Assembly (NCBI GenBank): GCA_022072085.1
Contig: JAJVII010000009.1
Location: 1 to 64,000, forward strand
Reading direction: 5' to 3'
DNA from: Phycisphaerae bacterium
GTDB taxonomy: Bacteria > Planctomycetota > Phycisphaerae > JAJVII01
DNA length: 64,000 bases
Below are positions 1-64,000 of the stretch, piece after piece. The notes under the pieces were generated by a model. It was not told where the DNA came from. It saw nothing but the letters and a program-made list of their open reading frames with translations, and made no database searches. Within the stretch, counting starts at the first letter, position 1. Each line of letters starts with the position of its first letter. The position numbers and the translations under genes were made by a program.

Positions 1-111
1 ACCAGCGTCGATCAATCCGCCCGCCAGCAGGGCCGCAACTTCCCGGGCATGCTCGCCGATCTCCTCTGTGGCCGCCGCGTCCGCCTCGCCTATCTCCCCG
101 CAGGCCCGTGA
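1..111 (+). CDS. C-terminal end of an unidentified protein (truncated by window edge)
   Basis: Frame 1 is open from the first base and ends at a TGA at 109-111, giving 36 residues that finish LAYLPAGP. It is not recognisable as a family. It is read in the same direction as the small zinc-ribbon gene 35 bp downstream and could share its transcript. The call rests only on an open frame with ordinary codon use, so it may be a chance frame. Confidence 0.35.
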   Translation, partial: TSVDQSARQQGRNFPGMLADLLCGRRVRLAYLPAGP

Positions 112-146
112 CCCGCTAAACAGATACATGGAAGGAGGTTGCGGAG

Positions 147-335
147 ATGCCCCGAAAAAACCATCCAAGGCAAGCCGATGAAGAATGGCACAACTGCCCA
201 GGTTGCGGCCGCAGGATACCGAGGTCAAAGCACAGGACATGTGACGAGTTTGTGTGCGAGGCGTGTCTGTACACGTTGCGATGGCGAGAAGACGGACGTG
301 GCGGTCGTTGGGTCCTGGCAATACTTGACGGCTGA
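147..335 (+). CDS. Small zinc-ribbon protein, copy 1
   Basis: This 62-residue protein has a CPGC knuckle at residues 17-20 and a CEAC knuckle at 37-40, with a fifth Cys at 32, so it probably binds one zinc. A GGAGGT ribosome site sits 7 bases before the ATG at 147. A homologue of 63 residues lies at 42373-42564. The two share WHNCPGCGRRIP, the block ACLYTLRW and the C-terminus GGRWVLAILDG, while their N-termini differ. Function is unknown; nucleic-acid or protein binding is an inference from the ribbon. Its position just outside the left island repeat suggests a mobile or multicopy gene. Confidence 0.7.
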   Translation: MPRKNHPRQADEEWHNCPGCGRRIPRSKHRTCDEFVCEACLYTLRWREDGRGGRWVLAILDG

Positions 336-492
336 GGTCACGGGAAGAACGCGCATTCGCAATTCGCGGCTTGTCGAAATGGAGGCGCGTCGGCTCGGCG
401 CGGGCACGCTATGCACCAATGGCCTTGACCAAGACGGGGCACTTGCAGTGAGAGCGCCCGCTTGAACTCGTGCCGCGGAGGATTCCGAACAC

Positions 493-827
493 CGTTATCT
501 TCTCTCGACGAGGCCAACCATGGCTTTTGCCTTCGCCCGAGGGGAGACAATCACCTGATAACCCGAGGGCCTGGGCCGACCAGAGCCTCGGAGACTTCCG
601 GGCCAGACGGGCTTCTCGGGAGGCGTGTGGTGGTGGGCAGGCGTGTCTCTGCCTCGGCTGGCGAGAGACGCCGGCGAGTGGCCGCCAGCCGTAAGTGATT
701 GCCAAGACTGACGTAAAACGCGAAACGCCGAAGCGTGTTCGCCTCGGCGTTATCCGTTAACCGGCGGGTCGGAGAATTCCGAACCCGTTGTCTTCACTAG
801 CGGGGGGAGGATTCGAACCTCCGACCT
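493..827 (-). repeat. Left copy of a diverged inverted repeat, tRNA-3'-end linked
   Basis: Read on the minus strand, this stretch aligns by eye over about 335 bases with 28848-29182 on the plus strand, at roughly three quarters identity with few gaps. Shared blocks include the T-arm (TCGGAGGTTCGAATCCT), CCCGCTAGTGAAGACAACGG, the terminator hairpin and GGGCGAAGGCAAAAG. The two copies bracket the 28-kb defence region in opposite orientation. Small open frames inside are shared between the copies, but their differences show no third-codon-position bias, so I treat the repeat as non-coding. Confidence 0.75.
713..751 (-). terminator. Hairpin terminator after the tRNA fragment
   Basis: On the minus strand AACGCCGA and TCGGCGTT pair, extended inward by GCG/CGC around an AACA loop (724-751), and a TTTT run follows at the 3' side. 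The equivalent hairpin is kept in the right repeat copy. The form is that of an intrinsic terminator behind a tRNA gene. Confidence 0.6.
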
Positions 828-841
828 CCGGGTTATGAGCA
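798..841 (-). tRNA. 3' half of an initiator-type tRNA-Met(CAT), truncated
   Basis: Read on the minus strand, the sequence runs from the anticodon loop CTCATAAC (CAT at 835-837) through a variable loop and a perfect T-arm (GGAGG, TTCGAAT, CCTCC) to the acceptor strand CCCCGCTA. The matching 5' half, which should begin TAGCGGGG, is absent. The flanking bases instead contain CCGACCTCC, which is complementary to GGAGGTCGG within the fragment. The run of bases around the anticodon resembles bacterial initiator tRNA. A truncated 3' half of this kind is what integration of a mobile element into a tRNA gene leaves behind. Confidence 0.55.
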
Positions 842-1357
842 CGGGAGGTCGGTGGTTAGAAATCTTGCCCAGTTTCACAGTGGCTCTCCTCGCCATTCGT
901 TCGTAACCCGTTGTCCCATAAGGAGCAACAACCGGGCCGTAAGCTCAAGGGGATTCCTTCCGTTCATTGCATTCATTTCATTCAGAGTGCCCATTAGGGT
1001 GTACGTACGCGCTTTCGGCGGGCGGATGATGGCATGTGAAAGGCGGGGTGACCGGCCCTGGAAGGCGGCCAGGTGGCGGGCCTTACGGCGGGGCAACAGG
1101 CGGCCGGGTTTGGCGTCGGATCGGGTAGCTCGTCGGGTTCTGGCCGAGCTCGTCGGGCCAAGAGCCCGGAGGTCGCCGCAGTCAAACCACGACCTGATGT
1201 TCGTGCGCATGGCGGCCCCAACGAGTCGATCAGATTGGTTCTCCCGCTCGCTCTTTCGCAGGGCCGGTCCGGGTTCGCGCTCCTTGCCCGCACCCTAGCC
1301 CGCTGCCTGTGATTCACCAGCGACCAGTATGCGGAGCTCTTGCGGCGGCGACCTGCG
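842..1357. other. Intergenic stretch without a recognisable gene
   Basis: Between the tRNA fragment and the promoter of the PIN-like gene I find open frames on both strands, but none has a ribosome site, a known motif or plausible composition. No integrase or excisionase gene is visible here, although this is where one would be expected next to an attachment site. Confidence 0.4.
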
Positions 1358-1386
1358 TTGACTAGCATTCACACATGGGCTACAGC
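1358..1386 (+). promoter_or_regulatory. Sigma-70-type promoter for the PIN-like gene
   Basis: TTGACT at 1358-1363 and TACAGC at 1381-1386 are separated by 17 bases and lie about 30 bases before the start codon at 1419. The -35 box is good and the -10 box is fair. Confidence 0.45.
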
Positions 1387-1418
1387 ACACGTGCCATCGC
1401 GGCAACGGAGGCGAGGAC

Positions 1419-2396
1419 ATGTCGATCGGAAAAGTCCAAGGTCCGCTGTTTGTCTACCTAGACCAAAACATGTGGATCGGATTAGCCAGATGCTTTTATG
1501 GGTTCGACGATGCATTGAAACACCGGCCACTGCTGGACAAGCTGCTTGAACTAGCGCGGAATGACAAGATCGCCTTGCCGCTCTCAGGCGTCCACCTAAT
1601 GGAGACGGCAGTCCCCGAGAATCGGGACAGGCGCGAACGCCTAGCTCGTTTCATGATCCAGATGTCCCGAGGCCTTTTCATTGTTCCTCTCATGACCGTG
1701 CGAAGGCTGGAAATCTTGCAGGCTGTAGCTCGAAAGCTTGGCTGCCGGCCCATTACCTGCGTCAGAGACGGGGTTGTCCGTCGCGGCCTCCCCCATGCCT
1801 TCGGGTGCGAGTTATCGATCAAGGGAGTCTCCGATGGACTGAAGACTGAATTGATGGCCCTCTTCGATTCTGATGACGTCATGGTCGCGATGCTGGTTGA
1901 TGCGATTGATCGGGGAGAGGTCCAAGCAGCCCAGAAGGACGACGCACAGGCGGCTGAACAGCTGGAAGAGATTCGAAGGCGAGCGCAGAGTAACTTATCT
2001 CCGGATCAACGGGAGAAAGTGGAGTTTGCGGGTATGCTGTCTGAGGTCGCTCCGATCATACTTGATTGCCTCAAGTCGCTTGGGGTGCCGATGAAGCTAT
2101 TCGCCGACTCCTTTGCTGCGCCGGACCAATGGATGGCGTTCGCTCGCGATATCCCCACGCTGGATGTGTTTGCGACCATTGGGCTAGGGCGAGACAAGCA
2201 ATTGGACCGGCCGATACACCGAAACGACCTGAAAGATATGGGATTCTTGTCCATGGCCATTCCTTACTGCGAAGTTGTGGTGTGCGAGAAGTTTTTCCAC
2301 CACCTAGTGTGTAGCGCGAGTCTCGATACGAAGTACGCGACTACCGTGTTGCGATCTCTCGATGAGTTGTGGGAGTGGACTAAATCGGCGACATGA
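1419..2396 (+). CDS. PIN-domain-like protein, putative ribonuclease
   Basis: This 325-residue protein starts with a hydrophobic strand leading to Asp (VYLDQNMWIGLA, residues 12-23), the usual first acidic residue of PIN nucleases. It has an acidic helix (HLMETAVPEN, near 60) and near the C-terminus a conserved Asp followed by a hydrophobic strand (KDMGFLSMAIPYCEVVVCEK), as in the last acidic motif and strand 5 of PIN folds. A GGAGG site precedes the ATG. It is longer than toxin-type PIN proteins and has no antitoxin partner beside it. In this island it is probably an RNA-cleaving effector, which is an inference from fold and setting. Confidence 0.6.
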   Translation: MSIGKVQGPLFVYLDQNMWIGLARCFYGFDDALKHRPLLDKLLELARNDKIALPLSGVHLMETAVPENRDRRERLARFMIQMSRGLFIVPLMTVRRLEILQAVARKLGCRPITCVRDGVVRRGLPHAFGCELSIKGVSDGLKTELMALFDSDDVMVAMLVDAIDRGEVQAAQKDDAQAAEQLEEIRRRAQSNLSPDQREKVEFAGMLSEVAPIILDCLKSLGVPMKLFADSFAAPDQWMAFARDIPTLDVFATIGLGRDKQLDRPIHRNDLKDMGFLSMAIPYCEVVVCEKFFHHLVCSASLDTKYATTVLRSLDELWEWTKSAT

Positions 2397-2428
2397 CGAG
2401 CCCGCTTCTCTTACGCAACCCGGAGGTC

Positions 2429-2620
2429 CTACGAGGTTGGCATGTCCGGCTTAAGCTTGGCTGGCTCACCAAGGATGTCCACAATCGTCGTCGCGCAGAA
2501 GACCCGCCCCGCTGGCTGTCAGTGGCCTGCTTGAGGATGCCCAGCGTCTTCGGTTCGTCCACCGCCCGCTGGGCGGTCGTGAATGTCACGCCAAGCCCTC
2601 GCGGGGTAGCGAAATGACTG
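2429..2620 (-). pseudogene. Frameshifted remnant of an unidentified gene
   Basis: On the minus strand one frame reads GVTFTTAQRAVDEPKTLGI and a second frame, entered about 100 bases later, reads RVFCATTIVDILGEPAKLK and stops at 2429-2431. Both segments look like ordinary protein, and a single shift joins them. I do not recognise the family. It lies between two converging genes, which fits decayed DNA in an island. Confidence 0.3.
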
Positions 2621-2625
2621 GTGGC

Positions 2626-3438
2626 CTAGACTCTCCTTTCCTGGGACTCCGGCGAGGTGGTTTCCGCAGCTGGGAAGAAGCCGCCATTCCGCTTTGCGTG
2701 TTGGATAATATGGCGAGTCCAAACCGGCTTCTTCTTCGCGAGTTGCTGCTGGAGGCCTTCCCAGTCCAAATCGATGAGCGAACCGTTTAACGAATCGGTC
2801 GCCCATAGCAGTTCCTCCAGCCCGGAGTGCCATCCATATTCCTGAACGGCGGCCAACCTGGTGAAGAACACATCCCAAAGGGCGTCGAACGCGACGTCCT
2901 CGGACTTGTCACCGGGACCAACAACCAAGTCTGGCGTCGCAAATTGAGGCCGAACATCTATCTCCTGAATAACTGTCAGAACAAGCCGATAGGAACTCAT
3001 CCATGTCCCGCAATGATCCATGTAGCGGCGAACCAGCGAAGAATGGGCAAGGGACCGACGACCGTCAATTCCACTGACGAATGCCTCGATCAAGACCCAC
3101 GCTCGATCCATTCGATGATATTGGGCGCTGACCAGAACGATGGGATCAACGGATCCGTGCAGCCATCCCTGCTTCTCACTGAACCAAGACATCGGGACCG
3201 CTCGTTTGCTGCTGAGGGAAACCAAGCCAGGGAACGTAACGTACTCGGCTGCATGTTCCTTGATCCCTTCCTCGACCACGCATCTCGGGAGGTCTTTCCG
3301 GTGCAGGTACTTGCATGTCGTGTCTTGCGGGTTCTTGATCAGGGAATTGTGTTGAAGGCAGTACCCCACCCCGTTGCCGACATTGAGGCTTTGCCCGCAA
3401 TTCTGAACGCAGTTTCGACAACTGAAGAGGGCGTCCAT
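2626..3438 (-). CDS. Hypothetical protein with Cys-rich N-terminus
   Basis: The product has 270 residues. The first 45 contain a cluster of cysteines (SCRNCVQNCGQ, then further Cys near 27 and 42) with a nearby His, as in a metal-binding ribbon. The rest is a mixed helical protein with no motif I recognise. The start codon lies 2 bases after the stop of the 149-residue gene upstream, so the two form a tightly coupled pair. A two-gene effector module in a defence island is a reasonable guess, but nothing in the sequence proves it. Confidence 0.6.
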   Translation of the reverse strand: MDALFSCRNCVQNCGQSLNVGNGVGYCLQHNSLIKNPQDTTCKYLHRKDLPRCVVEEGIKEHAAEYVTFPGLVSLSSKRAVPMSWFSEKQGWLHGSVDPIVLVSAQYHRMDRAWVLIEAFVSGIDGRRSLAHSSLVRRYMDHCGTWMSSYRLVLTVIQEIDVRPQFATPDLVVGPGDKSEDVAFDALWDVFFTRLAAVQEYGWHSGLEELLWATDSLNGSLIDLDWEGLQQQLAKKKPVWTRHIIQHAKRNGGFFPAAETTSPESQERRV

Positions 3439-3440
3439 AG

Positions 3441-3890
3441 TTACACTGCTCTGAAGTACCCGGTGATCTTTCCTTCGGCAAACGCGATCAAGTTCTTTCG
3501 TTCTACCCTCGAGATGTCTAGTCGCCAGTCCACCAGCCCCTCAGCCCGCCGTCTTGCGTATCGCAAGGCTTGGATGGCACGAGCCTTCTCGTCCTTCGTC
3601 TCCTTCCGAGCTGTCTCCCGCAACGCTTTCATGAGCGCCTCATGCTCCACCACCCTGTGCCCGTCGTCGTCGACCTTCGGGCGCAGCAAATGGTAGGTCG
3701 CCACCCCGAAGTCCCGGCACCGATCGGGCGCCAAGGTTACGCTCGTGAATCGGGTCCGTTTGCCTCGGGCACGAACCACATGCTGAGCGTATGTGCAATC
3801 CTTTGCAAGATCCGGGGCCGTGACGCCGCCCTTCTGGTCGCGCCGGTAGTAATCGCGTAACGCCGGATCTCTGGTCGAACTAGGCATCAT
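3441..3890 (-). CDS. Hypothetical protein, first gene of a coupled pair
   Basis: The 149-residue, basic protein has a charged helical C-terminal half (residues 85-125, rich in Lys, Arg and Glu) and ends FAEGKITGYFRAV. A GGGAG site lies 5 bases before ATG-ATG at 3890. It is followed after 2 bases by the 270-residue Cys-rich protein, so co-translation is likely. I recognise no family. A small basic protein first in a two-gene unit could be an antitoxin or DNA-binding partner; that is inference only. Confidence 0.55.
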   Translation of the reverse strand: MMPSSTRDPALRDYYRRDQKGGVTAPDLAKDCTYAQHVVRARGKRTRFTSVTLAPDRCRDFGVATYHLLRPKVDDDGHRVVEHEALMKALRETARKETKDEKARAIQALRYARRRAEGLVDWRLDISRVERKNLIAFAEGKITGYFRAV

Positions 3891-4111
3891 TGAGGCTCCC
3901 GATCGCTGAGGCCAAGACCACGGTCCACGCGACCCGGATCAGTCCATCACTGTCGGAGGTTTCCCATTCCTTTTCCAAGGACGACAATCGTCAGGCGTTT
4001 CATCATCATACCCTGCCGCCATGATTCGGCAAGCGTCAGATGCCCGCCCGACGCAACATCTCGCCGTATTCCTCAGGCGTTTCTCTTGGGGCTACATCTT
4101 CATCCGAGCCT

Positions 4112-5203
4112 TCAGGCCGCCTCGCGGTAGTAGCTCTTCAGCAGCCCGCCCAGGCGTTCGCGGCAGCGGACCTCGCCTTCGTCGGGCGGCTGGTCCGGCG
4201 GAGGCTCGCTGGCCTTGGCCGGCGGCCGATGGTCGACGCCTCTGTGCGGCCGCTCTTCGTTGTAGTGCTCGACGTATTGCTCGACCACGTAGCGGACATG
4301 CCGCTCGCCGAAGAAGATCAGCTTGTTCAGGCACTCGTGCTTGATGCTCCACACGAACCGCTCGGCGTATGCGTTCAGATTCGGGCTCTGTTTGGGAAGT
4401 TTGAGGCAGCGGACGCCGGCGGCCTTCATCGAGTCCCTGAACCTGGCCGTGAACAGCGGGTCGCGGTCGTGGATGAGCAGCCGTTTGCCCTTCAGGAAGC
4501 CGTCCTCGAAGTCGGTCAGGTTCCTGGCCATCTGGAGCATCTGCGGCTCGGCCGGGTCGTGGTGGATGCCGGCAATGTGGACTCGCCGCGTCGAGATGTC
4601 GATCACGAAGAAGACCAGCCAGCGGGTCAGGCCCTTCAGGCCGACCGACTCGACGGTGAAGAAATCACAGGCGGCCAGGGTGTTCCAGTGCCGCTTGATA
4701 AAGTCGCCCCAGGTCGTCTTCGGCGGATTGTCCGGATCGTCCAGGAAGCCGTGTTCCCGCATGATCCGCCGAACCGTCTGCCAGGACACCTTGTGGCCCA
4801 GGCACTTCAACTCGCCATAGATGCGGCCGTAGCCCCAGCCCTCGTTCTCCTGGGCCATCTTGATGACGAGCTTACGGATCGAGTTGGCCTTCTTGGCCTC
4901 CGGCCCGCGAGCGCCCCGGCGGTCCGAGCCGTCGTACTTGGCGGCAACCAGCGTGCGGAACCAGCCCAGCAGCGTGTCCGGACTGAACAGCGTGCCGACC
5001 TGGCGCAACAGACCGCGGCCCAGCTTGGCCGCGGCGGCAGCGAGCCGGCGCTTCTGGCCGTCGTTGAGGAGGATGCGTTTGGCCCCGAGCTTCTCCCGCA
5101 GGACGCGGTTCTCCTCCTTGAGGTACTCGATAACTTCCTGTTGCTGCCGGTTCATCCAGCCGGCAATGGCCACCGAGAAAAACGTCCACGGTTTCCATGT
5201 CAT
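4112..5203 (-). mobile_element. Integrase-core (DDE) transposase of an insertion sequence
   Basis: The 363-residue transposase has a helical N-terminus followed by an rve-type catalytic core. I read the DDE triad as Asp in CDFFTVES, Asp in LIHDRDPLF and Glu in NLNAYAERF, the standard spacing of the family. The motif HYNEERPHRGV near the C-terminus is typical. The start was placed at the ATG at 5203, where the protein-like sequence begins. I found no convincing terminal inverted repeats within about 150 bases on either side, so the ends of the element are not defined. It inserted between the unknown gene pair and the HNH gene. Confidence 0.8.
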
Positions 5204-5370
5204 GGGGCGACAGGTTAACTGCGGTCGGCCAATCAGGCAAGCGCTCTCGGGCTGCCCTCGCTGCCCGGCGAGAGGCGAGCCCTGGCGTTTCGGCTGACGT
5301 GTGCGTATACTCCCACCCGGCTGGCGGATGTCCACGCCGAACACCGCTAGCACACGATCTGGGGTTTGCC

Positions 5371-6144
5371 ATGCCGACGCGAGTTCCTTGGTCGCGAGAC
5401 GAACTGCTGGTGGCCTTCCGCCTGTACTGCCGAACGCCCTTTGGCAAACTTCACAAGCACAACCCGGAGATCGTCGAACTGGCGCGTCTCTTGCACCGCA
5501 CGCCATCCGCGGTGGGGATGAAGGCCTGCAATTTCGCGAGCCTTGACCCCGCCTTGCGGGCGCGAGATATCGCCGCCCTCGGCAACGTAAGCCGTGCTGA
5601 CCGTGATCTCTGGAAGGCGTTTGAAGCCGATTCCAGGGCCGTGGCATCCGATGCCGAAGCGGCCTACACTCGGTTGAGCGGGCGCGAAACGCCCGTGATC
5701 GCTGACGAGGCAGGTTTGAACCTGCCGGAAGGCCCGACCGAAGCGGTGGGGACGGTCCAGGTTCGGCGGGTCCAAGGGTTCTTTCGGGCGGCCGTTCTGG
5801 CCAGTTACGACAACCGATGTGCTCTCTCGGACCTTGCCGTTCCAGCACTCCTCAATGCCAGCCATATTATCCCGTGGAATGCCGATGTCTTGCGACGTGC
5901 CGATCCGCGGAATGGTCTCGCGTTAAACGCCCTCTATGACCGGGCATTTGATCGGGGCCTGATCTCGTTCGACGAGTCCCTGCGGGTGATTGTCTCACGG
6001 CGACTCGACGTCTCCAATCCCCCGCTGTTCCATCGTCGGGCTCTTCTTGAAATAGCCGGGCACGAACTGCGACAGCCGTCTCGGTTCGCGCCCGATCCGA
6101 CCGCGATGGCCTACCACCGCGAGCATGTGTTCCAGGATCGTTAG
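5371..6144 (+). CDS. HNH endonuclease, restriction-type
   Basis: The 257-residue protein has a C-terminal HNH nuclease domain: NASHIIPW (residues about 165-172), then DPRNGLALNALYDRAFD and LISFDE. In this HNH class the His-Ile-Ile-Pro-Trp and Asn-Gly-Leu-x-Leu motifs carry the catalytic and metal residues. The N-terminal part begins PWSRDELLVAFRLYC and probably recognises the substrate. A possible promoter (CTGGCG, 18 bases, TATACT at 5306-5311) lies upstream. No methylase is directly linked, so it may cut modified or foreign DNA, or act with the neighbouring systems. Confidence 0.8.
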   Translation: MPTRVPWSRDELLVAFRLYCRTPFGKLHKHNPEIVELARLLHRTPSAVGMKACNFASLDPALRARDIAALGNVSRADRDLWKAFEADSRAVASDAEAAYTRLSGRETPVIADEAGLNLPEGPTEAVGTVQVRRVQGFFRAAVLASYDNRCALSDLAVPALLNASHIIPWNADVLRRADPRNGLALNALYDRAFDRGLISFDESLRVIVSRRLDVSNPPLFHRRALLEIAGHELRQPSRFAPDPTAMAYHREHVFQDR

Positions 6145-6251
6145 CTGTGCGTGGTTCGCCAAGAGAACTTGAAGCCCCAGCCGAGCCTACCGCCACCCGC
6201 CGCCCCATCGCTGCCGTCGCAGGGCAGTGAGAGCGACCATCCACGCCGCCG

Positions 6252-6281
6252 ACGCCGGCTTGCCAAGGCCGGCGTTCTGTT
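6252..6281 (+). terminator. Hairpin terminator downstream of the HNH gene
   Basis: ACGCCGGC (6252-6259) and GCCGGCGT (6268-6275) form an 8-bp stem around TTGCCAAG, followed by TCTGTT. The position, between the HNH gene and the next operon, fits a transcription stop. Confidence 0.45.
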
Positions 6282-6325
6282 GGACAATGCCCGCGAAACG
6301 TCAGGTTGAAGAAGACGGTGTCGCC

Positions 6326-6943
6326 ATGCTCAACGCACTCAGAGGTTCGCTCCAAGCGCTCGCGGACGAATGCCTGAGTCGGGGATTCGCGGCACTGCTT
6401 GAGGCGGATGTCGCCGGCTGGCTCTTTCACCTTCTCCTGGCTCGTCCGGCGATTACTGCCGGCAACCTGCACCTCCAGTCACGAGTGGTGGGCGTTAAGG
6501 GCTTTGTCGACGTCGTCCACGGGCGAATTGACTGCGATAGTCGGGCGAGGCCGGCGGTGCGTCCCGACCTGGCGCTGGAGTTGAAGCTGTTTCCTCGGAT
6601 CGGGTTCACGGTCCAGCAGCATCGTGTCCATTTCGAGCACGTCCTGCACGACGACCTGCCGAAGCTTGGGCAGGTCAACTCGACTGCCTGCGTTTGTGCG
6701 GAAGTGCTGGTCGATGGGTATGGTTACTTGGAGGGGAAGTATAACGGGATGAATCGTCTGGCTGTAGTTGGCAGCACTCGCGACACGGTGTGCCCAAGTT
6801 CCCACGTTCTCGTCGTCCAACTATCCGGGGACACATGGGGCGTGCGGCATGTTACCGCCCCCACCGGCGATGCGCGATCTGATGTGCTCGCTACGACCAC
6901 ACCTGTCATACCCATGACGGATAATCCCAGAGGTCTGGCCTGA
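6326..6943 (+). CDS. PD-(D/E)XK-like nuclease candidate, first gene of the PLD/helicase operon
   Basis: The protein has 205 residues. Its centre contains RPDLALELKLFP, which fits the PD...ExK signature of restriction-endonuclease-fold nucleases, followed by QQHRVHFEHVLHDDL. The start at the ATG at 6326 was chosen because protein-like sequence begins there (MLNALRGSLQALADEC); the ribosome site is weak. The next gene begins 70 bases downstream in the same direction. Role in the operon is unproven. The short motif could also be coincidental, but an Asp and an ExK placed this way in a defence island is suggestive. Confidence 0.6.
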   Translation: MLNALRGSLQALADECLSRGFAALLEADVAGWLFHLLLARPAITAGNLHLQSRVVGVKGFVDVVHGRIDCDSRARPAVRPDLALELKLFPRIGFTVQQHRVHFEHVLHDDLPKLGQVNSTACVCAEVLVDGYGYLEGKYNGMNRLAVVGSTRDTVCPSSHVLVVQLSGDTWGVRHVTAPTGDARSDVLATTTPVIPMTDNPRGLA

Positions 6944-7013
6944 GGCACCGCGATGGGCGTTGCCGAGACTCTTGCCCCGCGTTCCGCAGCCGGGGAAGAA
7001 TGCGGAGACGGAG

Positions 7014-8339
7014 ATGATCAGAACGTTCCTGACCGCCTATGACTCCTCAGATCTTCCTGGCGGCAGCATTGACCCGCTGGGGTTCGAGCGCGGCTACCTT
7101 TTTCTGGCGGACAAGATTCTGCCGGGGCTTACAAACGTGGCAAGCCGGCCACGCTATTTCGGGCTTCTTTGCGCGGGTATCTGGCTGGCAGAGCTATCGG
7201 ACGACCTCACCCCTCGCCAGCAGTATCAGAAAAGATTGGACTCGATATTGCGGGCCGAACGAGTCTGGGCCCTGGCGAACGTCCTGGCGTCGGGCCGAGA
7301 CGGCGATGCGTTGTCTTCTTCCGGCGTCCGCGGGGTGACCTACGCCAATCGCTACGCGGCCGAGTTGGCCATCCGGGGAGCGACTCGCGCCACGGCCAAC
7401 TATCGGCTCCTCAGCCGCCAAATGCAGTACGGCGTGATCGGCATCTACGCCAATGTCGCCGATGGCATGAGGCTGCTGGAGAGGCAAAGCCTATCCCTGA
7501 CGGCGGACCTTGGTGAGCGGCTGGGAGAGGCATTTATTGACGAGACGGAAATGCCGTCGCGGGTTCGTCAGGCGATTCGAGCGGACGGCCCTGAAATCCC
7601 GTTGTCAGTTCTGGCAGACTGGGGGGCGCGAGCCCACGTCATGGGCGAGGCGGCGGCGGGAGAGGCGCGGAGCCTCTCGGAATGCCTCCATATGAACCCG
7701 GTTCGGTCCAGGATGGCCGCGGTTCTCAGGAAGAATCCGTATAAGGGCGAAAGGGACACCGAACTAGATCGGCTGGGTCGAATCGCGAAATCGCTGGATC
7801 GCGACTCCGATAATTCAGATCTGCGGGAAGCGGTGACGGCCATCATCCGTTACGAAGCCTGTTATCGGCTCGCCCAGCTTGGCTTGGAGCGGATCTTGTG
7901 GATGTGCCGCCATCATCCGGCAGCGCGGCTTCAAGACATGCGCGACGACCCGATTCTGCGGCTTGTTGCGAGTCGGCTCGCCGACGCCGTCGTCTGCCTG
8001 GTCGACGCCCTGGACTCGGCTCAGACCGTGGCGTTCCGCGGAGACCTCGATCGCCTTGCGGATGTTCGTCAGTTCCTGGTGGAGGCCCAGAAGGTGTGCG
8101 AGCGGCCGGATTCCCTGGCCCTGACGATCTTGAGGCGGCACACAGACGTCCAGCATGGCAAGTTCGACCGCGGGCGGAGAAAGATGCCTTGGGTGGAGAG
8201 CCGGGACGGTGAGATCCGCCTTACCACCACGCGAGCCGGCGGGCTGAACTATGAGGCCGATTCGCCAGACAATATCGTTCCCCATCCGTATCGGCTCGAC
8301 TCCGCCGACGCGTTGCTCCGGGCAGGGAGGCTGGCATGA
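7014..8339 (+). CDS. Unknown 441-residue protein of the PLD/helicase operon
   Basis: The start at 7014 has GGAG six bases upstream. The product is mostly helical, without transmembrane segments or a known motif. Distinct patches are FERGYLFLADKI near the start and a C-terminal segment RRHTDVQHGKFDRGRRKMPW. The gene overlaps the PLD gene by the sequence ATGA, so translation is coupled and the products probably act together. I cannot assign a family. In operons with a PLD nuclease and a SNF2 helicase the extra gene is often a structural or recognition subunit, which is my inference here. Confidence 0.65.
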   Translation: MIRTFLTAYDSSDLPGGSIDPLGFERGYLFLADKILPGLTNVASRPRYFGLLCAGIWLAELSDDLTPRQQYQKRLDSILRAERVWALANVLASGRDGDALSSSGVRGVTYANRYAAELAIRGATRATANYRLLSRQMQYGVIGIYANVADGMRLLERQSLSLTADLGERLGEAFIDETEMPSRVRQAIRADGPEIPLSVLADWGARAHVMGEAAAGEARSLSECLHMNPVRSRMAAVLRKNPYKGERDTELDRLGRIAKSLDRDSDNSDLREAVTAIIRYEACYRLAQLGLERILWMCRHHPAARLQDMRDDPILRLVASRLADAVVCLVDALDSAQTVAFRGDLDRLADVRQFLVEAQKVCERPDSLALTILRRHTDVQHGKFDRGRRKMPWVESRDGEIRLTTTRAGGLNYEADSPDNIVPHPYRLDSADALLRAGRLA

Positions 8340-10471
8340 ACAGCGCCGATTCGATTGCCGAACGCCGTCTTCTGGATCGGCTGGCCCCGGCGGCGATTGC
8401 CGAGGAGGATCCGATCCTCGGTTTGGTGGGGACAACCTACAACCTCCAGCCGGACTTCTTCGACACGGATTTCCTGCCAGCGATCTTGGGCTTGGGTGCC
8501 TGGGATGATCGCGGTTGGGCCACGCGAATAGCCATCGAGAACCGGCTCTCGCGAATGGAGGCGGCCACGATTTTCATGGAGCCTAATCGCTACGACGGAC
8601 GCCCCCGTTCCCTGCGGGTGGAGGTTCCGCCGGCGAGTGGGCTCGCTCGCCAGACGCTGCATGCGAAGGTCCTGATCGTTCTCCGTGAGCAGACAGTTCA
8701 GCTCGTCGTCGGCAGCGCCAACCTGAGCGAGTCGGGCTATCGCCATAACCGGGAGGTCGCGACATCGGTCACGGCATCGGCCAAGAGCCCTCAGCAGGCA
8801 CCGTTGATTCGATCCGCCATCGCCGGATTGCGAGAGCGGCTGAATGAACGCCTGACGGCGGGAGCCATTCTGGTGCTTGATCGCTGCAGCACGCTCTTGA
8901 ACGATTGGAGCCCCGGCGGTGGGGGAGATGACGGCGTTGACTTCTTGTGGGGCGGCGGGCCGATTCCGCTCTGGCAGGCGTTTCTGGATCGCTGGCCTCG
9001 GGACGAGAAGGCGCGGTCGATCACCGTCGTGTCCCCGTTCTGGTCCGAGGATGGTGAACGCGCCCCACTACGCCAACTGCTAGCGGAGATGTCGCGGCGT
9101 GGCGTTCTCGACGCCGAGGCGGCGGTGTATTTGGTGACGGATACGGACATTGACGCGCGGGGGGCGTACCGGCCGAAGTTGCCGCCCTCTTATGCCACGT
9201 GCGACCTATCCGCTTTTGGCGCAAGAGCCGTTGCCCAGGCCGCAGACCCGCGCGTGTCGGCGGAGGAAGTGGCCGGTCTGGAAGGTTTCCTCGGCCGACG
9301 TTGCCTGCACGCCAAAGTTCTGCTTCTGGAGGGGCCAACGAGCTCGCTAGCTTTCGCTGGCTCCGCGAATTTCACGCATAGCGGCTGGGGGCTGCTGGAT
9401 GATCCGACATCAGCCAACATCGAGGCCGGAATCGTCATTCTGCGGACGGGCCGAGGGCGGGGGGAGGTCCGCGACCTGATTCCAGCGCCGATAGGCGCGG
9501 TCGTCGAACTTGGCGACGGAACAGCCGGAGCGCTTGCGCCGCCCGATCCATCGCCCGCCGAAGCCCCGTGGCCGGATTTCATCCGGGAGATCGTCCTGGT
9601 TCCCCTGCCTGATCGCCAGGAGGAACTTTGCCTGATGGTCCGGGTGAACGCCGAGCAGGTCGCCGGACCATGGACGATAGCACTGCCGGCGAGAGGCGAT
9701 CTGCCCGCAAGGGCGCTGCTGGCGTCCACGGATCCGCCGACAGGACCGGCTGACGTATGGCGAGTTCCCCTCGGCCGCGAGACGTTGAATCAACTGCTCG
9801 TCGGGCAGGAAGTCTCCGTCTCCTGGTGGGCTTGGCAGCAAGGAAGGATGGTCCCGGTCAATGTCGACGCATCGGCCCGCGAGAGTCTGCCTATCAGTCC
9901 TGGCTCGCCTGACCTCCGGGAGGAACACCTGGTGGCCTATTACCAGGGACAAATTCGCTGGGAGGATCTGTTCCCCGACCCGGAGATGCCCCCGCCGACT
10001 GAAGTGCCGAGCGGGCAGACCCAGCTCGTGTCTGAAGTGGACACATCGAAAATCCAGTCGTACCAGATTCGCGAGTTCGTCGAGGCGATTTCAGGGATTC
10101 GGGCCGATCTGCGGGACGCCGTGCATTCGGAACCGGCGATGAAGCTGGCGGTGCTTGGGCCGGTGAGCCCGATCGCGTTGACAAGGACGATCATGGAGGC
10201 AGTCAAGGCTGGCTCGCGGACACCGATCGCCGCCGGTTTCCAACTCGTCGAGATTCTGGCTTGCATCGAATCGGCCCGCACACACGAAGTCCCTACTCGG
10301 CTGACAAAGGCGTGGGAGGTGGTCCTGGACAGGGCATCGGCGGAGATATGCCAGTTCCTGACACGGCTTCGCGATGAGCATAGTGAGGCGTTGCGGGCTA
10401 GTCGCATGTTCGACCGGTACGAGGCCGCTGTCCGCAAGTATTGTCGCGGTGGAGAAGGCAACCGTGATTAA
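8336..10471 (+). CDS. PLD-superfamily nuclease-like protein
   Basis: The 711-residue protein has two HxK phospholipase-D motifs, LHAKVLIV followed by VGSANLSESG (residues about 105-130) and LHAKVLLL followed by AGSANFTHSG (about 323-347). Two such half-sites make one active centre in this superfamily, which includes nucleases such as the DISARM component DrmC. The C-terminal 300 residues are of unknown function. It overlaps the preceding gene by ATGA, and the helicase start lies inside its last codons. The setting implies a nuclease cooperating with the following SNF2-type translocase. Confidence 0.85.
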   Translation: MNSADSIAERRLLDRLAPAAIAEEDPILGLVGTTYNLQPDFFDTDFLPAILGLGAWDDRGWATRIAIENRLSRMEAATIFMEPNRYDGRPRSLRVEVPPASGLARQTLHAKVLIVLREQTVQLVVGSANLSESGYRHNREVATSVTASAKSPQQAPLIRSAIAGLRERLNERLTAGAILVLDRCSTLLNDWSPGGGGDDGVDFLWGGGPIPLWQAFLDRWPRDEKARSITVVSPFWSEDGERAPLRQLLAEMSRRGVLDAEAAVYLVTDTDIDARGAYRPKLPPSYATCDLSAFGARAVAQAADPRVSAEEVAGLEGFLGRRCLHAKVLLLEGPTSSLAFAGSANFTHSGWGLLDDPTSANIEAGIVILRTGRGRGEVRDLIPAPIGAVVELGDGTAGALAPPDPSPAEAPWPDFIREIVLVPLPDRQEELCLMVRVNAEQVAGPWTIALPARGDLPARALLASTDPPTGPADVWRVPLGRETLNQLLVGQEVSVSWWAWQQGRMVPVNVDASARESLPISPGSPDLREEHLVAYYQGQIRWEDLFPDPEMPPPTEVPSGQTQLVSEVDTSKIQSYQIREFVEAISGIRADLRDAVHSEPAMKLAVLGPVSPIALTRTIMEAVKAGSRTPIAAGFQLVEILACIESARTHEVPTRLTKAWEVVLDRASAEICQFLTRLRDEHSEALRASRMFDRYEAAVRKYCRGGEGNRD

Positions 10472-13400
10472 CGTGTCACAGCAGTTCGATCTGGGTCTGG
10501 ATACCAGCCGCATCAAAGACCCGAACGACGCCCGGCGCCAGACGCGGACGACGGAGGAAGTCCTCCAGCGGTTCTTCCATCCGCGACCCGGCAAGCGCTT
10601 CGAACTCCAGGTGCTCGCCGACGAGGTCGGGATGGGCAAGACGTTCGTCGCGCTTGCCACGGCGTACTCGATCCTGGCCCATATGCGCGAGGGCCGCCCG
10701 GAGAGCGACCTGGACGGTTGCTACCAGAAGGTTCTGATTCTCACGCCAGCCAATTCGTCGCTGTTCAACAAATGGAACAAGGAGGTCGCTGAGTTCGTCC
10801 GCCGGTGCGTCTTGCCGCGGTATCGAGACGAAGCCACGTCCTGGTTCACCGCGAAGAAGGTGGAGCGACTCGACGAATTGGTGGCCGCGGTGCGCGGCGA
10901 CACGAAGAGACGGGTACTGCTGACGAACATGGCAATCCTTCGCGGCGCCGGCGGCAAGCTTCGTCACTACGACCTGAAACGGCGATTCATGCTGGGCGTC
11001 CTGTTTCGGTTCTGGGGGAATCGCCTCGGTCTGGACGAACGTGAGCGGCTGCTCAAGGGTGCCCCGGCCGACTGGCCCCGTGATCCACGGTGGCTGACGA
11101 AAGTGGAGTATTGGGAACAGGAACTACTGCCCTTCTCCGAGGACGAACTCCTTGCGGCTGTCGAGGCGTTCAATCGTCGATATGGGGACGTCGATAGCCT
11201 GCTCGATGTTTGCAGGGAAATCGCCCGGCCGTGGACCTGGAACCGCGAGGGCAAGTTCGACGCCAAGGGAATCGACAACAGGCTGATTCGCATCTATCGC
11301 TGGTCGGCCTATCAGTTGATTCGCCAGGCGTTCCCCTTGCTGATTGTTGATGAAGCGCACAATTGGAAAAATGGTCCGTCGGCGGGCACGAATGGCTTCA
11401 CGGAGTTTGCCGAGGATCTGGCGCCTCATGTCCGCCGAGCGCTGCTCCTGACGGCCACCCCGTTCCAGCTGCGGCCCGAGGAGATGCTGGAGATTCTTAA
11501 GGTTTCAGATCACATCATGCCATGCCCTACTCAGCAGGAGTCGGAAGCGAGGCGCAAACGTCTGGAGGATTTCAGGGAGCGGACCATTCGGCCCGTCCTC
11601 AAGAACTCGGAGCAGGCGAGCAAGGCGTTCACAAAGGCTTGGACGCGACTGCCGAGGAAGTTCAAGACGGAAGACTTGCTCGATGCCTGGATGATGCCCC
11701 AGGTCGAGGATGCGAGGGGGAAACTGCTTGAACTGGCTGACGAGCCAGGGGTCATAGGCGCCGGCGACCCGCGTTTTGAGAAGGCTATCACGACGGCTTT
11801 GGCCGGCATGGACCCCGACCTACGCCCGGTGATTCGGGAGGCGCTGGGCCTCTACGCCTTCAATACCGATCTGTCCCGCGAGATGGGCAGTCTCGTAATC
11901 CGGCATCGTCGCGGGACGGATCACCGATTGTTTCGGGTCGGCTGCGAGAGTGCCCTTCCGGCCGCGCGCGTGCTCGCTCGGCCGGATGCCCACCTGTTGC
12001 ACTACGCCCCGGGCTTGGACGTGCGTGGCGACGGAGAGCTGCCCCACTACATCCTCATGCGGTGCGTTTCGGAGATGAAGGGGGGCAAGGGCCGATCAAG
12101 TCTGGGCAGCGCCCTCACGGGCTGCTATTCGACACTTTTGCACAGCGCTGAAGGCCGCGATGTTCAGAAGCGGCTGAAGGATTCGGCGGTCGGTCGCGTC
12201 TATCTGGACCTGCTGATGAACATGGTCAGTGAGGACCAGGACGCCGATCACCCGAAACTCACCCGAGTAGTCCAATCAGTCCTGGAGAGATGGCGTGCCG
12301 GGGAAAAGGTGCTGATCTTCTGTTTTCGCGTCAACACGGCCGATAGGCTGCGAACCATTATCGACCAGCACATCCGCACGGAACTCAATGACCGGCGTAG
12401 GGCCTGCCTGGGGGGTGGGGATGCCCTACGGACGCTTCGCGCCCGTTTCACGGGCCGAGAACGGGATCTCATCGGCCTCGGCCTTGATCGTGTGCTCTGG
12501 TCCGCGATGTGGGCGGCAAGAGCCCGGCGCGAAGATGCGGGGCTTTTCGATCCGCGGCGGCTTCGCCTAACCGGTGACGACCTGAGGGGTCTGGCGCGTT
12601 TGTCGCTGTCATGTGGCATTGACTTGCGGGGAGAGAGGATCGACCGTGTGTTCCTTCACCGCGCCACGGAGTGCGTCCTGGCGAGGCGGTTGCTCCGCGA
12701 CGGCCCATCGGTCGGCTTCAACCATCGTCTGCTTGAGGAGGCGGCGCAGGAGGCGTGGGTGACTCATCCTTATGGCCTTCAATCAGAAGACCATGTCGAG
12801 GCCGAGGGTGAGACCCCAACCCAAGGCGATGGGGCCGCGGACCGCGCGGGTTTTGACGAACGTGGCGTTCACTTTGTTTACGACCCTCGGAGCGGCCGCT
12901 CGGGGGACGCGGATGCCCTGGCGGCGGACCTCGAGGCAACCCGGCAACGGGCACGCAGGCAAGGACAAGTCGCTTTGCTTGACGCCTACGCCGAGGCGCC
13001 AAGCCTCTGGCTCGGCACCAGACCGTCCGAACAGTGGGCTGCTCCTGATGAACGCCGGGCGGTGAGCATCGGGGCATTGCACGACCACCTGTGGGGACTT
13101 ACGGAACAAGGCGACGGGCACAATTGGACGACTCGGCTCATGGTTTTTCAGGCGCTGAGGCGAGCGTTGCTGCGCGAGTCAGTCCTGCTTCGGCTCCTGC
13201 CGGACAGGGCAGAGCGCGAGGAGAGCGGCTGGGGGGAACTCCTCGTGGATGCGTTTCATAGGGAGATGCTCGGCCAGAGAGAGAGCATGGCTGATCGAGT
13301 GGTCGTATTCGTCGAGGATATTCGGGCGGCAAGCGGCGACATACGCGAACCCGGCTCGGCGCGTTACGCGATCTACGATGCCACGCAGCTGCGAGACCAG

Positions 13401-13904
13401 CAGTTCGTGGCCGTGGCCAAGGGCGGCGGGGGTGACAAGTTCATCCAGGCTCGCGACCGCATATTCAATGGCTTCAACACACCGCTGCTGCCGGAAATCT
13501 TGATCTGCACCACGGTCGGCCAGGAGGGTATCGACCTCCACCGCCATTGTCGGCACGTGATCCATTACGATCTGGCGTGGAACCCGGCCACGTTGGAGCA
13601 GCGCACCGGCCGCGCTGATCGCATCGGCAGCAAGACGTTCCGCGAGCGATCCCTTGCTGCGGACGGCGCCAAGACCTTCCTGGAAATCGGGGTTCCGTTC
13701 CTAGCCGGCACGTACGACGAGCGCATGTACGAGGAACTGCGTCTGCGTGCCCAGACGTTTGAAGTGTTGACAGGCGGGGAATTCGCGGCCGAGCACGCCG
13801 AGGGCGACGACGACGAAGGTCGCGAGGGTCGGCTTTCGATCACACCCTTGCCGCAGGAAATGCTCCGCCAACTGCGGGTCGACCTACAGGTGTGGCGAGT
13901 ATAG
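10464..13904 (+). CDS. SNF2/HepA-like superfamily II helicase
   Basis: The protein has about 1146 residues. Walker A is DEVGMGKTF, motif II is VDEAHNWKNG, and the C-terminal helicase lobe contains WNPATLEQRTGRADRIGS, which is typical of SNF2/HepA translocases. A long insert between lobes (about residues 640-900) carries no known motif. The GTG start at 10464, with GGAG nine bases upstream and overlapping the PLD stop codon, is preferred over the longer open frame. The size and partner resemble the DISARM helicase DrmD, but DrmA, DrmB and a linked methylase are absent, so it is not a canonical DISARM. Confidence 0.88.
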   Translation: MINVSQQFDLGLDTSRIKDPNDARRQTRTTEEVLQRFFHPRPGKRFELQVLADEVGMGKTFVALATAYSILAHMREGRPESDLDGCYQKVLILTPANSSLFNKWNKEVAEFVRRCVLPRYRDEATSWFTAKKVERLDELVAAVRGDTKRRVLLTNMAILRGAGGKLRHYDLKRRFMLGVLFRFWGNRLGLDERERLLKGAPADWPRDPRWLTKVEYWEQELLPFSEDELLAAVEAFNRRYGDVDSLLDVCREIARPWTWNREGKFDAKGIDNRLIRIYRWSAYQLIRQAFPLLIVDEAHNWKNGPSAGTNGFTEFAEDLAPHVRRALLLTATPFQLRPEEMLEILKVSDHIMPCPTQQESEARRKRLEDFRERTIRPVLKNSEQASKAFTKAWTRLPRKFKTEDLLDAWMMPQVEDARGKLLELADEPGVIGAGDPRFEKAITTALAGMDPDLRPVIREALGLYAFNTDLSREMGSLVIRHRRGTDHRLFRVGCESALPAARVLARPDAHLLHYAPGLDVRGDGELPHYILMRCVSEMKGGKGRSSLGSALTGCYSTLLHSAEGRDVQKRLKDSAVGRVYLDLLMNMVSEDQDADHPKLTRVVQSVLERWRAGEKVLIFCFRVNTADRLRTIIDQHIRTELNDRRRACLGGGDALRTLRARFTGRERDLIGLGLDRVLWSAMWAARARREDAGLFDPRRLRLTGDDLRGLARLSLSCGIDLRGERIDRVFLHRATECVLARRLLRDGPSVGFNHRLLEEAAQEAWVTHPYGLQSEDHVEAEGETPTQGDGAADRAGFDERGVHFVYDPRSGRSGDADALAADLEATRQRARRQGQVALLDAYAEAPSLWLGTRPSEQWAAPDERRAVSIGALHDHLWGLTEQGDGHNWTTRLMVFQALRRALLRESVLLRLLPDRAEREESGWGELLVDAFHREMLGQRESMADRVVVFVEDIRAASGDIREPGSARYAIYDATQLRDQQFVAVAKGGGGDKFIQARDRIFNGFNTPLLPEILICTTVGQEGIDLHRHCRHVIHYDLAWNPATLEQRTGRADRIGSKTFRERSLAADGAKTFLEIGVPFLAGTYDERMYEELRLRAQTFEVLTGGEFAAEHAEGDDDEGREGRLSITPLPQEMLRQLRVDLQVWRV

Positions 13905-13979
13905 CGCACGCGCTGCTCACCACGATCTGAATAGCCTTGCGCCACGTCGGGTCCCCCGCTCCCCGAGGATCCGGGCAAG

Positions 13980-14396
13980 TCAATTCCGGCGAAGAAACGC
14001 CCGTATCCGATCGGCTACGTGGGGCATTTGCCTCGCCGTGGCCTGGCATTCCCAGATCACCAGCACGCGCCAACCCAGCCGGCGCAACGACAACATGTTC
14101 CGACGGTCGCGCCGGCGGTTCTCATCCAGTTTGCCACGCCAGAACGCAACTCGGCTCTTCGGAATCCGGTCGCCAAGGTCGCACTTGTGCCTGTGCCAGA
14201 AGCAGCCATGGACAAAGATGACCTTCCGTTGTTTGGGGAAGACAAGGTCGGGGCAGCCTGGAAGGCGGCGCACGTGGAGGCGATACCGGAAACCAAGAGA
14301 CCAAACGAGCCGCCGAACGGCGTACTCCGGCTGCGTGTCCTTCGACTTGATCAGAGACATTCGTCGGCTGCGCTCTTCACGACTGAGACTATCCAC
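13980..14396 (-). CDS. vsr: Very-short-patch repair endonuclease Vsr
   Basis: The 138-residue protein matches Vsr throughout: RRMSLIKSKDTQPE near the N-terminus, LPGCPDLVF, VHGCFWHRH and the C-terminal VLVIWEC. Vsr nicks 5' to the T in T:G mismatches made by deamination of 5-methylcytosine. The GTG start lies 1 base after the methylase stop codon, so the two are translationally coupled. The pairing protects the host against mutations caused by its own methylase. It is the last gene of the MORC-type restriction operon, and its 3' end faces the 3' end of the helicase operon. Confidence 0.93.
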   Translation of the reverse strand: MDSLSREERSRRMSLIKSKDTQPEYAVRRLVWSLGFRYRLHVRRLPGCPDLVFPKQRKVIFVHGCFWHRHKCDLGDRIPKSRVAFWRGKLDENRRRDRRNMLSLRRLGWRVLVIWECQATARQMPHVADRIRAFLRRN

Positions 14397-14397
14397 T

Positions 14398-15612
14398 TCA
14401 ACGCTTCCTCGTGGGATTGCAGGCGGCCTTGACGCGCATGGCCTCGACCAAGCGACCGACCACGATTTCGGCCAGTTCCACCGGAACGGCATTTCCTAGC
14501 TGTCGCATCGTTCCCGTCCATGTGCCCTCGAAGACCCAATCATCCGGGAACGTCTGAAGGCGAGCGCATTCCCTGACCGAAAAGTAACGCACGGAACTAT
14601 CGTCCAGCCTGACCATGTTCTCCCCGCCGGGAACGCCATGATCTCCCGCCTTCAGGGTCTTGGCCGGCCAATCCAAGACGGATCCCGTGTGCCCAGCATA
14701 AGCGCGGGCACCCGGGTTCAGGAAATGATTATCGATGGTTCTGGACGTCTGCCCGATGGCAATCCGCGGCAGACTGCTGATCGCATCCCGAACGGTCCGC
14801 CAAGCTCTTGGCAGCATCTTCCGGTCAAGGACGCGGAGTTTCTCGATTCGTCGCTTCAGTCTCGATGGCATCCTTGGCCGCAGCGATTTCGCTATGCCGT
14901 GTCGATCCCAGTACTCCCCAGAGACCCATTGGTCATAAAGAAGGCCATCCTCCGAATGGGTCGATGGGGGGTAGCTGAACTCCATGCCCAGGTCTGACCG
15001 CACGCCAACGATTAGAACCCGCTCTCGCCGTTGTGGCACACCATAGTCGGCCGAATCAAGGGCGGACGGCGACAGAATCTTGTAATGCAGGTCATCGTAG
15101 GTGTCCCCGGTATACAACCTCTCAAGTCGCGGAAGATGGTCCAACCACTCCTCGTCGCCCCGCGGGCCAACGAGCGGAAATCGCAACCGGTGCAGGATGT
15201 AGTTGTAGTACTTTAGGAAACTGCCGCGCAACAACCCCTTGACGTTCTCGAACACGAAGGCCTTCGGCATTATCTCGCGGACTGCGCGAATAGCCTCGGG
15301 GAACAAGTTCCTTTCGTCCTCATGCCCCGCGTGATTGCCGCCAAGAGAAAAGGGCTGGCATGGCGGCCCGCCACACACCACAGCGACCTTGCCTGCATGC
15401 TGCGCAAGATCATAGTCCTCAACCGAACCCTCCACTATCTCCCAGTCGCGTACGAACTTGACGCCATCCTGCTTGTTGCGGCGCAAGGTATCGCAGGCTC
15501 CGGCATCGCGCTCGATCGCCGCAACGTGGGCTAGGCCAGCCCTGGCGGCCCCAAGGGCTAGACCGCCCGCGCCGGCAAATAGCTCAATTGACGTGACCCC
15601 GTTGTCCGCCAT
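14398..15612 (-). CDS. DNA (cytosine-5-)-methyltransferase
   Basis: The 404-residue enzyme shows the C5-methylase motifs in order: motif I ELFAGAGGLALG (residues 10-21), motif IV GGPPCQPFS with the catalytic Cys, motif VI ENVKG, motif VIII QRRERV and the C-terminal motifs IX-X ending in RQLGNAVPV. The variable region between VIII and IX would set the target sequence, which cannot be read from the protein. It follows the 177-residue unknown gene by 17 bases and precedes Vsr. It would mark self DNA for the ATPase and helicase-nuclease encoded upstream. Confidence 0.95.
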   Translation of the reverse strand: MADNGVTSIELFAGAGGLALGAARAGLAHVAAIERDAGACDTLRRNKQDGVKFVRDWEIVEGSVEDYDLAQHAGKVAVVCGGPPCQPFSLGGNHAGHEDERNLFPEAIRAVREIMPKAFVFENVKGLLRGSFLKYYNYILHRLRFPLVGPRGDEEWLDHLPRLERLYTGDTYDDLHYKILSPSALDSADYGVPQRRERVLIVGVRSDLGMEFSYPPSTHSEDGLLYDQWVSGEYWDRHGIAKSLRPRMPSRLKRRIEKLRVLDRKMLPRAWRTVRDAISSLPRIAIGQTSRTIDNHFLNPGARAYAGHTGSVLDWPAKTLKAGDHGVPGGENMVRLDDSSVRYFSVRECARLQTFPDDWVFEGTWTGTMRQLGNAVPVELAEIVVGRLVEAMRVKAACNPTRKR

Positions 15613-15629
15613 GATTCCTCCACCTGCGG

Positions 15630-16163
15630 TTACGCCCCGTTGAGCCAGATCACCTTCTCGATCTTGAGCTTCTTGGCGGCATCCTCGACCATCTCGCGGA
15701 AGGGCCCCTCCTGCATGCGGCCGCCGGCATACATCAGAACCAGGCCAAAGGGCCTTGCCTTCGCCGCCAAGTGGGATCGCTCATGAACCGCCATGATCAG
15801 GTTCTTCCAGTTCGCGGCCAAGCCCCAGCAGAGGATTCTGCCGTCATCAAGTCGCAGGCCGTGTGGCTTTGTGTAGTTCTCCGCCGTCCCCGCCTCCAGT
15901 GGAATTCCCAAGGCCTTGCGCACCCGATTCGGATCCTCGAGGCGATCCAGCACATAGGGCTTCATGATCGTGTCTTTTATGTAGAGCCGGACATTCTGGT
16001 CGGGAATGTATCGGGAGATCACGCCGCCGATATCCCGGTCCCTGCTCCAGTTTTCGTAGTACTGCGTCTTCTGGCGGTCTGGCAACGTGGCCCACTTCAG
16101 GCCATCCGCCAGTGTCCAAAGCTTCTCACGCAGGCCGTCCAACACCGTGTCTGGTAGTTTCAT
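15630..16163 (-). CDS. Unknown 177-residue protein of the MORC restriction operon
   Basis: The gene overlaps the helicase-nuclease gene by ATGA and lies 17 bases before the methylase. The product has no membrane segment or recognised motif. It is rich in aromatic and charged residues (WATLPDRQKTQYYENWSRD near residue 24) and ends EKVIWLNGA. Position suggests a dedicated subunit of the restriction complex, for example a specificity or adaptor protein. This is inference from gene order alone. Confidence 0.65.
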   Translation of the reverse strand: MKLPDTVLDGLREKLWTLADGLKWATLPDRQKTQYYENWSRDRDIGGVISRYIPDQNVRLYIKDTIMKPYVLDRLEDPNRVRKALGIPLEAGTAENYTKPHGLRLDDGRILCWGLAANWKNLIMAVHERSHLAAKARPFGLVLMYAGGRMQEGPFREMVEDAAKKLKIEKVIWLNGA

Positions 16164-17845
16164 TGCACGCTTCCTGGTGGGGGAGCATCCGGATAGTCAA
16201 TCTCCGGAAGCTGAAGCTCCGCGTCGTCCTCCCGAAGAACCAACGACGACTGATCAAGTATCCATTCCTTGAGGAAGCTCCCCGCCGATTGATCGCCAAA
16301 CGACACCAATCGCCCGCCGAGGCCGACGCGCTCCACATCGTCGCCCCTGATGGCCTTATCCAACTCCAAGACCTCCGCGACGCGCCTCAAGTCGGTGACG
16401 AAATCCAGAACCACGACCTTGTCCTTGTCGCGACTGAATCGCAGCCCGCGTCCGAGTTGTTGTACGAAGATTCGGCGGCTATGCGTGACCCGCATGAAGA
16501 TAATCAGGTCCACATCCGGAACATCGACGCCTTCATTGAACAGGTCGACCGTGACGACGATGTCGAGGCGGCCCGAGCGAAACTGCGACATCAACTTGTC
16601 CCGAGTCCGTGGCGGAGTCTCAAATAGAATCACTTCGGCCCGGAATCCATATTGACGAAGCGTTCCGGCGAATGATTTCGCGTGGGCCCCCGATGGGCTA
16701 TAGACGATGGCGCAATGGCGTTTCTCGCCATCGAAGACCTGGCGGACGAGGCGAGCCGCCATGTCATCCCGCGTCGGGATGATCAGCTTGCGGTTGAGCT
16801 GGGAAATCGAGTACTTGTTCCGTGATCGCTGCTGGACGAATTCCCAGTCAATGTTGTCGGCCAGGAGCCGGTAGTCCACCTCGGCCAGGAAACCCTTGGC
16901 TAGGCCCTCGGCAACTCCCAGCCGGACGAGCGCCGGTCCAAAAATGCGATCAATATCGTAGGCGTCTCCGCGCCAAGGCGTGGCCGTGACTCCCGCCAGC
17001 ATCCTAGGCCGCAGGGCGGCGATGGCCTGCAAGAAGGTTTCGGCGCCAGCATGATGGGCCTCATCAACCACGACAAGCCCGAACTGCGGAAGATGCTCTA
17101 GGCGCTGCGTGACACTCTGAATGGTGGCGAAGGTGATGCCATCCCAATACGTGGGCGTCTCGCCCTCGGCAAGTCGGTGAGTGTGGACCCAGCGGGGCAG
17201 CTGGAACCAGAACGCCTGCTGCAACTGGTTGACCAGCGTGACGGTGTGCGCGAGCACGAGAATACGCCCATGCTCCACCCGGTTGTCCCTGAGCAAATCG
17301 GCAACGGTCTCGGCCATGACAACCGTCTTGCCTAGGCCCGTCGCCATCACGATCTGGCCGCGCCCAGTATCGAGCAAGGCCTCCCGCAAACGCGTCGACG
17401 CGTCCTCTTGATAGTCCCTCAGCGTTCGGCGGGCGGGCGCGTACTCCGGGGTCGCCTGCATCCAATTGATAAGAACCGCCGGAACAGCCAGATCGATCTT
17501 CAACCCCAGTCTCTCGTATCGGCTCTTTTCCCTGAGTAGCCCATCCGATGGGGGGCGAGAGCACGCGATGACCAGCTTTTCGGCGTCGTAGAACTCGGCG
17601 GCATTGACAATCTCCTCCACGGCGGAGCTTGGCGGCGGAGAAGCTGTTGTGTGCTTGCACTGAACGACCCAGATCTCGCCTCCACGGGCGGCGAGGATGT
17701 CGGCACCGTGATCACCGGTCCCGGCAACAAGGCGGACGTCCTGGAATCCGTTGGCCAGGAGAAGCCGCGCAACATCCCGCTCGAATGCCTGCCAGGGGCC
17801 ATTCAGCAGTCGGTCGCGTCCCAGGAAGCCGCTATCCTCGATCAC
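16160..17845 (-). CDS. Mrr-like nuclease fused to a DEAD/DEAH helicase
   Basis: The 561-residue protein has an N-terminal Mrr/REase-fold domain (GDHGADILA, then WVVQCKH, residues about 44-65) that supplies the Asp and QxK catalytic residues of this nuclease class. It is followed by a superfamily II helicase: Walker A MATGLGKT, motif II VVDEAHH, motif III TATPWRG and motif VI QQLGRGLR. It overlaps the ATPase gene upstream and the small gene downstream by ATGA at both ends. Known relatives act as the cutting and translocating subunit of restriction systems. Confidence 0.92.
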   Translation of the reverse strand: MIEDSGFLGRDRLLNGPWQAFERDVARLLLANGFQDVRLVAGTGDHGADILAARGGEIWVVQCKHTTASPPPSSAVEEIVNAAEFYDAEKLVIACSRPPSDGLLREKSRYERLGLKIDLAVPAVLINWMQATPEYAPARRTLRDYQEDASTRLREALLDTGRGQIVMATGLGKTVVMAETVADLLRDNRVEHGRILVLAHTVTLVNQLQQAFWFQLPRWVHTHRLAEGETPTYWDGITFATIQSVTQRLEHLPQFGLVVVDEAHHAGAETFLQAIAALRPRMLAGVTATPWRGDAYDIDRIFGPALVRLGVAEGLAKGFLAEVDYRLLADNIDWEFVQQRSRNKYSISQLNRKLIIPTRDDMAARLVRQVFDGEKRHCAIVYSPSGAHAKSFAGTLRQYGFRAEVILFETPPRTRDKLMSQFRSGRLDIVVTVDLFNEGVDVPDVDLIIFMRVTHSRRIFVQQLGRGLRFSRDKDKVVVLDFVTDLRRVAEVLELDKAIRGDDVERVGLGGRLVSFGDQSAGSFLKEWILDQSSLVLREDDAELQLPEIDYPDAPPPGSVQ

Positions 17846-20181
17846 TCCGCATCTCCCGATCCCGAGGCGGGCGCGAGCATGTCCACGGCGAGCGCGGCAC
17901 GCATTACACGTTCCCGGCTGGCATCGTTAAGCTCGTCCGATGACCGCGCGGCCAGCCAAGTGGCGTCGCTGAGCAGCGCCGAGTAATCACCCACCAATCT
18001 CCTCCACGCCATCTCCGTAGCGCCCTGGCTGCCGAAGTCTAGCGATGCATATCGCTCGTCCCAGTACTTGCCATCAAAGAACAACTCCGGATGACTCTGG
18101 AAGAACTCTAGTAATGTCGCCCACGAGGCGTATTCAAGAAACCGACCCTGATCGATTGCCGCCTGCGGGTCGGAGACCGCCTTGGCGGCCATGCGACGCT
18201 GAATCTCCTCCTGCTCACTAGGCGACAAGGCATTGAACAGTGTGCGCCCATCCCCAGGCGAGAGATTGGCCTTCAGGCTCTTTGCCACCCGCGTCAAGGC
18301 CATTCCCGCCTCACTGGACAGCGTGACGGGATCAAGTTCGTTGACGCCACCGTACTTGCCCCGCAAGCTCGCGAGGATTGCCGCGAAGGAATGGCCGCTG
18401 CCGCTATCACGTTCAAAGTCCATCGCCGACCATGCCAACTGCGCCAAGAGGCCATCCAGAGGCGTCATGGTCATCGACCGGAATACTGGATGCCTGGCGT
18501 TCACCAGAAACTCGTAGTAACCTTGAGTTGAACGGCCGAACCCCCAAGGGCTATCCGCAGTGCCCAATCCTACGTCGGAGGATTCCACATCGAAGGCCCG
18601 CACATCCCATCGTTGGTTTGTCAGGTCGTCCCTGTACTCCTGTGTAAGCGATGCAATTGGCTGGCGCGTGGGAGGTTGCGGCGCTGATGGCGAAGGAGTC
18701 GGTCCTCCGGGCCCTTCGGGCGATGGCGTTTCCGGCGCTGCCGGGGACAGCGGCCCCAGGCCGCCTCCATCCGTATCCGGCGGGGTGAGAAGAACGTTGT
18801 CTGCTTCCTGCACGAGCGCCCACCAGGGCTCATCCGTTTGCCACTCCGCCTCGCCTGCGTAGAACCGCTTCGCCATTTGCGAGGCGCGATCGTTATCGGG
18901 AACAATGAGCAGTTTCGCGTAGCACCCCGCGACCTTTGGCTTCGGGCTTGACCTCCTGAAGCACTGAAAGAGCTTCGACAGCGGGGACGTATTCACCGGA
19001 AGGCCCGCCTGCTGCGCCTTGTCCGGCCTGAGCGGCCCCTCGCCACGCACCACCTTCACCATGTCTTCCCACGCGGGGTCCTCTCGCTCAAATCGGTCCT
19101 TTGTGTAGCTGACTCGGCAGTGGTCGAGATGAATCTCGCCGACGATTCTTCCTCGGTTCCGGGGGTCGTCGATTGGATACTCAAGTTCCTGGGATTCGCC
19201 GTTGTCCCAGTAGAACAAGTCCTTGTTGCCGAGTTCGAGTTTTCGGCCATTGCGGATGAAGTCGATGCCATAGCCTTCCTGGCTCAAATACCGCTGGATG
19301 CCAAGCCAACCGTGAATGTGTCTGTCTCGCATCACGAGCGCGCCGACTGCCCCGCAGATCGGGCAAGCGTCGCTCATCTGCGTCAGCCACTGCCAACACC
19401 GTTGACAGAACGGTCGGCTGGGCAGATGCGTATCGACGGGTTGAATCGCGCTCAGGATTCCGTGGCGGGAAGACTCGACCGTTCTACCGGCACCCCAAGC
19501 GCAGTGATTGCGAGGAGCCACGATGCGACCGTTTAGATAAAGCCGGAACGTCATCGGTTGACCATCCTGGCGGAGCATCGCCGAATACACTTGGCCCAGT
19601 ACCTGGGTCAACTGCGTTCGGTTCGACGCCCTGGCGAACCATTGCGACTGCTCTGGCTTCAACCTCAGGATGGAGACCTCGACGCCGCTCTCGGTGGAAT
19701 CCGGTTTCGGCCGGGTGAGTTCAGGTGTCCGGAAACTGCCCTGCCGAATCAGTTTCTCGAAATCTATTTCCAGCCCGCGCCATTGCCCGTCGCCCTTCTG
19801 CGTTGCCCAGACTTGCGTGACCAGCCCGAGCCGAGCAGTGGCGATATTGAATCCCATGCCGAACAGGCCCAGGTGCCGGATGGGATCGTTGCTGGTCCAG
19901 CCCGCACGGACCGCCTTCTCCAATGATTCGCGGCTCATGCCCGGGCCATTGTCGCGGACCGAGATCCGTGATTGCTCTATGTCCGCGGTGGGCACCGTAA
20001 CGTGAACTTCCGGCTCGGCGCAGGGGTTGCCGCCTCGCTGGCAGCGGAGGAATCCATCGATGGCATTGTCAACAAGCTCCGCTAGGCACCGCCACTGACG
20101 CAGGTTGATTTCGCCGAGCATCGGAAGGATTCTTGGGTCGGGCTGGAGGTCGAAGTCAGGCCCCATGTTCTGTTCCGCCAT
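17842..20181 (-). CDS. MORC/Hsp90-type GHKL ATPase of a restriction system
   Basis: The 779-residue protein opens with a GHKL ATPase fold: N-box LAELVDNAIDGF, G1 motif RDNGPGMS and G2 motif LFGMGFNIATARLG, all within the first 140 residues. The rest holds a second ATPase-associated lobe, a CPIC/CQRC pair that could bind zinc (near 255-280), and a long C-terminal region after a Pro-rich linker. Prokaryotic MORC-like ATPases linked to C5-methylases and helicase-nucleases were described by comparative genomics as ancestral to eukaryotic MORC. The ATG at 20181 has AGGAG eight bases upstream and is first in a five-gene operon. Confidence 0.88.
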   Translation of the reverse strand: MAEQNMGPDFDLQPDPRILPMLGEINLRQWRCLAELVDNAIDGFLRCQRGGNPCAEPEVHVTVPTADIEQSRISVRDNGPGMSRESLEKAVRAGWTSNDPIRHLGLFGMGFNIATARLGLVTQVWATQKGDGQWRGLEIDFEKLIRQGSFRTPELTRPKPDSTESGVEVSILRLKPEQSQWFARASNRTQLTQVLGQVYSAMLRQDGQPMTFRLYLNGRIVAPRNHCAWGAGRTVESSRHGILSAIQPVDTHLPSRPFCQRCWQWLTQMSDACPICGAVGALVMRDRHIHGWLGIQRYLSQEGYGIDFIRNGRKLELGNKDLFYWDNGESQELEYPIDDPRNRGRIVGEIHLDHCRVSYTKDRFEREDPAWEDMVKVVRGEGPLRPDKAQQAGLPVNTSPLSKLFQCFRRSSPKPKVAGCYAKLLIVPDNDRASQMAKRFYAGEAEWQTDEPWWALVQEADNVLLTPPDTDGGGLGPLSPAAPETPSPEGPGGPTPSPSAPQPPTRQPIASLTQEYRDDLTNQRWDVRAFDVESSDVGLGTADSPWGFGRSTQGYYEFLVNARHPVFRSMTMTPLDGLLAQLAWSAMDFERDSGSGHSFAAILASLRGKYGGVNELDPVTLSSEAGMALTRVAKSLKANLSPGDGRTLFNALSPSEQEEIQRRMAAKAVSDPQAAIDQGRFLEYASWATLLEFFQSHPELFFDGKYWDERYASLDFGSQGATEMAWRRLVGDYSALLSDATWLAARSSDELNDASRERVMRAALAVDMLAPASGSGDAE

Positions 20182-20429
20182 CGGTCCCACTCCTGATCTT
20201 GAGGTCGCGATTTCGGCCGTGGTCTCGGCCGCCGGACTCAGCGCTTCCCGCCGCCATGCCGGGCGAGAACGCGGCCTTTCAAGTGGCCACAGGCGCATAC
20301 CACCCGCCAGCGGGGAAGCTGGCGGTGATTATGCGCTACTCGGCTTTCACGATCAACGGGCGACATTTGCACGCCGCGAGGACGGTCGGGCGGCAGCCTG
20401 TATTCGGCCCGGCCCGGGCCACCTATTCG

Positions 20430-21227
20430 CTAGGATCGCAATGCCGGCAGTTCCACGTCCTCATCGCGGTAGCCCTGCCACGCACGCAAAAGGTCATGCG
20501 TCCAGTAGGTGTTCGGCTGGCCGTGCTTCCGTGGGCTCGCCAGCGGCGGCATGGTCACTGTCTTGTGCCGAGCAGCGGCCAACAAAGCTCGCTTTCGATA
20601 CATGCGGTAATCCTTCTTCTTCGCCTCGCAAAACCGGGCCATGAAGGCATCTACCGTGATCGGCTCGTTCGGCACGTCCGGCCATTGCGCTGCCTGGGGC
20701 GAGGCGGCTGGCGAGCCGGGCCTGTCGATGGGGGCGTCATCAGCCATCCTGCATCCCACCGAGCCTCGCCCCGGCTGCTTTGGCCGTTCAGACGATCCGG
20801 TCGACTGCCGCCGGGCCTCCAGCGCGTTCATCGCCTCGGTCACGGCGACCTCAACAGTTCTGGTCTGGTCCCAGAGGTCCTTGGCCAGGAAGAAGGTCAG
20901 GCCGTCGTTCTGAAAGTCTCCCGCGAAATTCCACGCCTCGACGGTATGGCTGGTCATGATGATGATCGCAACCTTGCCCACGCCCTTGATCTTGAGGATC
21001 TGCTGGAACAGGCTCACGCCGTTCTGGATACGGGGGTCCCCGCCGCGACTGGAAGCCGGAATCCGCAGGTCCAGCAGCACATAATCAAAGTCCTTGGTCG
21101 CCAGCAGCTTGCGGGCGTCCTCGTTATTGCCGGCCACTTCGAACTTGTGCTGGAGCGAGTGCTCGAGGATTTCGCCGACGTACTCCAGGACGTCCTTCTT
21201 GTCATCCACCACCAGAGCTCGCGGCAT
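20430..21227 (-). CDS. Response regulator, REC domain with novel C-terminus
   Basis: The 265-residue protein begins MPRALVVDDKKDV. The acidic pair is at 8-9, the phospho-acceptor Asp is in YVLLDLRIP near residue 49, and the conserved Lys is in FFLAKD. After a Pro-rich linker the C-terminal 80 residues (DAFMARFCEAKKKDYRMYRK onward) match no output domain I know. They include a basic segment and LLRAWQGYRDED, which could be a small winged-helix or protein-binding module. The start overlaps the kinase gene, and GGAGG sits 5 bases before the ATG at 21227. It is the last gene of the ATPase-kinase-regulator set. Confidence 0.85.
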   Translation of the reverse strand: MPRALVVDDKKDVLEYVGEILEHSLQHKFEVAGNNEDARKLLATKDFDYVLLDLRIPASSRGGDPRIQNGVSLFQQILKIKGVGKVAIIIMTSHTVEAWNFAGDFQNDGLTFFLAKDLWDQTRTVEVAVTEAMNALEARRQSTGSSERPKQPGRGSVGCRMADDAPIDRPGSPAASPQAAQWPDVPNEPITVDAFMARFCEAKKKDYRMYRKRALLAAARHKTVTMPPLASPRKHGQPNTYWTHDLLRAWQGYRDEDVELPALRS

Positions 21228-22374
21228 GGCCTCCTCCACTGATTGTTCGAGGCAGGACGATGGTCATGGTCGTGCCCTCTCCGGGGGCACTGGCCGCGAC
21301 CAGTTCACCGTCATGAATCTCCACGTAGTTGCGGGCGATCACCAATCCGAAGCCCGACCCGCCGTCCTTGGTCGTCCGCCCGGGCGTGAACAGTTCGTTG
21401 AGTTCGGCAGGCTCCAAGCCCGGGCCGTTGTCCTCGATCACTATCGCCACTTCGCCGGCGTTGATGGCCTTTCCGGTCAGGACCACATGCGGCTGAGAAG
21501 CCATCGCCGCCGCGTCGAAAGCGTTGGACAGGACGTTGAAGATTGCCCGCTCCAGTTGCGGCTCTGTGACGTAGACGACCAGCCCCTGCTGCACGTCCAC
21601 GTCGAGGTCGACCCGCGACCAACCGGGTTTCGATGTCGCCAGGTCGGCAATCCGGGCGGCTGCCGAGTGGACCAGCCCATCCAGTGATCTGACGGACGGG
21701 CGGGTGGGCGTGGCCCGCGACCGGGCATACTCCAGCATCTGCTGGACGAGGTAGCTGTAGCGCCCCAGGATGCCGCCGACCTTCTCCAGCGACGCGAACG
21801 CTGTAGCCGGATCATACTCGCCATTGAGGATCGCCTGGCGCAAGGCGGCGACCCGGCCCTGAAGAACACTCAGATCGTTCTTCATCTCGTGGGCCAGATT
21901 GCTCGCCAGGGCCATGTGGTAGGTCTCGCCTATCCGCATCGCCGTCCTGGCGACCTCATCGCCGTGGCGTTCCCTCAGGTGCTGGTATAGCTCCAGCACC
22001 AGGTCGATCCCCTGAAGCTTCTGCCTGAGTGCCGATTTCACCTTGCGGCGGCGGTTTCGGCTGACCTCCGCCGCCCGGCTTACGAAGGCGTTGGGGTCCT
22101 GGCGGAGCTTAGCCGCCAGCGGCTCGAAGTCGCCTTGGCGCACGTAGTGCAAACCGTCGGCGATTGCCTTCCGCACTTCCCACTTCGGGTCGTCGGCCAG
22201 CAGGTTCAGCAGCGGGACCATCACCGCCTCGCGGTCAACGACCCCGCCGGCCCGGAAGACGGCCATCAACTGCCTGGCACAGGCGAGCCGGTCCAACCAG
22301 GGCAGTGCCTCCCGGTCGGCGGTCAACAGACGCAGCGATTCCGGCAGGTTGAGGATTTCAGCTTCGGTATCCAT
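21202..22374 (-). CDS. Soluble histidine kinase with HEAT-like repeats
   Basis: The 390-residue kinase has no transmembrane segment. Residues about 25-115 form helical HEAT-like repeats (VPLLNLLADDPKWEVRKAIADG and the following FEPLAAKLRQDPNAFV). The phospho-acceptor box NLAHEMKND has its His near 162, and the HATPase domain has N-box NVLSNAFDAA, G1 EDNGPGL and G2 GSGFGLVIA. Its ATG shares two bases with the ATPase stop codon (TGATG), and its end overlaps the regulator start. A cytoplasmic sensor coupled to an SMC-like ATPase would read an internal signal such as DNA damage or ATPase state. Confidence 0.88.
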   Translation of the reverse strand: MDTEAEILNLPESLRLLTADREALPWLDRLACARQLMAVFRAGGVVDREAVMVPLLNLLADDPKWEVRKAIADGLHYVRQGDFEPLAAKLRQDPNAFVSRAAEVSRNRRRKVKSALRQKLQGIDLVLELYQHLRERHGDEVARTAMRIGETYHMALASNLAHEMKNDLSVLQGRVAALRQAILNGEYDPATAFASLEKVGGILGRYSYLVQQMLEYARSRATPTRPSVRSLDGLVHSAAARIADLATSKPGWSRVDLDVDVQQGLVVYVTEPQLERAIFNVLSNAFDAAAMASQPHVVLTGKAINAGEVAIVIEDNGPGLEPAELNELFTPGRTTKDGGSGFGLVIARNYVEIHDGELVAASAPGEGTTMTIVLPRTISGGGHAASSGGG

Positions 22375-24257
22375 CAGATCCGGTATCGCTCCTTGCGCTT
22401 CATGAAGGCTTCCTGCCCGCCCTCCAGCAGCCCGATGATCTCTTCGCGGCATTCGTCCACCGTGCCTTCCCTGGCCTTGACCGCCCTCGCGCCATTGGAC
22501 CGCAGAACAAAGACCCGCTCGGCATCGCCCAGCACCGGGATGTTGGGGTTGTGCGTCACGAACAGCATCTGGCGGCGGCCCTTGGCCTTGCGGATGCAGT
22601 CAACCACCGTGTCGTAGATGAACCCGTTGTCCAGGTTGTCCTCGGGCTGGTCGATCAGCAGCGGGTTGTCGCTGTCCAGCAGCAGGATCGGCAGGATCGT
22701 GGTGCATTTCTGGCCGGTGGACAGGGACGTCGAATCCTTGTACTCCTCGCCGTCGAGCAGCTCGATCCGCGGCTTGTCGTCCAGTTCGATGGTCTCCAGG
22801 CGGAACATCATCTTCGGGCCGGCGAACGCCGCCACCACGTTGCTGGCCTGGTTGGGGTTGAGCGTCGCCCGCTCGATCATCGACTTGGTATCGCCGGCGG
22901 CGACCATCGCGGCCAGTTCACCGGGCGAGAGGTTGTCGGCGACCTTCTGGGCCACGATGTTCCGGTTGACGCCCGCGCCGGCCAGGGCCTCCAGGAGCAG
23001 TTCCCGGTACCGCGACGGGTCGCCGAACTGGGCAACGCTGACCCGTATCCGGGGTGCCAGCCGGTCGGTGATACGGGCGGCAACCTTGCGGCGGAAGGCG
23101 AACCGCTCATCCCGCAGCGACGAGAGCTGACCGAGCAGCTCAGCGCGCTCCTTCTGGAGACGCTGGAGGGACTCGGTGTGCTCATCCCGGACCCGCTTCT
23201 TCTCCAGCAACTGGTTCCGCAATGTCTCCAGCCGGATCCGTTCGGCCTCCTGCCCCTTGGCCTGATCGTGGCGGGCCAGTTGCTCGCGGAAGGCCAGTTC
23301 CTGCTCGGCCTGGCTGGTCGCCAGTTCCCCGCCGATCTCCGCCAACCGGTCCTGGGCCCGGACGATGCGGTTGCGGGCATCCTCGATCAGCCGATCAACA
23401 TCGCCGGAGCAGGCGGCCAGTTCGTCGCGGATCTGCTGGAGGAGATGTCCGTTCGGCCCGGCGAGCATCTCGCTGCTGAAGGCCGCCGACACCCGCTTGG
23501 CGATCCCGCCGACGAGGCCATCCAAGGAGCCGGCGAAGGCGTTCAGTGCCTCGTCGGCGGCGGTCGCCGCCCGGCGCTCGCGGTCGCGCATTGAGTTGAG
23601 TTTGTGGGCCTGGTTCAGGGAGGCCGAGCCGTCGCCGTTCCTGGCCGCCAACGCCTTGAGCTTGTCCTGGATGCCCGGCAGGGTGCTCAGTTCATCGCCC
23701 ACGCTGTCCAGCGCCTTGCGCACATCGATGATCTTGCCCCCGTTGGCCGAGAGCCTGGCCTCCACCTTCCGAATCGCCGCGTTCACCCGCTGGACATCGT
23801 CCGGGACGAAGTTGTCGATCAGGGACAACTGCGAGCCGGGGTCGTCGGCGATGCCTTCAATGTCGTTCTGGCTGTAGATGTCGGCGCGGAACACGCCGCC
23901 GTTGGCCAGGGTCACCTCGCTGGGGCTGCCGGAGGCGTCCATCACGATGGCCGCGCCCCCCGCCGTACGGTCGACCACGTATTCGATGCCGTCCCTGGTC
24001 TCGATCCGCAGGCGAATCCGGCCCGCGCCCAGGTTATCGGTGACCAGGGAGTCGAGCCGCTTCTGCACGCCCGCGGCCTGTTTGCCGGCGGACGAGTCCA
24101 GTGCATGCCGGACGTATTCCAGGGCGGTCGTCTTGCCGGCGCCCCGGGGGCCGATCAGGCAGTTGAGGCCCTCGGCCAAGTCGATCTCCAGGCCGTCCAG
24201 GAAGCCCCCGACGACCGACAGCGATTTCAGCTTGTGGCACTTCTTCCCATTGTTCAC
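22374..24257 (-). CDS. SMC/RecF-like coiled-coil ABC ATPase
   Basis: The 627-residue protein has an N-terminal ATPase half with Walker A GPRGAGKTT (residues 36-44) and a central region with coiled-coil character (about 180-370, heptads rich in Glu, Arg and Leu). The C-terminal half has the signature SLSTGQKC, Walker B PLLIDQPEDNLDN and switch His FVTHN. This is the SMC/RecN/RecF plan, seen in many defence ATPases. The frame stays open upstream to 24761, but the GTG at 24257, with AGGAG seven bases upstream, is clearly the start. It leads directly into the kinase gene. Confidence 0.88.
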   Translation of the reverse strand: MNNGKKCHKLKSLSVVGGFLDGLEIDLAEGLNCLIGPRGAGKTTALEYVRHALDSSAGKQAAGVQKRLDSLVTDNLGAGRIRLRIETRDGIEYVVDRTAGGAAIVMDASGSPSEVTLANGGVFRADIYSQNDIEGIADDPGSQLSLIDNFVPDDVQRVNAAIRKVEARLSANGGKIIDVRKALDSVGDELSTLPGIQDKLKALAARNGDGSASLNQAHKLNSMRDRERRAATAADEALNAFAGSLDGLVGGIAKRVSAAFSSEMLAGPNGHLLQQIRDELAACSGDVDRLIEDARNRIVRAQDRLAEIGGELATSQAEQELAFREQLARHDQAKGQEAERIRLETLRNQLLEKKRVRDEHTESLQRLQKERAELLGQLSSLRDERFAFRRKVAARITDRLAPRIRVSVAQFGDPSRYRELLLEALAGAGVNRNIVAQKVADNLSPGELAAMVAAGDTKSMIERATLNPNQASNVVAAFAGPKMMFRLETIELDDKPRIELLDGEEYKDSTSLSTGQKCTTILPILLLDSDNPLLIDQPEDNLDNGFIYDTVVDCIRKAKGRRQMLFVTHNPNIPVLGDAERVFVLRSNGARAVKAREGTVDECREEIIGLLEGGQEAFMKRKERYRI

Positions 24258-24306
24258 TGATCTTCTCCTGAACAGATTGAAACGGGTTGTTCCTTGACGA
24301 CGAAAT

Positions 24307-24504
24307 CTATTCCTGCGGCTCCTGGCCGTCCGGCCTGGCAACCAACCGCACCACATCAAGCAGCCGCTCCCGGAGCGGCGGCGGCAGGCTGCGGTAGAGT
24401 TCCAGCAGCTCCCGCTCGCCATCATCCAGCCCAACCGACCGGACCGTTTGTCGGCCGGCGCGCTCCACGTGCATGTTGGCACGACGCTTTCGCATGGTCC
24501 CCAC
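24307..24504 (-). CDS. Small hypothetical protein
   Basis: The 65-residue protein is basic at the N-terminus (MRKRRANMHVERAGRQ) and helical and acidic afterwards (DDGERELLELYRSLPPPLRE). It fits exactly between the DUF6569-like gene (42 bases upstream) and the ATPase (49 bases downstream) on the same strand. Size and helix pattern (LLELYRSLPPPLRERLLDVV) recall small helix-turn-helix proteins. It may be a regulator or adaptor of the operon. Confidence 0.5.
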   Translation of the reverse strand: MGTMRKRRANMHVERAGRQTVRSVGLDDGERELLELYRSLPPPLRERLLDVVRLVARPDGQEPQE

Positions 24505-24546
24505 TCCATGTTGCCGTGCCTCCGTGCACGAGGGATTCGAGCACGC

Positions 24547-25584
24547 TCAATACACGATCTGGTCGTCTGGCGGGTTCCGCCGACTCCGCCGGCGCGACGG
24601 CGGGGCGATGCCCGGCCCGTCGGCACGGTCGCGGTCAGTCCGGTCGTTCGGGAACGCGCACAGGTGAACGCACACGTCCTCGGCGACGAGGGCCTGACCC
24701 ACGACATCCTCGGCCTCAAAGCGCCAGTCCTGGCCGACGCCCACCGTCGGGCACGGCACACAGTCGATTTCGCCGAGGTGCTCGAGCAGCGCCGAGGCGC
24801 CCTTGGCGCTGAACTGGATTGACTTCTCCCCTGCCTCCCGGCGAACCATCGCGTCCAGGGCGTAACCCGTCACCAAGCGGGGCCAGATGCGCTCCAGCGT
24901 CGCCGGGCGGTCGAACAGGTCCAAGGCGGCGAACCGGCCGTTGATGGCGACGACGACGCCCCGCGATCCGGCCCGGTAGCTCAACGCCTCGACGTAGCTG
25001 CCGATGGACTCCCGCCGGTGCTCCACTACGTCGTGCATGGCCATCGTGGGCGACGGCACGGCGGCTGCCTCGACGTTAGCGGCCACGGCATCCCAGACCG
25101 CCCCCTGATCGCTGCGGGCCTGGCCTTCGGTCCGCAGGTTCCGCCCCACGTCCCGGCTCTTACGTGCCCGCAACATCGCCGGTGAGTAGCTGCCGGCGGC
25201 AAACGCGGCCGACGTGTGGTGCCAGCGGCCCTGCTCGACGCACGACACCGGAATCTTCGTTTTGCTCCTGGCCGGCAGCAGGACCGTGGTGTTCAGGATG
25301 CGGTTCTGCTTGGCGCCGACCAGCTCCTCGCCGTCCAACAGCAGGATCAACCGCTCGCCGGCGTTGGACGCCAGCAACTCAGGCACGCTGCCGCCCTCGC
25401 TGACTTCGGTCACGGTGAGCTGGCCGGCGGCGATGGCGTCGGCGGCAAGGACGTATTCGAGACGCCCGGGCCCCTCCCCCCCGAGGGGCACGAGCGTGAG
25501 GTTGCGATGGCCGAACGGGTTGCCGGCCGAAATGGTCTCGATAAACGGCTTCAACGTCCGTGTTGGTTGTCTGGTCTGTGTCAC
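24547..25584 (-). CDS. DUF6569-like (ARPP-1-type) protein
   Basis: The product has about 345 residues. It opens with a hydrophobic block (LTLVPLGG), then LLLLDGEELVGAKQNRILN, a strongly conserved signature of the ARPP-1/DUF6569 family, and PVSCVEQGRWHH. The family is associated with conflict and stress operons, but its biochemical activity is unknown. The GTG at 25584 has AAGGAG six bases upstream and is a better start than the ATG at 25590, which abuts the same site. It begins about 10 bases after the HIRAN gene ends. Confidence 0.75.
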   Translation of the reverse strand: MTQTRQPTRTLKPFIETISAGNPFGHRNLTLVPLGGEGPGRLEYVLAADAIAAGQLTVTEVSEGGSVPELLASNAGERLILLLDGEELVGAKQNRILNTTVLLPARSKTKIPVSCVEQGRWHHTSAAFAAGSYSPAMLRARKSRDVGRNLRTEGQARSDQGAVWDAVAANVEAAAVPSPTMAMHDVVEHRRESIGSYVEALSYRAGSRGVVVAINGRFAALDLFDRPATLERIWPRLVTGYALDAMVRREAGEKSIQFSAKGASALLEHLGEIDCVPCPTVGVGQDWRFEAEDVVGQALVAEDVCVHLCAFPNDRTDRDRADGPGIAPPSRRRSRRNPPDDQIVY

Positions 25585-25594
25585 GGGCATCTCC

Positions 25595-26011
25595 TTATGC
25601 GGTCGGTTCGGCCGGCGTCGCCGGCCCTGTTGCCTCAATGCGAACCTGCACGCGCACCGCCTCCCACGGCGGCGCGTTGGCATCGATTCGGGTGATCAGG
25701 CATCGCGCGAGCACGTCCTGCTGGAGCAGCCTGGAGACCGCCTCGTTGTGCGTCCGGGGCAGATACCCCAGGCGGCTCCCGCAATGCTCGATGCGGACCG
25801 CCCACGGGTCGTGCGGGTTTTCAGGCTCTGCGATCAGCTTCACCTCGTCGCCGACCTGCAAATAGGCCATGATGTCCGGGCCGTCGTGGTAGCGAAACCC
25901 GGCGATCTGGCACTCAGCCAGGACGCAGGAACCACGCCCGTGCTCCTCGGCGAGCCCTTTGGCCAGCATCTGGCCGAGGGCCTCTTTCTGTTGGTGTCGT
26001 GCTGGGTTCAT
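25595..26011 (-). CDS. HIRAN-domain protein
   Basis: The 138-residue protein is almost entirely a HIRAN domain: AECQIAGFRYHDG, LQVGDEVKLIAEPENPHDPWAVRI and GSRLGYLPRTHNEAVSRLL. HIRAN domains in HLTF/Rad5 bind single-stranded DNA 3' ends at stalled forks, and stand-alone bacterial versions sit in DNA-stress and defence operons. GGAG lies 5 bases before the ATG at 26011. A palindromic operator-like site (26070-26091) lies directly upstream, so this gene may begin its own transcript within the cluster. Confidence 0.88.
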   Translation of the reverse strand: MNPARHQQKEALGQMLAKGLAEEHGRGSCVLAECQIAGFRYHDGPDIMAYLQVGDEVKLIAEPENPHDPWAVRIEHCGSRLGYLPRTHNEAVSRLLQQDVLARCLITRIDANAPPWEAVRVQVRIEATGPATPAEPTA

Positions 26012-26069
26012 GTTCTCTCCGTCACCGCCCCAAGACAGCGGCCTTCTGAAGACAAGTATCCGACAGGGG

Positions 26070-26091
26070 TGCGACAGGTGTGGTCGCACCC
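26070..26091 (-). promoter_or_regulatory. Palindromic operator, copy 2 (upstream of the HIRAN gene)
   Basis: The core tgcgacaggtgtggtcgca is an inverted repeat, TGCGAC-N7-GTCGCA, followed by CCC. An identical 22-base sequence occurs at 27187-27208. Each copy lies in an intergenic gap upstream of a minus-strand gene of the same cluster. The WYL repressor encoded at the head of the cluster is the natural candidate to bind it. Confidence 0.7.
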
Positions 26092-26095
26092 GTCG

Positions 26096-27106
26096 CTATT
26101 TCAGCAATTCGTTCTGCTCCCACCGGTGGTCGGTCTTGAAGCTCGAAGCCGAGACGTACAGCGGCTGGCCGGGTCGCAGGCCCCACAGGTCGAAAAGAAT
26201 CCACACGGCATCGTCAGCCGCCTCCTGCTCCTGGCCATAGTCGTAGCGCTTGCCGACCGGATCGAACTCGACGATCTGGACCACGTTCGACACGTCGGCG
26301 TCAGGCTTTTCCGCCTCGCGATAAAAGCCCGGCCGTTCCTGGACCAGCCGCTCGGCCTCCCGCGGCAGGATGTTCGTGTTGGGGATATCTACGGCGAACC
26401 AGTCTTCGTGGAAGCAGAGCTGGATCATCCGCCGCAGGGGCTGCTGCTTGCCGAATGTTCCCTGCTTCCGCCGGGCCTTCCTGCCGGAGGCCTGGTCGGA
26501 AAACACGATGAAGCAGTGCGACCTGGCCTCGTTGTTGGCCCGGTCCTTCATCCGGCAAAGGTAATCGGCGATCAGGGCGGTTACTCGTTCGCGTGTGGCA
26601 GGATCATCGGCCGGGTCTGGCTCCGCGTCCGGGTCGTCCGCGGGCTCTTCTCTGGCCGGGGCGTCTGCTTGCTCGATGGCCTTGCGGGGACTCAGCTTAC
26701 CGAAGGCCACCGACATCAACGCCGGCAGGTAGTGATCCATGATCGAGAATCCGCAGAACGCCAGCTCACGCACCATCGCCCGGGACAGCCGGTCCTTCTT
26801 CACCGCGATGCTGTTCTTAAAGCGGACCTCGCCGTCGCGAAAGTCCAGCTCGAAATTGCCCAGCGACAGGCCGTAGTTGGCCAGCGTCAGGAACTCGGCC
26901 ACAGCCAGGCGGCGGTTGTTCGGCACGTTGAACTGGCAGATCGAGTAGCTCAGGAACAGCGTGTCCTTCTCGTTCCAGGTTGCCATCCAGACCCAGCGGC
27001 CGGTCTCGCCACTGACCAGCACCCGCAGCCGGTGCTCGTCGAGCTGCTCCCAGTGCCACTCCATTTCGCGCAGGAAACTCTGCACCGCGTCAGCAATCGT
27101 CGGCAT
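26096..27106 (-). CDS. YbjN-like (type III chaperone-fold) protein
   Basis: The 336-residue protein has an N-terminal domain resembling the YbjN/type III secretion chaperone-like fold: a helix (IADAVQSFLREMEWHWEQ), strands with GRWVWMATWNEKDTLFLSYS, then NVPNNRRLAVAEFLTLANYGLSLGN. This is followed by an acidic Pro/Asp linker (about 155-180) and a second unknown domain ending WEQNELLK. GAGGAGG precedes the ATG at 27106. It is first behind the operator at 27187-27208. YbjN-like domains in defence operons are thought to hold partner proteins; function here is unproven. Confidence 0.7.
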   Translation of the reverse strand: MPTIADAVQSFLREMEWHWEQLDEHRLRVLVSGETGRWVWMATWNEKDTLFLSYSICQFNVPNNRRLAVAEFLTLANYGLSLGNFELDFRDGEVRFKNSIAVKKDRLSRAMVRELAFCGFSIMDHYLPALMSVAFGKLSPRKAIEQADAPAREEPADDPDAEPDPADDPATRERVTALIADYLCRMKDRANNEARSHCFIVFSDQASGRKARRKQGTFGKQQPLRRMIQLCFHEDWFAVDIPNTNILPREAERLVQERPGFYREAEKPDADVSNVVQIVEFDPVGKRYDYGQEQEAADDAVWILFDLWGLRPGQPLYVSASSFKTDHRWEQNELLK

Positions 27107-27186
27107 GGTGTCCTCCTCGGCGGGGGTGTTCACGGGCGGCGATGGCCGCCTCTATCTACCCGCCAAGAACAACACTACAGGAGGGC

Positions 27187-27208
27187 TGCGACAGGTGTGG
27201 TCGCACCC
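27187..27208 (-). promoter_or_regulatory. Palindromic operator, copy 1 (upstream of the YbjN-like gene)
   Basis: It is identical over 22 bases to 26070-26091, with the same TGCGAC-N7-GTCGCA inverted repeat. It lies 80 bases before the start of the YbjN-like gene and just after the stop of the WYL repressor gene. Exact conservation of an intergenic palindrome in two places, with unrelated flanks, points to a protein-binding site rather than chance. Confidence 0.7.
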
Positions 27209-27244
27209 TTGGCGATCTCCATTTGGATCAGCGCAGTGGGTTGT

Positions 27245-28261
27245 TCAGTCGGCGAGCTTGGCGGGTGTATGGGGGCAGTTGATACCGTAGGCGCCGCACG
27301 TGGCCTTCAGTTCCGACTGGATCGCCGCGGCCAGGGACTTCGGGGATATGATGGTCGCCTGGCCGCCGAAACCGAGAATCCACCGGCGGAACTCGGTCGT
27401 ATCCGACAGCTCGAACTCGGCCACGACGCCGTCCTTGGTGTCCTTGACGATCTTCTGGCTGGTGTGCCAGCGCTGCTCGCGGAGACTCGTGGCCGCCCAG
27501 CCAGTGAACCGGGCACGGATCGTCTGGAACTTGCTGGAGGTGAAGATGCCGAAACTGCCGTGGGTGTAGGCGCGGAGCGAGAAGTTGGACGGCCGCTCGA
27601 AGACCTGGGCGGTCATCTGGACGCCGACGATCCGCGAAACCTTCAGCGTGCGAACCTCACCGTACTCCACCAGCAGCCCGATGCAGTAGAGGTTCGTGCC
27701 CAGGAAGACCAGGCCGTAAGGATGGAACGTGGCGTCGAAGTCCTTGCCCTTGCTCAGCGAGTGGTAGCGGACCTTGAGCACGCGGCCCTCGGCCATCGCC
27801 TTGTTGATGATGGCGATTTCCTTGTCCTTGCCGGAGTAGTCCTGGCCGGGCAGGTTTTTGACCAGCAGCGTGCGGTCGTCGAAGAAGTGGCCCAGGGCGC
27901 TCTTGGGCAGCAGGGCCTTGATCTTCTCCAGCGCGGTGTTCAACCCGTCGCCGAACTGCGTGCCGGCCAGAGGCGCCAGGAGCTGCTGGCTGAGGTAAAG
28001 GCTGAGCATCTCGGTCATCGAAAGCGTCAGGCCGTCGTGGTCAAGGGCCTTGGCTTCGAGCCGCCAGAACCGCTTGCCGTACTCGCCGGTCTCGTGGAAA
28101 ACAGGAAAACCGATCTGCTGGAGCACGTTCAGATCGCGCTGCACCGTGCGTTTGCAGCACTCAAGCCGCTTGGCCAGATCGTCCTCCGTCTGGCCGAAGT
28201 GAAACGCCTGGAGCGTCTTGAGCAGGTTCCACTGACGGAATAACGGTTCGGCACGTGCCAT
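27245..28261 (-). CDS. WYL-domain transcriptional regulator
   Basis: The 338-residue protein has an N-terminal winged helix (DDLAKRLECCKRTVQRDLNVL, residues about 28-48) and a WYL domain (VRYHSLSKGKDFDATFHPYG, then NLYCIGLL, about 180-215), followed by a C-terminal WCX-like extension. WYL regulators bind nucleic-acid-like ligands and repress phage-defence operons such as BREX (BrxR) and CBASS (CapW). The gene heads the cluster. The twin palindromes at 26070-26091 and 27187-27208 are likely its operators. Confidence 0.92.
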   Translation of the reverse strand: MARAEPLFRQWNLLKTLQAFHFGQTEDDLAKRLECCKRTVQRDLNVLQQIGFPVFHETGEYGKRFWRLEAKALDHDGLTLSMTEMLSLYLSQQLLAPLAGTQFGDGLNTALEKIKALLPKSALGHFFDDRTLLVKNLPGQDYSGKDKEIAIINKAMAEGRVLKVRYHSLSKGKDFDATFHPYGLVFLGTNLYCIGLLVEYGEVRTLKVSRIVGVQMTAQVFERPSNFSLRAYTHGSFGIFTSSKFQTIRARFTGWAATSLREQRWHTSQKIVKDTKDGVVAEFELSDTTEFRRWILGFGGQATIISPKSLAAAIQSELKATCGAYGINCPHTPAKLAD

Positions 28262-28267
28262 GCGGCC

Positions 28268-28296
28268 ATGTTAAGCGAGGAGATCCGGCTGGGCAA
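28268..28296 (-). promoter_or_regulatory. Promoter of the WYL regulator, possibly leaderless
   Basis: On the minus strand TTGCCC (28291-28296) and TAACAT (28268-28273) are 17 bases apart. The predicted start of transcription falls at or next to the ATG at 28261, and no ribosome site is visible, so the message may be leaderless. Confidence 0.4.
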
Positions 28297-28340
28297 CGGG
28301 AAAGCACCGGCAGAACAGGCGCCAAGACTGAGTTGCACCG

Positions 28341-28712
28341 TCAGCCTTCTGACTGCTCGTCGCGATGCTGCCCGGCGATCTGATCGCCGATCTCCAGCAG
28401 CCCCTCGAGCAGTGCCGCGAACGTGGACTCGCGGCCAAACTTGGCCTCGCGTTCGAGCAAGTCCTGAATGAGCTCCGGCCTGTTCAGTCTTGCCTCGATA
28501 CGGCCCTGCCCGTCAAGGGATTCATCGAACACCAGGAGGATGCGCTGGATACAAGCTTCCGTGCCTTGATCTTCGGCCATCCGGACGGCAGCCTGGACCC
28601 ACTGCTCGCGCGTCACCGTGCCGTTGGCGACATGGGCCGGGTTGGCCAGAACCCGGGCCACGTCCTCTTCCGACCACTGATCGTCCTTGGGCGAAGGCCC
28701 GTGCTTCACCAT
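28341..28712 (-). CDS. Hypothetical protein upstream of the WYL regulator
   Basis: The 123-residue acidic protein starts at MVKHGPSPKDD (ATG at 28712). It has a helical body with EEDVARVLANPAHVANG, which resembles short substrate-binding loops, and ends QHRDEQSEG. It is separated by 79 bases from the WYL gene on the same strand and lies just inside the right island repeat. I recognise no family. Confidence 0.5.
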   Translation of the reverse strand: MVKHGPSPKDDQWSEEDVARVLANPAHVANGTVTREQWVQAAVRMAEDQGTEACIQRILLVFDESLDGQGRIEARLNRPELIQDLLEREAKFGRESTFAALLEGLLEIGDQIAGQHRDEQSEG

Positions 28713-28847
28713 AATGTGTCTCTCCCGAGCACCGTCGTCGTTGCGGTTCGGCGAGCCTGAGTATGCGCTCCCGCAGCCGAATCGCAAGGAGCCATCCTGA
28801 GCAACGCCGGTTTCGCAGGGGCAAAGCAGGCCGAATCGCTAACCACC

Positions 28848-29182
28848 GGGTCGGAGGTTCGAATCCTGAACCCGCTAGTGAAGACAACGGGTTCGGAATA
28901 TTCCGACCCGCGGGTTAACGAAAAACGCCGAGGCGAAAAACGCCCGGCGTTTCGTGTCTTAGGCCAGTATTCGCAAGGACTTACGGTTGGCGGCAATTCT
29001 TCGGCGTCTCTCGCCGGCCGAAGCGGAGACACGCCCGATCCACTTCACCCGCCGCCTGGAAACCCACCTTCGTCCGGAAGTCTCGGAGTCTCTACCTGAA
29101 ACCGACCCTTGGGTTATCAGGCGGTTGTCTCCGCGCGGGCGAAGGCAAAAGTCATGGTTGCTCTCGCCGAGGGAAGACAACC
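28848..29182 (+). repeat. Right copy of the diverged inverted repeat
   Basis: The plus strand here matches the minus strand of 493-827, beginning with TCGGAGGTTCGAATCCT of a tRNA T-arm. The T-arm pairing is lost in this copy (CCTGAACCCG instead of CCTCCCCCCG) and no anticodon arm is present, so it is a more decayed tRNA 3' end. A terminator-like hairpin follows at the same offset as in the left copy. Confidence 0.75.
28922..28955 (+). terminator. Hairpin terminator in the right repeat
   Basis: AACGCCG and CGGCGTT pair, extended by GGCG/CGCC around an AAAAA loop, and end in TTTCG. It is the counterpart of the hairpin at 713-751. Confidence 0.45.
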
Positions 29183-29330
29183 GTATGCATACTGCCGCAA
29201 CTTCGCACGATGAGCCGACAATCCGGATGCTGGACGTCCCCGTGAGCCAGCCTCAGACATTTCGGTCTATCCTGTCGCCCGCGGGCGAGTCGGTCGCTGC
29301 TCAGGGGGCACTGAACGCCAGGTGAGACAG

Positions 29331-29406
29331 TATGCGCGATCGCCCTTGGGAGAAGGATGTTGTTCTCCAGATGCAGGCGCAATCGCAAGTCGTCCTCCAG
29401 AGCAAT
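29331..29406 (-). pseudogene. Remnant of a second RIC/ScdA-type iron-repair gene
   Basis: On the minus strand the frame reads ALEDDLRLRLHLENNILLPR. This matches the C-terminus of the intact RIC protein nearby (GLEADLHQHIHLENNILFPR). Nothing of the rest of the gene remains; the sequence beyond it is unrelated. A duplicated or older copy was probably cut off when the island formed, since the fragment lies just outside the right repeat. Confidence 0.6.
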
Positions 29407-29533
29407 TAGGTAGAGTGCTACGCGCTAACGCTCATCCCAGACGGCCATCTCGATCAACTCGCTCAGGTCGAATTCCGCCATGGTCGAACCCTCGGGTTGT
29501 ACTGTGTCTCCACGCCCATCCGGCACCACACAC
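29407..29533. other. Short intergenic stretch with an 18-codon open frame
   Basis: On the minus strand an ATG at 29481 opens MAEFDLSELIEMAVWDER and stops at 29425. It recalls the N-terminus of small DUF2805-type proteins but ends early, so it may be a truncated remnant. Otherwise nothing is seen here. Confidence 0.2.
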
Positions 29534-30724
29534 TCAGGCGGACTTGACCGATGCCGCCACCTTGCGTCCGAGCGTCCGGCAGGCTTCCAGGTCCGCGGGC
29601 GTGGGTTGCCACTTGGCCCTCACGCCCTCGCTGACCACCGGGATCTTGCACTTGCCCAGGTGTTCCTCGATCAACTTGACCGACTCGCCGCTCCAGCCGT
29701 AGGAGCCGAACGCCGCGCCCACCTTGTTCTGGAACTTCAAGCCCCGCAAATCCTCCAGGATCGGGGTGATGGTCGGGAGCACCCCGTTGTTCAGCGTCGG
29801 CGAGCCGATCACCACTGCCTTCGCCTTGAAGACTTCGGTGATCACGTCATTGCGGTCCGAGACAGCCATGTGGAAGACCTGGAATCTGACTCCCTCGGCA
29901 GCCAAGCCGTCGCCGACAGCCTCGGCCATCCGCCGCGTGGCTTCCCACATCGTGTCATACAGGATGACCGCCTCGGGCGCCGGCTTCTGCTCAGCCCATT
30001 CCTGATACTTCCGGACGATCTGAAGCGGATCATCCCGCCAGATCACGCCGTGGCTGGGGGCGATCATGCTCACGGGCATATTCAGCCCCACCACTTCCTT
30101 GATCTTCTGGGCCACCAGCTTGCTGAAGGGCGTCAGGATGTTGGCGTAGTACTTGATGGCCTCCCGATAGAGCTCATCCTGGTTCACCTGGTCGTTGAAC
30201 GGGTAAGCAGTGGCGTAGTGCTGGCCGAACGCGTCGTTGGATAGAAGGATGCTATCGCCCGTCAGGTAGGTAAACATGCTGTCGGGCCAGTGCAGCATGG
30301 AGGCCTCGACGAACACCAGGTCGCGTTGCCCGATGTTGACCCTCTCGCCGTTGCTGACCGGCTGGAGATTCAGATCCTGGCGACAATGGCCGGGGACGGT
30401 TTCCATCCCGCGTTTGGAGACCAGAATGGTAGCTTGGGGGCACAGCCGCATCAAGGCGGGCAAACTGCCGGAATGGTCGGGCTCGGCGTGGTTCATCACC
30501 ACGTAGTCGATCTTGGCCGGGTCGATCAGCGAACGGACGTTCGCGATGAATTCATCGGCGAAGGGGCTCCAGACCGTATCGACCAGGACAGTCTTTTCGT
30601 CCAGGATCAGGTAGCTGTTGTAGTTGGATCCGCGATGGGTGGAGAGTTCGTGTCCGTGGAAATGCCGGATCGCCCAGTCGACGACGCCGACGCAGTGAAC
30701 GCCCTTGGTCAGTTCCGTGGTCAT
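29534..30724 (-). CDS. Flavodiiron protein (A-type flavoprotein), NO/O2 reductase
   Basis: The 396-residue protein has a metallo-beta-lactamase-like diiron domain with ligands in NHAEPDHSG and further His and Asp in EASMLHWPDS and SNDAFGQH. It is followed by a C-terminal flavodoxin domain (VILYDTMWEATRRMAEA, FGSYGWSGE). Such enzymes reduce nitric oxide to N2O or oxygen to water in the cytoplasm, taking electrons from rubredoxin. The rubredoxin gene lies upstream in the same operon. The ATG at 30724 was chosen from domain length and GAGGTG upstream. It is the last gene of the rubredoxin-RIC-FDP unit. Confidence 0.93.
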   Translation of the reverse strand: MTTELTKGVHCVGVVDWAIRHFHGHELSTHRGSNYNSYLILDEKTVLVDTVWSPFADEFIANVRSLIDPAKIDYVVMNHAEPDHSGSLPALMRLCPQATILVSKRGMETVPGHCRQDLNLQPVSNGERVNIGQRDLVFVEASMLHWPDSMFTYLTGDSILLSNDAFGQHYATAYPFNDQVNQDELYREAIKYYANILTPFSKLVAQKIKEVVGLNMPVSMIAPSHGVIWRDDPLQIVRKYQEWAEQKPAPEAVILYDTMWEATRRMAEAVGDGLAAEGVRFQVFHMAVSDRNDVITEVFKAKAVVIGSPTLNNGVLPTITPILEDLRGLKFQNKVGAAFGSYGWSGESVKLIEEHLGKCKIPVVSEGVRAKWQPTPADLEACRTLGRKVAASVKSA

Positions 30725-30737
30725 CTCGAAGGTCACC

Positions 30738-31484
30738 TCATCTGTTGGCCATCGTTTCGAGTTCAATCGTGCGTGGAAACAGGATGTTGTTCTCCAGGTG
30801 AATGTGTTGGTGCAGGTCCGCTTCCAAGCCATGGAGCGCCTCGTACAGGGCGGCGAAGGTCGGGCAGGCATCCGCAGGCAGTTTGTAGTTGTCCGTCACG
30901 ACCCGCATCCTGTCCAGCGTGGCGCCGGCGTTTTCATGCTCGTGCTCCATCTGCCGGATCGGGCCCTGGACCGACTGGAAGCAGGCCTCGGGGCAGGGCT
31001 GGCCCTGGTGAACGTGTGCATCCAGGGCGATGATGAAGGGAAACAGGACTTGCTCTTCCTTCATCAGGTGACCCGAAATCTCGGTATCCAGTCCAGCGAA
31101 TAGGTCTCGCACCTGGCCGAGCATCTCGCCGTGCCGGGGCCCGTGGGCGCGCACGACCTTGGCCAGCAGATCCCTGATCCGCGGCATCGTGTTCTTCATG
31201 TATACGTGGTGCGTATCGAGGATATGCCTGGCCAGGTCAGCCAGCGGGGCGGCAAACCAGTCCCACTCAGCCGGGTTGGTCTGGCTGGGGGTCTCCGTCA
31301 AGGCCGCCTCAATCGCCGATACCAGCGAATCGAGATCGCCGCCGCTCTCGCGGGCGGCGTCAGCCAAGCACTTGCCTCCGCCGCAGCAGTAATCGATGCC
31401 GTGCCGCTCAAACACCTTTCGGGTCTGTGGATGCCTGCCGACCAGGTCACGCACAATCGTGCGGCCAGCCACCTTATTGGCCAT
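30738..31484 (-). CDS. RIC-family iron-sulfur cluster repair protein (ScdA/YtfE type)
   Basis: The 248-residue protein has an N-terminal ScdA_N domain (DLVGRHPQTRKVFERHGIDYCCGGG, read as two blocks) and a hemerythrin-like diiron domain with His and Glu ligands (HILDTHHVY, GHLMKEEQVLFPF, MEHEHENAG, HIHLENN). It repairs iron-sulfur centres damaged by nitric oxide or peroxide. It starts 51 bases after rubredoxin and ends 13 bases before the flavodiiron gene, so the three form one stress unit. Confidence 0.93.
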   Translation of the reverse strand: MANKVAGRTIVRDLVGRHPQTRKVFERHGIDYCCGGGKCLADAARESGGDLDSLVSAIEAALTETPSQTNPAEWDWFAAPLADLARHILDTHHVYMKNTMPRIRDLLAKVVRAHGPRHGEMLGQVRDLFAGLDTEISGHLMKEEQVLFPFIIALDAHVHQGQPCPEACFQSVQGPIRQMEHEHENAGATLDRMRVVTDNYKLPADACPTFAALYEALHGLEADLHQHIHLENNILFPRTIELETMANR

Positions 31485-31535
31485 GACTTCTTCCTTTCAG
31501 GAGTGCGATTGCGCGGAACCGCACCGAGCCATCAG

Positions 31536-31694
31536 TTACTCTACTGCCTCGAAGTGGTCCTTGCCCAACCCGCAGTCCGGGCAGACCCAATCGGCAGGCA
31601 AATCCTCGAACGTAGTCCCTGGCTTGATGCCGTGGTCGAGATCGCCTTTGGCGGGATCATACACGTAGCCGCACACGCACCGGTACTTGGTCAT
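31536..31694 (-). CDS. Rubredoxin
   Basis: The 52-residue protein carries the two iron-binding CxxC knuckles, [14 protein letters not shown] and [14 protein letters not shown], of normal rubredoxin length. It is the electron donor expected for the flavodiiron protein encoded two genes downstream. It is the first gene after a 200-base gap that contains an 18-bp palindrome. Confidence 0.95.
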
Positions 31695-31781
31695 CAAAAC
31701 TCTCCGATGGATTGCCATTCCTCCACGGCGAAACTCCAGATGCTCACGAGCGCCTGGCTCACGGCTCAGAATAATCAGCCT

Positions 31782-31799
31782 ACTGGCGGAATTGCCAGT
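31782..31799 (-). promoter_or_regulatory. Palindromic operator candidate upstream of rubredoxin
   Basis: ACTGGC-GGAATT-GCCAGT is a perfect 6+6 inverted repeat about 90 bases before the rubredoxin start. On the minus strand a TATTCT box lies just downstream, so a bound protein could block or activate the operon promoter. The binding protein is unknown. Confidence 0.45.
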
Positions 31800-31894
31800 C
31801 ATTTTCAGCAATACCCACGTGGCTCTGGTCTCCGCGTGCGGGCGTCGCCTGCGTTCAGTGGTGGTCGGTTTCACCGCGATGCTCCCTGGCTACC

Positions 31895-32680
31895 TCATGG
31901 TGGGCCGGCGGAGGTTTCGGGACCGCCCTTCCCGCCGGGACCCTGTGGCGTGAGGGATCGCTTCGCGGCTGGACTTGTCAGCACCTCACCCCGGACCCGG
32001 CCGTCTTCCATCTCCAGCGTCCGGTCAAAGGCATCCAGCGCCCGATGATCGTGCGTGACGACGATGACACCCGTCTGCTGCTCATGCGCCACCTTGCGAA
32101 AAAGCTCCATGACCTGTCGGCCTCGGACACTGTCCAGCGCCGCCGTTGGCTCGTCGGCTAGGATCAGATTCGGGCGGTTGGCCAAGGATCGTGCCACGGC
32201 CACACGTTGCTGCTGGCCGCCGGAGAGCATGGACGGGTAATGGCTTGCTCTGTCGGACACCCCCAGGTACTCCAGCAGTTCCATGGCGCGACGGCGAGCG
32301 GTCCGGGGTGGTTGGTCGTTGATTTCCATCGCAATCTGTACGTTCTCGACGGCTGTGAGAAAAGGGATCAAGTTGGCTTTCTGGAAGACGAACCCCATGT
32401 ATTTTCGCCGGAAGCTGCGAACATCTACCGTAAACCTGCCCTCCGCAACGACCGTCTGACCACCCATCGTAATCGAGCCCGCTGTCGGCTGGTTCACCAG
32501 TCCAATGATCCCCAGCAGGGTGCTCTTACCCGCACCGCTGGGTCCTAGCAGCGCGATCACCTCTCCGCGGGACAGCGAAAGGTCCACCCCGCGCAAGGCC
32601 TGCACCTCGGTGTTCCCGCTGCCGTACACCTTCGTCAGACCGACCGCCTCGACGGCCAGATTGTCCAGCGCGTCGACCAT
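31895..32680 (-). CDS. ABC transporter ATP-binding protein (MacB/DevA type)
   Basis: The 261-residue ATPase has Walker [10 protein letters not shown], signature LSGGQQQR and Walker B LILADEPT, followed by the H-loop VVTHD. The insertion [12 protein letters not shown] is typical of the MacB/DevA group. The start at 32680 overlaps the permease stop by ATGA. With the permease and adaptor it forms an export machine across the envelope. The C-terminal tail after residue 230 is Gly/Pro-rich and variable. Confidence 0.92.
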
Positions 32681-33891
32681 CAGGCAAGCACCTCGTTGGG
32701 CTGAACCTTCATGGCTCGCCAGATGCCCAGGGCGCTGGCCAGGATGGAAATCCCGGCCACCACGCCGGCCAGCATGTAGAGGTCCTCCTCCACCACGATG
32801 ACCCTTCGCGGGAACCGTGGAAACACCCATAGCCCGACCACGTAGGCGATCGCGTAGCCGATGGCCCCCAGCAGGACCGCCTGCTGTAGGATGAGCCCGA
32901 AGATGACGCTGTTCCTGGCTCCCATCAGTTTCAGGACAGCGATGTCGTGAATTTTGTCGAGCGTAAGCGTGTACAGGATCAATGCCATGATGATCGTGGA
33001 CACGACGACCAGCAACGTGCGGAACAGGCCGATCTGGCGGCGGGAGCGATCCACGTTGCCCGTGAGCAGCAATTCCCGCTGTTGCTGTTGACTGTACACG
33101 GAGACATCGGGCCAGGAGGAGATGGCGCCGATCACCTGGTCGAGATCCGCCCCGGGCGAGAGTCGGACCAGCACCGCGCTGACCGGCGGCGGCCCGAGGA
33201 CCGGGATCCCGGAGGAAAGACCTGCAGCGCGGCCAAGAGTATCCGGCCGAGTCCTGCCCAGATCGGCGTCCTCGACTCTGCCCTTGCGGGCCTCGCGCTC
33301 CAGCCGCGTGGCTTCCCCGGAGACGTCATACTGGATCGCCTGCGAGTCCGACTGCGTCAGAAACGCCATCCCATCGCCACCCGACGAGATCATGTTTCGG
33401 GTGATCCCGACGACCGTGTAGGTATCCTTGCCCAGGCGCATGCTTTGACCCAGCAACAGCCCCACCGACTGGTCCGCGACCATCTCAAAGTGCGACTGCT
33501 CAATCGCCCGCCCGGCCACCAGCGGCAGCCATGCGCCTCTGTCCTGCGGCCAGGCGAGGCCCTGAATTGTCATTCTAAGGGACTTACCTTCATGCTCTCG
33601 CTGGATCGTGTGGGATACGAAGCTATTTGAGGAAGCCACGCCGGGAAGCGACCGCAGGCGGTCTTCGGTGTTGGCGGTAATCCGAGACACCTCGGCGAAG
33701 GGCCCGCGTGTATCCTTCTGGACCACCCAGAGATGAGCACCGATGCGGTCCACCATGAGCGTCGCGTCCTCCACCAGCCCCCGATAAATGCCGCTCATGC
33801 CCATTACGACCATGAGCAATAGGCCGATGCCGACCGCAGTCAGGGCAAATCGCCCGAAGTTGTGCCGGATGTCTTTGAGCGACAGGTTCAT
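32680..33891 (-). CDS. ABC transporter permease (FtsX/DevC type)
   Basis: The 403-residue membrane protein has one N-terminal transmembrane helix (FALTAVGIGLLLMVVMGMSG), a large periplasmic domain (about 45-270) and three C-terminal helices, the FtsX/MacB topology. The Pro-Asn-Glu-Val end (KVQPNEVLA) is typical. It overlaps both the adaptor stop and the ATPase start by four bases. Substrate cannot be read from sequence; the operon setting suggests export of a toxic or stress-related compound. Confidence 0.9.
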   Translation of the reverse strand: MNLSLKDIRHNFGRFALTAVGIGLLLMVVMGMSGIYRGLVEDATLMVDRIGAHLWVVQKDTRGPFAEVSRITANTEDRLRSLPGVASSNSFVSHTIQREHEGKSLRMTIQGLAWPQDRGAWLPLVAGRAIEQSHFEMVADQSVGLLLGQSMRLGKDTYTVVGITRNMISSGGDGMAFLTQSDSQAIQYDVSGEATRLEREARKGRVEDADLGRTRPDTLGRAAGLSSGIPVLGPPPVSAVLVRLSPGADLDQVIGAISSWPDVSVYSQQQQRELLLTGNVDRSRRQIGLFRTLLVVVSTIIMALILYTLTLDKIHDIAVLKLMGARNSVIFGLILQQAVLLGAIGYAIAYVVGLWVFPRFPRRVIVVEEDLYMLAGVVAGISILASALGIWRAMKVQPNEVLA

Positions 33892-35057
33892 TACTTGACA
33901 AATGCTCCGTCACGCAGCGGGTTGCCATCACCATCAAGAGCCTGAACAACGACCTGTCCAAGCCGCAGACCACTGACAACTTCGACGTTATCCCGTCCCC
34001 GCAGCCCCAGGTCCACCTTCTGGAGTCGCGCCCGACCCGCCTCACGCACGAACACGTGGGGCTTGCCGTCTTTCCAAACGATCATCCGCTGTGGGATTGC
34101 GAGCACACCATCTTTCCTGGCGGTCTGAATATGCACCTCGGCCCGCTGGCCGACAGACCAGTTCTTCGGCAGATCCTTTACCTGCACGTCCACCAGGAAC
34201 TCCCGCGTCTCACGGTCCGTCTGCTTCGCCAGGCGCGCGACCTGGCCGGAATAGGACTTCTCGGGTTCGGAACGGAATACAACCCGGGCTGTCTGGCCCA
34301 CTGCCAAGGAGACGCTGGCTGACTCATCCACCCACGCCGAGACCCACATCTCATTCAGGCACGCCAGATCCATGATCGCCGTGCCAGGCACCACGACATC
34401 GCCGACCTCGCGGTAGCGAACCAGCACCAGGCCGTTGCCGAAGGGGCTGGCCAGACGCGTGTCGGCCAGCCGTTCTTGGTGGTACTTGAGGGTCTGTTGC
34501 GACGCCGAAACCTGATGCTCGATCTCGGTCTTGGCCGCCTTGCCGCGGCCCATCTCGGCCACGGCGATATCGAGTCGCTCGCGGCTCCTGCTCATTTCGT
34601 CTGCCGCCGCCATTTTACTGTCGAACAACCGCTTGACTCGCTCGTGGTCCATCATCGCCTGGGTCAGGACTGCCTCGGCCCGGGCGATGTCCGCCTGGGC
34701 GCGGACCAGAGAGGCCTTGGTGGCCTCCAGTGTGGCGGCCGCCATCTCCACCTGTTGGTGAAGTTCACCGTCGTCAAGCGTCGCCAGGAGCTGGTTCTCC
34801 GAGACGTTGTCGTTCTGGTCCACTTTCAGTGCGGCGATCTTGCCGGTAATCTTGGAACTGACCGTGACCTTGATTCTGGCCTCCAGCGCCCCAGTGCCCA
34901 GGACTTCAGCTTCCACCGTGGCGACCTTCACCTCGAACGCATCCACGGCCACAGGCTTGAACCGCACGAAGTAGACTACAACTCCGGCGACCAAGACCAG
35001 CGCTACGATCTTCCAGGAAGCTTTGACAACACGTCGCAAAGTCACGCCCATGCGCAT
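33891..35057 (-). CDS. Membrane fusion protein (HlyD/RND-type adaptor)
   Basis: The 388-residue protein has an N-terminal membrane anchor (KIVALVLVAGVVVYFVRF), a biotinyl-lipoyl half-motif (KITGKIAALKVDQNDNV), a long alpha-hairpin (about 110-200) and a beta-barrel domain (VVPGTAIMDLACLNEMWV). It links the inner-membrane ABC pair to the envelope. The ATG at 35057 follows GAGGAG by about 9 bases; the frame remains open further upstream but overlaps the preceding gene. The start lies 14 bases after the DUF6448 gene. Confidence 0.9.
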   Translation of the reverse strand: MRMGVTLRRVVKASWKIVALVLVAGVVVYFVRFKPVAVDAFEVKVATVEAEVLGTGALEARIKVTVSSKITGKIAALKVDQNDNVSENQLLATLDDGELHQQVEMAAATLEATKASLVRAQADIARAEAVLTQAMMDHERVKRLFDSKMAAADEMSRSRERLDIAVAEMGRGKAAKTEIEHQVSASQQTLKYHQERLADTRLASPFGNGLVLVRYREVGDVVVPGTAIMDLACLNEMWVSAWVDESASVSLAVGQTARVVFRSEPEKSYSGQVARLAKQTDRETREFLVDVQVKDLPKNWSVGQRAEVHIQTARKDGVLAIPQRMIVWKDGKPHVFVREAGRARLQKVDLGLRGRDNVEVVSGLRLGQVVVQALDGDGNPLRDGAFVK

Positions 35058-35070
35058 GGATTCATACTCC

Positions 35071-35754
35071 TCAAGGGTGGTGCTCGCTCGCCTCCGCGGG
35101 GGCTTTGGCGGGCTCTTCATGTTGGTGCGCCGACGGGGCCGTGGCGTTTCCCTCCTCGCCATGGTTGTGGGCACTGCCCTTGGCGTCAGCGAAGATGCGT
35201 TCGACGTAGTGGACGAACTCCACGTAGGCGGCCACGAACTTGCGGCCCGCCTCCACGCTCTCGTCCGCATGCTTCTTGGCCTCGGCGACCTTGGCAAATC
35301 GCTCCTTGATCCCCGCGACCACTGCGTCACTGGCCGCCTTGGCCAGATCGTCCACCTTGCCCGTCTCCAACGCCTTGTCCGACTCGGCTACGCCAGGCTC
35401 CATCTCGGTTCCGGCGGGCTTCAAGCCGGTATACGGCGCCCCTTCGCCCGCACGGTGAATCCGGACCAACGTCTCAAAGAAATACATGTCGGCCAGTTCC
35501 TTCGCCTCCGGCCCCTTGGCGCGAACCACCAGCGTCTTCTTGAATGCCTCCTTGATATCCGCCTCGTTCTCCGCCTTGACCCACTTGAGCACCGGTGTCA
35601 CGTCGCCCTTCTCAAGGGCTGCCTTCGCAGTCGCCACGACCGGCCCATCCATCGTATCGCAGTGGGCATAGGCCTGACTGGCTGCGAATAAGCCAAGGGC
35701 AAGGACGAGCGCGCTGGCGGCAAGGGGCCTGAATGGATTGACGGACGCGTTCAT
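35071..35754 (-). CDS. Periplasmic DUF6448-family protein
   Basis: The 227-residue protein has a signal peptide (SALVLALGLFAASQAYA, cleavage before HCDTMDGP). The mature N-terminus HCDTMDGPVV is the family hallmark and may bind metal. The C-terminal tail is His-rich (HNHGEEGN, HQHEE, EHHP). It lies between the TetR gene and the adaptor gene on the same strand. A periplasmic metal or stress-related role is plausible but untested. Confidence 0.85.
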   Translation of the reverse strand: MNASVNPFRPLAASALVLALGLFAASQAYAHCDTMDGPVVATAKAALEKGDVTPVLKWVKAENEADIKEAFKKTLVVRAKGPEAKELADMYFFETLVRIHRAGEGAPYTGLKPAGTEMEPGVAESDKALETGKVDDLAKAASDAVVAGIKERFAKVAEAKKHADESVEAGRKFVAAYVEFVHYVERIFADAKGSAHNHGEEGNATAPSAHQHEEPAKAPAEASEHHP

Positions 35755-35802
35755 CGGGGCTCTCCTGTCGTTGGGCAGCCGAAGCTGCGGCGCAAGGTTC
35801 CT

Positions 35803-36402
35803 CTAGTTACGTCGAATAGCCTTCAGAAAGAGCTGCCACGTCTCTCGGGCCTGACGGGTCACATCGAACTCACCATCGCTCATGTGCCACAGGATTGCAG
35901 CGGGCTGGACCAGGCCCAGGAACATCAATGCCCCGCTTCCAGGCTCGAAGTCCCTGTCGAGCTGACCCGCTTGCTGGCCCTGGCGGATGATCGCAGCCAC
36001 CTTCCCCAGGTAAGCCTCGATGCCCCGATACATGCGGGCCCGTCGCTGTGGTTGTCCGCTGTAAAAGTCCTCCGAGAAGACAATCCGTGGGATGCCCTCG
36101 TTGTCTCGGATCAACTTGATATGGCGCATCAGCAACCGATAGAGTCGGTCGATGGCATCATCCGTCTCCTCGCAGACCGCAGCCACGTTGGCCCGGAGCC
36201 TGGAGCCCACCAGGGCCAGAGCGGCGTCCAGCACCTCGTCCTTGTTTTTGAAGTGCCGGTAGACGGCGGTTGCACCGAATCCGACCCGGCGAGCGATGGC
36301 GGCCATGCTCAGGCCTCGCAAGCCGTGGCTGGCTGCCAGACTCAGCACCGCCTGGGCGATCTGCTCCTTGCGAACTTGCGTCTGTTGTTTCTCCGTGGGC
36401 AT
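35803..36402 (-). CDS. TetR-family transcriptional regulator
   Basis: The 199-residue protein has a TetR DNA-binding domain (SMAAIARRVGFGATAVYRHFKNKDEVL, helices 2-3, read as one block) and a helical ligand domain. It heads the operon with DUF6448, adaptor, permease and ATPase genes, and probably represses it. The ATG at 36402 has GGAG nine bases upstream. An alternative ATG at 36417 overlaps a TACAAT -10 box, which favours the shorter form. A partial palindrome at 36418-36435 is a likely autoregulatory operator. Confidence 0.88.
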   Translation of the reverse strand: MPTEKQQTQVRKEQIAQAVLSLAASHGLRGLSMAAIARRVGFGATAVYRHFKNKDEVLDAALALVGSRLRANVAAVCEETDDAIDRLYRLLMRHIKLIRDNEGIPRIVFSEDFYSGQPQRRARMYRGIEAYLGKVAAIIRQGQQAGQLDRDFEPGSGALMFLGLVQPAAILWHMSDGEFDVTRQARETWQLFLKAIRRN

Positions 36403-36417
36403 CGCAAGCCGCTCCAT

Positions 36418-36435
36418 TGTAAATGCTCGTTCACA
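36418..36435 (-). promoter_or_regulatory. Operator and promoter candidate for the TetR operon
   Basis: TGTAAAT-GCTC-GTTCACA is an imperfect inverted repeat (12 of 18 positions symmetric). On the minus strand it overlaps TACAAT, which has TTGCCT 18 bases upstream. The arrangement is typical of TetR autorepression. Confidence 0.45.
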
Positions 36436-36736
36436 TCGTAGGCAAACTGGCGACGGATGTCAACCCAACCTGGATAATCTCGTTTTATCCGAGCGGACTG
36501 GTCTTTTGCAGTGTTTGGCGAGAGTATTTGGCGCTCCGGAGGGCGTCGCCAACTTGAGCGTGGTCTGGCTTCGATGTAGTGGTAAGTTAAGCGCTGTTCA
36601 CATAATGCCGGCGGACATTGTCAGGCGGCAAGTGGGTACCTCGCACTGCCTAGCCCCGGCTGGGAAGTCGCCGGTAACCAGCGCAGCCGAGGCGGAACCG
36701 CGAGGGCTTACGCGACAGTACGTTTGGCGTTGAGTT
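36436..36736. other. Intergenic stretch between TetR and NO reductase genes
   Basis: No gene is supported here. It should contain the 3' end of the NO reductase transcript and the upstream part of the TetR promoter. I see no clear hairpin terminator. Confidence 0.4.
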
Positions 36737-39052
36737 TCAGCTGGGTTGCCCAACAGGCGGTCGTCGGGACCGTCGTAGCCAGACTCGCATCGTGGCGATG
36801 AATAGCGGGAGTGCGCCAAAGACGATGAAGATGGCGTCGGCCGGCAACCGGGCCCATTCCAGCCAACGCGTCAGCGGCTGCGTGGCAAACTCCCGGCTCC
36901 TGGCGTGCCAGTAGCCGTTGTTGGTCACATCCAGGAACTGGAGAACGCCGATGGGGAAGAGGTTGAGCAGGACCATGAGGCCCAGGCCGATATTGAGGCC
37001 CCAGAATGAAACACGAATGTACTTCTCGGTCTTTCGCCAGTCGTCGTCGGTGGATACCTGGCGCAGGGCAAAGACCAGCATGGCGATGGCCAGCATGCCG
37101 AATACGCCCATCAGGGCCGCATGGCCGTGGTTGACGGTCAGATTCGTGCCCGCCTCGTAGTAGCTGACGATCGGCAAGTTGATCAGGAACCCGAATATGC
37201 CAGCCCCGATGAAGTTCCACACGCCGACGGCGATCAGGAAATAGAACGTCCACTTGTGCGGCAGATTGACCGGCCGGCCGCAAACGTCGCAGTTGGACGA
37301 AGTCAGCCGAACGAAATCCGCGGCATCCAGGGTGAGCAGGACCAGTGGGACGGGCTCCATGGCGGAGAAGACCGCCGACAGGGCCATGGAGATGGAACTC
37401 TGACCGGTCCAGTACCAATGGTGCCCGGTCCCGATGATTCCGCTGCCGAGGAACAGGATGGCGTCGATGTAAATCACCCGTGTGGCTGTCTGCCGCGTCA
37501 CCAGGCCAAGCTTGAAGAAGGTGACCGCCACCATGACGGTGGCGAACAACTCGAAGAAGCCCTCGACCCACAGGTGGATGATCCAGAACCGCCAGGTGTC
37601 CACGATGGTGAAATTCGTGGAGCTGCCGAAGAACAGCGCCGGCAGGTAGAACAACGGGATGGTCGCTGCCGTCAGCAGGAACAACTTGGGCAACTTCCCA
37701 AGTTTTGCATCCCGCCGAGCCGGGCCCACTCCGCGGACAAGCAGAATGGTCCAGCCGACCAGGCCAATGACCAGGAGAATCTGCCACGCCCGTCCGATCT
37801 CCAGGTATTCCCAACCCTGGTTGCCAAACCAGAACCACAACCGGTCGAGCCACTGGCGAGTGCCGAGCACCTCCCCCAGCAAACTTCCGGCAATAACGAG
37901 GACCAGTGCGCCGAAGAGGATATTGATCGCGGTCTTCTGGCCGCGCGGTTCGGCCTGGCCGAAGGCGGAGGCCATGAACAGCCCGCCGGCCACAAAGGCG
38001 GTGGCGATCCACAGGATGGCCAGCTGCAGATGCCAGGTGCGCAGAATGGTGACGGGGAAGAGCTGGGCCAGATCGAACCCGTAGAAGTTGCCCGGCTCGG
38101 CCTTGAAGTGGGCCATCGCACCACCCACAAGGACCTGAACCAGCAGAAGGGCTGGAACAACAGCAAAGAACTTGAGCGTCGCACGCTGGCTGGCAGTGGT
38201 CGCACCGGGCAGGAGTTGCGGGTGGACATGGCGCTGATGGCCCTTCCAGCCGAGATAGCTGAATCGTCCAAAGGCGAACAGCACCGCCGCTATCCCGGCC
38301 AGCAAGGCGATCAGACTCAGGGCGCTCCACAGCAGGATGCCTCCGGTTGGGCCATTTCCCACTGCCGGATCGTACGGGAAATTGATGGTGTAGGAATGCG
38401 ATTGGCCGGGGGCATGGGCTGCCGACGCCCACGCCGTCCACGCGAAGAATGCCGTCAGTTGACGGATTTCCTCGGGATCGCTGACGGTCTTCGCCGGCAG
38501 GCCCGGCACCGAGTCCGCGCGGCCAAAGAATGACTTCCACTGTTCGACTTGGCGGTCGAATGACTCCGCCTCGGCCCGGGTGAACCGTAGCGTGCCAGTG
38601 GTTGGATCGAATCGGTTATCGGCCAGCACACGGGCAACTTCCGCTTGCAGATCGGCCCGTTCAGCTGTCGTCAATTCCTCTGGCAAACGTTGGTTACGCT
38701 CCCGGGCCAACGTATCTCGGCAGTCCAGGGCAAGCTGATGCAGGTAGCTTGCCGTATAGTCGGGGCCCAGCAACCCGCCGTGGCCCCATACGGTGCCCGT
38801 CTCCATCAATCCGTGTTTGAGGAATACCTCCTGGCCGGCGCGGACGTCTCCGCCGGTGAAGACCGTCTGACCCGACGGATTGACTACCTTCGCCGGAATC
38901 GGCGGGGCGATTCGATAGCTGTCGGAGGCAATCCAAAAGAGCACGGCAAAACCGACCAGCAGTATCAGCAGGATGCCGTACCGCCACCAGGGCGAGAGAT
39001 CGCTTTCAAGCTCCGGCTGCGCCTCGGCCGTGTTGTCTCCTGCGGTCGTCAT
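36737..39052 (-). CDS. norZ: Quinol-dependent nitric oxide reductase (qNOR)
   Basis: The 771-residue protein is the fused single-subunit type: an N-terminal helix and a periplasmic cytochrome-c-like domain without haem-binding CxxCH (about 55-230), then a 12-helix NorB domain with His ligands in TWHLQLAILWIA and IIGTGHHWYWTG. It reduces NO to N2O with electrons from quinol and does not pump protons. It ends in a basic tail. The gene is alone in its transcription unit but sits next to the rubredoxin, RIC and flavodiiron genes, giving a membrane and a cytosolic NO defence side by side. Confidence 0.94.
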   Translation of the reverse strand: MTTAGDNTAEAQPELESDLSPWWRYGILLILLVGFAVLFWIASDSYRIAPPIPAKVVNPSGQTVFTGGDVRAGQEVFLKHGLMETGTVWGHGGLLGPDYTASYLHQLALDCRDTLARERNQRLPEELTTAERADLQAEVARVLADNRFDPTTGTLRFTRAEAESFDRQVEQWKSFFGRADSVPGLPAKTVSDPEEIRQLTAFFAWTAWASAAHAPGQSHSYTINFPYDPAVGNGPTGGILLWSALSLIALLAGIAAVLFAFGRFSYLGWKGHQRHVHPQLLPGATTASQRATLKFFAVVPALLLVQVLVGGAMAHFKAEPGNFYGFDLAQLFPVTILRTWHLQLAILWIATAFVAGGLFMASAFGQAEPRGQKTAINILFGALVLVIAGSLLGEVLGTRQWLDRLWFWFGNQGWEYLEIGRAWQILLVIGLVGWTILLVRGVGPARRDAKLGKLPKLFLLTAATIPLFYLPALFFGSSTNFTIVDTWRFWIIHLWVEGFFELFATVMVAVTFFKLGLVTRQTATRVIYIDAILFLGSGIIGTGHHWYWTGQSSISMALSAVFSAMEPVPLVLLTLDAADFVRLTSSNCDVCGRPVNLPHKWTFYFLIAVGVWNFIGAGIFGFLINLPIVSYYEAGTNLTVNHGHAALMGVFGMLAIAMLVFALRQVSTDDDWRKTEKYIRVSFWGLNIGLGLMVLLNLFPIGVLQFLDVTNNGYWHARSREFATQPLTRWLEWARLPADAIFIVFGALPLFIATMRVWLRRSRRPPVGQPS

Positions 39053-39286
39053 TTACGCGCTCCGTCGAACGGGTCCACGATCAAGCGGGCAAGACGCCTG
39101 TGACCAACGCAATTCTACACATCCGTAATCAAGACCAAAACTCCGTTCTCAAACCAAGAGCCAAATCGCCGACTTCTCCAGGAGTTATCGTATCTGCCAG
39201 CCGTTCCGGGAAGTTGATGGACACCGCGACGGAGATCCATTCGGTGCGTGGCTGCGGCGATGAATTCCACAGGAGGGCGGAGATCA

Positions 39287-40391
39287 TCAACGATAGATGA
39301 ACAGCGCGTAGTCGTCTGCGGTTTCGTGCTGGCCCGTGGCGCCCGGCACGACGCCCCAGCCGAGGAACTTGCCGGTGTAGACGGTGTACCAGTCTTCGTT
39401 GCCGGTGTCGGGCGGCACGGGGGGATCGGCCGCGCCGCTGCCGTAGCGGGTCACGCCGGAGACGCGGAGCGTGTCGTTGACGTAGCCCTGGAACGAGTTG
39501 CCGCGGACCTCCAGGCGGAGGTTGAACCAGCCGGTCGGCCAGGGGACGTTCGCCTGCTGGATCGTCTTGATCGGGCCGTCGTTGCACAACTCCAGGAAGC
39601 AGGTCGCGGTGGACGTGGCGCTGTCCAGGTGCAGGCGAAGCTGGACGCCGCGCGGATAGTCGCCGGCCCCGATCTTGTTCACCCGGCAGTAGAGGTAGAA
39701 GTCGTCCACACCGTTCTTGCCGCCCTCGACATAGTAGTTGTTGAAGCACATCCGGTGCGTGTAGCTGCCGTCCAGGGCCAACTCGGCGGTCGTAACCGCA
39801 CTTATTGACGATGTACTCGCACCAGCCCGCCAGTCGGACGGAGTTGTCAAGCACCGTCGCCGGGTTGGCGTTCCAGTTGAACCAGCGCTTCTCCCGCGGC
39901 CCGTCCTTCTGGTTCAAGTCATCGGTGAAGATTTCGGCCAGGGCCTGGGCGTCCTGCCAGGTGAGCATCTTGCCGCCAGTGCCGTCGTCGGCGTAGGTCA
40001 GCCGCTGGCCGAAGGCGGTCGGGGCATCGACAAGCACCCACTTCTTCATGGCCTCGACCCACCGGAGCAACTGGTTCGTCGCCGTGCCCGCGGGCATACC
40101 GTCGCTGAGGAACCGGACGATGGCCCACTTCTCGCCGGTTCCGCTTTCCTTCCACAGGATCGTCGCCGGGCCAGTCGCGGCGGACTGGAGGCAGGTCCTG
40201 TAGCCGGGCTTTACGTCAGCAAACCCGTGCAGTGTGGCGTCCAACAGTTCCGCCGTCTGCGCCCATTCGAACCTGGCCCGTCCCTCGGCCATCACGATCA
40301 GTTCGGCCGGCGTCAGCGGGCCGGGGTTGAGGCCGCAGATCCCGGCACATTCGAGGACGAGTTGCCAGGCCCGCTCCTCGGAGAATTCCTG
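39287..40391 (-). pseudogene. Frameshifted prophage tail-gene copy joined to another phage fragment
   Basis: From about 40205 down to 39287 the minus strand encodes the C-terminal two thirds of the tail protein intact at 58776-60104, with high identity at both DNA and protein level. One extra G near 39788 (GGCGGTCG where the intact copy has GGCGTCG) breaks the frame inside KCGYD. The upstream part (about 40205-40391, FSEERAWQLVLECAG onward) comes from a different phage-like gene. The 5' half of the tail gene is missing. This is a deletion-joined prophage remnant. Confidence 0.8.
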
Positions 40392-40397
40392 CCGGCC

Positions 40398-40964
40398 GTC
40401 GCGTCCGCCAGAAGCCGGTTGGCGATCTGCCTGGAGCCCCGCCCGGAGGTCGCCGCGGTCGCAAGCGGCCGACCCATCGCAGTCAGCGGCGGCGTAACAC
40501 CCCTGAAAGGTCTGCCCGGTGAAACCACCTGCGGCGAGATGGACCCGGGCATAATCCTCGACATAGCCCGGCAGGAGCACTGGGGGCCCGAGCAGATCGA
40601 CCATGTGCTGACCCGCCGCAGCGGCCTGGTCGGCTTGACCGGCCGACGCCTCTCGCTCGCCCAGGTGTTGCGAAGCCAGGGCGAGCGATATCGGCTTGCC
40701 CGCGACGTGATGCGATATCGCATTCTGATGCTGGCCGGCGCGGGCTTGGCCGCCATGGGCGGCCTCGACGCGATCGTGTTCTCCGGGCGATACGCCCCGC
40801 TCGGCCGAACGCTCGGGCCTTGGATGCGCGAGCGGCTGACATTCACGGGCGGGCTCGACGGCCGGGGAATTCAGCTATACTATTGTCGCGAATCGCTGGA
40901 CCGGATGCTCGCTGAGACGGCAGTGGCGCTGACCGAACCGGCGTTGCCCGCCGCGGAAGCATGA
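40398..40964 (+). pseudogene. 3' part of an acetate/propionate-kinase-like gene
   Basis: The plus frame contains RPIAVSGGVTPLKGLPG, then GEMDPGIILDIAR and RRSGLVGLTG, matching the central motifs of acetate kinase (TPLEGLP, DPG, SGLxGxS). It continues through GGLDAIVF to a stop at 40964. The GIGEN phosphate motif expected after DAIVF is replaced by GRYAPLG, so the copy is divergent as well as truncated. The 5' half is lost at the junction with the prophage remnant near 40395. Its stop overlaps the start of the TRIC-family gene. Confidence 0.6.
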
Positions 40965-41590
40965 CGGGTGATGGACGTATGACGATGATTTACGCTATGG
41001 CTTTGGCCGCTGTGGCCGTGGGCGCTATCACGGGCGCGCTGGTAGCCGGCCGCAAACACATGGATGGCATTGGCGTGCTAGTCCTGGCAGTAGCCACTGG
41101 GATCGGCGGCGGCACGCTGCGCGACATGCTACTTGGAACGCAGACATTCTGGGTTCACGATCAGACGTATCTGCTGGTGTCGGCGGGTGCCGGTCTGGCA
41201 ACCATGTGGACCTCCCGGATCTGGCTGCGACTGTCGAAATCGTTGGTCGTCGCTGACGCCTTTGCCCTGGCCTTGTTCACGGGCATGGGAGCCGAGAAGG
41301 CGATCGATCTCCAGTTATCGTGGGCTCTGGTCGTGACGATGGGCGTAATCACGGGCGTGGCTGGGGGAGTCATCCGCGACGTGCTGGCGGCCGAGGTGCC
41401 CTGCGTCTTCGTGAAAGGCGAATTCTACACGACAGCGGCTATCCTTGCCGTCCTGGTCATGCTCCTGCTGCACCAGACCGGGATCGGGAAGACTTTCAGC
41501 ATCGTTGCCGGTGATCTGTTCTGCGTGGTAATCAGACTGGCGGCCGTGCGATGGAAATGGACGCTTCCGGTGTTTCGCCTTCGGACCTGA
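40961..41590 (+). CDS. TRIC/UPF0126-family membrane protein
   Basis: The 209-residue protein has about seven transmembrane helices and the twin glycine-rich motifs of the family: VATGIGGGTLRDML and GVITGVAGGVIRDVL. Relatives are trimeric cation channels, and some bacterial members have been linked to glycine transport. The ATG at 40961 overlaps the stop of the kinase remnant; an internal ATG at 40979 is an alternative start. With its presumed operon partner truncated, its expression may now depend on a new promoter. Confidence 0.85.
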   Translation: MTGDGRMTMIYAMALAAVAVGAITGALVAGRKHMDGIGVLVLAVATGIGGGTLRDMLLGTQTFWVHDQTYLLVSAGAGLATMWTSRIWLRLSKSLVVADAFALALFTGMGAEKAIDLQLSWALVVTMGVITGVAGGVIRDVLAAEVPCVFVKGEFYTTAAILAVLVMLLLHQTGIGKTFSIVAGDLFCVVIRLAAVRWKWTLPVFRLRT

Positions 41591-41803
41591 TGCACTCCTA
41601 CATGTCGATCCATCACACTGGACGCGGCAAAGCCCGTCACTGTTGTCATCGCGGTGCTCGCGGCGATGGATCCTGGCACGACCGCATTCCACAGCTTGCA
41701 GGTTCCCCCTGACGCGTTGTAGCAGTCGGTCAGCCCATGCTTGACGCAAGACGCGGAGACCGTTCTCCAGGAACGCTCGCACATCGGAAAGTTGGCAGGC
41801 GTT
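41591..41803. other. Intergenic stretch with a doubtful minus-strand frame
   Basis: A minus-strand frame from 41811 reads KHGLTDCYNASGGTCKLW and later TAMTTVTGFAASS, which looks protein-like, but it continues into the antisense of the TRIC gene and has no ribosome site. I do not call it a gene. Confidence 0.3.
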
Positions 41804-42340
41804 CTAGACATCAACTGAGATGATGCCAGGCTCGAAGTTGAGGCAAATGGGCCGCTTGGGCAGACAGCCGAGCCTCCAGAGCACCCTCTCCTTGAAGCTC
41901 TGCCCCCGATCCCAAGCTCGGATAGCGCCCAATAGCTGCCCAACGTACGGACTTCTCTCGGCGTCGATGCGCGTCAGCACTCGGAGGCAGCCTTTCACGT
42001 TCCTTGCCATGAGTCGGGCAGTTGCCAAGTTGATCTGTAGATCGACAGAGGCTTCTGCCGCGATGGAAAGGCTGCCCGGCAGCAGGGCCAGTTCGTTGAA
42101 AACGCCGAGGGCTGCGTAAACGTTTCCCGAGCGAAGCAGGCAGACGCCAAATGCATTTCGGAGCCATGCGGGCGGCTTACGCACCCGGCTGAACAACGCG
42201 ATTACTTCCGCATGTCGGCCATGAGCGACCAGTCGGCAAACGTCATCCAGCGAGGTCTCCGGGCCGGCGACCTGGGACGATCCTTGCCCGTCGGTTTGCA
42301 GGGGAGTCGGTCCGCTCGGATGAGGATCGCCACCGTGCAT
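41804..42340 (-). CDS. TPR-like protein
   Basis: The 178-residue protein has helical repeats of TPR type (VCRLVAHGRHAEVIALFSRV, then LRNAFGVCLLRSGNVYAALGVF and INLATARLMARNVKGCLRVL, each part of a separate repeat) and a hydrophobic C-terminal tail. It starts 32 bases after the small zinc-ribbon gene, so the two form a pair. TPR folds mediate protein contacts; the partner could be the zinc-ribbon protein. There is no counterpart next to the other zinc-ribbon copy at 147-335. Confidence 0.6.
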   Translation of the reverse strand: MHGGDPHPSGPTPLQTDGQGSSQVAGPETSLDDVCRLVAHGRHAEVIALFSRVRKPPAWLRNAFGVCLLRSGNVYAALGVFNELALLPGSLSIAAEASVDLQINLATARLMARNVKGCLRVLTRIDAERSPYVGQLLGAIRAWDRGQSFKERVLWRLGCLPKRPICLNFEPGIISVDV

Positions 42341-42372
42341 AGTGCTGCACCAAATCGCCCCGCTCGGCCGAA

Positions 42373-42564
42373 TCAGCCGTCCAAGATTGCCAACACCCAG
42401 CGTCCACCCCGATGACCGTCTTCTTTCCAGCGCAGCGTGTACAAGCACGCGTCGCAGACGAACTCGTGACATTCCATCTGTTTCGTTCCCGGTATCCTCC
42501 GGCCACAACCTGGGCAGTTGTGCCATTCCTCCTGTGCTCGCCTCGTATGTCTCCTTCGGGACAT
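42373..42564 (-). CDS. Small zinc-ribbon protein, copy 2
   Basis: The 63-residue protein has CPGC and CDAC knuckles and is about 75% identical by eye to the protein at 147-335 over the shared part. A strong GGAGGT ribosome site lies 8 bases before the ATG. A TPR-like gene follows after 32 bases. Two copies in one window, each with a near-perfect ribosome site, imply a mobile or lineage-expanded family. Function is unknown. Confidence 0.7.
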   Translation of the reverse strand: MSRRRHTRRAQEEWHNCPGCGRRIPGTKQMECHEFVCDACLYTLRWKEDGHRGGRWVLAILDG

Positions 42565-42630
42565 CTGCGCTTACCTCCGCGCGTTGAGTAGGGCGGCCGG
42601 CGGACCTCGCCCGCGGGCGGTCTTCCGTCG

Positions 42631-44088
42631 TTAGCCGCCGTCTCTGACCAGAAAATTCCTGAACTGCCAGGGGTCCGCCGTATCCCGGGCCAGATTGTTG
42701 TAGCCGTCAAAGACGTTGTCATGGTCCGTCAGCGGCGTCCAGTCGGATGGCGTGGAGATGAACGTGCCGAGATACGGCTTGGAGACAGCCAGTACATGTT
42801 CGTGCGGCAGGTCGTCGGGCAAGCAAACGCCCATGGCTGGGTTTTCAATCACCCACAGCGCGGCCGCGACCACGGAGATCGCCACCTGCATCGTGGTGGC
42901 GTTCTGGTGCGGCACGAGACGGCGGGAATCTTCAATCGAGAGACAGCTGCCGACCCACCAGGAGTTGTAGTGGTGGCCCATCAGCAGTGCCCCCAAGATG
43001 TCCTCGCCGCCGGTGATCTCGTCAGTCATGATCCGTGTGCGGCTCTGGAGTTGGTATTTGTCGCCTCGCAGTTCGTTCAGACTGGCGATCGCGCTGTCGC
43101 AAGGGCAGTAGGCGTAATGCACCGTCGGGCGATATACAGCCCTATTCGCCTCCCAGACGGTCAGCCGGTCGGAGATACTGAAGGCCTCGCCGTGTCGGAC
43201 CACCATACCGTGGATGGAGTAGTTGGGCACCCAGGAGACGACCCAGGTGTTCATGCCCATTCGGGCCAGACAGATCTGATTGCGCGGGCCTTCGACGTGT
43301 TCAAAAGCTAACGGCGGAAGTTCCCGCTCATGTGTGCCCCAGCCCATTTCAGCAGTCGTGGTGCCCTCCTCGCGGAAGCCTTCAACGCTCCACGTGTTCA
43401 CGAACTCGCCCACCTGCTTGGGCCGATCGGTGATTTGTGTGTCCCGTTCGCTGCAGTGGATCACCTTCACACCCAGTTTCATCGCCAGGCGGTTGAAGGT
43501 GCGATCCTTGATGAATTGACGGATTTCTTCCGCATCGTTGTCGACGACCTTGCTGTCGGACAGCAACCGCTCGCCGATGTCGATCAGGCCCTGCTTCGTG
43601 AAATGCGAGATCAATCCCGGGTTCGCACCGTGCTCCAAGACCGCAGTCGGGCCCTCCGGCTTCCATCTGGCGATCAACTCGCGGATCCGCATCTGCCTCC
43701 AATAAAGCGTCCGCTCCGTCGGGGGCTTGTTGGCGGCGCCCTCATACGGGTCCCACAGTTCCACCGACGTGTTGATATAAAGCACATCGTGATCGTGGCA
43801 CCACTGAAGGATGTCGGTGCATCCGATGTTCCAGGCCAGGTCGATCAACAGGTCTCCAGGCGTAAGGTGCTGGTCCAAGAGCCGGCCTAAGTTCTCGCGC
43901 GTGACCCGGTCGCGGACGTAGCGAACGCCTCTTTCGACCCATGGCCGCAGCGCCTCGGCTCGGTCCTCGAAGTCGATGACGGTGATGTCTTTCAGCGGGA
44001 TCCCGACATGCTTGACCAGGATTGGCAACGTACACCGAGCGACCGCGCCGTAGCCGATAAAGACTATCCGATTGCTGAATTCGACCAT
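42631..44088 (-). CDS. hss: Homospermidine synthase
   Basis: The 485-residue enzyme has an N-terminal Rossmann motif (IVFIGYGAVARCTLPIL) and family motifs LIDLAWNIGC, YINTSVELWDPY and VLEHGANPGLISHF. Homospermidine synthase uses NAD to join the aminobutyl group of one putrescine to a second putrescine. It is the last gene of the polyamine operon that makes putrescine from arginine. The ATG at 44088 was chosen because family similarity starts there; the longer frame upstream is not protein-like. Confidence 0.93.
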   Translation of the reverse strand: MVEFSNRIVFIGYGAVARCTLPILVKHVGIPLKDITVIDFEDRAEALRPWVERGVRYVRDRVTRENLGRLLDQHLTPGDLLIDLAWNIGCTDILQWCHDHDVLYINTSVELWDPYEGAANKPPTERTLYWRQMRIRELIARWKPEGPTAVLEHGANPGLISHFTKQGLIDIGERLLSDSKVVDNDAEEIRQFIKDRTFNRLAMKLGVKVIHCSERDTQITDRPKQVGEFVNTWSVEGFREEGTTTAEMGWGTHERELPPLAFEHVEGPRNQICLARMGMNTWVVSWVPNYSIHGMVVRHGEAFSISDRLTVWEANRAVYRPTVHYAYCPCDSAIASLNELRGDKYQLQSRTRIMTDEITGGEDILGALLMGHHYNSWWVGSCLSIEDSRRLVPHQNATTMQVAISVVAAALWVIENPAMGVCLPDDLPHEHVLAVSKPYLGTFISTPSDWTPLTDHDNVFDGYNNLARDTADPWQFRNFLVRDGG

Positions 44089-44176
44089 TTGCTGCTGTCT
44101 CCTTGCACGACCATGATGGGAAGACGGTAGGGCCACTGGGTTCCAATGCAGTGTGATTCGTTCCACCCCGAGGCCG

Positions 44177-45388
44177 CTAGGCCGCCGGGTCTGGCTCTGG
44201 TGATTTCTCGGGAATACGGACGACCGACTCTCGCTGTGCTGTTTCCGTGACCGACAGGTTGCGACCGGCCTCCTTGACCAGATACCGCATGGTCTGCGAA
44301 CGCTGTCTGTAGAGCCGTCGCAACTTCCGCGGCGCATGGCGCGACAGTGCGTAGTGCGTCAGCAGCGGCAGCACGATGGTGGTGTCGGCGTAACAGACAA
44401 CTGCATCAGGCAGTGTGGCAGGGTCCACCTTGCCCCAGCTCACCGCCTCCTGCGGTGTGGCCCCGGACAGTCCGCCGGTGTCGGGCCGGGCATCCGTCAC
44501 CTGGAGAAAGTAGTCATGGCCGACGTCAGGGATGCGGAAGGCCTCTTGAAGCTGCGGCTCGGTCTGGAGCATGAAATTCTTGGGGCTGCCGCCCCCCATT
44601 AACAACACGGCGCTCTTGCCGCCCGACCGCTTGGCCGCAAGAACGTAGCTGGCCGTCTCGTTGACGTCGTGGAACGGCTCGATGCGGAATCCATGCCCCA
44701 TCAGAGACAACTTCGCGATCTCCATGCCGATGGCTGAGTCTCCGGGCGAGGACGTGTAGACCGGCACGTCGGCGCGGTAGGCCGCTGCTAGAACGGACGC
44801 ATCGCGCAATCCGTTGGCCTCCTCGTGATCGGCAGCGTACTTGCCCAGTCGGTAATGGAACTCGGCCAAGCCCATTTCGTGCCTGAACTCAGGCCGCTTG
44901 AGGATTCCCTCCAGCACATCGTCTGTCTGCAGGAGGCAGTGCGTGTAATCCAGGAGAACGTCATAGATGCGGACCACGCCGTTGAGGCGAAGGTCCGCGT
45001 CGTCGACGCTTGGCGTCCCGGCATGAATGGGGCAGTCGAAGGCGAAGTGCAGGTCGTGATAGAGGTTCGCTCCCGTGGCGACGATCCAGTCCACAAAGCC
45101 CGCGTTGATCAGCGGGACGATGCAGGACCGCCCCAATCCGGCCGGCGTCAATGCCCCGGCCAGGGTCAGGCCAACGGTCACGTCCGGCCCGAGCATCTTG
45201 TTGACGATAAGCTCGCAAGCTTCGCGCAGGCGGGCACCGTTGTACGCGAGCATCGCCAGATCGATGACATCCGCCAGACTTTCCGAGCCCGTCAGAGCGG
45301 GGGGGGCGATTTTTCGCCCCGAGAGATAGGCCTTCTTGCGGGAACAAGGCTTGCCCTTCAGCCATACGGGCATGTCGGCTTCGCGCAT
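44177..45388 (-). CDS. Deoxyhypusine-synthase-like protein
   Basis: The 403-residue protein belongs to the deoxyhypusine synthase family: NKMLGPDVTVGLTLAGAL, FVDWIVATGANLYHD, and MGGGSPKNF with a Lys at the position of the catalytic Lys in eukaryotic enzymes. Bacteria lack eIF5A, and bacterial members make homospermidine from spermidine or putrescine instead. AGGAG precedes the ATG at 45388. It lies 4 bases from the agmatinase gene and 88 bases from the other homospermidine synthase, so two candidate homospermidine routes share one operon. Confidence 0.9.
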   Translation of the reverse strand: MREADMPVWLKGKPCSRKKAYLSGRKIAPPALTGSESLADVIDLAMLAYNGARLREACELIVNKMLGPDVTVGLTLAGALTPAGLGRSCIVPLINAGFVDWIVATGANLYHDLHFAFDCPIHAGTPSVDDADLRLNGVVRIYDVLLDYTHCLLQTDDVLEGILKRPEFRHEMGLAEFHYRLGKYAADHEEANGLRDASVLAAAYRADVPVYTSSPGDSAIGMEIAKLSLMGHGFRIEPFHDVNETASYVLAAKRSGGKSAVLLMGGGSPKNFMLQTEPQLQEAFRIPDVGHDYFLQVTDARPDTGGLSGATPQEAVSWGKVDPATLPDAVVCYADTTIVLPLLTHYALSRHAPRKLRRLYRQRSQTMRYLVKEAGRNLSVTETAQRESVVRIPEKSPEPDPAA

Positions 45389-45391
45389 GAT

Positions 45392-46273
45392 CTACTCCTC
45401 CGAGCTCGCAGACGATTCGATATAGCCAATGATCTTGTAGGCAAGCCTTGCGGCCAGGAATTCCGAGACTCTCTGGCCGGGGATCGGCGCGACCTCGACG
45501 ATGTCGGCCCCAACCACGGCCCGCGTGGCGCAGACACGCCGCAGAAGCGCCGTGACTTGCCGCCAGGTCAAACCGCCCGGCTCCGGCGTGCCTGTGCCCG
45601 GCACACTTGACGGGTCGAAGCCGTCAACATCGATGGTGATGTAGACCTTGTCGCTCAGGAGCCCCAGGGCCTGGGCAATCCACGACGGATCGTCCTCGAC
45701 CATCGCTGGCGTTATAAACCGGGACACCAGCTCAGGGCACTGGCGGCATTCGTCCTGGGAGAAGCTGCGGATGCCCACTTGGCACAGGCGACTGGTTACC
45801 TCGAGCACACGCCGCATGACGCAGGCGTGGGAATGCCGGCTGCCGTCGTACGTATCGCGGAGGTCGGCGTGGGCATCGATCTGCAAGACGCTGATCTCGC
45901 CATGCCGGTCGGCCGCGGCCCGAACTAGGGGGGCGGTAATGCTGTGCTCGCCGCCGAGGGCGAGGACAAACTTGCCCCTGCGCAGAACCGACGCTGCCGT
46001 GCTCGCGATGCGGCCCATTTGTTCCTCCGGCGAAGCCGCCGGAGGTACAGGCGTGAGCGTGAAGACCCCGGCGTCTCGGAAATCCCTCGCCAGTTCCTCA
46101 TCAAACTCCTCCACGTGGGTCGAAGCCGCAAGAATGGCCGCCGGCCCGCTGCCGGTCCCGCCCATGTAGGAGACCGTGCCCTCATAAGGCACCGGCAGGA
46201 TCGCATAGCGTGCTCGACCGGGATCGACCGACCCTGGTTCAATACCCAAGAATTGGTGCAGTAAGGGCTGCAT
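45392..46273 (-). CDS. speB: Agmatinase
   Basis: The 293-residue ureohydrolase has the binuclear manganese motifs GGEHSIT, IDAHADLRD and ITIDVDGFDPS, plus the agmatinase block YEGTVSYMGGTGSGP. It hydrolyses agmatine to putrescine and urea. It directly follows the arginine decarboxylase gene (27 bases) and precedes the deoxyhypusine-synthase-like gene (3 bases), so the order matches the order of the pathway. Confidence 0.95.
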   Translation of the reverse strand: MQPLLHQFLGIEPGSVDPGRARYAILPVPYEGTVSYMGGTGSGPAAILAASTHVEEFDEELARDFRDAGVFTLTPVPPAASPEEQMGRIASTAASVLRRGKFVLALGGEHSITAPLVRAAADRHGEISVLQIDAHADLRDTYDGSRHSHACVMRRVLEVTSRLCQVGIRSFSQDECRQCPELVSRFITPAMVEDDPSWIAQALGLLSDKVYITIDVDGFDPSSVPGTGTPEPGGLTWRQVTALLRRVCATRAVVGADIVEVAPIPGQRVSEFLAARLAYKIIGYIESSASSEE

Positions 46274-46300
46274 GGCGGCTTTCTCCTTTCGCCTGGTCAG

Positions 46301-46861
46301 TCACAGAAGCATGACGGCGGCGGACACGACCGTCGTCCAGAGGCCATCCTTACTGCCGTCAGCGGTCTGGACGCAGGAACGCGTGCGGACGATCTTCCCG
46401 GACATCCTGAATGTCTCCTTACGTTCGTCGTAGTCGGTCGCCGGGTTGAACTCGATGCCCAGCGTGCTGGCCAGCATCGAAGCCGCCATGTCCTCGACGA
46501 GGTCGGCAACGCGCTCCTGGGGCATCCCGTAGCCGTGGTGCTCGCTGATGTAGCCATGCCGGAGTTTTCCATCGGCGGGCTGGGCAAGGCCGATGCCTGC
46601 CGACACCATCCGCAATGGCTCGTCGGTGGATGCCTCGGCCAGGACCACGAACGTAATTTCGCCGGCCAACAGCTTCGCCAAGCCTTCGGCTCGTGGAACG
46701 ATTCTGCACCCAGGCGGCAGGATGCTCGATACGCGGACAAGGTTGCCTCGTTCGATGCCTGCCTGTCGCAGCGCCAATTCGAAGCTCTGAAGGCGATGTT
46801 GGTGCCTTCCAACACCCTTTGTGAAGAACACCTCCTTAGGTACGAGAGCCGGTCGGGTCAT
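46301..46861 (-). CDS. Pyruvoyl-dependent arginine decarboxylase
   Basis: The 186-residue proenzyme contains NLVRVSSILPPGC, where self-cleavage between Ser45 and Ser46 would make the pyruvoyl cofactor, and FVVLAEASTDEP and GYGMPQERVADLVEDMA of the family. It decarboxylates arginine to agmatine, the first step of the operon. AAGGA lies 6 bases before the ATG at 46861. It overlaps the end of the CBM48 gene by 26 bases. Confidence 0.94.
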   Translation of the reverse strand: MTRPALVPKEVFFTKGVGRHQHRLQSFELALRQAGIERGNLVRVSSILPPGCRIVPRAEGLAKLLAGEITFVVLAEASTDEPLRMVSAGIGLAQPADGKLRHGYISEHHGYGMPQERVADLVEDMAASMLASTLGIEFNPATDYDERKETFRMSGKIVRTRSCVQTADGSKDGLWTTVVSAAVMLL

Positions 46862-47225
46862 AGCAGTTCCTTGGTGTTCTCTGCGGAAGTTTGAGAGAAC
46901 GGCGAGGTGCAACAGGCAGTTCTAGCAGGTCTGCGAAGGAGCGATTCCTTCGGGGCTCCCCGATGATGATGACGCCGTCCGGCCCGTAGGGTCCCGGTCG
47001 CACACCGAACGCCGCAAAGTCGGCGAACCATTCGCCGTCGGCGCAGTATCGAAACCGATAAGTTCCCGGAGGCAGGAATACGACCAACCGCCAGACCCCG
47101 TCGGAGCCCTTGCTCATGCGGAACTGGTCTCGCATCCAATGGTTGAATTCGCCCGCGACGAATACAGCTCGGGCCTCCGGGCGGAGGAAGCGGAACTCAA
47201 CACGATTTCCATCAACGATCACCAT
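46836..47225 (-). CDS. Glycogen-binding CBM48-domain protein
   Basis: The 129-residue protein is a CBM48/AMPK-type carbohydrate-binding module: VEFRFLRPEARAVFVAGEFN, then GVWRLVVFLPPGTYRFRYCADG, with the conserved aromatic residues. GGAG lies 6 bases before the ATG at 47225. It is the gene before arginine decarboxylase and overlaps it, so translation is coupled. Stand-alone CBM48 proteins bind glycogen or starch. Why one is tied to polyamine synthesis is unclear; it may tune the pathway to carbon storage. Confidence 0.88.
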   Translation of the reverse strand: MVIVDGNRVEFRFLRPEARAVFVAGEFNHWMRDQFRMSKGSDGVWRLVVFLPPGTYRFRYCADGEWFADFAAFGVRPGPYGPDGVIIIGEPRRNRSFADLLELPVAPRRSLKLPQRTPRNCYDPTGSRT

Positions 47226-47260
47226 GATGTGCTCCATCGTCGGACGATCTACTCCCGGCG

Positions 47261-47485
47261 TTATCGCACGGTGCGGCGAGGCAAGGGCGCAGGCTCGGTC
47301 AACTGCCAGTCCACGACAAACTGCAAGCAACGCGTCAACAAAGGAGGCGATGGAGTCGCCACTGGGCTAGGCACGCGACCCTGTGCCATCACGTCTGCGG
47401 ACCCGATGTTGCATTCAGACCGGCATTCGCTCGTTGTTTGGCTGTTCGCCGAGTGAGCGGCTGGTCCGACTTGGTTTGAGTGCAT
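47261..47485 (-). CDS. Possible small protein with a strong ribosome site
   Basis: An ATG at 47485 follows AAGGAGG by 6 bases and opens 74 codons (MHSNQVGPAAHSANSQ onward) with two Cys near 21-25. Composition is low in hydrophobic residues and no family is recognised. The ribosome site is the main support. It may instead be a leader or a decayed gene ahead of the CBM48 gene. Confidence 0.35.
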   Translation of the reverse strand: MHSNQVGPAAHSANSQTTSECRSECNIGSADVMAQGRVPSPVATPSPPLLTRCLQFVVDWQLTEPAPLPRRTVR

Positions 47486-47561
47486 TTGGACCTCCTTGCC
47501 GGCCGGTTAGCGGGTCGCGCTTGGCCCTTCAAACAGGACATGATGCTCACGACATGATGGA

Positions 47562-48434
47562 TCATGCTCTACCTCCGCGTTCCTCGGTTGTTGCGGCGGG
47601 CATTGCCGCCGTGTCCGCCGCGGGTCGGCTCGCGGCAGTCTCTCGGCACACGGCGGCCAACCGCCGGCGGATGTCCCAAGTCAGTTGGACCCCGCCAAGC
47701 AGAGGGCTTGTGTCCGCTTCAAGAGTCACCCACCCGTCGTATCCTGCTCGCCTCGCGAGATTGAAGAAGTCCGAGCACACCTTCATGTATTGCCACTTGG
47801 CCGGGGTCTCCTCCTGGTCGCGAGGCAGATTCGTCAGACTCACGTCGATCAGCCTCTCGGGACCGATGTCCTGCAACAGCAAGAGGGCATCGATCCCGAT
47901 GCCAGCTATCCTGGCGGGATCCATCCTCAGTCCGAGCCAGTCCCCGTGACTCCATGACTGCGGGAGCTCGGAAAGGAACTGCTCGCCCGTCTGCCAGTCC
48001 AAGGCGATCCTCATCCGGTAGCGTGCCGCCAGTTCGGTGCCCTCTTCAACAAACGGCCACAACGAATTGACGACCGCGGAATTGTCTTCCTGGTCAAAGC
48101 GGCCGCGAACCGGAATGACGAGCAACTCACCGTCCAGTGACTGCCCGATCATCAGGGCAAGCACCAGTCGCCGGACCCAGGTCGAGATGTCTTCCCGAGT
48201 CGGCTGCGGGATATACCCAAGCCGCAGGGCATCGATTGCCAGTGCATGGATAGGAAGCGCGTGGCTGTCCGCGAGTCTTCTTACCTCGTCTGTGTACGAC
48301 CGTTGACGGAAGCTCTCCAGTTCCGCCAGGCTGCGACAGCGCAGTGTCAGGCCATCCAGGCCAAGATCCGCGGCCTGTTGGAATCCTGCGGCTATCGCCT
48401 GACCCGGGCTACAAAGTTGTTCGATTCCGACTCG
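47562..48434 (-). CDS. Sugar phosphate isomerase/epimerase-like TIM barrel
   Basis: The 290-residue protein is of the xylose-isomerase-like TIM-barrel type: an N-terminal strand VRVGIEQL, central LDGELLVIPVRGRFD and the C-terminal YDGWVTLEADTSP motif. The GTG at 48434 has GGAGG seven bases upstream. It follows glucosamine-6-phosphate deaminase by 63 bases on the same strand. Substrate is unknown. It differs clearly from the two tandem paralogues at 49334-51137. Confidence 0.8.
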   Translation of the reverse strand, partial: RVGIEQLCSPGQAIAAGFQQAADLGLDGLTLRCRSLAELESFRQRSYTDEVRRLADSHALPIHALAIDALRLGYIPQPTREDISTWVRRLVLALMIGQSLDGELLVIPVRGRFDQEDNSAVVNSLWPFVEEGTELAARYRMRIALDWQTGEQFLSELPQSWSHGDWLGLRMDPARIAGIGIDALLLLQDIGPERLIDVSLTNLPRDQEETPAKWQYMKVCSDFFNLARRAGYDGWVTLEADTSPLLGGVQLTWDIRRRLAAVCRETAASRPAADTAAMPAATTEERGGRA

Positions 48435-48497
48435 CACGATCTTGCCTCCGTTTCGTCTGCGAGCCCGCACCGTTAAGTGTGGCTGCCAATGACGTGC

Positions 48498-49289
48498 CTA
48501 CAACTGCAGTGCGCACCTCTGCGCGGTTCGATCTGCCTCGGATGACCAGAGCCGTCCCGGCGACAACAGGCCTGCCGAGAACCGGTCCAAGTAGATGCCG
48601 ACTTCCGCATGCTGCCGCAGGATGGATGCCGGAACATCCGGGGTGACCGGACCGCTCATCGCTTTCTGGACAGCCTCCGCCTTTCGTGCATCCGGCGTCG
48701 TGCAGACAATGGCTTTGCTGGCCATGATCTGGCGAATGGACATCGAGATGGCGCGAGTCGGGACCTCGTCCAACTGTCGGAACCACCCCTCATTGACCTG
48801 CTGCTGACGGCAGGCGTCGTCCATCTGGACGATGATGAATGGATCGCTCGTCTCGAAGTCTGCCGGCGGATCGTTAAACGCAAGGTGACCGTTCTCGCCG
48901 ATCCCGATGAAGGCCACGTCGATGGGGTGCGCCATGACCAGACCGCTCAATCGCCGACATTCCTCCACGGGGCTGGCGTTTCCGTCCACATAGTGGAATG
49001 CGCCAAGCGGCACCTTGCTTACGAATCGCTGGGCGAGGTAGAGCCGGAACGATGCTCTGTGGGAGGGCGGCAGCCCAATGTACTCGTCGAGGTGGAACCC
49101 CACGACTTTCGTCCAGTCGATGCCGGGCTCCTTGAGCAGGGCCTCGTACATGTCCAACTGCCCGAGGCCGGTCGCGACGACGATGTTGGCTGCACCGCGA
49201 TCATCGATGGTGCGCCGCAGGAGGTAGGCTCCTTCGCGGGCTGCCGCCTGGCTGGCTTCCCTTTTCGTTTCGCTGATGATGATCCTCAT
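48498..49289 (-). CDS. nagB: Glucosamine-6-phosphate deaminase
   Basis: The 263-residue enzyme has the NagB motifs VVATGLGQLDMYEAL, VGFHLDEYIGLP, and IGIGENGHLAFNDP with the catalytic Asp and His. It converts glucosamine-6-phosphate to fructose-6-phosphate and ammonia. It is of usual length and lies among sugar-isomerase-like genes, which suggests an amino-sugar or sugar-derivative catabolic set. AAGGAG precedes the ATG. Confidence 0.93.
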   Translation of the reverse strand: MRIIISETKREASQAAAREGAYLLRRTIDDRGAANIVVATGLGQLDMYEALLKEPGIDWTKVVGFHLDEYIGLPPSHRASFRLYLAQRFVSKVPLGAFHYVDGNASPVEECRRLSGLVMAHPIDVAFIGIGENGHLAFNDPPADFETSDPFIIVQMDDACRQQQVNEGWFRQLDEVPTRAISMSIRQIMASKAIVCTTPDARKAEAVQKAMSGPVTPDVPASILRQHAEVGIYLDRFSAGLLSPGRLWSSEADRTAQRCALQL

Positions 49290-49333
49290 TTCTGGCTCCT
49301 TCTTGGTGTGAGTGAGTCGATCTCGCGGGCGAC

Positions 49334-50194
49334 CTAACGCACGGACGCCATGTCTTGACTAGGGTGTGGCTCTTGCGACTCCTCCGATGGAAGGGGCCGC
49401 AAGAGTTGCCGGGCATCGGCCATGTTCAGGCTCGCGATCTGGCCGCCCGAATCGCCGCGCGGGGTGTCGACGACGATCCAACCGTCGAAGCCAATAGCAG
49501 GCAACGCCTGTCGCACCGCGGGGAAGTCCACCAGGCCCCGGCCAAGACGAACCCTGAAGTCTGGCGGCTGTCCAGAGGAACGGATGACATCCCGCACGTA
49601 GATCTGTGCAAGTTGATCGCTACCGAGCTTCCGGATGATGGTTCCCGCATCCAAGCCCTTGGCGGCGGCGTCCGCAATATCGAGGCTGATCCGAATCCGA
49701 TCCGGATGCTCGCAGCTGACCAACAGGAATTGAAGGAGATTCGAATTGAGGGCACATCGGATGGCCAAAGAGATACCGAGGCGGGCGGCCAAGGCGGAGC
49801 CCGTCGAGATCGTCGCGATGGCCTGGCTCAGGTCCGCGTCAGTCTCGACCCGGCTCCGGCCGGCAAAGGGCAGAACAACAGTGCTGGTTCCGAGGTGCGT
49901 CGCGAACGCCAGCCCCCGCGCGAGCACCTCATTGGCCTCCGCACGTTCGGCTGGGCTTCCCAGAGGAGACGGTCGATCCGACAGGCAGTCGAGCGTCAGG
50001 CTCGAGACCTCCATACCAGCCCTCTGGACTGCGCGGAGCGTCTCCCGTGCCCCAACCCGATCGTTGAATCGCGCGGCCTCAACCGGATTTAGCCAGCAAA
50101 CCCCGAGGCCGTCAGCCCCAGCCTCTGCGGCATATCGGATCTGCTCCCCGAAGTCTCTTCCCGGCAATGCGGTCTGGTCAAATGCGAATTTCAT
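49334..50194 (-). CDS. Sugar phosphate isomerase/epimerase-like TIM barrel, tandem copy 2
   Basis: The 286-residue protein begins MKFAFDQTALPGRDF and ends with a Gly/Leu-rich tail. It is a close paralogue of the next gene upstream (50274-51137): shared blocks include FAFDQTALPG, ARGLAFA and GFDGWIVVDTPRGD. AAGGAG lies 8 bases before the ATG. Both keep the Glu and His positions of the barrel family. Two tandem paralogues suggest successive steps on related substrates, or a recent duplication. Confidence 0.82.
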   Translation of the reverse strand: MKFAFDQTALPGRDFGEQIRYAAEAGADGLGVCWLNPVEAARFNDRVGARETLRAVQRAGMEVSSLTLDCLSDRPSPLGSPAERAEANEVLARGLAFATHLGTSTVVLPFAGRSRVETDADLSQAIATISTGSALAARLGISLAIRCALNSNLLQFLLVSCEHPDRIRISLDIADAAAKGLDAGTIIRKLGSDQLAQIYVRDVIRSSGQPPDFRVRLGRGLVDFPAVRQALPAIGFDGWIVVDTPRGDSGGQIASLNMADARQLLRPLPSEESQEPHPSQDMASVR

Positions 50195-50273
50195 GCCCAA
50201 ACTCCTTTGACGTTGGTGCCGCGGCCTGCTTCGGGCAGGGGGCAGCCCAGACGAACCTGGCTCGAACGATTGG

Positions 50274-51137
50274 CTAGCGATTCTGACCAACGGTGTCCGG
50301 CACACCTGACGTCGCCGCCGGTGCCTTAATCGCGTCTGGTCGCAGCAACTGCCGGGCATCCGCCATGTTCATGCAGGCGATCTGGCCGGCCGGGTCGCCC
50401 GGTGGCGTGTCCACGATGACCCAACCATCGAAGCCGACGTCGCTGAGCGCCTGCCGGACGGCGGCGAAGTCGACCATGCCCCGGCCCAGGCGAATGCTGA
50501 AATCCGGAGGCTCTCCCAAAGAACGCAGGACGTCCCGCACACAGATCTGGGCGATCCGGCTGCCGCCCATTTCTCGAATGATGGCTGCAGGGTCCAGCCC
50601 CACCGCAGCCGCGTCGGCAACGTCAAGGCAGACTTCGATGACCTCCGGACGCCTGCAGCCGGCCAGCAAGTACCGCAGGTTGCCAGGGTCCAAGGCGCAC
50701 CGCACTGCCAGCTTGATGCCGTAGCGATCGGCGAGCTCCGAACCGACGGCAAAACATTCAGCGGCCTTCTCCAATTCTGTGTCGATCTCCATCCTCGTAC
50801 CGCCGACAAAGGGGAGGACGACCGTGCCAATGTCGAGCACCGCTGCGAATGCCAGCCCGCGGGCAAGCACCTCCTTGGCTTCTGCGTGTTCGGCAGGGCA
50901 CCCAAGAAGAGACGGCCGATCCAGAAGGCACTTGAGTGCCAAGTTCGGGACGGCGATGCCGGCTTCCTGGGCTGAACGGAGCATCTTCTGGGCCGCAGTT
51001 CGATCGTTGATTCGCTGGGCTTCGGCGGCGTGCAACCAGCAAAGGCCAATGCCATCAGCCTCGGACTCGACGGCGTATCTGAGTTGTTCGTCGAAGTCTG
51101 ATCCCGGAAGAGCCGTCTGGTCGAATGCGAATCTCAT
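50274..51137 (-). CDS. Sugar phosphate isomerase/epimerase-like TIM barrel, tandem copy 1
   Basis: The 287-residue protein begins MRFAFDQTALPGSDF and carries WVIVDTPPGDPAGQIA at the C-terminus. It is more than half identical to its neighbour at 49334-50194. AAAAGGAG precedes the ATG at 51137; longer frames upstream lack protein-like sequence. It is first in the row of sugar-related genes. Confidence 0.82.
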   Translation of the reverse strand: MRFAFDQTALPGSDFDEQLRYAVESEADGIGLCWLHAAEAQRINDRTAAQKMLRSAQEAGIAVPNLALKCLLDRPSLLGCPAEHAEAKEVLARGLAFAAVLDIGTVVLPFVGGTRMEIDTELEKAAECFAVGSELADRYGIKLAVRCALDPGNLRYLLAGCRRPEVIEVCLDVADAAAVGLDPAAIIREMGGSRIAQICVRDVLRSLGEPPDFSIRLGRGMVDFAAVRQALSDVGFDGWVIVDTPPGDPAGQIACMNMADARQLLRPDAIKAPAATSGVPDTVGQNR

Positions 51138-51491
51138 GCCCGGACTCCTTTTCGGCTTGGACCGTTGCATCGCCACATCCTTCCGGCCGGCGGCGAGCCG
51201 AACGAGCCTCGCTCGCCGGCGGAAAGCACAGAACCGAGGCCCGCTCAAGCTGCGTCTCCGATGGGGGGGGCGCGCTGGAGGCGGGTCTCCGGAAAGACGG
51301 ATCTCGTGATCGTGCGTGGATTGGCGCCGCCAGAGGATGCCCTTCCGGCGGTGTTGAGACGTGAGTCCCCAATGCCTAGCCGGATTCCCTGGCGGCCCAC
51401 CGAGGTGCGCCGTTCCCCTCGCCAAGGTTGTCTCGGGGCCTGTAATGCAGTAACGTCATGATACACCTTCCAACCATGCGTGCGCGATCAC
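51138..51491. other. Intergenic stretch, probable promoter region
   Basis: Open frames on both strands look like chance. The region should contain the promoter for the TIM-barrel and nagB row. I see no convincing -35/-10 pair and no clear terminator. Confidence 0.35.
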
Positions 51492-51812
51492 TTACCGATA
51501 CTCTTCACAGTGCCAGACGCCACTCTCCGGCTTGGGATACTTACATTCGAGGCGTATCGCACATGTCCGGCACAGACCGGGGATCCGATCAGTGGGACCG
51601 GCAGCATCCGACGTTGGTGGGCCGGCCTGGGTTCCACCCTGCGGGCTTGCCGTCCTTGACGGTGCTGGCTCGAACGCGCCCTCGGGCAATGGCGGCTCGT
51701 AGGCCGCACACTGAATGATCGACCGCAGGAACGGCTTGGGAAACGTGCAATCACCCGCAGCCCTGCAGGTGCGGCAAATGCCAGAACCATAATCGTTTGC
51801 TCGCTTCGCCAT
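51492..51812 (-). CDS. Small protein with two repeated Cys motifs
   Basis: The 106-residue protein contains the same motif twice, CRTCRAAGDCTFPKP...CAAY (residues 13-37) and CRTCAIRLECKYPKP...CEEY (80-105), joined by a Pro/Gly-rich linker. Each repeat has four Cys and may bind zinc or another metal. The start at 51812 has GGAG upstream. A consensus sigma-54 promoter and an enhancer-like palindrome lie directly upstream, and the NtrC-type regulator gene is next. It is therefore the probable target of that regulator. Confidence 0.75.
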   Translation of the reverse strand: MAKRANDYGSGICRTCRAAGDCTFPKPFLRSIIQCAAYEPPLPEGAFEPAPSRTASPQGGTQAGPPTSDAAGPTDRIPGLCRTCAIRLECKYPKPESGVWHCEEYR

Positions 51813-51860
51813 GTCCTCTCCAACTCCATAGCGGCAATCCGCCACACTATCCATCCCTAT

Positions 51861-51878
51861 AGCAAATCGCGTGCCAAA
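51861..51878 (-). promoter_or_regulatory. Sigma-54 promoter
   Basis: On the minus strand TTTGGCACGCGATTTGCT gives TGGCACG-N4-TTGCT, an exact match to the -24/-12 consensus. It lies about 50 bases before the start codon at 51812, with transcription starting near 51850. Confidence 0.85.
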
Positions 51879-52030
51879 GCCGCGAGGGCGTGTGTGCCGC
51901 CGCTGTGATCCCAAGGGGAAACAAGCTGCAACTGCTGCAAATCACGGCAAATGCAACGACAGTGGAGCCGCACTGAATTCTGCGGCCAGATGCGTCCATG
52001 AACTTGCGGCTTGATGTGGAGGTAGGGAGT

Positions 52031-52060
52031 TACTCTACAGTGTGGAGATACTCCACAGTT
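52031..52060 (-). promoter_or_regulatory. Upstream activating sequence for the NtrC-type regulator
   Basis: TGTGGAG-ATA-CTCCACA is a perfect 7+7 inverted repeat (52041-52057), with a further half-site ACTCTACA beside it. It lies about 170 bases upstream of the sigma-54 promoter at 51861-51878, the usual distance of an enhancer, and adjoins the regulator gene. Confidence 0.7.
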
Positions 52061-52066
52061 GGTCAA

Positions 52067-53419
52067 TTACTGTTCCGCATTCGGCCTCAGGCCGTAGTCG
52101 GCGATCTTCTTGATGAGTGTCTTCCGGTCAATACGGAGTATCTGGGCGGCCCGTGATCTGTTCCAATTGACGTGAATCAGGACGTTTCGGACATGCTCTG
52201 CCTCGACCTCCGCAAGGGGTCGATCCAAGGCCGTCGCCGGCGAGATGGCAAACCTCATCATGGATGGCAGGTCACGAGGCTCAATCATCTCTCCCTCCGT
52301 CATCACGGAGAGCCGGTGGATCAGATTCTCCAATTCGCGGACATTGCCGGGCCAGGTGTAGCTGCGGAAGGCCTTCAAAACATCGTTGGACAACCGGATT
52401 GCCGAACGGTCGCGTTCACCACGGAACTTGCCGGCGAAATGGTGCGCCAGCACCAGCACGTCGTCTCCTCGGTCCCGCAACGGCGGGATGGAGATCACGA
52501 TGACGTTCAGTCGGTAGAACAAGTCCTGGCGGAAGATGCCCTTCTCGACCAGCCGTGACAGATCCTTGTTTGTGGCCGCCAGCACACGGGTATTTATCTG
52601 GCGCGGTTCGTTCGAGCCGACCATGTAGACCTGCTGATCTTGGAGCACGCGGAGCAGCTTGACCTGCATGGCCAGGCTCATCTCGCCAATCTCGTCCAGG
52701 AACAGACTGCCACCGTCTGCGGCATGAAGGAATCCCGCCCGCGACTCGCCGGCCCCAGTGAATGCCCCCTTCACATGACCGAACAGCTCGCTCTCCAGTA
52801 GGCCCTCCGGAATGCTGCCGCAGTTGACCGGCACGAAAGCCGCAGCGGCCCGCTCGCTCAGATAATGGATCGCCCGAGCCACAAGTTCCTTGCCCGTACC
52901 GCTTTCCCCGGTTATCAGGACCGTCGCCGACGCTGGGGCCGCCTTCCGAATCGCGCGGTAGACCTCCCGCATCTGAGGACTCTGTCCGATCAGGCCCGGC
53001 ATGCCCATCACGGGGTCGGTAGCCTGGGATGAGCGGCGCAGTTCCAACTTCGCAAGCGACCGCTCGACTGCGGAGGCCAGTTCTCGTTCGGTGAATGGTT
53101 TGGCCAGGTACTCCTCCGCCCCGGATTTGACCGCCTCGATTGCCCCTCCGAGCGAAGCGTATCCGGTGATGATCATGACCTCCGCATCCGGCAGGTTCTC
53201 CCGAACGTGGCGAACCAGATCCATCCCGTCGGGACCGGGCAACTTCAGATCGGTGATCACCAGGTCGACCGGCGTGGCGGAGATGAGCTTGACCGCCTGT
53301 GGAACGGTGTTGGCAGTGAACACCCGGTAGCCGCGTCCGGAGAGGTGTCGCTGGACCACTTCGAGCGTGCCCAGGGAATCGTCAACGACAAGAACCCGGT
53401 ATGGCCGCGTCGTCTGCAC
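52067..53419 (-). CDS. NtrC-family sigma-54-dependent response regulator
   Basis: The 450-residue protein has a REC domain (VLVVDDS, phospho-Asp in LVITDLKLPG), an AAA+ domain with Walker A GESGTGKE, the sigma-54 contact loop GAFTGA and Walker B GGSLFLDE, and a C-terminal Fis-type helix-turn-helix (NRSRAAQILRIDRKTL). The GTG at 53419 has GTGGAGG upstream. The longer GTG frame to 53467 overlaps the kinase. It is paired with the adjacent sensor kinase. Confidence 0.94.
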   Translation of the reverse strand: MQTTRPYRVLVVDDSLGTLEVVQRHLSGRGYRVFTANTVPQAVKLISATPVDLVITDLKLPGPDGMDLVRHVRENLPDAEVMIITGYASLGGAIEAVKSGAEEYLAKPFTERELASAVERSLAKLELRRSSQATDPVMGMPGLIGQSPQMREVYRAIRKAAPASATVLITGESGTGKELVARAIHYLSERAAAAFVPVNCGSIPEGLLESELFGHVKGAFTGAGESRAGFLHAADGGSLFLDEIGEMSLAMQVKLLRVLQDQQVYMVGSNEPRQINTRVLAATNKDLSRLVEKGIFRQDLFYRLNVIVISIPPLRDRGDDVLVLAHHFAGKFRGERDRSAIRLSNDVLKAFRSYTWPGNVRELENLIHRLSVMTEGEMIEPRDLPSMMRFAISPATALDRPLAEVEAEHVRNVLIHVNWNRSRAAQILRIDRKTLIKKIADYGLRPNAEQ

Positions 53420-53427
53420 GACTGGTC

Positions 53428-54564
53428 TCAAACCTCCACAACTCGTGAAAGCCCTGTAGGCAGACACACGTCGAATCGCGTCCCCTTGCCCGGCTTACTC
53501 TCGGCGTGTACCGAGCCGCCATGGGCTTTCACAATTTCTTGAACGATGGGCAGCCCGAGCCCCGTTCCCTTTCCCTCATCCTTCGTCGTGTAGAACGGCT
53601 CGAAGATACGCCCCAGCGTCTCCTGATCCATCCCGATACCGGTGTCTTGAACGGTAAGAACCGCCTGGCCGGGCCTTTTTTCCGTGCGGATCAGCAACTT
53701 GCCCCCCTGGGGCATCGCCTGGATGGCGTTCACGACCAGGTTGACCAGCACCTGGTTCAGCTGAAGCGGGTCGCCGTGAACCTCGGGGGGCTCTGAGGCC
53801 AGTTCAACGCTTAGTTCAATCCGGTTCTGGGCGCATCGGGCCGTGAGCAACTGCAGGCCGTCGCGAACCACCTGGTTCAGGTTCATCCCCTTCCTCCCCG
53901 GCGGCAGCCGGCGTGCGAAGACCAGAAGATTCCGGATGATCTCGCGGGCCTGAAGCGAGGCGTTCTCGATCTTCTTCAGGTCCGCTAGCGCCTGCGCCGG
54001 AAGGCCTTCGACTTTGGTCACTAGCTCGGCAAATCCGAGGACGTTGTTCAGCGGTTCGTTCAGCTCGTGAGCAACGCCGGCGGCCAGCACTCCGATCGTC
54101 GCCAGGCGATCCGCCTGCTGGAGCCGGGCGGATAGTTCCTGCCGGGCCTCTTCCGCCTCGCGCCGCTCGACGATCATGGCCACCTGCCTGGCCACGCCGT
54201 CAAGGAGCTGGCGTTCTTCCTTCAGGAATGGGCCCTCGTCTTCGGCCGGCTGCCTCTTGACGTACTCCACACACACCCGGCCCTGCTGATCGCGACCCAC
54301 ATGAATCTCGCTGGCCAGCATCTGGCCCTTGCCACGAAACCCAGCTGTGTGCCATGCACGATCGCCCAATCGGATTTCCGCATGCGCGACCTCCGGGTGC
54401 TGACAGGCCGGCGGTAACAGCCCCACGATGCCCTGAAGCAAGCCATCCAGCGGGAGATCCTGATCGGCGGCCAGTTGGGCGATGGCGTAGAGGCAGGAAA
54501 GTTCCTTGACTCGCTCCTGAGCCACAGAAGCCATCGGCCGGACTGGCGTCTTGCGTATCTTCAT
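53428..54564 (-). CDS. Sensor histidine kinase with GAF-like input domain
   Basis: The 378-residue soluble kinase has a GAF-like N-terminal domain (about 20-140), phospho-acceptor box GVAHELNEPLNN, N-box NLVVNAIQAM, G1 DTGIGMD and G2 GTGLGLPI. There is no membrane segment, so it senses a cytoplasmic signal. It is followed after 8 bases by the NtrC-type regulator. A good sigma-70 promoter (54585-54613) lies just upstream of the start. Confidence 0.93.
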   Translation of the reverse strand: MKIRKTPVRPMASVAQERVKELSCLYAIAQLAADQDLPLDGLLQGIVGLLPPACQHPEVAHAEIRLGDRAWHTAGFRGKGQMLASEIHVGRDQQGRVCVEYVKRQPAEDEGPFLKEERQLLDGVARQVAMIVERREAEEARQELSARLQQADRLATIGVLAAGVAHELNEPLNNVLGFAELVTKVEGLPAQALADLKKIENASLQAREIIRNLLVFARRLPPGRKGMNLNQVVRDGLQLLTARCAQNRIELSVELASEPPEVHGDPLQLNQVLVNLVVNAIQAMPQGGKLLIRTEKRPGQAVLTVQDTGIGMDQETLGRIFEPFYTTKDEGKGTGLGLPIVQEIVKAHGGSVHAESKPGKGTRFDVCLPTGLSRVVEV

Positions 54565-54584
54565 GATCGACCTATCAACAGCAG

Positions 54585-54613
54585 ATCATACTCCTCCGCC
54601 GAGGCAAGCTCAA
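54585..54613 (-). promoter_or_regulatory. Promoter of the kinase/regulator operon
   Basis: On the minus strand TTGAGC (54608-54613) and TATGAT (54585-54590) are exactly 17 bases apart, just before the kinase start at 54564. Confidence 0.5.
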
Positions 54614-54714
54614 AACGATTCCGCTGTCGACAAGCCGCCCCGCGGAACCCGCGTATGCCAGCGCCGCCGATCCGGCCCAACGAACACGGGTCACCGGGTC
54701 ACAGCGTAGGCTTC

Positions 54715-54742
54715 TTGACCAAAATCCGATGCCACGTAGACT
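54715..54742 (+). promoter_or_regulatory. Promoter of the antiporter gene
   Basis: TTGACC (54715-54720) and TAGACT (54737-54742) are 16 bases apart, about 70 bases before the antiporter start. The intergenic region is divergent, with promoters on both strands. Confidence 0.4.
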
Positions 54743-54812
54743 ACTGCCGAGCGGTGTCGCCGTCGAGCGGGCCGAGGAGCTAGCCCGCTGATCCGACCGA
54801 GGGAGCAGCTTC

Positions 54813-56327
54813 ATGCTGGCAGCGTTACAGGTCCAACACATCTTGCTCGGCACGGCCATCCTGCTACTCACCAGCGTCCTGGCCAGCCGGGCTTCCGAGC
54901 GACTGGGCGTTCCCGCGCTGTTGATGTTCCTGCTGATCGGCATGCTGGCGGGCTCCGAAGGTTTCGGCGGCATCTACTTCGACGACGCCGGCACGGCACA
55001 ACTCATGGGCACGTTCGCATTGGCGTTCATCCTGTTCGCGGGCGGCTTGGACACGAATTGGCAGAGCGTTCGACCCCTGCTTGCCGCGGGCATGCTTCTG
55101 GCGACAGCCGGAGTGCTCCTGACCGCCGTGTTCGTCGCCGTGTTCGCTATCGCGGTCCTCGGGTTTTCTTGGCCGGAGGGACTGCTCCTTGGGTCGATCA
55201 TCTCATCGACCGATGCCGCCGCCGTCTTTGCCATTCTCAGGTCGCGGAGCGTGAGCCTGAAGGGTCGGCTGCGCCCGCTCCTGGAGCTTGAGTCCGGAAG
55301 CAATGATCCAATGGCGGTCTTTCTTACAGTCACGATGGTGGCGATCATCAAAGGGCCCACAGGTTCGTGGTTCGCGGCCTTTCCGTCGTTCCTGATACAG
55401 ATGGCCCTCGGTGGCGCTATGGGCCTATTGTTCGGCAAGGGTCTGACCTTCCTTGTGAACAGGGCCAAGCTAGAGTACGAGGGCCTCTACCCCGTCCTGA
55501 CCCTGGCGACCGTGCTTCTGACTTTTGGGGCGACGGAGACCCTCGGCGGCAACGGCTTCCTGGCCGTCTACCTCGCCGGGATCATCTGCGGGAATGCCGA
55601 TTTTCTCCATAAACGAAGCCTCAGCCGGTTCCACGACGGTCTGGCCTGGCTGATGCAGATTGCCATGTTCCTGACTTTGGGTCTTTTGGTCTTCCCGTCT
55701 CGCCTGGTGCCCGTGATTGGCCCCGGCCTCCTGCTGTCGTCGTTCCTGATGCTGCTCGCCAGGCCCCTCAGCGTCATGCTCTGCCTGGCCGGAGCGCGGA
55801 TGACGTTCGCGGAAAGGGTCTTGACGTCTTGGGTTGGGTTACGCGGGGCCGTACCCATTGTGCTTGCGACGTTTCCGCTCGTGGCTGGAGTTCCGCGAGC
55901 TGACACCATTTTCCACCTCGTCTTCTTCGTCGTCATCACCTCCGTTTTGCTCCAAGGCAAGTCATTGCCCATCGTGGCCAGATGGCTGAAGCTGGACATG
56001 CCGCTGTCTCGCCGTGCCCGGCCCCCGCTGGAACTCGACCAGACTGATGGCGCCCTTAAGGCCGCCCTGACCGACGTCCTGGTGAGTCACGGCTCGGCAG
56101 CTGCCGGCAAGCGGCTCATCGACCTCGGTCTGCCTCGCGGGGTGCTGGTCGCGCTGGTGCATCGCAACGGCGATTACTTCATCCCGACCGGCAGCACCGT
56201 CCTCCTGGAGGACGATTCGATAATGGTTCTGGCCGAACCGGAAGCTCTGACGGAAGTACAGAGGCTTGCCGCAGGCCCCGCCGACCCTGGCACGGATCAG
56301 CTCAATGCCCCCACCATTTCGCCCTGA
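54813..56327 (+). CDS. Cation/proton antiporter with C-terminal TrkA-C domain (NhaP2 type)
   Basis: The 504-residue protein has about 12 transmembrane helices with the CPA1 motifs IISSTDAAAVFAIL and LESGSNDPMAVF, which hold the ion-binding Asp and Asn. It ends in a cytoplasmic TrkA-C-like domain (about 405-485). NhaP2/CvrA-type proteins exchange K+ or Na+ for protons and are gated by nucleotides through that domain. GGGAG precedes the ATG. The 3' end overlaps the stress-protein gene on the other strand by 31 bases. Confidence 0.93.
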   Translation: MLAALQVQHILLGTAILLLTSVLASRASERLGVPALLMFLLIGMLAGSEGFGGIYFDDAGTAQLMGTFALAFILFAGGLDTNWQSVRPLLAAGMLLATAGVLLTAVFVAVFAIAVLGFSWPEGLLLGSIISSTDAAAVFAILRSRSVSLKGRLRPLLELESGSNDPMAVFLTVTMVAIIKGPTGSWFAAFPSFLIQMALGGAMGLLFGKGLTFLVNRAKLEYEGLYPVLTLATVLLTFGATETLGGNGFLAVYLAGIICGNADFLHKRSLSRFHDGLAWLMQIAMFLTLGLLVFPSRLVPVIGPGLLLSSFLMLLARPLSVMLCLAGARMTFAERVLTSWVGLRGAVPIVLATFPLVAGVPRADTIFHLVFFVVITSVLLQGKSLPIVARWLKLDMPLSRRARPPLELDQTDGALKAALTDVLVSHGSAAAGKRLIDLGLPRGVLVALVHRNGDYFIPTGSTVLLEDDSIMVLAEPEALTEVQRLAAGPADPGTDQLNAPTISP

Positions 56328-57487
56328 CCGCCGTCCGATGCGAGCATAACGGCAGCCGCCTCGCCTGCGGTTCGGCTGCGCAGGAGATCTGCTCGCTGAC
56401 GGTCATCATCCAGCATTCTTGCCAGTTGCGAGAGGAACGGCAGATACCGGTCGTATCGCTCCTCGGGCGTCAAGAGCACAATGAGGAGACGCACCGGCCG
56501 GCCCTGCAGACGCACGGGGTTGCGAAGAATGCCCATGCACCCGATGATCTGGCTGCACTCGGGCAGCCGCAGATGCACGATCGCCAAGTCGTGCGCGACA
56601 ACGCATTTCCTCATGCGGCAGTGCTCGATCAGCTTCTCCAGGAATACCGACTTTCGGTGCCACGGGACCTGTCGCTCGTCAACCAGCGCGGACACCAGTT
56701 GCGAGATCGCGTCAGCAGCGTCTGCGACATCCATGTCAACGCGAATTGTCCTCTCCCAGAACACGCGGCCAATCGTAGGACCTGTCGTGTCGGGGATCAG
56801 GAGCATGATCATGGGACTCGTGATGCTGCCGTAGATCTCCAAAGGGATCGAGTCGGTCGGATGGTGCCGCATCAGCAGATCATTCGACCCGCCGACGATG
56901 ATCAAGTTGTCTTCCCTGGCTCGCGTCAAGAGCGATCCAACGACATCCTCGCCCAGCCGCACCCGCACGGGCAGTCGGATACCCATCAGGTCCAGGATCG
57001 CTCGCGACGAGTCGCGCACATGGCGGAACTGATCGAGCGCGGCCTGGCGGTCCTGCAGCAGCCGTTCATCAACACGCACCACCCGTAGAGCCTCGGCCGG
57101 AACCTGACGACGTCGGGCCAGTTGAGCGGCGACGTCGAGACCGTCAAGCGCATGCGGCCCGCCGCCCCACGCGACCATGATGCGATTCACGGGCGTGTCC
57201 GGCCGCGTCGCGGGAGCAATGACGGCGACCGCATGTTCTTTGGCCAGACGAGCAACAGCCTGCATATCCGATACCCTCTCCGGCCAGCGAACGATGAGCA
57301 GTTCGTGCGCGCCCTTGGCCAGAAGAGTATCCAGTTCATCCCAGAACTGGGTGCCGCGATCAAGCACGACGGAATCGAGTTCGCAGCCTCGCGCTGCCGC
57401 CAGTTCGCTGGCGTAGGGTCGAACGGCTTGTTCCGTGTAGAAGTTGGCGGTAGCCAACAACGCCTGAGCTCGTCTAGCCCTCGTCAT
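56297..57487 (-). CDS. Universal-stress-like protein fused to a PTS EIIA-type domain
   Basis: The 396-residue protein has two UspA-like regions (LLIVRWPERV and NRIMVAWGGGPHALDGLDVAA, then ARED-NLIIVGGSND) in the first 240 residues and a C-terminal domain resembling EIIA-Ntr (about 250-380), with a His in AIVHLRLPEC at the place of the phosphorylated His. AGGAGG lies 6 bases before the ATG at 57487. Such fusions are found next to antiporters and may couple ion transport to stress or nitrogen-PTS signals. Confidence 0.85.
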   Translation of the reverse strand: MTRARRAQALLATANFYTEQAVRPYASELAAARGCELDSVVLDRGTQFWDELDTLLAKGAHELLIVRWPERVSDMQAVARLAKEHAVAVIAPATRPDTPVNRIMVAWGGGPHALDGLDVAAQLARRRQVPAEALRVVRVDERLLQDRQAALDQFRHVRDSSRAILDLMGIRLPVRVRLGEDVVGSLLTRAREDNLIIVGGSNDLLMRHHPTDSIPLEIYGSITSPMIMLLIPDTTGPTIGRVFWERTIRVDMDVADAADAISQLVSALVDERQVPWHRKSVFLEKLIEHCRMRKCVVAHDLAIVHLRLPECSQIIGCMGILRNPVRLQGRPVRLLIVLLTPEERYDRYLPFLSQLARMLDDDRQRADLLRSRTAGEAAAVMLASDGGQGEMVGALS

Positions 57488-57552
57488 GTGCATCCTCCTC
57501 TGCAAGCATGCGGTGTGCCAAGCCAGCTAAGCGCGCAGTCGCCATATTCTAG

Positions 57553-58437
57553 CTACTCCACGGGCCGCCGAGCCTCACATCTCTGCCGCCGTGTGATCCT
57601 CCAGTCTTGAGCGAGGATGGCCGGGTCGCGTCCGACCTGTAGGACACCCGTGTGATCGCCAGCGCGCATGCTGTTTCGGATCCCGGCAATGCTCCGGGCC
57701 AACACTGCTTCCGTCAGCCGATCCGCACCGGCCAGGTTCAACCAGCCATCAAAGCGCATAGCACGAAGCTGTCGAAGCGTTCGGGACAGCAAATTCCCGC
57801 CTATGGTATCGGGGGCGCCCTCAGTCGCCGGGCAAGCGTTCAGAAGTACCTGTCCGACCACGTGCACGCCGACGACATCAATGATCCTGCACAGGTCCGC
57901 ATCATCAGGCAGGAGCGTTGTGTTGATGACCGCCTTGGCCGGGCTCTCCGAGAACTCTCCGAGCATGAAGGCGACGAAGTCTGCGCCCGAGCCGCATTCC
58001 AGCCCGAGCGTGACCCCTAGAGCCTCGAACTCCGGGATGATCCGAAACAGCACGCCCATCGCCTGCAACAGGTCGGCGGAACGCTTGGATCGGATGTGCC
58101 CTGTTATCGGGACCCAGACGCACGGGATGTCGGCCTCCGCAGCCACCCACGCCGCCAGCCTGATGATGGCCTCACTGGATGCCGCAGGCCCATCGCCGCT
58201 CGCCTCGATCCGCCACACCAGGGCATCCCCGACTCGCAGGTTTGCCATCGACAGCCCGTGCTCATCTGCAGACGCGCGCAATCGGGCCGCATAGTCGCGG
58301 CGGCCGAGATCACGAAGATGCCGGGCTGTCCTGATCGTAACGCCAAAGCCGTCAGCCCCAGCCCGTTTGGCCGCTGCCCAACGGTTGCCAAATCCCTTGT
58401 CAAATGATCCGTCGCACTGAATGGCGATCTTCACCAT
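57553..58437 (-). CDS. Sugar phosphate isomerase/epimerase-like TIM barrel, fourth in the window
   Basis: The 294-residue protein begins MVKIAIQCDGSFDKGFGNRW and keeps TIM-barrel strands such as PCVWVPITGHI and VTLGLECGSGADFV. GGAGG precedes the ATG at 58437. It is more distant from the three other members than they are from each other. A strong promoter lies 240 bases upstream, leaving a long 5' leader. Confidence 0.78.
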   Translation of the reverse strand: MVKIAIQCDGSFDKGFGNRWAAAKRAGADGFGVTIRTARHLRDLGRRDYAARLRASADEHGLSMANLRVGDALVWRIEASGDGPAASSEAIIRLAAWVAAEADIPCVWVPITGHIRSKRSADLLQAMGVLFRIIPEFEALGVTLGLECGSGADFVAFMLGEFSESPAKAVINTTLLPDDADLCRIIDVVGVHVVGQVLLNACPATEGAPDTIGGNLLSRTLRQLRAMRFDGWLNLAGADRLTEAVLARSIAGIRNSMRAGDHTGVLQVGRDPAILAQDWRITRRQRCEARRPVE

Positions 58438-58687
58438 GTCAGTATCCTCCGGAACGGGCGCGTTTGACGCCGATGCTGCCAGCACCTGCCAGGCAACGTG
58501 GCCCGCACGCGCTGAGTGATGCCAAGCTAGACGGCGGTCTTAGTGGCTGGTCGAATGAACGTGAAGGAAAGGTTCAGGCACCACTACTACCGCCGGGCCA
58601 GAAGCGAGGCATCGCTCCCGGGCAGCCCGTCACGCGGCTTGTAGTGGTTGCCGAGCATTGCAGTCTCCAACGTCGATTGCTTACCGA

Positions 58688-58716
58688 ATTATCCTACAGA
58701 AGCCTTTGAAAGTCAA
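58688..58716 (-). promoter_or_regulatory. Sigma-70-type promoter upstream of the fourth TIM-barrel gene
   Basis: On the minus strand TTGACT (58711-58716) and GATAAT (58688-58693) are 17 bases apart. The predicted leader to the start at 58437 is about 240 bases and contains a 23-codon frame (MLGNHYKPRDGLPG onward) of unknown meaning. Confidence 0.55.
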
Positions 58717-58775
58717 TCGCTGGCTCGCCTGGCTCGCTTGCGGTAGCGTTGGCCTCGGGTGACTGAGGTCGGCCG

Positions 58776-60104
58776 CTACCGATAGATGAACAGCGCGTAG
58801 TCGTCGGCCGTCTCGTGTTGGCCGGAGGCGCCGGGCACGACGCCCCAGCCGAGGAACTTGCCGGTGTAGACGGCGTACCAGTCTTCGTTGCCGGTGTCGG
58901 GCGGCACGACTGGATCGGCCTCGCCGGAGCCGTAGCGGGTCACGCCAGAGACGCGGAGCGTGTCGTTAACGTAGCCCTCGAACGAATTGCCGCGAACCTC
59001 CAGGCAGAGGTTGAACCAGCCAGTCGGCCAGGGGACGTTCGCCTGCTGGATCGTTTTGATCGGGCCGTCGTTGCACAACTCCAGGAAGCAGGTCGCGGTG
59101 GACGTGGCACTGTCGAGGTGCATGCGGAGCTGAACGCCACGCGGGTAGTCGCCCGCCCCGATCTTGTTCACGCGGCAGTAGAGGTAGAAGTCGTCCACGC
59201 CATTCTTGCCGCCCTCGACATAGTAGTTGTTGAAGCACATCCGGTGGGTGTAGCTGCCATCCAGGGCCAACTCGGCGTCGTAACCGCACTTGTTGACGAT
59301 GTACTCGCACCACCCGGCCAGGCGGACGGAGTTGTCCAGGACGGTCGCCGCGTTGGCGTTCCAGTTGAACCACCGCTTCTCCAGCGGGCCATCCTTCTGA
59401 TTAAAGTCGTCGGTGAAGACCTCGGCCAGGGCCTGGGCGTCCTTCCATTCAAGCTGCTTGTTGCCGTTGCCGTCGTCGGTGCAGGTGAGCCGCTGGCCGA
59501 AGGCAGTCGGCGGGGCCAGCAGCGTCCACGCCGCCCCGTCCCAGCGCCAAAGCTGGTTCGCGAGCGTTCCCGGCGGCATGTCGCCGTCGATTCGGACGAC
59601 AGCCCATTTCTCACCGAGGCCGGCCTCCTTCCACAGGATGGCGGCCGCGCCGCTCTCGCCACTGGCCAGGTGGGCGGTGTAGGCGGTCTTGCCCCGGGCG
59701 AAGCCGTGCGTCAGGTTGGTCACGTCGATCTTCGCGATACAAATGCCGACGACGACCGCCTGGCCGATGCCGCCCGCGGCGATCGGCTCCAGGCAGACCG
59801 CGAACTTGCTCGCGTGACCCGCGGCCGGCGTCACTCCCTTGAGCACCACGCGGTTCTTGAAGGCGTCAGCGTTGTCGGTCGGGGTAAACAGAGGGCCGTC
59901 GATGCCGAGCACACCGAACCGGGCGACATCGGACCCGCTGTTGTTCTTGACCGCGACGATACCCGTCTGCCGCGTGCTGGCTGGGCCTTCTGGCACAAGT
60001 TGGTCGTGCCGCTCGCCCTTGGCCTTCTCCGCCGCGTCCACGAACGCATTGTACGCCGCCGCAGGGATTCGCAGCGGGTCGCCGTCTTTGACTTTACGCA
60101 GCAT
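58776..60104 (-). CDS. Prophage tail/receptor-binding-like protein
   Basis: The 442-residue protein has an N-terminal structural part (LRKVKDGDPLRIPAAAYNAFVDAA, read in two blocks) and a C-terminal beta-rich, aromatic domain (residues about 255-442; CFNNYYVEGGKNGVDDFYLY and VPWPTGWFNL) that resembles a lectin or jelly-roll fold. It overlaps the preceding gene by TGATG. A frameshifted partial copy lies at 39287-40391. I infer a tail fibre or host-recognition role from position in the tail module. Confidence 0.78.
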   Translation of the reverse strand: MLRKVKDGDPLRIPAAAYNAFVDAAEKAKGERHDQLVPEGPASTRQTGIVAVKNNSGSDVARFGVLGIDGPLFTPTDNADAFKNRVVLKGVTPAAGHASKFAVCLEPIAAGGIGQAVVVGICIAKIDVTNLTHGFARGKTAYTAHLASGESGAAAILWKEAGLGEKWAVVRIDGDMPPGTLANQLWRWDGAAWTLLAPPTAFGQRLTCTDDGNGNKQLEWKDAQALAEVFTDDFNQKDGPLEKRWFNWNANAATVLDNSVRLAGWCEYIVNKCGYDAELALDGSYTHRMCFNNYYVEGGKNGVDDFYLYCRVNKIGAGDYPRGVQLRMHLDSATSTATCFLELCNDGPIKTIQQANVPWPTGWFNLCLEVRGNSFEGYVNDTLRVSGVTRYGSGEADPVVPPDTGNEDWYAVYTGKFLGWGVVPGASGQHETADDYALFIYR

Positions 60105-60940
60105 CAGTCACTCAGCCCCAGATCGTCGAAGTCCCCGGACTCATAGACCCGCTCGACGTACGCCGCCAACGGGTGCTGGACCACATACTTCGCCGCGTCA
60201 TCCTCGGTCTCGTCATACAGTACCCACAGGTACTCCCAGCCCTTCTTGCTGGCCACGGTGATGTCGCCGACGGTCAGGTCCGTCTTGTTCGGCAGGGCCG
60301 AGAACGAGTACTGGAACTGCACACCGCCGTCACCCCGCCGGCTGCCGAAGCGGGCGCCCTGGAACAGGCACTCGCCGGCGTTCACCGTGATCGACAGGCC
60401 GGTCAACGTGTCCTCGACGGAGAACTCGGCGTTATTCACCCTGCCGCCGAGGGAGAAGATCGTGCCCAGGCTGGGCAGGCTACCGGGAGCCCACACCTTG
60501 GTGACGGTGAAGTTGAACACCGGTACCACCAAGTCCACGCCCTGCGGGCCGTCCTTGGTCATACCGATGCCGCCCTTGAAGTTCGGGGCGGTCTTGCCCT
60601 CCGGGGCGTACTTGTTGACCGTGGCCAGTGACTGCGTGACGTGTTGCGTGCCGCCGGTGGTGTCGCCCTCGATGGTGACGGTGCCGATTTCCAGGGGCGT
60701 CAACGCCGGGTAGCGGACCGTGCAGTTCCACACGCCCTGGTCGGTCGCGGCGTCGATGGTGCCCGGCTCCGGCTCGATAGTCGGGTGCAACTCCCGCGGC
60801 CGACCGGAGTAGACCAGCGGGGCCGTGGCGATCAACATCGCGTAGGCGTTGCCATCGCTTGCCGTGCCGGTGACGCGGTATCGCAGCGTGGCCGTGCCAT
60901 CGGACCACTGGCGGGAGTCTGTGGTTTCGGAGATCTGCAT
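60104..60940 (-). CDS. Prophage tail-associated protein
   Basis: The 278-residue protein is beta-rich, with TVTIEGDTTGGTQHVTQSLA and VFNFTVTKVWAPGSLPSLG typical of phage structural proteins. GGAGG precedes the ATG at 60940. It lies between the tape measure and the fibre-like gene, where distal tail or baseplate proteins are usually encoded. Confidence 0.75.
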   Translation of the reverse strand: MQISETTDSRQWSDGTATLRYRVTGTASDGNAYAMLIATAPLVYSGRPRELHPTIEPEPGTIDAATDQGVWNCTVRYPALTPLEIGTVTIEGDTTGGTQHVTQSLATVNKYAPEGKTAPNFKGGIGMTKDGPQGVDLVVPVFNFTVTKVWAPGSLPSLGTIFSLGGRVNNAEFSVEDTLTGLSITVNAGECLFQGARFGSRRGDGGVQFQYSFSALPNKTDLTVGDITVASKKGWEYLWVLYDETEDDAAKYVVQHPLAAYVERVYESGDFDDLGLSD

Positions 60941-60945
60941 GGCGA

Positions 60946-62976
60946 TCAGCCTCCCGCCCCGGGCGAGCCGCCGAAGTGCGGATCAGTGTTCTGCTCGACC
61001 ATCCGCTTTGTGTTCCGGGCGGTGTTCTCACACGCGATGGCGATGCGCTGGAGCGGCCCCTGGGCCTGGAGGCTCAGGATCGCCTCGGCGTTGAAGATGC
61101 CGCGGGCCGACGCCTTGTTCTGGTTGATCGCATCCGCCAGACCGCCCGGCGCACCCGCGCCGCCGGCGACCTTCTTCAACTCGGCAGCGATGTCCTCGGG
61201 CGACCGGCTCTTGCGGTCACTGGCGGCCCGTTCCGTCTTCGCCTGCTCGGCCAGTTCAGCCAGCCGCTTCTTGGCGGCATCGACCTCGGCCTGGGCCGCC
61301 TTCTCCTTGGCCTCGACCTCGGCGTCCAGCGCCTGCTCGCGGGCCTGCTGCTCGCGGACGATCCCGCCGACCGTGTCGTTGTATTCCCGGTCGCGGTCCG
61401 CCTGGCGGGCCTGCCGGGCATTCTCGCGAGACGCCATTTCGGCGCTGGCTTCGTCGTTGATGCTGTTGATCGCCCGCTCGCGGGCCGCGTTATTGGCCCG
61501 GTAGGACGCCTGGGCCTCCTCGTCGCTGATGTTGCCGACCTTGTTGCGAATCCACGTCCAGGTGTTGGCCGCCCCGTTCTTCAGCCACTCCCAGCCCTGC
61601 TTGACCTTGGCCATCAGCCAGGAGAACGCTTGGGCCATACCCGTGACCATCCAGTCCCATCCATTGGCCAGGGCGTTGGTGACCACAGCGGCGATGATCC
61701 GCAGGCCGGACCAGGCCTCGGTGAATACCTTGACCAGGAAGTTCATCGCCTTGGTCCAGGTTACGGATATCCAGCCTGTTCCCCTGGCCCACTCCAGCTT
61801 GAGCAGCGTCCAGAGCACCTCGGCCGCCCCGGCGATGTTGCCGGAGGCCAGGAAGTCGCCGATGGCCCCGAACGCGGTCAGCGCATCATCCTTGAGGGTG
61901 TTCCAGCAGTCGCCCAGCCAGTTGGCCAGCTTGCCGAGCATCCCGGTGACCTGGAGGAACACCAGGCCCAGCCCGACGACGGCGGCCACAACAAGGCCGA
62001 TCGGGGAGCACAGGAACGCAACCACCGCGGCCAGCACCTTGATCGTGATAGTGACGATGGAAACCACCGTTGCCAGCACGCCCAGCCCGATGGAGAGCAC
62101 TTTCACCGCGATGCCGAAGGCGTAGATTGCAGCACCAGCCGCCAGCGCCCCGCCGGCGATCCACAGCACGGTCGAGACCAGCCCGCGGTTCTGCGTGATC
62201 CACTGGCTGATCGCGGCGAAAGCCGACTTGGCATGCTCCACAAACTTGCGAATCACTGGGGCCAGCGCCGCCCCGATATGGAAGATGCCCATCCGCACCG
62301 TCGCCCACAGGCTGCTCAACGCATCGCCGAAGGACTCCGCGGCCTGGGCGTCCTCGCCGGACATCTGAAGCCCCAGCCGCCGGGCCTCCGTCTGCATCCG
62401 GGCGATCCCATTCGCGCCGTCGGCCATCATCGGCAGCAGGTTCGTGCCGGATCGGCCGAAGATGTCCATCGCCAGCGCCGCCCGACGGGTGGGGTCTGCG
62501 ACCTTGCTGAGTTGCTCGGCCAGCATCATGAACTGCTGCTCGGGGTTGAGCCGCTGCATCTGGGCGGCTGACAGGCCGAGGGCGGACAGGGCCTTCTGCG
62601 CAGACGCCGAACCTGTGGCGGCGTCGGTGATCGTGTTCTGCATCTTGCGGACGCCAACCTCCAGGGCCTCCAAGTCGGCCCCGGACTGATCGGCGGCATA
62701 GCCCAGCGTGGACAGGGCCTCGACGCTCATGCCGGTTCGCTGGGACAGGTCCACCAGGCGGCTACCCATGTCTGCATAGACCTTCGCCGCGGCGACACCG
62801 GCCCCGACGCCGGCCATGCCGATGCCCGCCAGCTTCTTGCCGAAGCCGCTGATCGACGCGCCCCAGCCTTTCAGCTTGGCGGACGCCGACCGGAGCCCGC
62901 GCACGAGCTTGCTGTCGTCGGTCAGCAGCTCGACGAAGGCCCGGCCGGCTCGAATTGCACCTGAGGACGCAGCCAT
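60946..62976 (-). CDS. Phage tail tape measure protein
   Basis: The 676-residue protein has the N-terminal tape-measure pattern (SKLVRGLRSASAKLKGWG, then MGSRLVDLSQRTGMSVEALS), several hydrophobic stretches (about 245-345) and a Trp-rich repeat region (WEWLKNGAANTWTWIRN), then a long coiled coil (about 490-600). It sets tail length and passes DNA. At 676 residues it implies a rather short tail. Confidence 0.9.
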   Translation of the reverse strand: MAASSGAIRAGRAFVELLTDDSKLVRGLRSASAKLKGWGASISGFGKKLAGIGMAGVGAGVAAAKVYADMGSRLVDLSQRTGMSVEALSTLGYAADQSGADLEALEVGVRKMQNTITDAATGSASAQKALSALGLSAAQMQRLNPEQQFMMLAEQLSKVADPTRRAALAMDIFGRSGTNLLPMMADGANGIARMQTEARRLGLQMSGEDAQAAESFGDALSSLWATVRMGIFHIGAALAPVIRKFVEHAKSAFAAISQWITQNRGLVSTVLWIAGGALAAGAAIYAFGIAVKVLSIGLGVLATVVSIVTITIKVLAAVVAFLCSPIGLVVAAVVGLGLVFLQVTGMLGKLANWLGDCWNTLKDDALTAFGAIGDFLASGNIAGAAEVLWTLLKLEWARGTGWISVTWTKAMNFLVKVFTEAWSGLRIIAAVVTNALANGWDWMVTGMAQAFSWLMAKVKQGWEWLKNGAANTWTWIRNKVGNISDEEAQASYRANNAARERAINSINDEASAEMASRENARQARQADRDREYNDTVGGIVREQQAREQALDAEVEAKEKAAQAEVDAAKKRLAELAEQAKTERAASDRKSRSPEDIAAELKKVAGGAGAPGGLADAINQNKASARGIFNAEAILSLQAQGPLQRIAIACENTARNTKRMVEQNTDPHFGGSPGAGG

Positions 62977-62979
62977 GAA

Positions 62980-63537
62980 TCACCCTCGGGCCTGCACAGC
63001 CGTACGCCGCGGCCGGCGAACGCGGGCATTGGCCCGGGCCGCCAGCCGGTCCAGATCGTCACGGACACCGGCGGCTTCGCTGCGCCGTTCGATCATGCCG
63101 AGCAGCCGGTCACGCCGCATGCCGTCCGGCAGGTCGCGAATGGCCCGGCAGACCGCACCAGCCGCGGCCTTCGTGCGACCATGCCGGCGTCGCTCCCATG
63201 CCAGCAGGCCGAGGATCACCGCCGCCCCGAAGACCACCGCCACAATCGCCCACGCCGAGCCGGAGACGTTCACGGGCGCGACGATGGTGCGGTTACCCTC
63301 GCCGGTAACAGTGGTGCGGCCGGCGTCAGCCCGCTGCTCGTTGGGTTGCGATACCTCCGCCGCCGGCTTGACCACCAGCCCGCCGAGGCCCGCCTGGTCG
63401 CCCCCGGATTGCGGGCTGGCCAGGGGAACGGCAACGTCCGCCGTGGCCCGCACGCCGTCGGGAGCCACGCCCTGGCAGCCGGCGACGCCGGACAGGGCCA
63501 CGCACACCAGCATCGCGGCAATAACCTTGCTCACCAT
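62980..63537 (-). CDS. Prophage lipoprotein with membrane segment
   Basis: The 185-residue protein has a lipoprotein signal (AAMLVCVALSGVAGC), a Ser/Gly-rich outer stretch and one transmembrane helix (SAWAIVAVVFGAAVILGLLAW, residues about 91-111, given here only in part), then a basic helical tail. It is encoded just before the tape measure. It might act in superinfection exclusion or as a spanin-like envelope protein; this is inference. Confidence 0.7.
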   Translation of the reverse strand: MVSKVIAAMLVCVALSGVAGCQGVAPDGVRATADVAVPLASPQSGGDQAGLGGLVVKPAAEVSQPNEQRADAGRTTVTGEGNRTIVAPVNVSGSAWAIVAVVFGAAVILGLLAWERRRHGRTKAAAGAVCRAIRDLPDGMRRDRLLGMIERRSEAAGVRDDLDRLAARANARVRRPRRTAVQARG

Positions 63538-63761
63538 CGCGTCCTCACCTTCAGCCAGTAGCGGCCGGTATCCGGATCAAAGCCCTTGCCGACAATCTCG
63601 ACCTGGCCATCGGCGGTGCAGCCAACTTGTCCGGGCCGCACCTGTTCCCAGTCGGCCCGACAGACCGTCATGTCGCGGACCGGCCCAGAGCAGCCGGCGC
63701 AGCCGACCATCATCAACACCGTGACGGCAAGGACCGCCGCCAACATTCGCAGAGAGTCCAT
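63531..63761 (-). CDS. Small prophage lipoprotein
   Basis: The 76-residue protein has a lipoprotein signal (LAVTVLMMVGCAGC) and Cys-containing mature part. Its last codons overlap the start of the next lipoprotein gene. AAGGAG precedes the ATG at 63761. No family is recognised. Confidence 0.65.
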   Translation of the reverse strand: MDSLRMLAAVLAVTVLMMVGCAGCSGPVRDMTVCRADWEQVRPGQVGCTADGQVEIVGKGFDPDTGRYWLKVRTRW

Positions 63762-63774
63762 GCGATGCTCCTTG

Positions 63775-64000
63775 TCACAATCCGACGATGGCCGCCAGGA
63801 TCGATACCACGATGGGCGCAGCCTTCATGGCGATGTCCCGCGCCAACTGCGCCCGCGCCAGTTCCGCGTCGGCCACGCCCGTCCAGCGCGAGGTATTCGC
63901 CTTGACCGCCGCGATGAACGCGTCGTCGCTGACGCCCATCAGCAGTTCATGCACCGCCTCCAGATCCCCGGCTTGGATACGCCGCAGGTAGGCCCAGGCG
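63775..64000 (-). CDS. C-terminal part of a prophage protein (cut by window edge)
   Basis: The frame enters from the right edge, reads AWAYLRRIQAGDLEAVHELL and ends in a hydrophobic helix (PIVVSILAAIVGL) with TGA at 63775-63777. The terminal helix suggests a small membrane-associated phage protein. It is upstream of the two lipoproteins in the same direction. Confidence 0.6.
   Translation of the reverse strand, partial: AWAYLRRIQAGDLEAVHELLMGVSDDAFIAAVKANTSRWTGVADAELARAQLARDIAMKAAPIVVSILAAIVGL

What the first reader, a model, noticed from the sequence alone, without database searches (positions are those of the whole stretch)
13980..20181. MORC-type ATPase restriction operon with Vsr
A GHKL ATPase of MORC type, an Mrr-helicase fusion, an unknown 177-residue protein, a C5-methylase and Vsr are overlapped or nearly so in one operon. 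The MORC-methylase-helicase link is known from comparative genomics, but few such loci have been tested, and the 177-residue partner is uncharacterised. Vsr at the end implies that the methylase target is deamination-prone CG-rich DNA.
Basis: partly seen in the sequence, partly recalled or inferred. Interest (0 to 1): 0.7.

Follow-up and report, generated by a model that had tools for sequence, protein, structure and literature searches.

The report
MORC-ATPase restriction-modification operon, predicted CCGCGG
This is a five-gene bacterial DNA self/non-self operon of a kind predicted in 2008 but, as far as I could find, never tested: a methylase that probably marks the cell's own CCGCGG-type sites, plus an ATP-driven cutting machine built around a relative of the human MORC chromatin proteins and a small helper protein that relatives show to be part of the machine.

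Summary
Five minus-strand genes (20181-13980) are near-overlapping: MORC ATPase, Mrr-nuclease/SF2-helicase fusion, a 177-aa protein (u177), a C5 methylase and Vsr. The kind was predicted by Iyer, Abhiman and Aravind in 2008 (MORC + Rad25-like helicase fused to a nuclease + cytosine methylase + Vsr), so this is a new member of a known kind.

What I add: (1) MORC-helicase-u177 is a co-evolving triad (distance correlation 0.94-0.96, against 0.64-0.67 with the methylase). It is present in 38 of 38 u177-seeded loci. In an independent MORC-seeded scan u177 follows the helicase in 10 of 13 testable loci. (2) The methylase target region is 60% identical to both M.Eco29kI (CCGCGG, second C) and M.DrdVII (YCGCGR). 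M.DrdVII is the methylase of the related Deinococcus plasmid locus. Half of the relatives also carry an Eco29kI-type nuclease; the window and its genome do not. (3) u177 folds confidently in silico. Its C-terminal half weakly resembles restriction-endonuclease folds, but no catalytic motif is recognisable.

Best reading: an ATP-dependent restriction module acting on DNA unmethylated at CCGCGG/YCGCGR, with Vsr repairing deaminated sites. Restriction itself is untested. The upstream two-component pair is not part of the system.

The parts
17842..20181 (-). MORC-type GHKL + S5 ATPase, 779 aa, with a Cys cluster (CxxC...C) in the S5 region and a helical C-terminal domain
   Evidence: HATPase_c_3 2.7e-10; GHKL motifs E35-D38-N39, DNGPGM, GLFGMGF conserved in 27 homologues; MORC3 is the best PDB sequence match; predicted fold matches SMCHD1 Z 17.4 over 312 residues
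20190..20194 (-). AGGAG ribosome-binding site, 8 nt before the MORC ATG
   Evidence: sequence read directly
16160..17845 (-). Mrr-type nuclease fused to an SF2 helicase motor (RadD/SauUSI-like), 561 aa
   Evidence: Mrr_cat 1.2e-12, ResIII 3.2e-25, Helicase_C 1.5e-16; RadD 127 bits; PDB best 7clg (SauUSI) and 6jde (RadD)
17561..17797 (-). Mrr_cat nuclease domain (residues 17-95), active-site D49...Q62-x-K64 invariant in 21 homologues
15630..16163 (-). 177-aa third subunit of the triad (u177): N-terminal helical part, C-terminal half with a restriction-endonuclease-like topology but no PD-(D/E)XK motif
   Evidence: no family hit; 32 homologues; AlphaFold pLDDT 92.5; fold matches
14398..15612 (-). 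C5-cytosine DNA methyltransferase, 404 aa, all motifs present, predicted target CCGCGG or YCGCGR
   Evidence: PF00145 2.5e-56; 47% identity to M.Eco29kI and to the pDrdI methylase (M.DrdVII) overall, 60% in the target-recognition region
14578..14727 (-). target-recognition region of the methylase (NHFLNPGAR...GHTGS..D.PAKTLKAGDHGVPGGEN), shared by nearly all relatives
13980..14396 (-). Vsr mismatch endonuclease, 138 aa from GTG 14396; PD and HGCFWH active-site motifs present
   Evidence: TIGR00632 142 bits, PF03852 9e-30; alignment with 16 homologues

Best explanation
The operon is an ATP-dependent restriction-modification system. Shown by sequence: a three-gene machine (MORC ATPase clamp, Mrr-nuclease/helicase motor, u177) that evolves as one unit, linked to a C5 methylase of the Eco29kI/DrdVII type and to Vsr. 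Inferred: the methylase puts 5mC on the cell's own CCGCGG (or YCGCGR) sites, probably at the second C. The triad attacks incoming DNA in which those sites are unmethylated. In it the MORC dimer closes around DNA as an ATP-gated clamp, the helicase moves along the DNA and the Mrr domain cuts. u177 is the structural or DNA-contacting adaptor between MORC and helicase and is probably not a nuclease itself. Vsr nicks T:G mismatches left when the 5mC deaminates. In half of the relatives a separate Eco29kI-type nuclease also cuts the same site; here it is absent, so the triad would be the only restriction activity.
For: Triad contiguity and order in 38/38 u177-seeded loci. MORC-seeded viral scan: helicase follows in 14/14 testable loci and u177 in 10/13. 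Plasmid tblastn with the helicase: 4/4 records carry u177 next to it. Triad distances correlate at 0.94-0.96, against 0.64-0.67 with the methylase. Nuclease, helicase and GHKL active sites are invariant. A C5 methylase lies within the flank in 36/38 and Vsr in 32/38. The methylase recognition region is 60% identical to M.Eco29kI and M.DrdVII; Eco29kI is CCGCGG with second-C 5mC (PMC3039593); M.DrdVII is YCGCGR 5mC (PMC6430315) and is the only C5 methylase on pDrdI, beside the triad. Eco29kI-type nuclease in 19/38 loci plus 5 weak, none in this genome.
Against: No restriction, ATPase or cleavage was measured by anyone in what I could search. In half of the relatives a Type II nuclease is present, so the triad could be an accessory rather than the restrictor. 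No DNA-recognition domain was identified in the triad, so how it would find unmethylated CCGCGG is unknown. Mrr domains and the SauUSI-like motor are known from modification-dependent enzymes, which work the other way round. In three distant loci u177 is replaced by unrelated ORFs.
Confidence: 0.55

Rival explanations
1. The triad is an accessory to a Type II system: an Eco29kI-type nuclease makes the first cut and the MORC-helicase-Mrr machine then loads and degrades the DNA. In this window the nuclease is lost and the operon is a leftover with a solitary methylase.
For: Eco29kI-type nuclease in 19/38 relatives plus 5 weak, typically beside the methylase; none in the window genome.
Against: At least 14/38 relatives, including those with intact triads, lack the nuclease; all five reading frames in the window are intact and the active sites conserved, which is not expected of a leftover.
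Confidence: 0.17
2. The triad is modification-dependent (Type IV-like): the Mrr-helicase attacks DNA carrying foreign modifications, and the methylase/Vsr pair has another role such as marking or epigenetic regulation.
For: Best PDB match of the motor is SauUSI, a 5mC-dependent enzyme; best PADLOC motor hit is mREase_IV; the nuclease is Mrr-type.
Against: No SRA or other 5mC-reading domain was found; a 5mC-dependent cutter next to an active 5mC methylase would need to exclude its own mark; RadD and Type I HsdR motors match almost as well.
Confidence: 0.12
3. Non-restrictive function: the MORC machine compacts or silences incoming DNA at unmethylated sites, as eukaryotic MORCs compact chromatin, with the Mrr domain used only rarely.
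For: Closest solved relatives are MORC3/MORC4/SMCHD1, which remodel rather than cut.
Against: The Mrr catalytic residues D49, Q62 and K64 are invariant in 21 homologues, arguing that cutting matters.
Confidence: 0.08
4. The operon is larger and regulated by the two-component pair just upstream (RR 20430-21239, HK 21202-22452), as in the HEF_HK/Response_reg_2 loci of Bellieny-Rabelo et al. 2021.
For: Same strand, about 250 nt between the RR stop and the MORC start; a published link of two-component-like genes with C5 methylases (PMC8011034).
Against: RR and HK match the ordinary PF00072 and HATPase/HisKA families, not PF19192/PF19191; none of the 38 relatives has a matching RR, and only one has a 25-bit HK match.
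Confidence: 0.05

Closest known systems
MORC/SF2-helicase restriction-modification operons predicted by Iyer, Abhiman and Aravind 2008 (PMC2292703)
   Same: MORC GHKL+S5 ATPase, Rad25/ResIII-like helicase fused to a restriction-fold nuclease, cytosine methylase and Vsr in one operon
   Different: The u177 subunit, the triad's co-evolution, the CCGCGG-type target and the optional Eco29kI-type nuclease are not in the parts of that paper that I read
Deinococcus wulumuqiensis 479 pDrdI locus with M.DrdVII (PMC6430315)
   Same: Same order methylase-MORC-helicase-u177; methylase recognition region 60% identical; 5mC at YCGCGR reported for this strain
   Different: No Vsr in its flank; 29% identity in u177, 47% in helicase; its restriction activity was not reported in the paper read
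Eco29kI Type II system (pECO29, CCGCGG; PMC3039593)
   Same: C5 methylase, 47% identical overall and 60% in the recognition region
   Different: Eco29kI restricts with one GIY-YIG enzyme; no MORC, helicase, u177 or Vsr on its 3.9-kb plasmid annotation
SauUSI (PMC7913695) and RadD
   Same: SF2 motor is the closest of solved structures
   Different: SauUSI has an SRA domain that reads 5mC; here an N-terminal Mrr domain and no SRA
CglI/NgoAVII ATP-dependent restriction (PMC5737866)
   Same: Works like: separate nuclease and SF2 ATPase subunits that need ATP hydrolysis to cut
   Different: Its nuclease is B3-PLD and its motor DEAD-Z1; no MORC or u177
MZA system (MzaB)
   Same: A GHKL ATPase in a defence operon; weak NCBIfam hit to MzaB, 18 bits
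   Different: Far below the 850-bit cut-off; no other MZA component found here

Membership tests
Prokaryotic MORC family (Iyer et al. 2008) | GHKL ATP-binding motifs intact | tested here: met
   ELxDN, DNGPGM and GLFGMGF invariant or nearly so in 27 homologues
Prokaryotic MORC family (Iyer et al. 2008) | S5-fold domain after the GHKL domain | tested here: met
   Predicted model residues 15-411 align to the SMCHD1 ATPase module, Z 17.4, 4.2 A over 312 residues; MORC3/4 among top Foldseek hits
Prokaryotic MORC family (Iyer et al. 2008) | GhXhhpXXRhl motif in the S5 domain that separates MORC from paraMORC | tested here: inconclusive
   GIDFIRNGRKL at residues 305-315 fits 10 of 11 positions, with K where a hydrophobic residue is asked for; best PDB sequence match is MORC3
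MORC restriction-modification operon, class with Rad25-like helicase | SF2 helicase fused to an RE-fold nuclease next to MORC | tested here: met
   Mrr_cat + ResIII + Helicase_C in one ORF overlapping MORC by 4 nt
MORC restriction-modification operon, class with Rad25-like helicase | cytosine methylase and Vsr in the neighbourhood | tested here: met
MORC restriction-modification operon, class with Rad25-like helicase | restricts unmodified DNA | not testable with these tools
   needs cloning and phage plating
Eco29kI/DrdVII-type C5 methylases (CCGCGG, YCGCGR) | C5 methylase motifs and shared target-recognition region | tested here: met
   47% overall, 60% over the recognition region to both characterised enzymes
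Eco29kI/DrdVII-type C5 methylases (CCGCGG, YCGCGR) | 5mC at CCGCGG or YCGCGR in the host | not testable with these tools
   needs methylome; the genome has three other C5 methylases to separate
Eco29kI Type II restriction-modification system | GIY-YIG Eco29kI-type nuclease present | tested here: not met
   PF09517 not found in the host genome nor in window ORFs
Vsr | TIGR00632/PF03852 over cut-off, active-site PD and HGCFWH | tested here: met
Type IV SauUSI-like enzymes | 5mC-reading SRA domain | tested here: not met
   no such domain in Pfam/NCBIfam scans; only about 75 residues follow the motor
PD-(D/E)XK nuclease (for u177) | RE-like fold | tested here: inconclusive
   C-terminal half matches NucS/EndoMS Z 5.8-6.0, CdiA-CT Z 5.8-6.5 and EcoT38I Z 5.2, all under 8; no Foldseek hit under 0.001
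PD-(D/E)XK nuclease (for u177) | acidic residue plus (D/E/Q)XK at the active site | tested here: not met
   no such motif among invariant columns; KPHG and W113 lie at the matching hairpin
HEF_HK/Response_reg_2 two-component loci (PMC8011034) | PF19191/PF19192 genes linked | tested here: not met
   upstream RR and HK hit PF00072 and PF02518/PF00512 instead; no RR in relatives
CglI/NgoAVII | Z1 motor domain and B3-PLD nuclease | tested here: not met
   no such domains in the five proteins

The most novel reading that the evidence does not exclude
MORC, Mrr-helicase and u177 form one obligate complex: a new architecture of ATP-dependent restriction enzyme in which a MORC clamp is loaded at an unmethylated CCGCGG/YCGCGR site by u177 (a restriction-fold domain that has lost its catalytic residues and kept DNA reading) and licenses the translocating nuclease. 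It would give a prokaryotic MORC its first biochemical role and an ancestral model for methylation-linked DNA compaction by eukaryotic MORCs.
Probability: 0.3. Interest if true: 0.75.

Novelty: new member of a known kind. Interest (0 to 1): 0.42.

Why it matters
Prokaryotic MORC ATPases were linked to restriction by comparative genomics in 2008, yet I found no functional test of this kind in the library searched. Here the open question becomes directly testable. The methylation target is predicted (CCGCGG/YCGCGR) from two characterised relatives. The minimal machine is defined by co-evolution as three genes. A sequenced, NEB-curated relative (Deinococcus wulumuqiensis 479, pDrdI) already has a reported 5mC motif. 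A result would say whether MORC proteins act as DNA clamps that license a nuclease according to methylation state.

Tried and rejected
u177 against Pfam, NCBIfam, PADLOC, PHROGs and PDB sequences: only weak RCC1/BLIP-II-like hits through the short LxDGRxIxWG stretch, judged spurious because the predicted fold is not a propeller. u177 profile against the Vsr profile: no relation. Viral structure library: nothing significant. u177 as a specificity subunit tracking the methylase: not supported; u177 distances follow MORC and helicase (0.94) much more than the methylase (0.67), and the Rhodococcus locus keeps the same methylase recognition region with a very divergent u177. Two-component genes as part of the operon: rejected. 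Helicase-seeded scan of the host phylum gave only unrelated motors about 1000 aa long; the u177-seeded scan gave one partial hit besides the window's own genome in 392 genomes, so the locus is rare there and was probably acquired. Centring a scan on Alphaproteobacteria was not possible.

Full report
1. Observation. Five minus-strand genes lie end to end between 20181 and 13980. The MORC gene starts at ATG 20181, 8 nt after AGGAG. MORC/helicase and helicase/177-aa genes overlap by 4 nt each, the methylase starts 17 nt later, and the most likely Vsr start is GTG 14396, one nt after the methylase stop, where homologues also begin. The listed ORFs that extend further upstream (818 aa for MORC, 170 aa for Vsr) are longer than the homologues. 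A convergent helicase gene ends at 13904.

2. The proteins. The ATPase has intact GHKL motifs. MORC3 is its only PDB sequence match at 1e-5. The predicted model (mean pLDDT 78) matches SMCHD1 (Z 17.4, 4.2 A, 312 residues) and MORC3/MORC4 as well as Hsp90-family proteins. It fits the MORC-specific S5 motif of Iyer et al. at 10 of 11 positions. The helicase carries an N-terminal Mrr domain with D49 and Q62-x-K64 invariant in 21 homologues, and a motor closest to SauUSI and RadD. The methylase has all C5 motifs, and Vsr has its active-site motifs.

3. Relatives. A 177-aa seeded search gave 3 plasmid loci and 35 genome loci, mostly Alphaproteobacteria, also Burkholderiales, Deinococcus and scattered others. 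MORC, helicase and u177 occur in that order in all 38. A C5 methylase lies in the flank of 36 and Vsr in 32, in several orders and orientations, so these two are modular. Because that search was seeded on u177, I repeated it from the other side. A MORC-seeded scan of viral contigs gave 15 loci: the helicase follows in all 14 testable, u177 in 10 of 13 testable, and unrelated ORFs of 191 or 254 aa take its place in three. Of four plasmids with the helicase, all have u177 next to it, including a distant Rhodococcus case. Pairwise distances among 33 non-redundant loci correlate at 0.94-0.96 (Spearman) within the triad and 0.64-0.67 between the triad and the methylase. The triad is therefore the unit, and the methylase is a partner.

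4. Methylation target. The plasmid pDrdI carries exactly one C5 methylase, which lies immediately before the MORC gene. The methylome paper assigns 5mC at YCGCGR to M.DrdVII on pDrdI (PMC6430315), and an independent MspJI study detects YCGCGR methylation in a Deinococcus sample (PMC8112702). M.Eco29kI (pECO29) methylates the second C of CCGCGG (PMC3039593). The window methylase is 47% identical to each overall and 60% over the region between motifs VIII and IX that sets specificity in this family. Almost all relatives share this region; some distant viral loci have a different one. In addition, 19 of 38 relatives carry an Eco29kI-type GIY-YIG nuclease, and 5 more a weakly matching one. The predicted target is therefore CCGCGG or YCGCGR. 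This is inference from homology, not a measurement. The host genome has three other C5 methylases and no Eco29kI-type nuclease.

5. The 177-aa protein. A 32-sequence alignment gives a confident model (pLDDT 92.5): an N-terminal helical part (residues 5-75) and a C-terminal part with strands 93-97, 101-105, 109-115, helix 116-132, strand 137-144, helix 153-165, strand 170-174. Foldseek gives nothing significant. The second look lists several restriction-endonuclease-fold proteins at the top for residues 73-177 (CdiA-CT 6.5, NucS 6.0, EndoMS 5.8, EcoT38I 5.2), all below the level at which such matches can be trusted. The conserved hairpin reads KPHG...DGR.I.W where the acidic and (D/E)XK residues would be, so a working PD-(D/E)XK site is unlikely. 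I take it as a non-catalytic subunit with a possible DNA-facing restriction fold; this is inference.

6. Mechanism. Best supported: an ATP-dependent restriction-modification system whose machine is the triad and whose self-mark is 5mC at CCGCGG/YCGCGR, with Vsr repairing deaminated marks. Steps shown: gene content, order, intact active sites, co-evolution, similarity of the methylase to enzymes of known specificity. Steps inferred: clamp loading by MORC, translocation and cutting by the Mrr-helicase, adaptor role of u177, discrimination by methylation, and antiphage function. The main rivals are an accessory role to an Eco29kI-type nuclease now missing here, and a modification-dependent (Type IV-like) mode suggested by the Mrr domain and the SauUSI-like motor.

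7. Known or new. The class was described by Iyer, Abhiman and Aravind (PMC2292703): MORC with a Rad25-like helicase fused to a restriction-fold nuclease, cytosine methylases and Vsr. This operon is a member of that class. The upstream two-component pair does not match the HEF_HK/Response_reg_2 domains reported near C5 methylases (PMC8011034) and is not conserved with the operon. Literature searches found no functional test of such a prokaryotic MORC operon, within an open-access library only.

Noticed in passing
window 6227-13904 (+): A second defence-like operon runs convergently into the MORC operon: two unknown proteins, a PLD protein with a ZacB match (PDLC03829, 67 bits) and a SNF2-type helicase with PDC-M27C/ZacC matches. 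It looks like an Azaca-like or PDC-M27-like system.
   Followed up: partly
window 20430-22452 (-): Response regulator and HEAT-repeat histidine kinase directly upstream of MORC on the same strand; the RR also matches the SduA N-terminus and PDC-M60C models. Not conserved with the MORC operon.
   Followed up: partly
window 22374-27133 (-): Cluster of a TrlF-like AAA ATPase without the N-terminal part of the TrlF model (its ORF overlaps the ARPP-1 gene in another frame; likely start near 24266), an ARPP-1 protein, a HIRAN protein (PDC-M03B match) and a YbjN-domain protein.
   Followed up: partly
L002-L037, just after u177 (for example L007:9507-10649): A PIN_8-domain protein follows u177 in 23 of the related loci but is absent from the window: a possible fourth, optional component.
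   Followed up: partly
L015:4005-4802, L016:4150-4914 and eight others (-): A 220-300-aa protein family without Pfam, PADLOC or PHROG match sits just upstream of MORC on the opposite strand in 10 loci; possibly a regulator.
   Followed up: partly
L059:11005-11577, L066 and L067:11240-12001: In three viral-contig loci u177 is replaced by unrelated ORFs of 191 or 254 aa right after the helicase; L066/L067 also have a different methylase recognition region.
   Followed up: partly
L004:11176-14913: On pDrdI the MORC operon lies next to a CBASS-like set (nucleotidyltransferase, E2/UBC, Mov34/MPN, SAVED).
   Followed up: no
window 4112-5848 (-): Transposase-like ORF with an rve integrase core next to the defence genes; tyrosine integrases lie in 11 of the related loci.
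   Followed up: no
genome G000 contigs C7:147064, C15:116315, C50:2800: Three further C5 methylases in the host genome, which any methylome test must separate from the window enzyme.
   Followed up: no

Follow-up and report, generated by a model that had tools for sequence, protein, structure and literature searches.

Eight tightly spaced genes on one strand raise the question of whether they form a single system and, if not, which of them belong together and to what end. The window, a 64,000-nucleotide stretch from Phycisphaerae bacterium (GCA_022072085.1 JAJVII010000009.1:1-64000), carried eight minus-strand open reading frames at 20430-28261, all present with the domains that a sequence-only reading had named (full Pfam scan, E <= 0.01). 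In gene order, these encoded a WYL/WCX regulator (27245..28261; WYL 5.6e-14, plus WCX), a YbjN protein (26096..27133; YbjN 1.2e-8), a HIRAN protein (25595..26089; HIRAN 1.7e-15), ARPP-1 (24547..25590; PF20208, 1.9e-92), previously labelled DUF6569-like, a 65-aa product from the interval between ARPP-1 and the ATPase (24307..24504) that showed no conservation, an SMC/Rad50-like, TrlF-related ATPase (22374..24257; AAA_23/AAA_21), a presumably cytosolic, HEAT-containing histidine kinase (21202..22374; HATPase_c 1.7e-21) and a response regulator (20430..21227; Response_reg 1e-10) with an intact receiver and a short C-terminal domain peculiar to this copy. The last three genes, hereafter the triad, overlap because their likely starts fall at GTG 24257 (AGGAG directly upstream), at ATG 22374, overlapping the ATPase stop by 1 nt, and at ATG 21227, within the kinase gene.

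A search with the kinase in 61 relatives recovered another eleven loci, full-length or nearly so, from six genomes, all in the order ATPase, kinase, regulator and all lacking WYL, YbjN, HIRAN and ARPP-1 genes. Scanning GTDB with an ATPase alignment yielded 80 loci, mostly from Planctomycetota and Verrucomicrobiota but also from Lentisphaerota, Myxococcota and others. In 76 of the 80 the kinase was the very next gene after the ATPase; three of the other four reached a contig end, and the fourth (L086) was a deletion remnant. Kinase retention in 76/77 relatives with downstream sequence bore out the expectation that the triad proteins are produced together. L086 was rejected as an example of an ATPase without a kinase, the deletion having fused the end of the ATPase to the winged helices of the regulator; this degraded triad (9001-11170), with kinase and receiver deleted, has PglZ, Lhr-type helicase and GmrSD genes in its vicinity. 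A regulator was also present in 72 of the 76 loci with a kinase, starting -25 to +30 bp from the kinase stop in 69 and with an exact 4-bp overlap in 44 of the 72 pairs. The triad (20430-24257) is a functional unit, an invariant operon that moves intact, and it is spread across phyla, plasmids, prophages and defence islands. Its distribution is patchy and multi-copy: about 10 of 294 planctomycete genomes carried it, one of them with four copies, and the triad of a Klebsiella plasmid had no match in complete E. coli genomes. No model in PADLOC, NCBIfam or Pfam spanned the whole triad.

The WYL and ARPP-1 genes are a strict two-gene module of their own. Close ARPP-1 homologues (45-66%) in eight other genomes were adjoined by a WYL gene in 8/8, and YbjN, HIRAN and the triad were absent beside the pair in all eight (WYL-ARPP-1 loci outside the window are L139-L146 and L172-L179). 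At L172 the pair lies about 3 kb from type I restriction-modification (R-M) genes. YbjN and HIRAN recurred with neither the triad nor WYL-ARPP-1, falling outside both recurring modules, and no relative had either gene adjoining a triad; WYL/ARPP-1 was likewise absent beside triads in nearly all relatives. This neighbourhood comparison ruled out the eight-gene cassette as a unit. As the triad and WYL-ARPP-1 are distributed separately, the cassette is an assembly of modules, of which at least two, the triad and WYL+ARPP-1, are separable. The sequence-only reading had proposed one WYL-controlled system and had itself named separation of the triad from the other genes as evidence against an ordered eight-gene set, and in nearly all relatives the triad does occur apart from the other five. 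Its intuition of an SMC-like ATPase joined to a phosphorelay survives, in an arrangement far commoner than the window alone implied.

All ATPase motifs were intact, comprising Walker A (GPRGAGKTT), the signature (LSTGQK), Walker B (LLIDQPED) and the H-loop (THN). The AF2 model (pLDDT 84) matched the heads of MukB, SMC, Rad50, Wadjet JetC, RecN and Lamassu LmuB in Foldseek and, together with these motifs and a coiled coil, points to an ABC ATPase of SMC/Rad50/RecN type, in agreement with its first description as SMC-like. Its nearest named relative was TrlF (2e-89; TrlF_fam_ATP, NCBIfam NF045780), although it scored 301.6 bits against that model, below the 350-bit cut-off, and covered model positions 296-944 only. 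TrlF homologues were 812-922 aa long with the ATPase as the last ~620; the N-terminal region ahead of it, which we take to be a PHP domain, was absent from the window protein, which is the ATPase alone. Where TrlF/Ppl proteins have a PHP domain, the triad instead has a kinase and regulator following the ATPase. A tree resolved three ATPase clades (chromosomal triads, plasmid triads and TrlF), and the triad ATPase is sister to the TrlF/Ppl ATPases. TrlF ATPases are themselves an accessory of BREX and R-M loci. Full-length TrlF genes were seen adjoining brxL (L184), between pglX and pglZ (L186) and beside a DUF262 gene (L187).

The kinase had an intact H-box (HEMKND), N-box and G-boxes, with HisKA (2e-4) and HEAT_2 (4e-4) matches that both fell under the curated cut-offs, and the regulator retained receiver residues D13, D57, T96 and K120. 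With the phospho-His, ATP-binding boxes, phospho-Asp, Thr and Lys all in place, the pair is predicted to form a two-component phosphorelay. The output of the regulator was more variable. When 70 relatives and the window copy were compared, 59/71 regulators had a common C-terminal region, which by its sequence reads as two successive winged helices, the first of them OmpR-like, and the remainder had other short domains. The usual winged helices were absent from the window regulator, which, like L061, had a small tail unlike the others. Across 294 genomes this tail was without a relative, and its fold was not predicted with confidence, AF2 being confident for the receiver only; among the Foldseek matches listed, coverage was of the receiver, and PADLOC gave no match past it. 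The earlier impression of an unfamiliar output domain therefore holds for the window copy and fails for most relatives, which read as winged helices. In a second, plasmid-borne branch of triads the regulator was a receiver fused to an APH-like phosphotransferase domain (Klebsiella, Rhodococcus, Shinella, Caballeronia, Leclercia, Pantoea and Phaeobacter; loci L021, L022, L023, L180, L181, L182, L189). The pattern is one relay with exchangeable outputs. The receiver-APH regulator matched 47 plasmid records, 36 of them from Piscirickettsia; the one Piscirickettsia record inspected (L183) had a short kinase and no ATPase gene listed. Directly behind the triad in L093 (6282-7862), a receiver-like gene contributes its first ~35 residues to a fusion with a GmrSD restriction protein, and L097 and L106 have a short receiver-like gene at the same position.

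Defence genes were among the neighbours of triads. ResIII was found in 11/97 proteins upstream of triads, against at most 1/121 proteins in 20 control stretches (p about 0.001). Other upstream neighbours were HsdR, EcoEI_R_C, type III nuclease, BrxC/D, BrxL, DruA and six WYL genes, while GmrSD, SNF2 helicases and serine recombinases lay downstream. Individual triads sat beside type I R-M (L040, L041), type III R-M (L043, L082), Mod/Res (L058), Mod/Res with an AAA_15 ATPase (L099), BrxL (L048) and SNF2 helicases, one with NOV_C (L087, L088, L094), and in L044 an HNH gene followed 1 bp behind the regulator. Many GTDB triad loci had no recognised defence gene nearby, and many sat on short contigs. 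The ATPases of L043 (Verrucomicrobiota, type III R-M) and L048 (Planctomycetota, BREX) were sisters, and thus the triad changes both partner and phylum.

In the window, the minus strand continued past the regulator into an R-M operon (20181-13980) that the sequence-only reading did not see. It encoded a MORC-like GHKL ATPase (17842..20181; HATPase_c_3, ATG 20181 with AGGAG), an Mrr nuclease-SF2 helicase (16160..17845), a 177-aa protein with no family match (15630..16163), a C5 cytosine DNA methyltransferase (14398..15612) and a Vsr mismatch endonuclease (13980..14492), all on the minus strand. MORC, SF2 helicase, DCM and Vsr are the typical set of a MORC R-M operon (Iyer 2008, PMC2292703), and 13980-20181 holds the prokaryotic set of GHKL ATPase, SF2 helicase/nuclease, DCM and Vsr, of the MORC or paraMORC kind. 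The published MORC operons match this adjoining operon and do not contain the triad. Facing the Vsr end is a second defence-type unit, a plus-strand operon (6227-13904) with a PLD-like protein and a DrmD/DpdE-like SNF2 helicase, and an rve_3-type transposase gene (4112-5848, minus strand) lies near the left end of the island.

Between the regulator and the MORC gene we found a promoter-like TTGATC-17-CATAAT on the minus strand (20356-20328), with 0.0 expected in shuffles, overlapped by a 19-nt imperfect inverted repeat (20293-20336) whose perfect core palindrome occurred once in the genome; we regard 20293..20356 as a candidate operator. Upstream of the triads in L070, L076 and L079, a CTAAC-N6-CTAAC direct repeat with an 11-bp period, a period used by OmpR-type regulators, overlapped a TTGACA-17-TAACTT promoter. 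In two genomes (8.2 Mb) the exact repeat was limited to triad promoters and a single additional position on the L070 contig. A global regulon was ruled out by this confinement to triad contigs, and as the R-M promoters lacked exact CTAAC sites, direct R-M control is unsupported in those two genomes. In another triad group, arrays of two to five CGGTRTCA sites preceded the ATPase; the motif occurred at 4.8 per kb upstream of triads and 0.08 per kb elsewhere, but part of this enrichment is built in, since some of these sequences had also served for choosing the motif by eye. Operator-like sites are concentrated in the promoters of triads. About 230 bp before the ATPase in L064, L077, L081, L084, L073 and L055 there was also a 5' leader of strong conservation with predicted hairpins; a few of its hairpin pairs were preserved through changes on both sides, and it might be a new RNA element or an operator block. 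A different conserved leader was present in L060, L070, L076 and L079, with no Rfam match in those scanned, and no known RNA families were found in seven triad loci and the window.

Among named systems, the closest association is that of Response_reg_2/HEF_HK with R-M. These genes likewise form a soluble kinase-regulator pair; they are described as two-component-like and as linked to both R-M and paraMORC, and C5 methylase and Vsr stand out in their neighbourhoods (Bellieny-Rabelo 2021, PMC8011034). The window shares the linkage to R-M, C5 methylase and Vsr (13980-20181), by analogy only. Neither PF19191 in the kinase nor PF19192 in the regulator was found in the full Pfam scan (E <= 0.01); the triad proteins belong to different families (HATPase_c/HisKA and Response_reg), and the consulted part of the source reports no SMC-like ATPase partner for Response_reg_2/HEF_HK (PMC8011034). 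By its logic, though built from other proteins, CapK/CapS is the closest worked analogue of the triad, pairing a DNA-state-sensing kinase with a phosphorylated DNA-binding protein beside immune and R-M operons (EMBO J 2026, PMC13373217). CapK is an anti-sigma-type kinase that itself binds ssDNA and phosphorylates serine, and CapS is a STAS repressor; ssDNA activates the pair and the operon beside it is derepressed (PMC13373217). CapK/CapS has neither a His-Asp relay nor an SMC ATPase, whereas the triad lacks both the anti-sigma-type kinase and the STAS repressor and has a His kinase with an H-box and an Asp receiver. As for BrxR/CapW, a WYL gene is also near the window triad, but the triad is not part of BrxR/CapW. 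Among openly readable papers, nothing relevant linked either TrlF or an SMC-like ATPase to a two-component system, and none described a phosphorelay fed by an SMC-like ATPase, as the sequence-only reading had supposed.

We propose, with a probability of about 0.58, that the triad is a self-contained SMC-type DNA-state sensor with a local phosphorelay, through which genes of mobile elements and of defence are switched. Going by its fold, the ATPase would bind abnormal, invading or damaged DNA, and its ATP state may alter the kinase, acting in the cytosol, through the HEAT region. The kinase would then phosphorylate the regulator, which would switch its own promoter and a neighbouring operon. 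In the window that operon would be the MORC-Mrr-C5MT-Vsr R-M operon, and in proviruses perhaps the early genes that diverge from the triad; in the plasmid branch, the attached APH-like kinase domain would replace DNA binding. Such a switch fits the data better than a defence effector does. An effector role would make the triad a stand-alone antiphage system of the type of Detocs (defensive two-component system), in which the ATPase senses phage and the phosphorelay drives an effector attached to the regulator. Both are three-gene phosphorelays linked to defence, and the receiver-APH-like fusions of the plasmid branch and the patchy, multi-copy distribution speak for this idea. We nevertheless consider it improbable, given that chromosomal-branch outputs read as DNA-binding and the window regulator has no PADLOC match past its receiver. 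The triad, furthermore, has an SMC-like ATPase and lacks an ATP nucleosidase effector of PNP type on the regulator, its outputs being winged helix, APH-like or other. Nor does it have the TPR kinase and stand-alone receiver gene that presumably characterise Detocs; its kinase carries HEAT and there is one regulator gene.

Control of lysogeny and induction is a rather unlikely role for the triad, though one with evidence of its own: as a functional analogue of LexA/cI or ImmA/ImmR it would belong to prophages and integrative elements, and its adjacency to R-M genes would reflect shared islands, not R-M regulation. Among 37 IMG/VR contigs with the ATPase, the kinase was present in 33 and the regulator in 31, and many had a serine recombinase and, divergent from the triad, a block of early genes (AAA_24, DUF2800, helicase); serine recombinases also occurred in 11/80 genome loci, several ending <=10 bp from the regulator stop. 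Against this, triads in L041, L048 and L099 follow immediately after type I, type III or BREX genes and in the same direction, and the window has R-M genes and, save for helicase-domain similarity, no early-gene block. That all eight genes form one WYL-controlled DNA-stress system is very improbable. Their tight spacing in the window would suit it, as would L071, where WYL-ARPP-1 touches the triad, and L082, where the two lie <=8 kb apart, but the separate occurrence of both modules and the lack of YbjN and HIRAN at every relative's triad largely refute it.

A DNA-state sensor with a local phosphorelay thus remains our preferred reading, under which the triad probably activates or silences genes next to it when the DNA of the cell is in trouble and may serve defence genes, the mobile elements that carry them, or both. 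More tentatively, at somewhat under even odds, it may represent a new class of genetic switch, running from an SMC/Rad50-type DNA-surveillance ATPase through a cytosolic HEAT histidine kinase to a response regulator whose output can be exchanged (winged helix, small DNA-binding domain or APH-like kinase), and used by defence islands, prophages and plasmids instead of RecA/LexA- or ImmA/ImmR-type sensing. To our knowledge, there is no earlier case of an SMC-family ATPase controlling a histidine kinase. The sensing of DNA state by defence islands and mobile elements has few worked examples, namely BrxR/CapW, CapH/CapP, CapK/CapS and LexA. If our reading is true, a portable SMC-ATPase-to-phosphorelay module, a candidate that occurs with type I, type III, BREX and MORC R-M systems, proviruses and conjugative plasmids, would show a new way in which this sensing is done.

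Follow-up and report, generated by a model that had tools for sequence, protein, structure and literature searches.

The WYL control known in defence is local repression, and the known WYL activators serve DNA repair. DriD of Caulobacter crescentus is a WYL activator triggered by single-stranded DNA (ssDNA), and its known targets are the DNA-damage genes didA, bapE, recJ and dnaG, not defence systems. As given in PMC12340889, its sites read ATACGAC-N7-GTCGTAT, overlap the -35 position and stand at a constant distance from the -10 box; in the published promoters the -35 is poor, and the gap to the -10 box looks, by our own reading, like 11-12 nt. The PafBC / RecA-NDp promoters of actinobacteria need no -35 box and are written tTGTCRgtg-8 nt-TAnnnT in PMC5656591, and their regulator has a WYL-WCX architecture. 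PafBC is a heterodimer with a non-palindromic site and other targets. SiwR of Mycobacterium smegmatis, another WYL activator, has an imperfect palindrome of 19 bp ahead of the -10 box, and its operon is reported in PMC10693628 to lose induction without R38/R42 or R204/R207, residues of the recognition helix and the WYL domain, respectively. It differs from the case presented here in a GGA triplet at -26 and in DinB-type targets, with one operon known.

Among the defence-linked WYL proteins, CapW reportedly represses. BrxR is described in PMC9122601 as a repressor, with a repeat of 11-bp arms and a 5-bp spacer that lies downstream of the -10 box. Both resemble the present case in having a WYL fold, a place in phage-defence loci and inverted repeats as (here predicted) binding sites, yet they are repressors that act on their own locus, with another repeat geometry and much weaker sequence similarity. 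Clusters centred on ARPP, in which ARPP occurs with HIRAN, WYL factors and YbjN-type chaperones as it does here, are predicted to be anti-viral by Iyer, Burroughs and Aravind (2022; PMC9503650); for these, the accessible portion of that paper gives no operator, and it proposes the WYL/Nudix factors of ARG-centred systems as negative regulators. The Gac/Rsm pathway of Pseudomonas, as presented in PMC11888443, likewise places many defence systems under one pathway, but is not a WYL activator promoter. The timing and coordination of many defence systems within one genome is largely an open question.

The window analysed here is a stretch of 64,000 nt from a Phycisphaerae bacterium (GCA_022072085.1, contig JAJVII010000009.1, positions 1-64,000, forward strand). 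A sequence-only reading had noticed an identical 22-bp palindromic site, with unrelated flanks, in the gaps before two minus-strand genes, and had proposed it as the operator of the neighbouring WYL regulator. Scanning the window recovered TGCGACAGGTGTGGTCGCACCC at 26070-26091, in the gap from the stop codon of YbjN (26096) to the ATG of HIRAN (26011), and at 27187-27208, in the gap from the stop codon of WYL (27245) to the ATG of the YbjN-like gene (27106), all genes being on the minus strand; both copies are thus where they had been placed. The flanks are not wholly unrelated, as each copy has a -10-like box 12 nt after TGTC in gene direction. Exact matches to TGCGAC-N7-GTCGCA in the window are limited to these two copies, with four further matches of two mismatches each. 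Given that shuffled sequences also yield about six half-site matches when mismatches are allowed (mean 6.28, against six in the window), only the exact identity of the copies is informative at this scale.

The two copies, being identical, might have belonged to a small repeat dispersed over the genome, which the earlier reading had named as a refuter. In the whole own genome (G000; 5,487,003 bases), the half-site pattern occurs at these two places only, with no match for the reversed control, and no third copy of the 22-mer was found at up to three mismatches in the whole 5.49 Mb. A looser promoter pattern, GACC-N4-YTGTCR-N12-ANNNT, has three matches in the genome, all within the window (reversed control, 1). 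The genome-wide copy counts rule the repeat out, and its probability is practically nil. The features of the locus are presented in Table 1.

Table 1. Element sites and genes of the island, in window coordinates.
Feature	Position	Strand	Remarks
Site A: element and -10 box GATACT (26060-26055)	26055..26087	-	matrix score 37.3; holds copy 26070-26091
Site B: element and -10 box TAGTGT (27177-27172)	27172..27204	-	matrix score 33.0; holds copy 27187-27208
Site C: element and -10 box GATAAT (6920-6925)	6893..6925	+	score 34.1; third and last genome-wide match
WYL-WCX regulator, N-terminal winged HTH (HTH_11, WYL, WCX)	27245..28261	-	
YbjN-like protein	26096..27106	-	ATG 27106, RBS GAGGAGG; ortholog in same place in L142
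HIRAN-domain protein	25595..26011	-	ATG 26011; longer ORF would begin within site A
ARPP-1 (PF20208, E 1.9e-92)	24547..25590	-	directly behind HIRAN gene
SMC/RecN-like ATPase (AAA_23; PADLOC Ppl/LmuB-like)	22374..24257	-	element directly before it in G392 and G158
HEAT-repeat histidine-kinase-type ATPase	21202..22452	-	
Response regulator	20430..21239	-	
GHKL-type ATPase	17842..20298	-	
Mrr-type nuclease fused to ResIII/DEAD helicase	16160..17845	-	
C5 cytosine DNA methyltransferase	14398..15612	-	
Vsr mismatch endonuclease	13980..14492	-	last gene of leftward run
459 aa ORF, family unassigned	6960..8339	+	first gene behind site C; likely ATG ~7015
PLD-domain protein (ZacB/DrmC-like)	8336..10471	+	
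SNF2-type helicase (PDC-M27C/ZacC/DrmD-like)	10374..13904	+	end faces Vsr

Judged from its homologous sites, the element is more than a bare palindrome: it is a promoter cassette, asymmetric and equipped with a -10 box of its own. In gene direction, its conserved part reads GACC-N4-CTGTCR; a -10 box (xAxxxT) comes exactly 12 nt downstream of TGTC, and a -35 is lacking. Across 62 unique homologous sites, GAC and GTC vary hardly or not at all, the C that follows GAC is invariant, the CT ahead of GTC almost so, and the right flank reads R-Y-A. Beside WYL/ARPP-1 genes the orientation never varies: read along the gene, GACC precedes TGTC. No sigma-70 -35/-10 pair was found in 25900-28500, where the -35 position falls inside the element. 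As the 21 training sites of the matrix contained the -10 box, the -10 conservation among the 62 sites is partly circular, and the ten loci of one spacing test had been picked after they showed matrix matches. A count on 90 unique GACC-N5-TGTC cores was relied on instead, for which all loci retrieved solely by protein homology were used, whether or not a box was present: xAxxxT stands at offset 12 in 42 of them, against an average of 3.57 and a maximum of 9 at the other 23 offsets. In loci whose WYL protein has at least 44% identity, the box is at offset 12 in 29 of 49 cores, and the maximum at other offsets is 6.

The outer arms of the palindrome pair at chance level in the 62 sites (32 of 62 at the first position against 30.1 expected, and 21 against 30.3 at the fourth). 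A plain symmetric operator was rejected on this lack of covariation and on the ends of the N7 spacer, which are conserved and asymmetric (GACC, CTGTC). The same arms bear on an RNA hairpin (acting within one operon as a terminator, an attenuator or an intergenic processing site), which would account for site A folding strongly as RNA (z -4.35) directly 3' of a stop codon. Site B, however, folds no better than shuffles (z -1.12), there is no T run, no Rfam family scores above its cut-off, and sites also occur within divergent promoters. Since the arms pair only at chance, a hairpin is excluded as the general function, and it was rejected here as highly improbable.

Taken as promoters, site B is predicted to serve the YbjN-like gene, and site A probably serves HIRAN/ARPP-1 and probably the genes behind them too, while site C, 19 kb away, would front the PLD/helicase operon. 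The leftward run of sites A and B extends from YbjN through Vsr (27106 down to 13980), the rightward run of site C comprises the 459-aa protein, the PLD protein and the SNF2 helicase (6960 to 13904), and the convergent runs meet at 13904/13980; from gene spacing, each run would be one transcript. The three copies of the element in the genome lie at the outer ends of these runs and face each other across a defence island of 20 kb (6893-27204). In the window, the predicted regulon would be the island itself. The predicted regulon is larger than the two genes of the earlier reading, given the third site and the sites found before defence genes of other genomes.

In comparison with DriD, the element has the same GAC-N7-GTC core, sits at the -35 position at a fixed distance from the -10 box, and lacks a good -35; the driD promoter also shares GACC...CTGTCGCA. 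The core of the matrix scores the published driD-promoter site above all 500 shuffles, but on the weaker didA and bapE sites it comes near the shuffles' 4-8% tail, with the best bapE match off the expected site. In comparison with PafBC, the order of TGTCR, 12 nt and TAnnnT is found here as well, the published tTGTCRgtg-8-TAnnnT amounting to the same gap of 12 nt as in the Phycisphaerae element. PafBC has paired or fused B and C proteins and a non-palindromic site, whereas the locus has a single WYL gene and its sites keep an inverted half, GACC, conserved upstream. The Phycisphaerae element would thus work like a PafBC promoter without being one, and it combines DriD's two-sided site with PafBC's spacing.

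The WYL protein points in the same direction. A profile of 22 orthologs run against the PDB gave DriD at 1.4e-18, PafBC at 2e-18 to 8e-14 and BrxR at 0.0054, which does not place it in the BrxR/CapW family by sequence. With a predicted model of uncertain domain placement (pLDDT 77.6, pTM 0.44), Foldseek ranked DriD first at 1.9e-17, PafBC at about 1e-15 and BrxR/CapW at about 5e-8. The HTH-WYL-WCX chain is closest to DriD among PDB entries, over its full length, although at about 20% identity and in another phylum; it seems to be the same kind of protein as DriD, not a proven ortholog. The recognition-helix residues R38 and R42 and the WYL-pocket residues R204, K207 and R210 are invariant in the 22 orthologs, and in a wider WYL set R42, R204 and R210 remain invariant and R38 nearly so; R38/R42 and WYL arginines are also what SiwR requires.

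On the direction of control, a repressor operator, at which WYL would keep RNA polymerase out until an infection signal lifts the block, has in its favour the repression by BrxR (PMC9122601), the negative regulation proposed for ARG-type clusters by Iyer et al. (PMC9503650), and the overlap of the site with the place expected for a -35. CapW, too, is said to repress. The site has no -35 box, though, its gap to the -10 box is that of PafBC promoters, DriD and PafBC are nearest by sequence and fold with BrxR far behind, and the BrxR repeat differs in arms, spacer and position; repression is accordingly considered unlikely. Because of this similarity and spacing, the missing -35 and the different build of BrxR repeats, we favour WYL as an activator, and the geometry fits the DriD/PafBC type of activator rather than the BrxR/CapW type of repressor.

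WYL orthologs at E<=1e-50 are present in 42 of the 397 genomes of the class, and ARPP-1 also in 42 of 397. A scan of the genome contigs with a single WYL protein found nothing, while a profile scan did find WYL. Two WYL orthologs are present in the complete genome of 'Planctomycetes bacterium syqfu' (CP087563.1). The closest comparison is locus L142 (Phycisphaerae CSMAG_2510), whose WYL protein is 65% identical and whose order is WYL, site, YbjN (39%), site, ARPP-1 (57%). Conservation between its gaps and those of the window is concentrated in the element and the -10 box, e.g., TGCGACCACnnCTGTCnnACCCCTGTCGGATAnT. In L152 (G158), three separate sites precede ARPP-1, WYL and an operon of SMC, kinase and response regulator, the SMC and kinase genes being homologous to those of the window. 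Of the 22 named loci with WYL identity of at least 44%, 21 have a site scoring 15 bits or more (L159 is without), many of these loci being from species that also gave training sites under G-genome labels, and such sites are rare where WYL is distant. Sites outside the training set are those of L145, L147, L149, L150, L157, L162, L163 and L164.

With the strict pattern, 34 matches were obtained in the 42 genomes with WYL (reversed control, 3) and 22 in the 355 genomes without it (control, 13). A match is present in 20 of 42 genomes with WYL and in 20 of 355 without (Fisher 9e-12). It is absent from 22 of the 42 and present in 13 of the 21 with the closest WYL. These comparisons support the 22-mer as a predicted WYL operator, by the sites beside orthologs, the positions in L142 and the co-occurrence with WYL. 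The prediction that the YbjN-like and HIRAN genes start separate, co-regulated transcripts gains from the same two positions in L142. As for the palindrome expected in homologous loci, a related element does stand beside WYL orthologs, but the outer arms are a local feature of the window.

The element could be a real promoter read by something else, be it a special sigma factor or a different WYL protein, which would make the WYL neighbour a bystander. Further WYL genes are present in the own genome, 8 of 39 strong sites lie in genomes without a WYL match at E<=1e-50, and some genomes with WYL have no strict site. Set against this are the sites next to the WYL gene in all but one of the 22 close loci, the co-occurrence mentioned above, and a covariation of helix and site with one exception: the helix RQVLRD pairs with TGTCAGA sites in L006, L158, L160 and L161, other helices go with TGTC[AG][TC], and L151 (helix RQILRD, TGTCATA) departs from the rule. 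The covariation is only suggestive of WYL as the reader, three of the four loci being relatives, and another reader is held to be quite improbable.

Our preferred explanation, which we regard as likely, is that of a WYL-bound activator promoter of the DriD/PafBC type that marks a trans-acting defence regulon; the operator idea of the sequence-only reading is thereby upheld and extended, the 22-mer being most likely a WYL binding site inside an activator promoter. A dimer of the neighbouring WYL-WCX protein would occupy GAC-N7-GTC, from about -37 to -25 and in place of the -35 box, and would hold RNA polymerase on the -10 box 12 nt downstream, as with DriD and PafBC. To judge from these two regulators, the trigger would probably be single-stranded nucleic acid in the WYL pocket, such as that arising from DNA damage or phage replication. 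Once switched on, WYL would start transcripts at YbjN and at HIRAN-ARPP-1, reading on into the SMC, kinase and restriction-modification genes, and would also start the PLD/helicase operon 19 kb away. In related genomes, the same element stands before CRISPR-Cas, BREX and restriction-modification genes, so that WYL looks like a trans-acting switch. What the comparisons establish is the element with its fixed spacing, conservation, spread and association with the WYL gene, together with the genes behind it; binding, activation, the ligand and operon read-through are predictions.

The genes behind the element were surveyed among 56 class-wide pattern matches, of which 39 score at least 19; 15 of the 39 are in WYL/ARPP-1 loci and 24 elsewhere. 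A gene was counted as defence when, among the first two listed genes, it carried a Cas3 Pfam domain or matched PADLOC at 1e-25 or better. On this definition a defence gene is first or second behind 12 of the 24 strong sites outside WYL/ARPP-1 loci, a tally in which the gene choices were ours and not blind. The genes are Cas3c-Cas5 (G141), Cas3g (G194), Cas3_HD twice (G292), Cas9 (G235, gap about 400), PglX (G366, gap 468), a type IIG restriction-modification gene (G116), a type I methylase (G174), a C5 methylase after a YbjN-like gene (G069), HKD-Snf2 (G256), SMC/Ppl (G392) and PDC-S05/RhuM (G198). Some gaps between site and gene are 300-650 nt, long for a promoter. Adding the window operon (PLD second, helicase third) and the weak cases G018 and G301 brings the count to 15. 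The nine strong sites without a defence gene, which were searched to unequal depth, are G198:C193, G134, G026:C323, G164, G292:C239 (LigT), G052 twice, G292:C181 (for which a distant ORF was searched against Pfam only) and G049.

As decoys, the same 42 genomes gave 10 matches, all within ORFs, with a defence gene in one of nine neighbours searched (BrxC). The difference between 12 of 24 strong sites and 1 of 9 decoys has a Fisher value of 0.056, the decoy set being small. Strong sites were found at 5 of 25 Cas3 loci in genomes with WYL and at 0 of 23 in genomes without (Fisher 0.05). The proposition that all CRISPR loci of genomes with WYL have the site was rejected, since only those five Cas3 loci do, and neither Cas3 locus of the own genome has a strong site. 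Strong sites also precede genes that are not obviously defence, namely DUF1294 (G049), a LigT phosphoesterase (G292) and a DUF697 GTPase (G052), and in L189 one precedes a 527-aa SpoIID-domain protein beside WYL.

We tentatively advance, at slightly less than even chances, a broader reading in which the defences of Phycisphaerae form a regulon: a damage-sensing WYL activator would work in trans, unrelated systems would share a promoter cassette of about 31 bp, and ssDNA would be the likely alarm. The systems comprised are CRISPR-Cas types I-C, I-G and II, BREX, and type I and IIG restriction-modification, together with PLD-helicase and SMC/kinase modules and ARPP-1 clusters. No report of such a regulon was found in the literature searched, a search with subscription journals mostly outside it. 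If true, this would give bacteria a counterpart of interferon-stimulated response elements, joining WYL activation to defence. It would offer an exact promoter signature with which any genome can be scanned, new defence genes to be found by their position behind it, and ssDNA as a testable signal for switching on. The DriD/PafBC activation mechanism would extend to Planctomycetota and, from single loci, perhaps to other phyla: sites were seen in contigs of candidate division CSSED10-310 (before DnaB-like and IetA-like genes), Verrucomicrobia and Methylomirabilota (L164, L210 and L216), which indicates that the element is not confined to Phycisphaerae.

Several further arrangements of the element were observed. 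Upstream of ARPP-1 in L040, L043, L047 and L025, tandem elements stand 46-47 bp apart, with the better -10 box on the downstream copy; the upstream copy may be an auxiliary binding site. Back-to-back, outward-pointing pairs lie upstream of WYL in L147, L149, L152 and L153, which suggests autoregulation together with a divergent partner gene. A matrix scan found no element upstream of the window's own WYL gene. Strong sites occur near the gene of an RtcR-like activator (L274, G134; further down) and before a LigT 2H phosphoesterase (L124, G292), a hint that RNA-repair genes belong to the regulon.

As to the island, PF20208 lies next to the HIRAN gene and in the neighbourhood of WYL, as in ARPP/WYL immune clusters. 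ARAGORN found no tRNA as an island boundary; at the left end, an rve_3 transposase ORF (4112-5848) and an HNH nuclease ORF (5197-6144) lie on opposite strands. Behind ARPP-1 and the SMC-kinase genes, the GHKL ATPase, Mrr-helicase, C5 methylase and Vsr (13980-20298) form a cluster of restriction-modification type. The SMC-like ATPase, HEAT-repeat kinase and response regulator travel together (20430-24257 in the window, and L137 and L152), with the element directly in front in two other genomes, and this trio may be an as yet uncharacterised defence module that uses two-component signalling.
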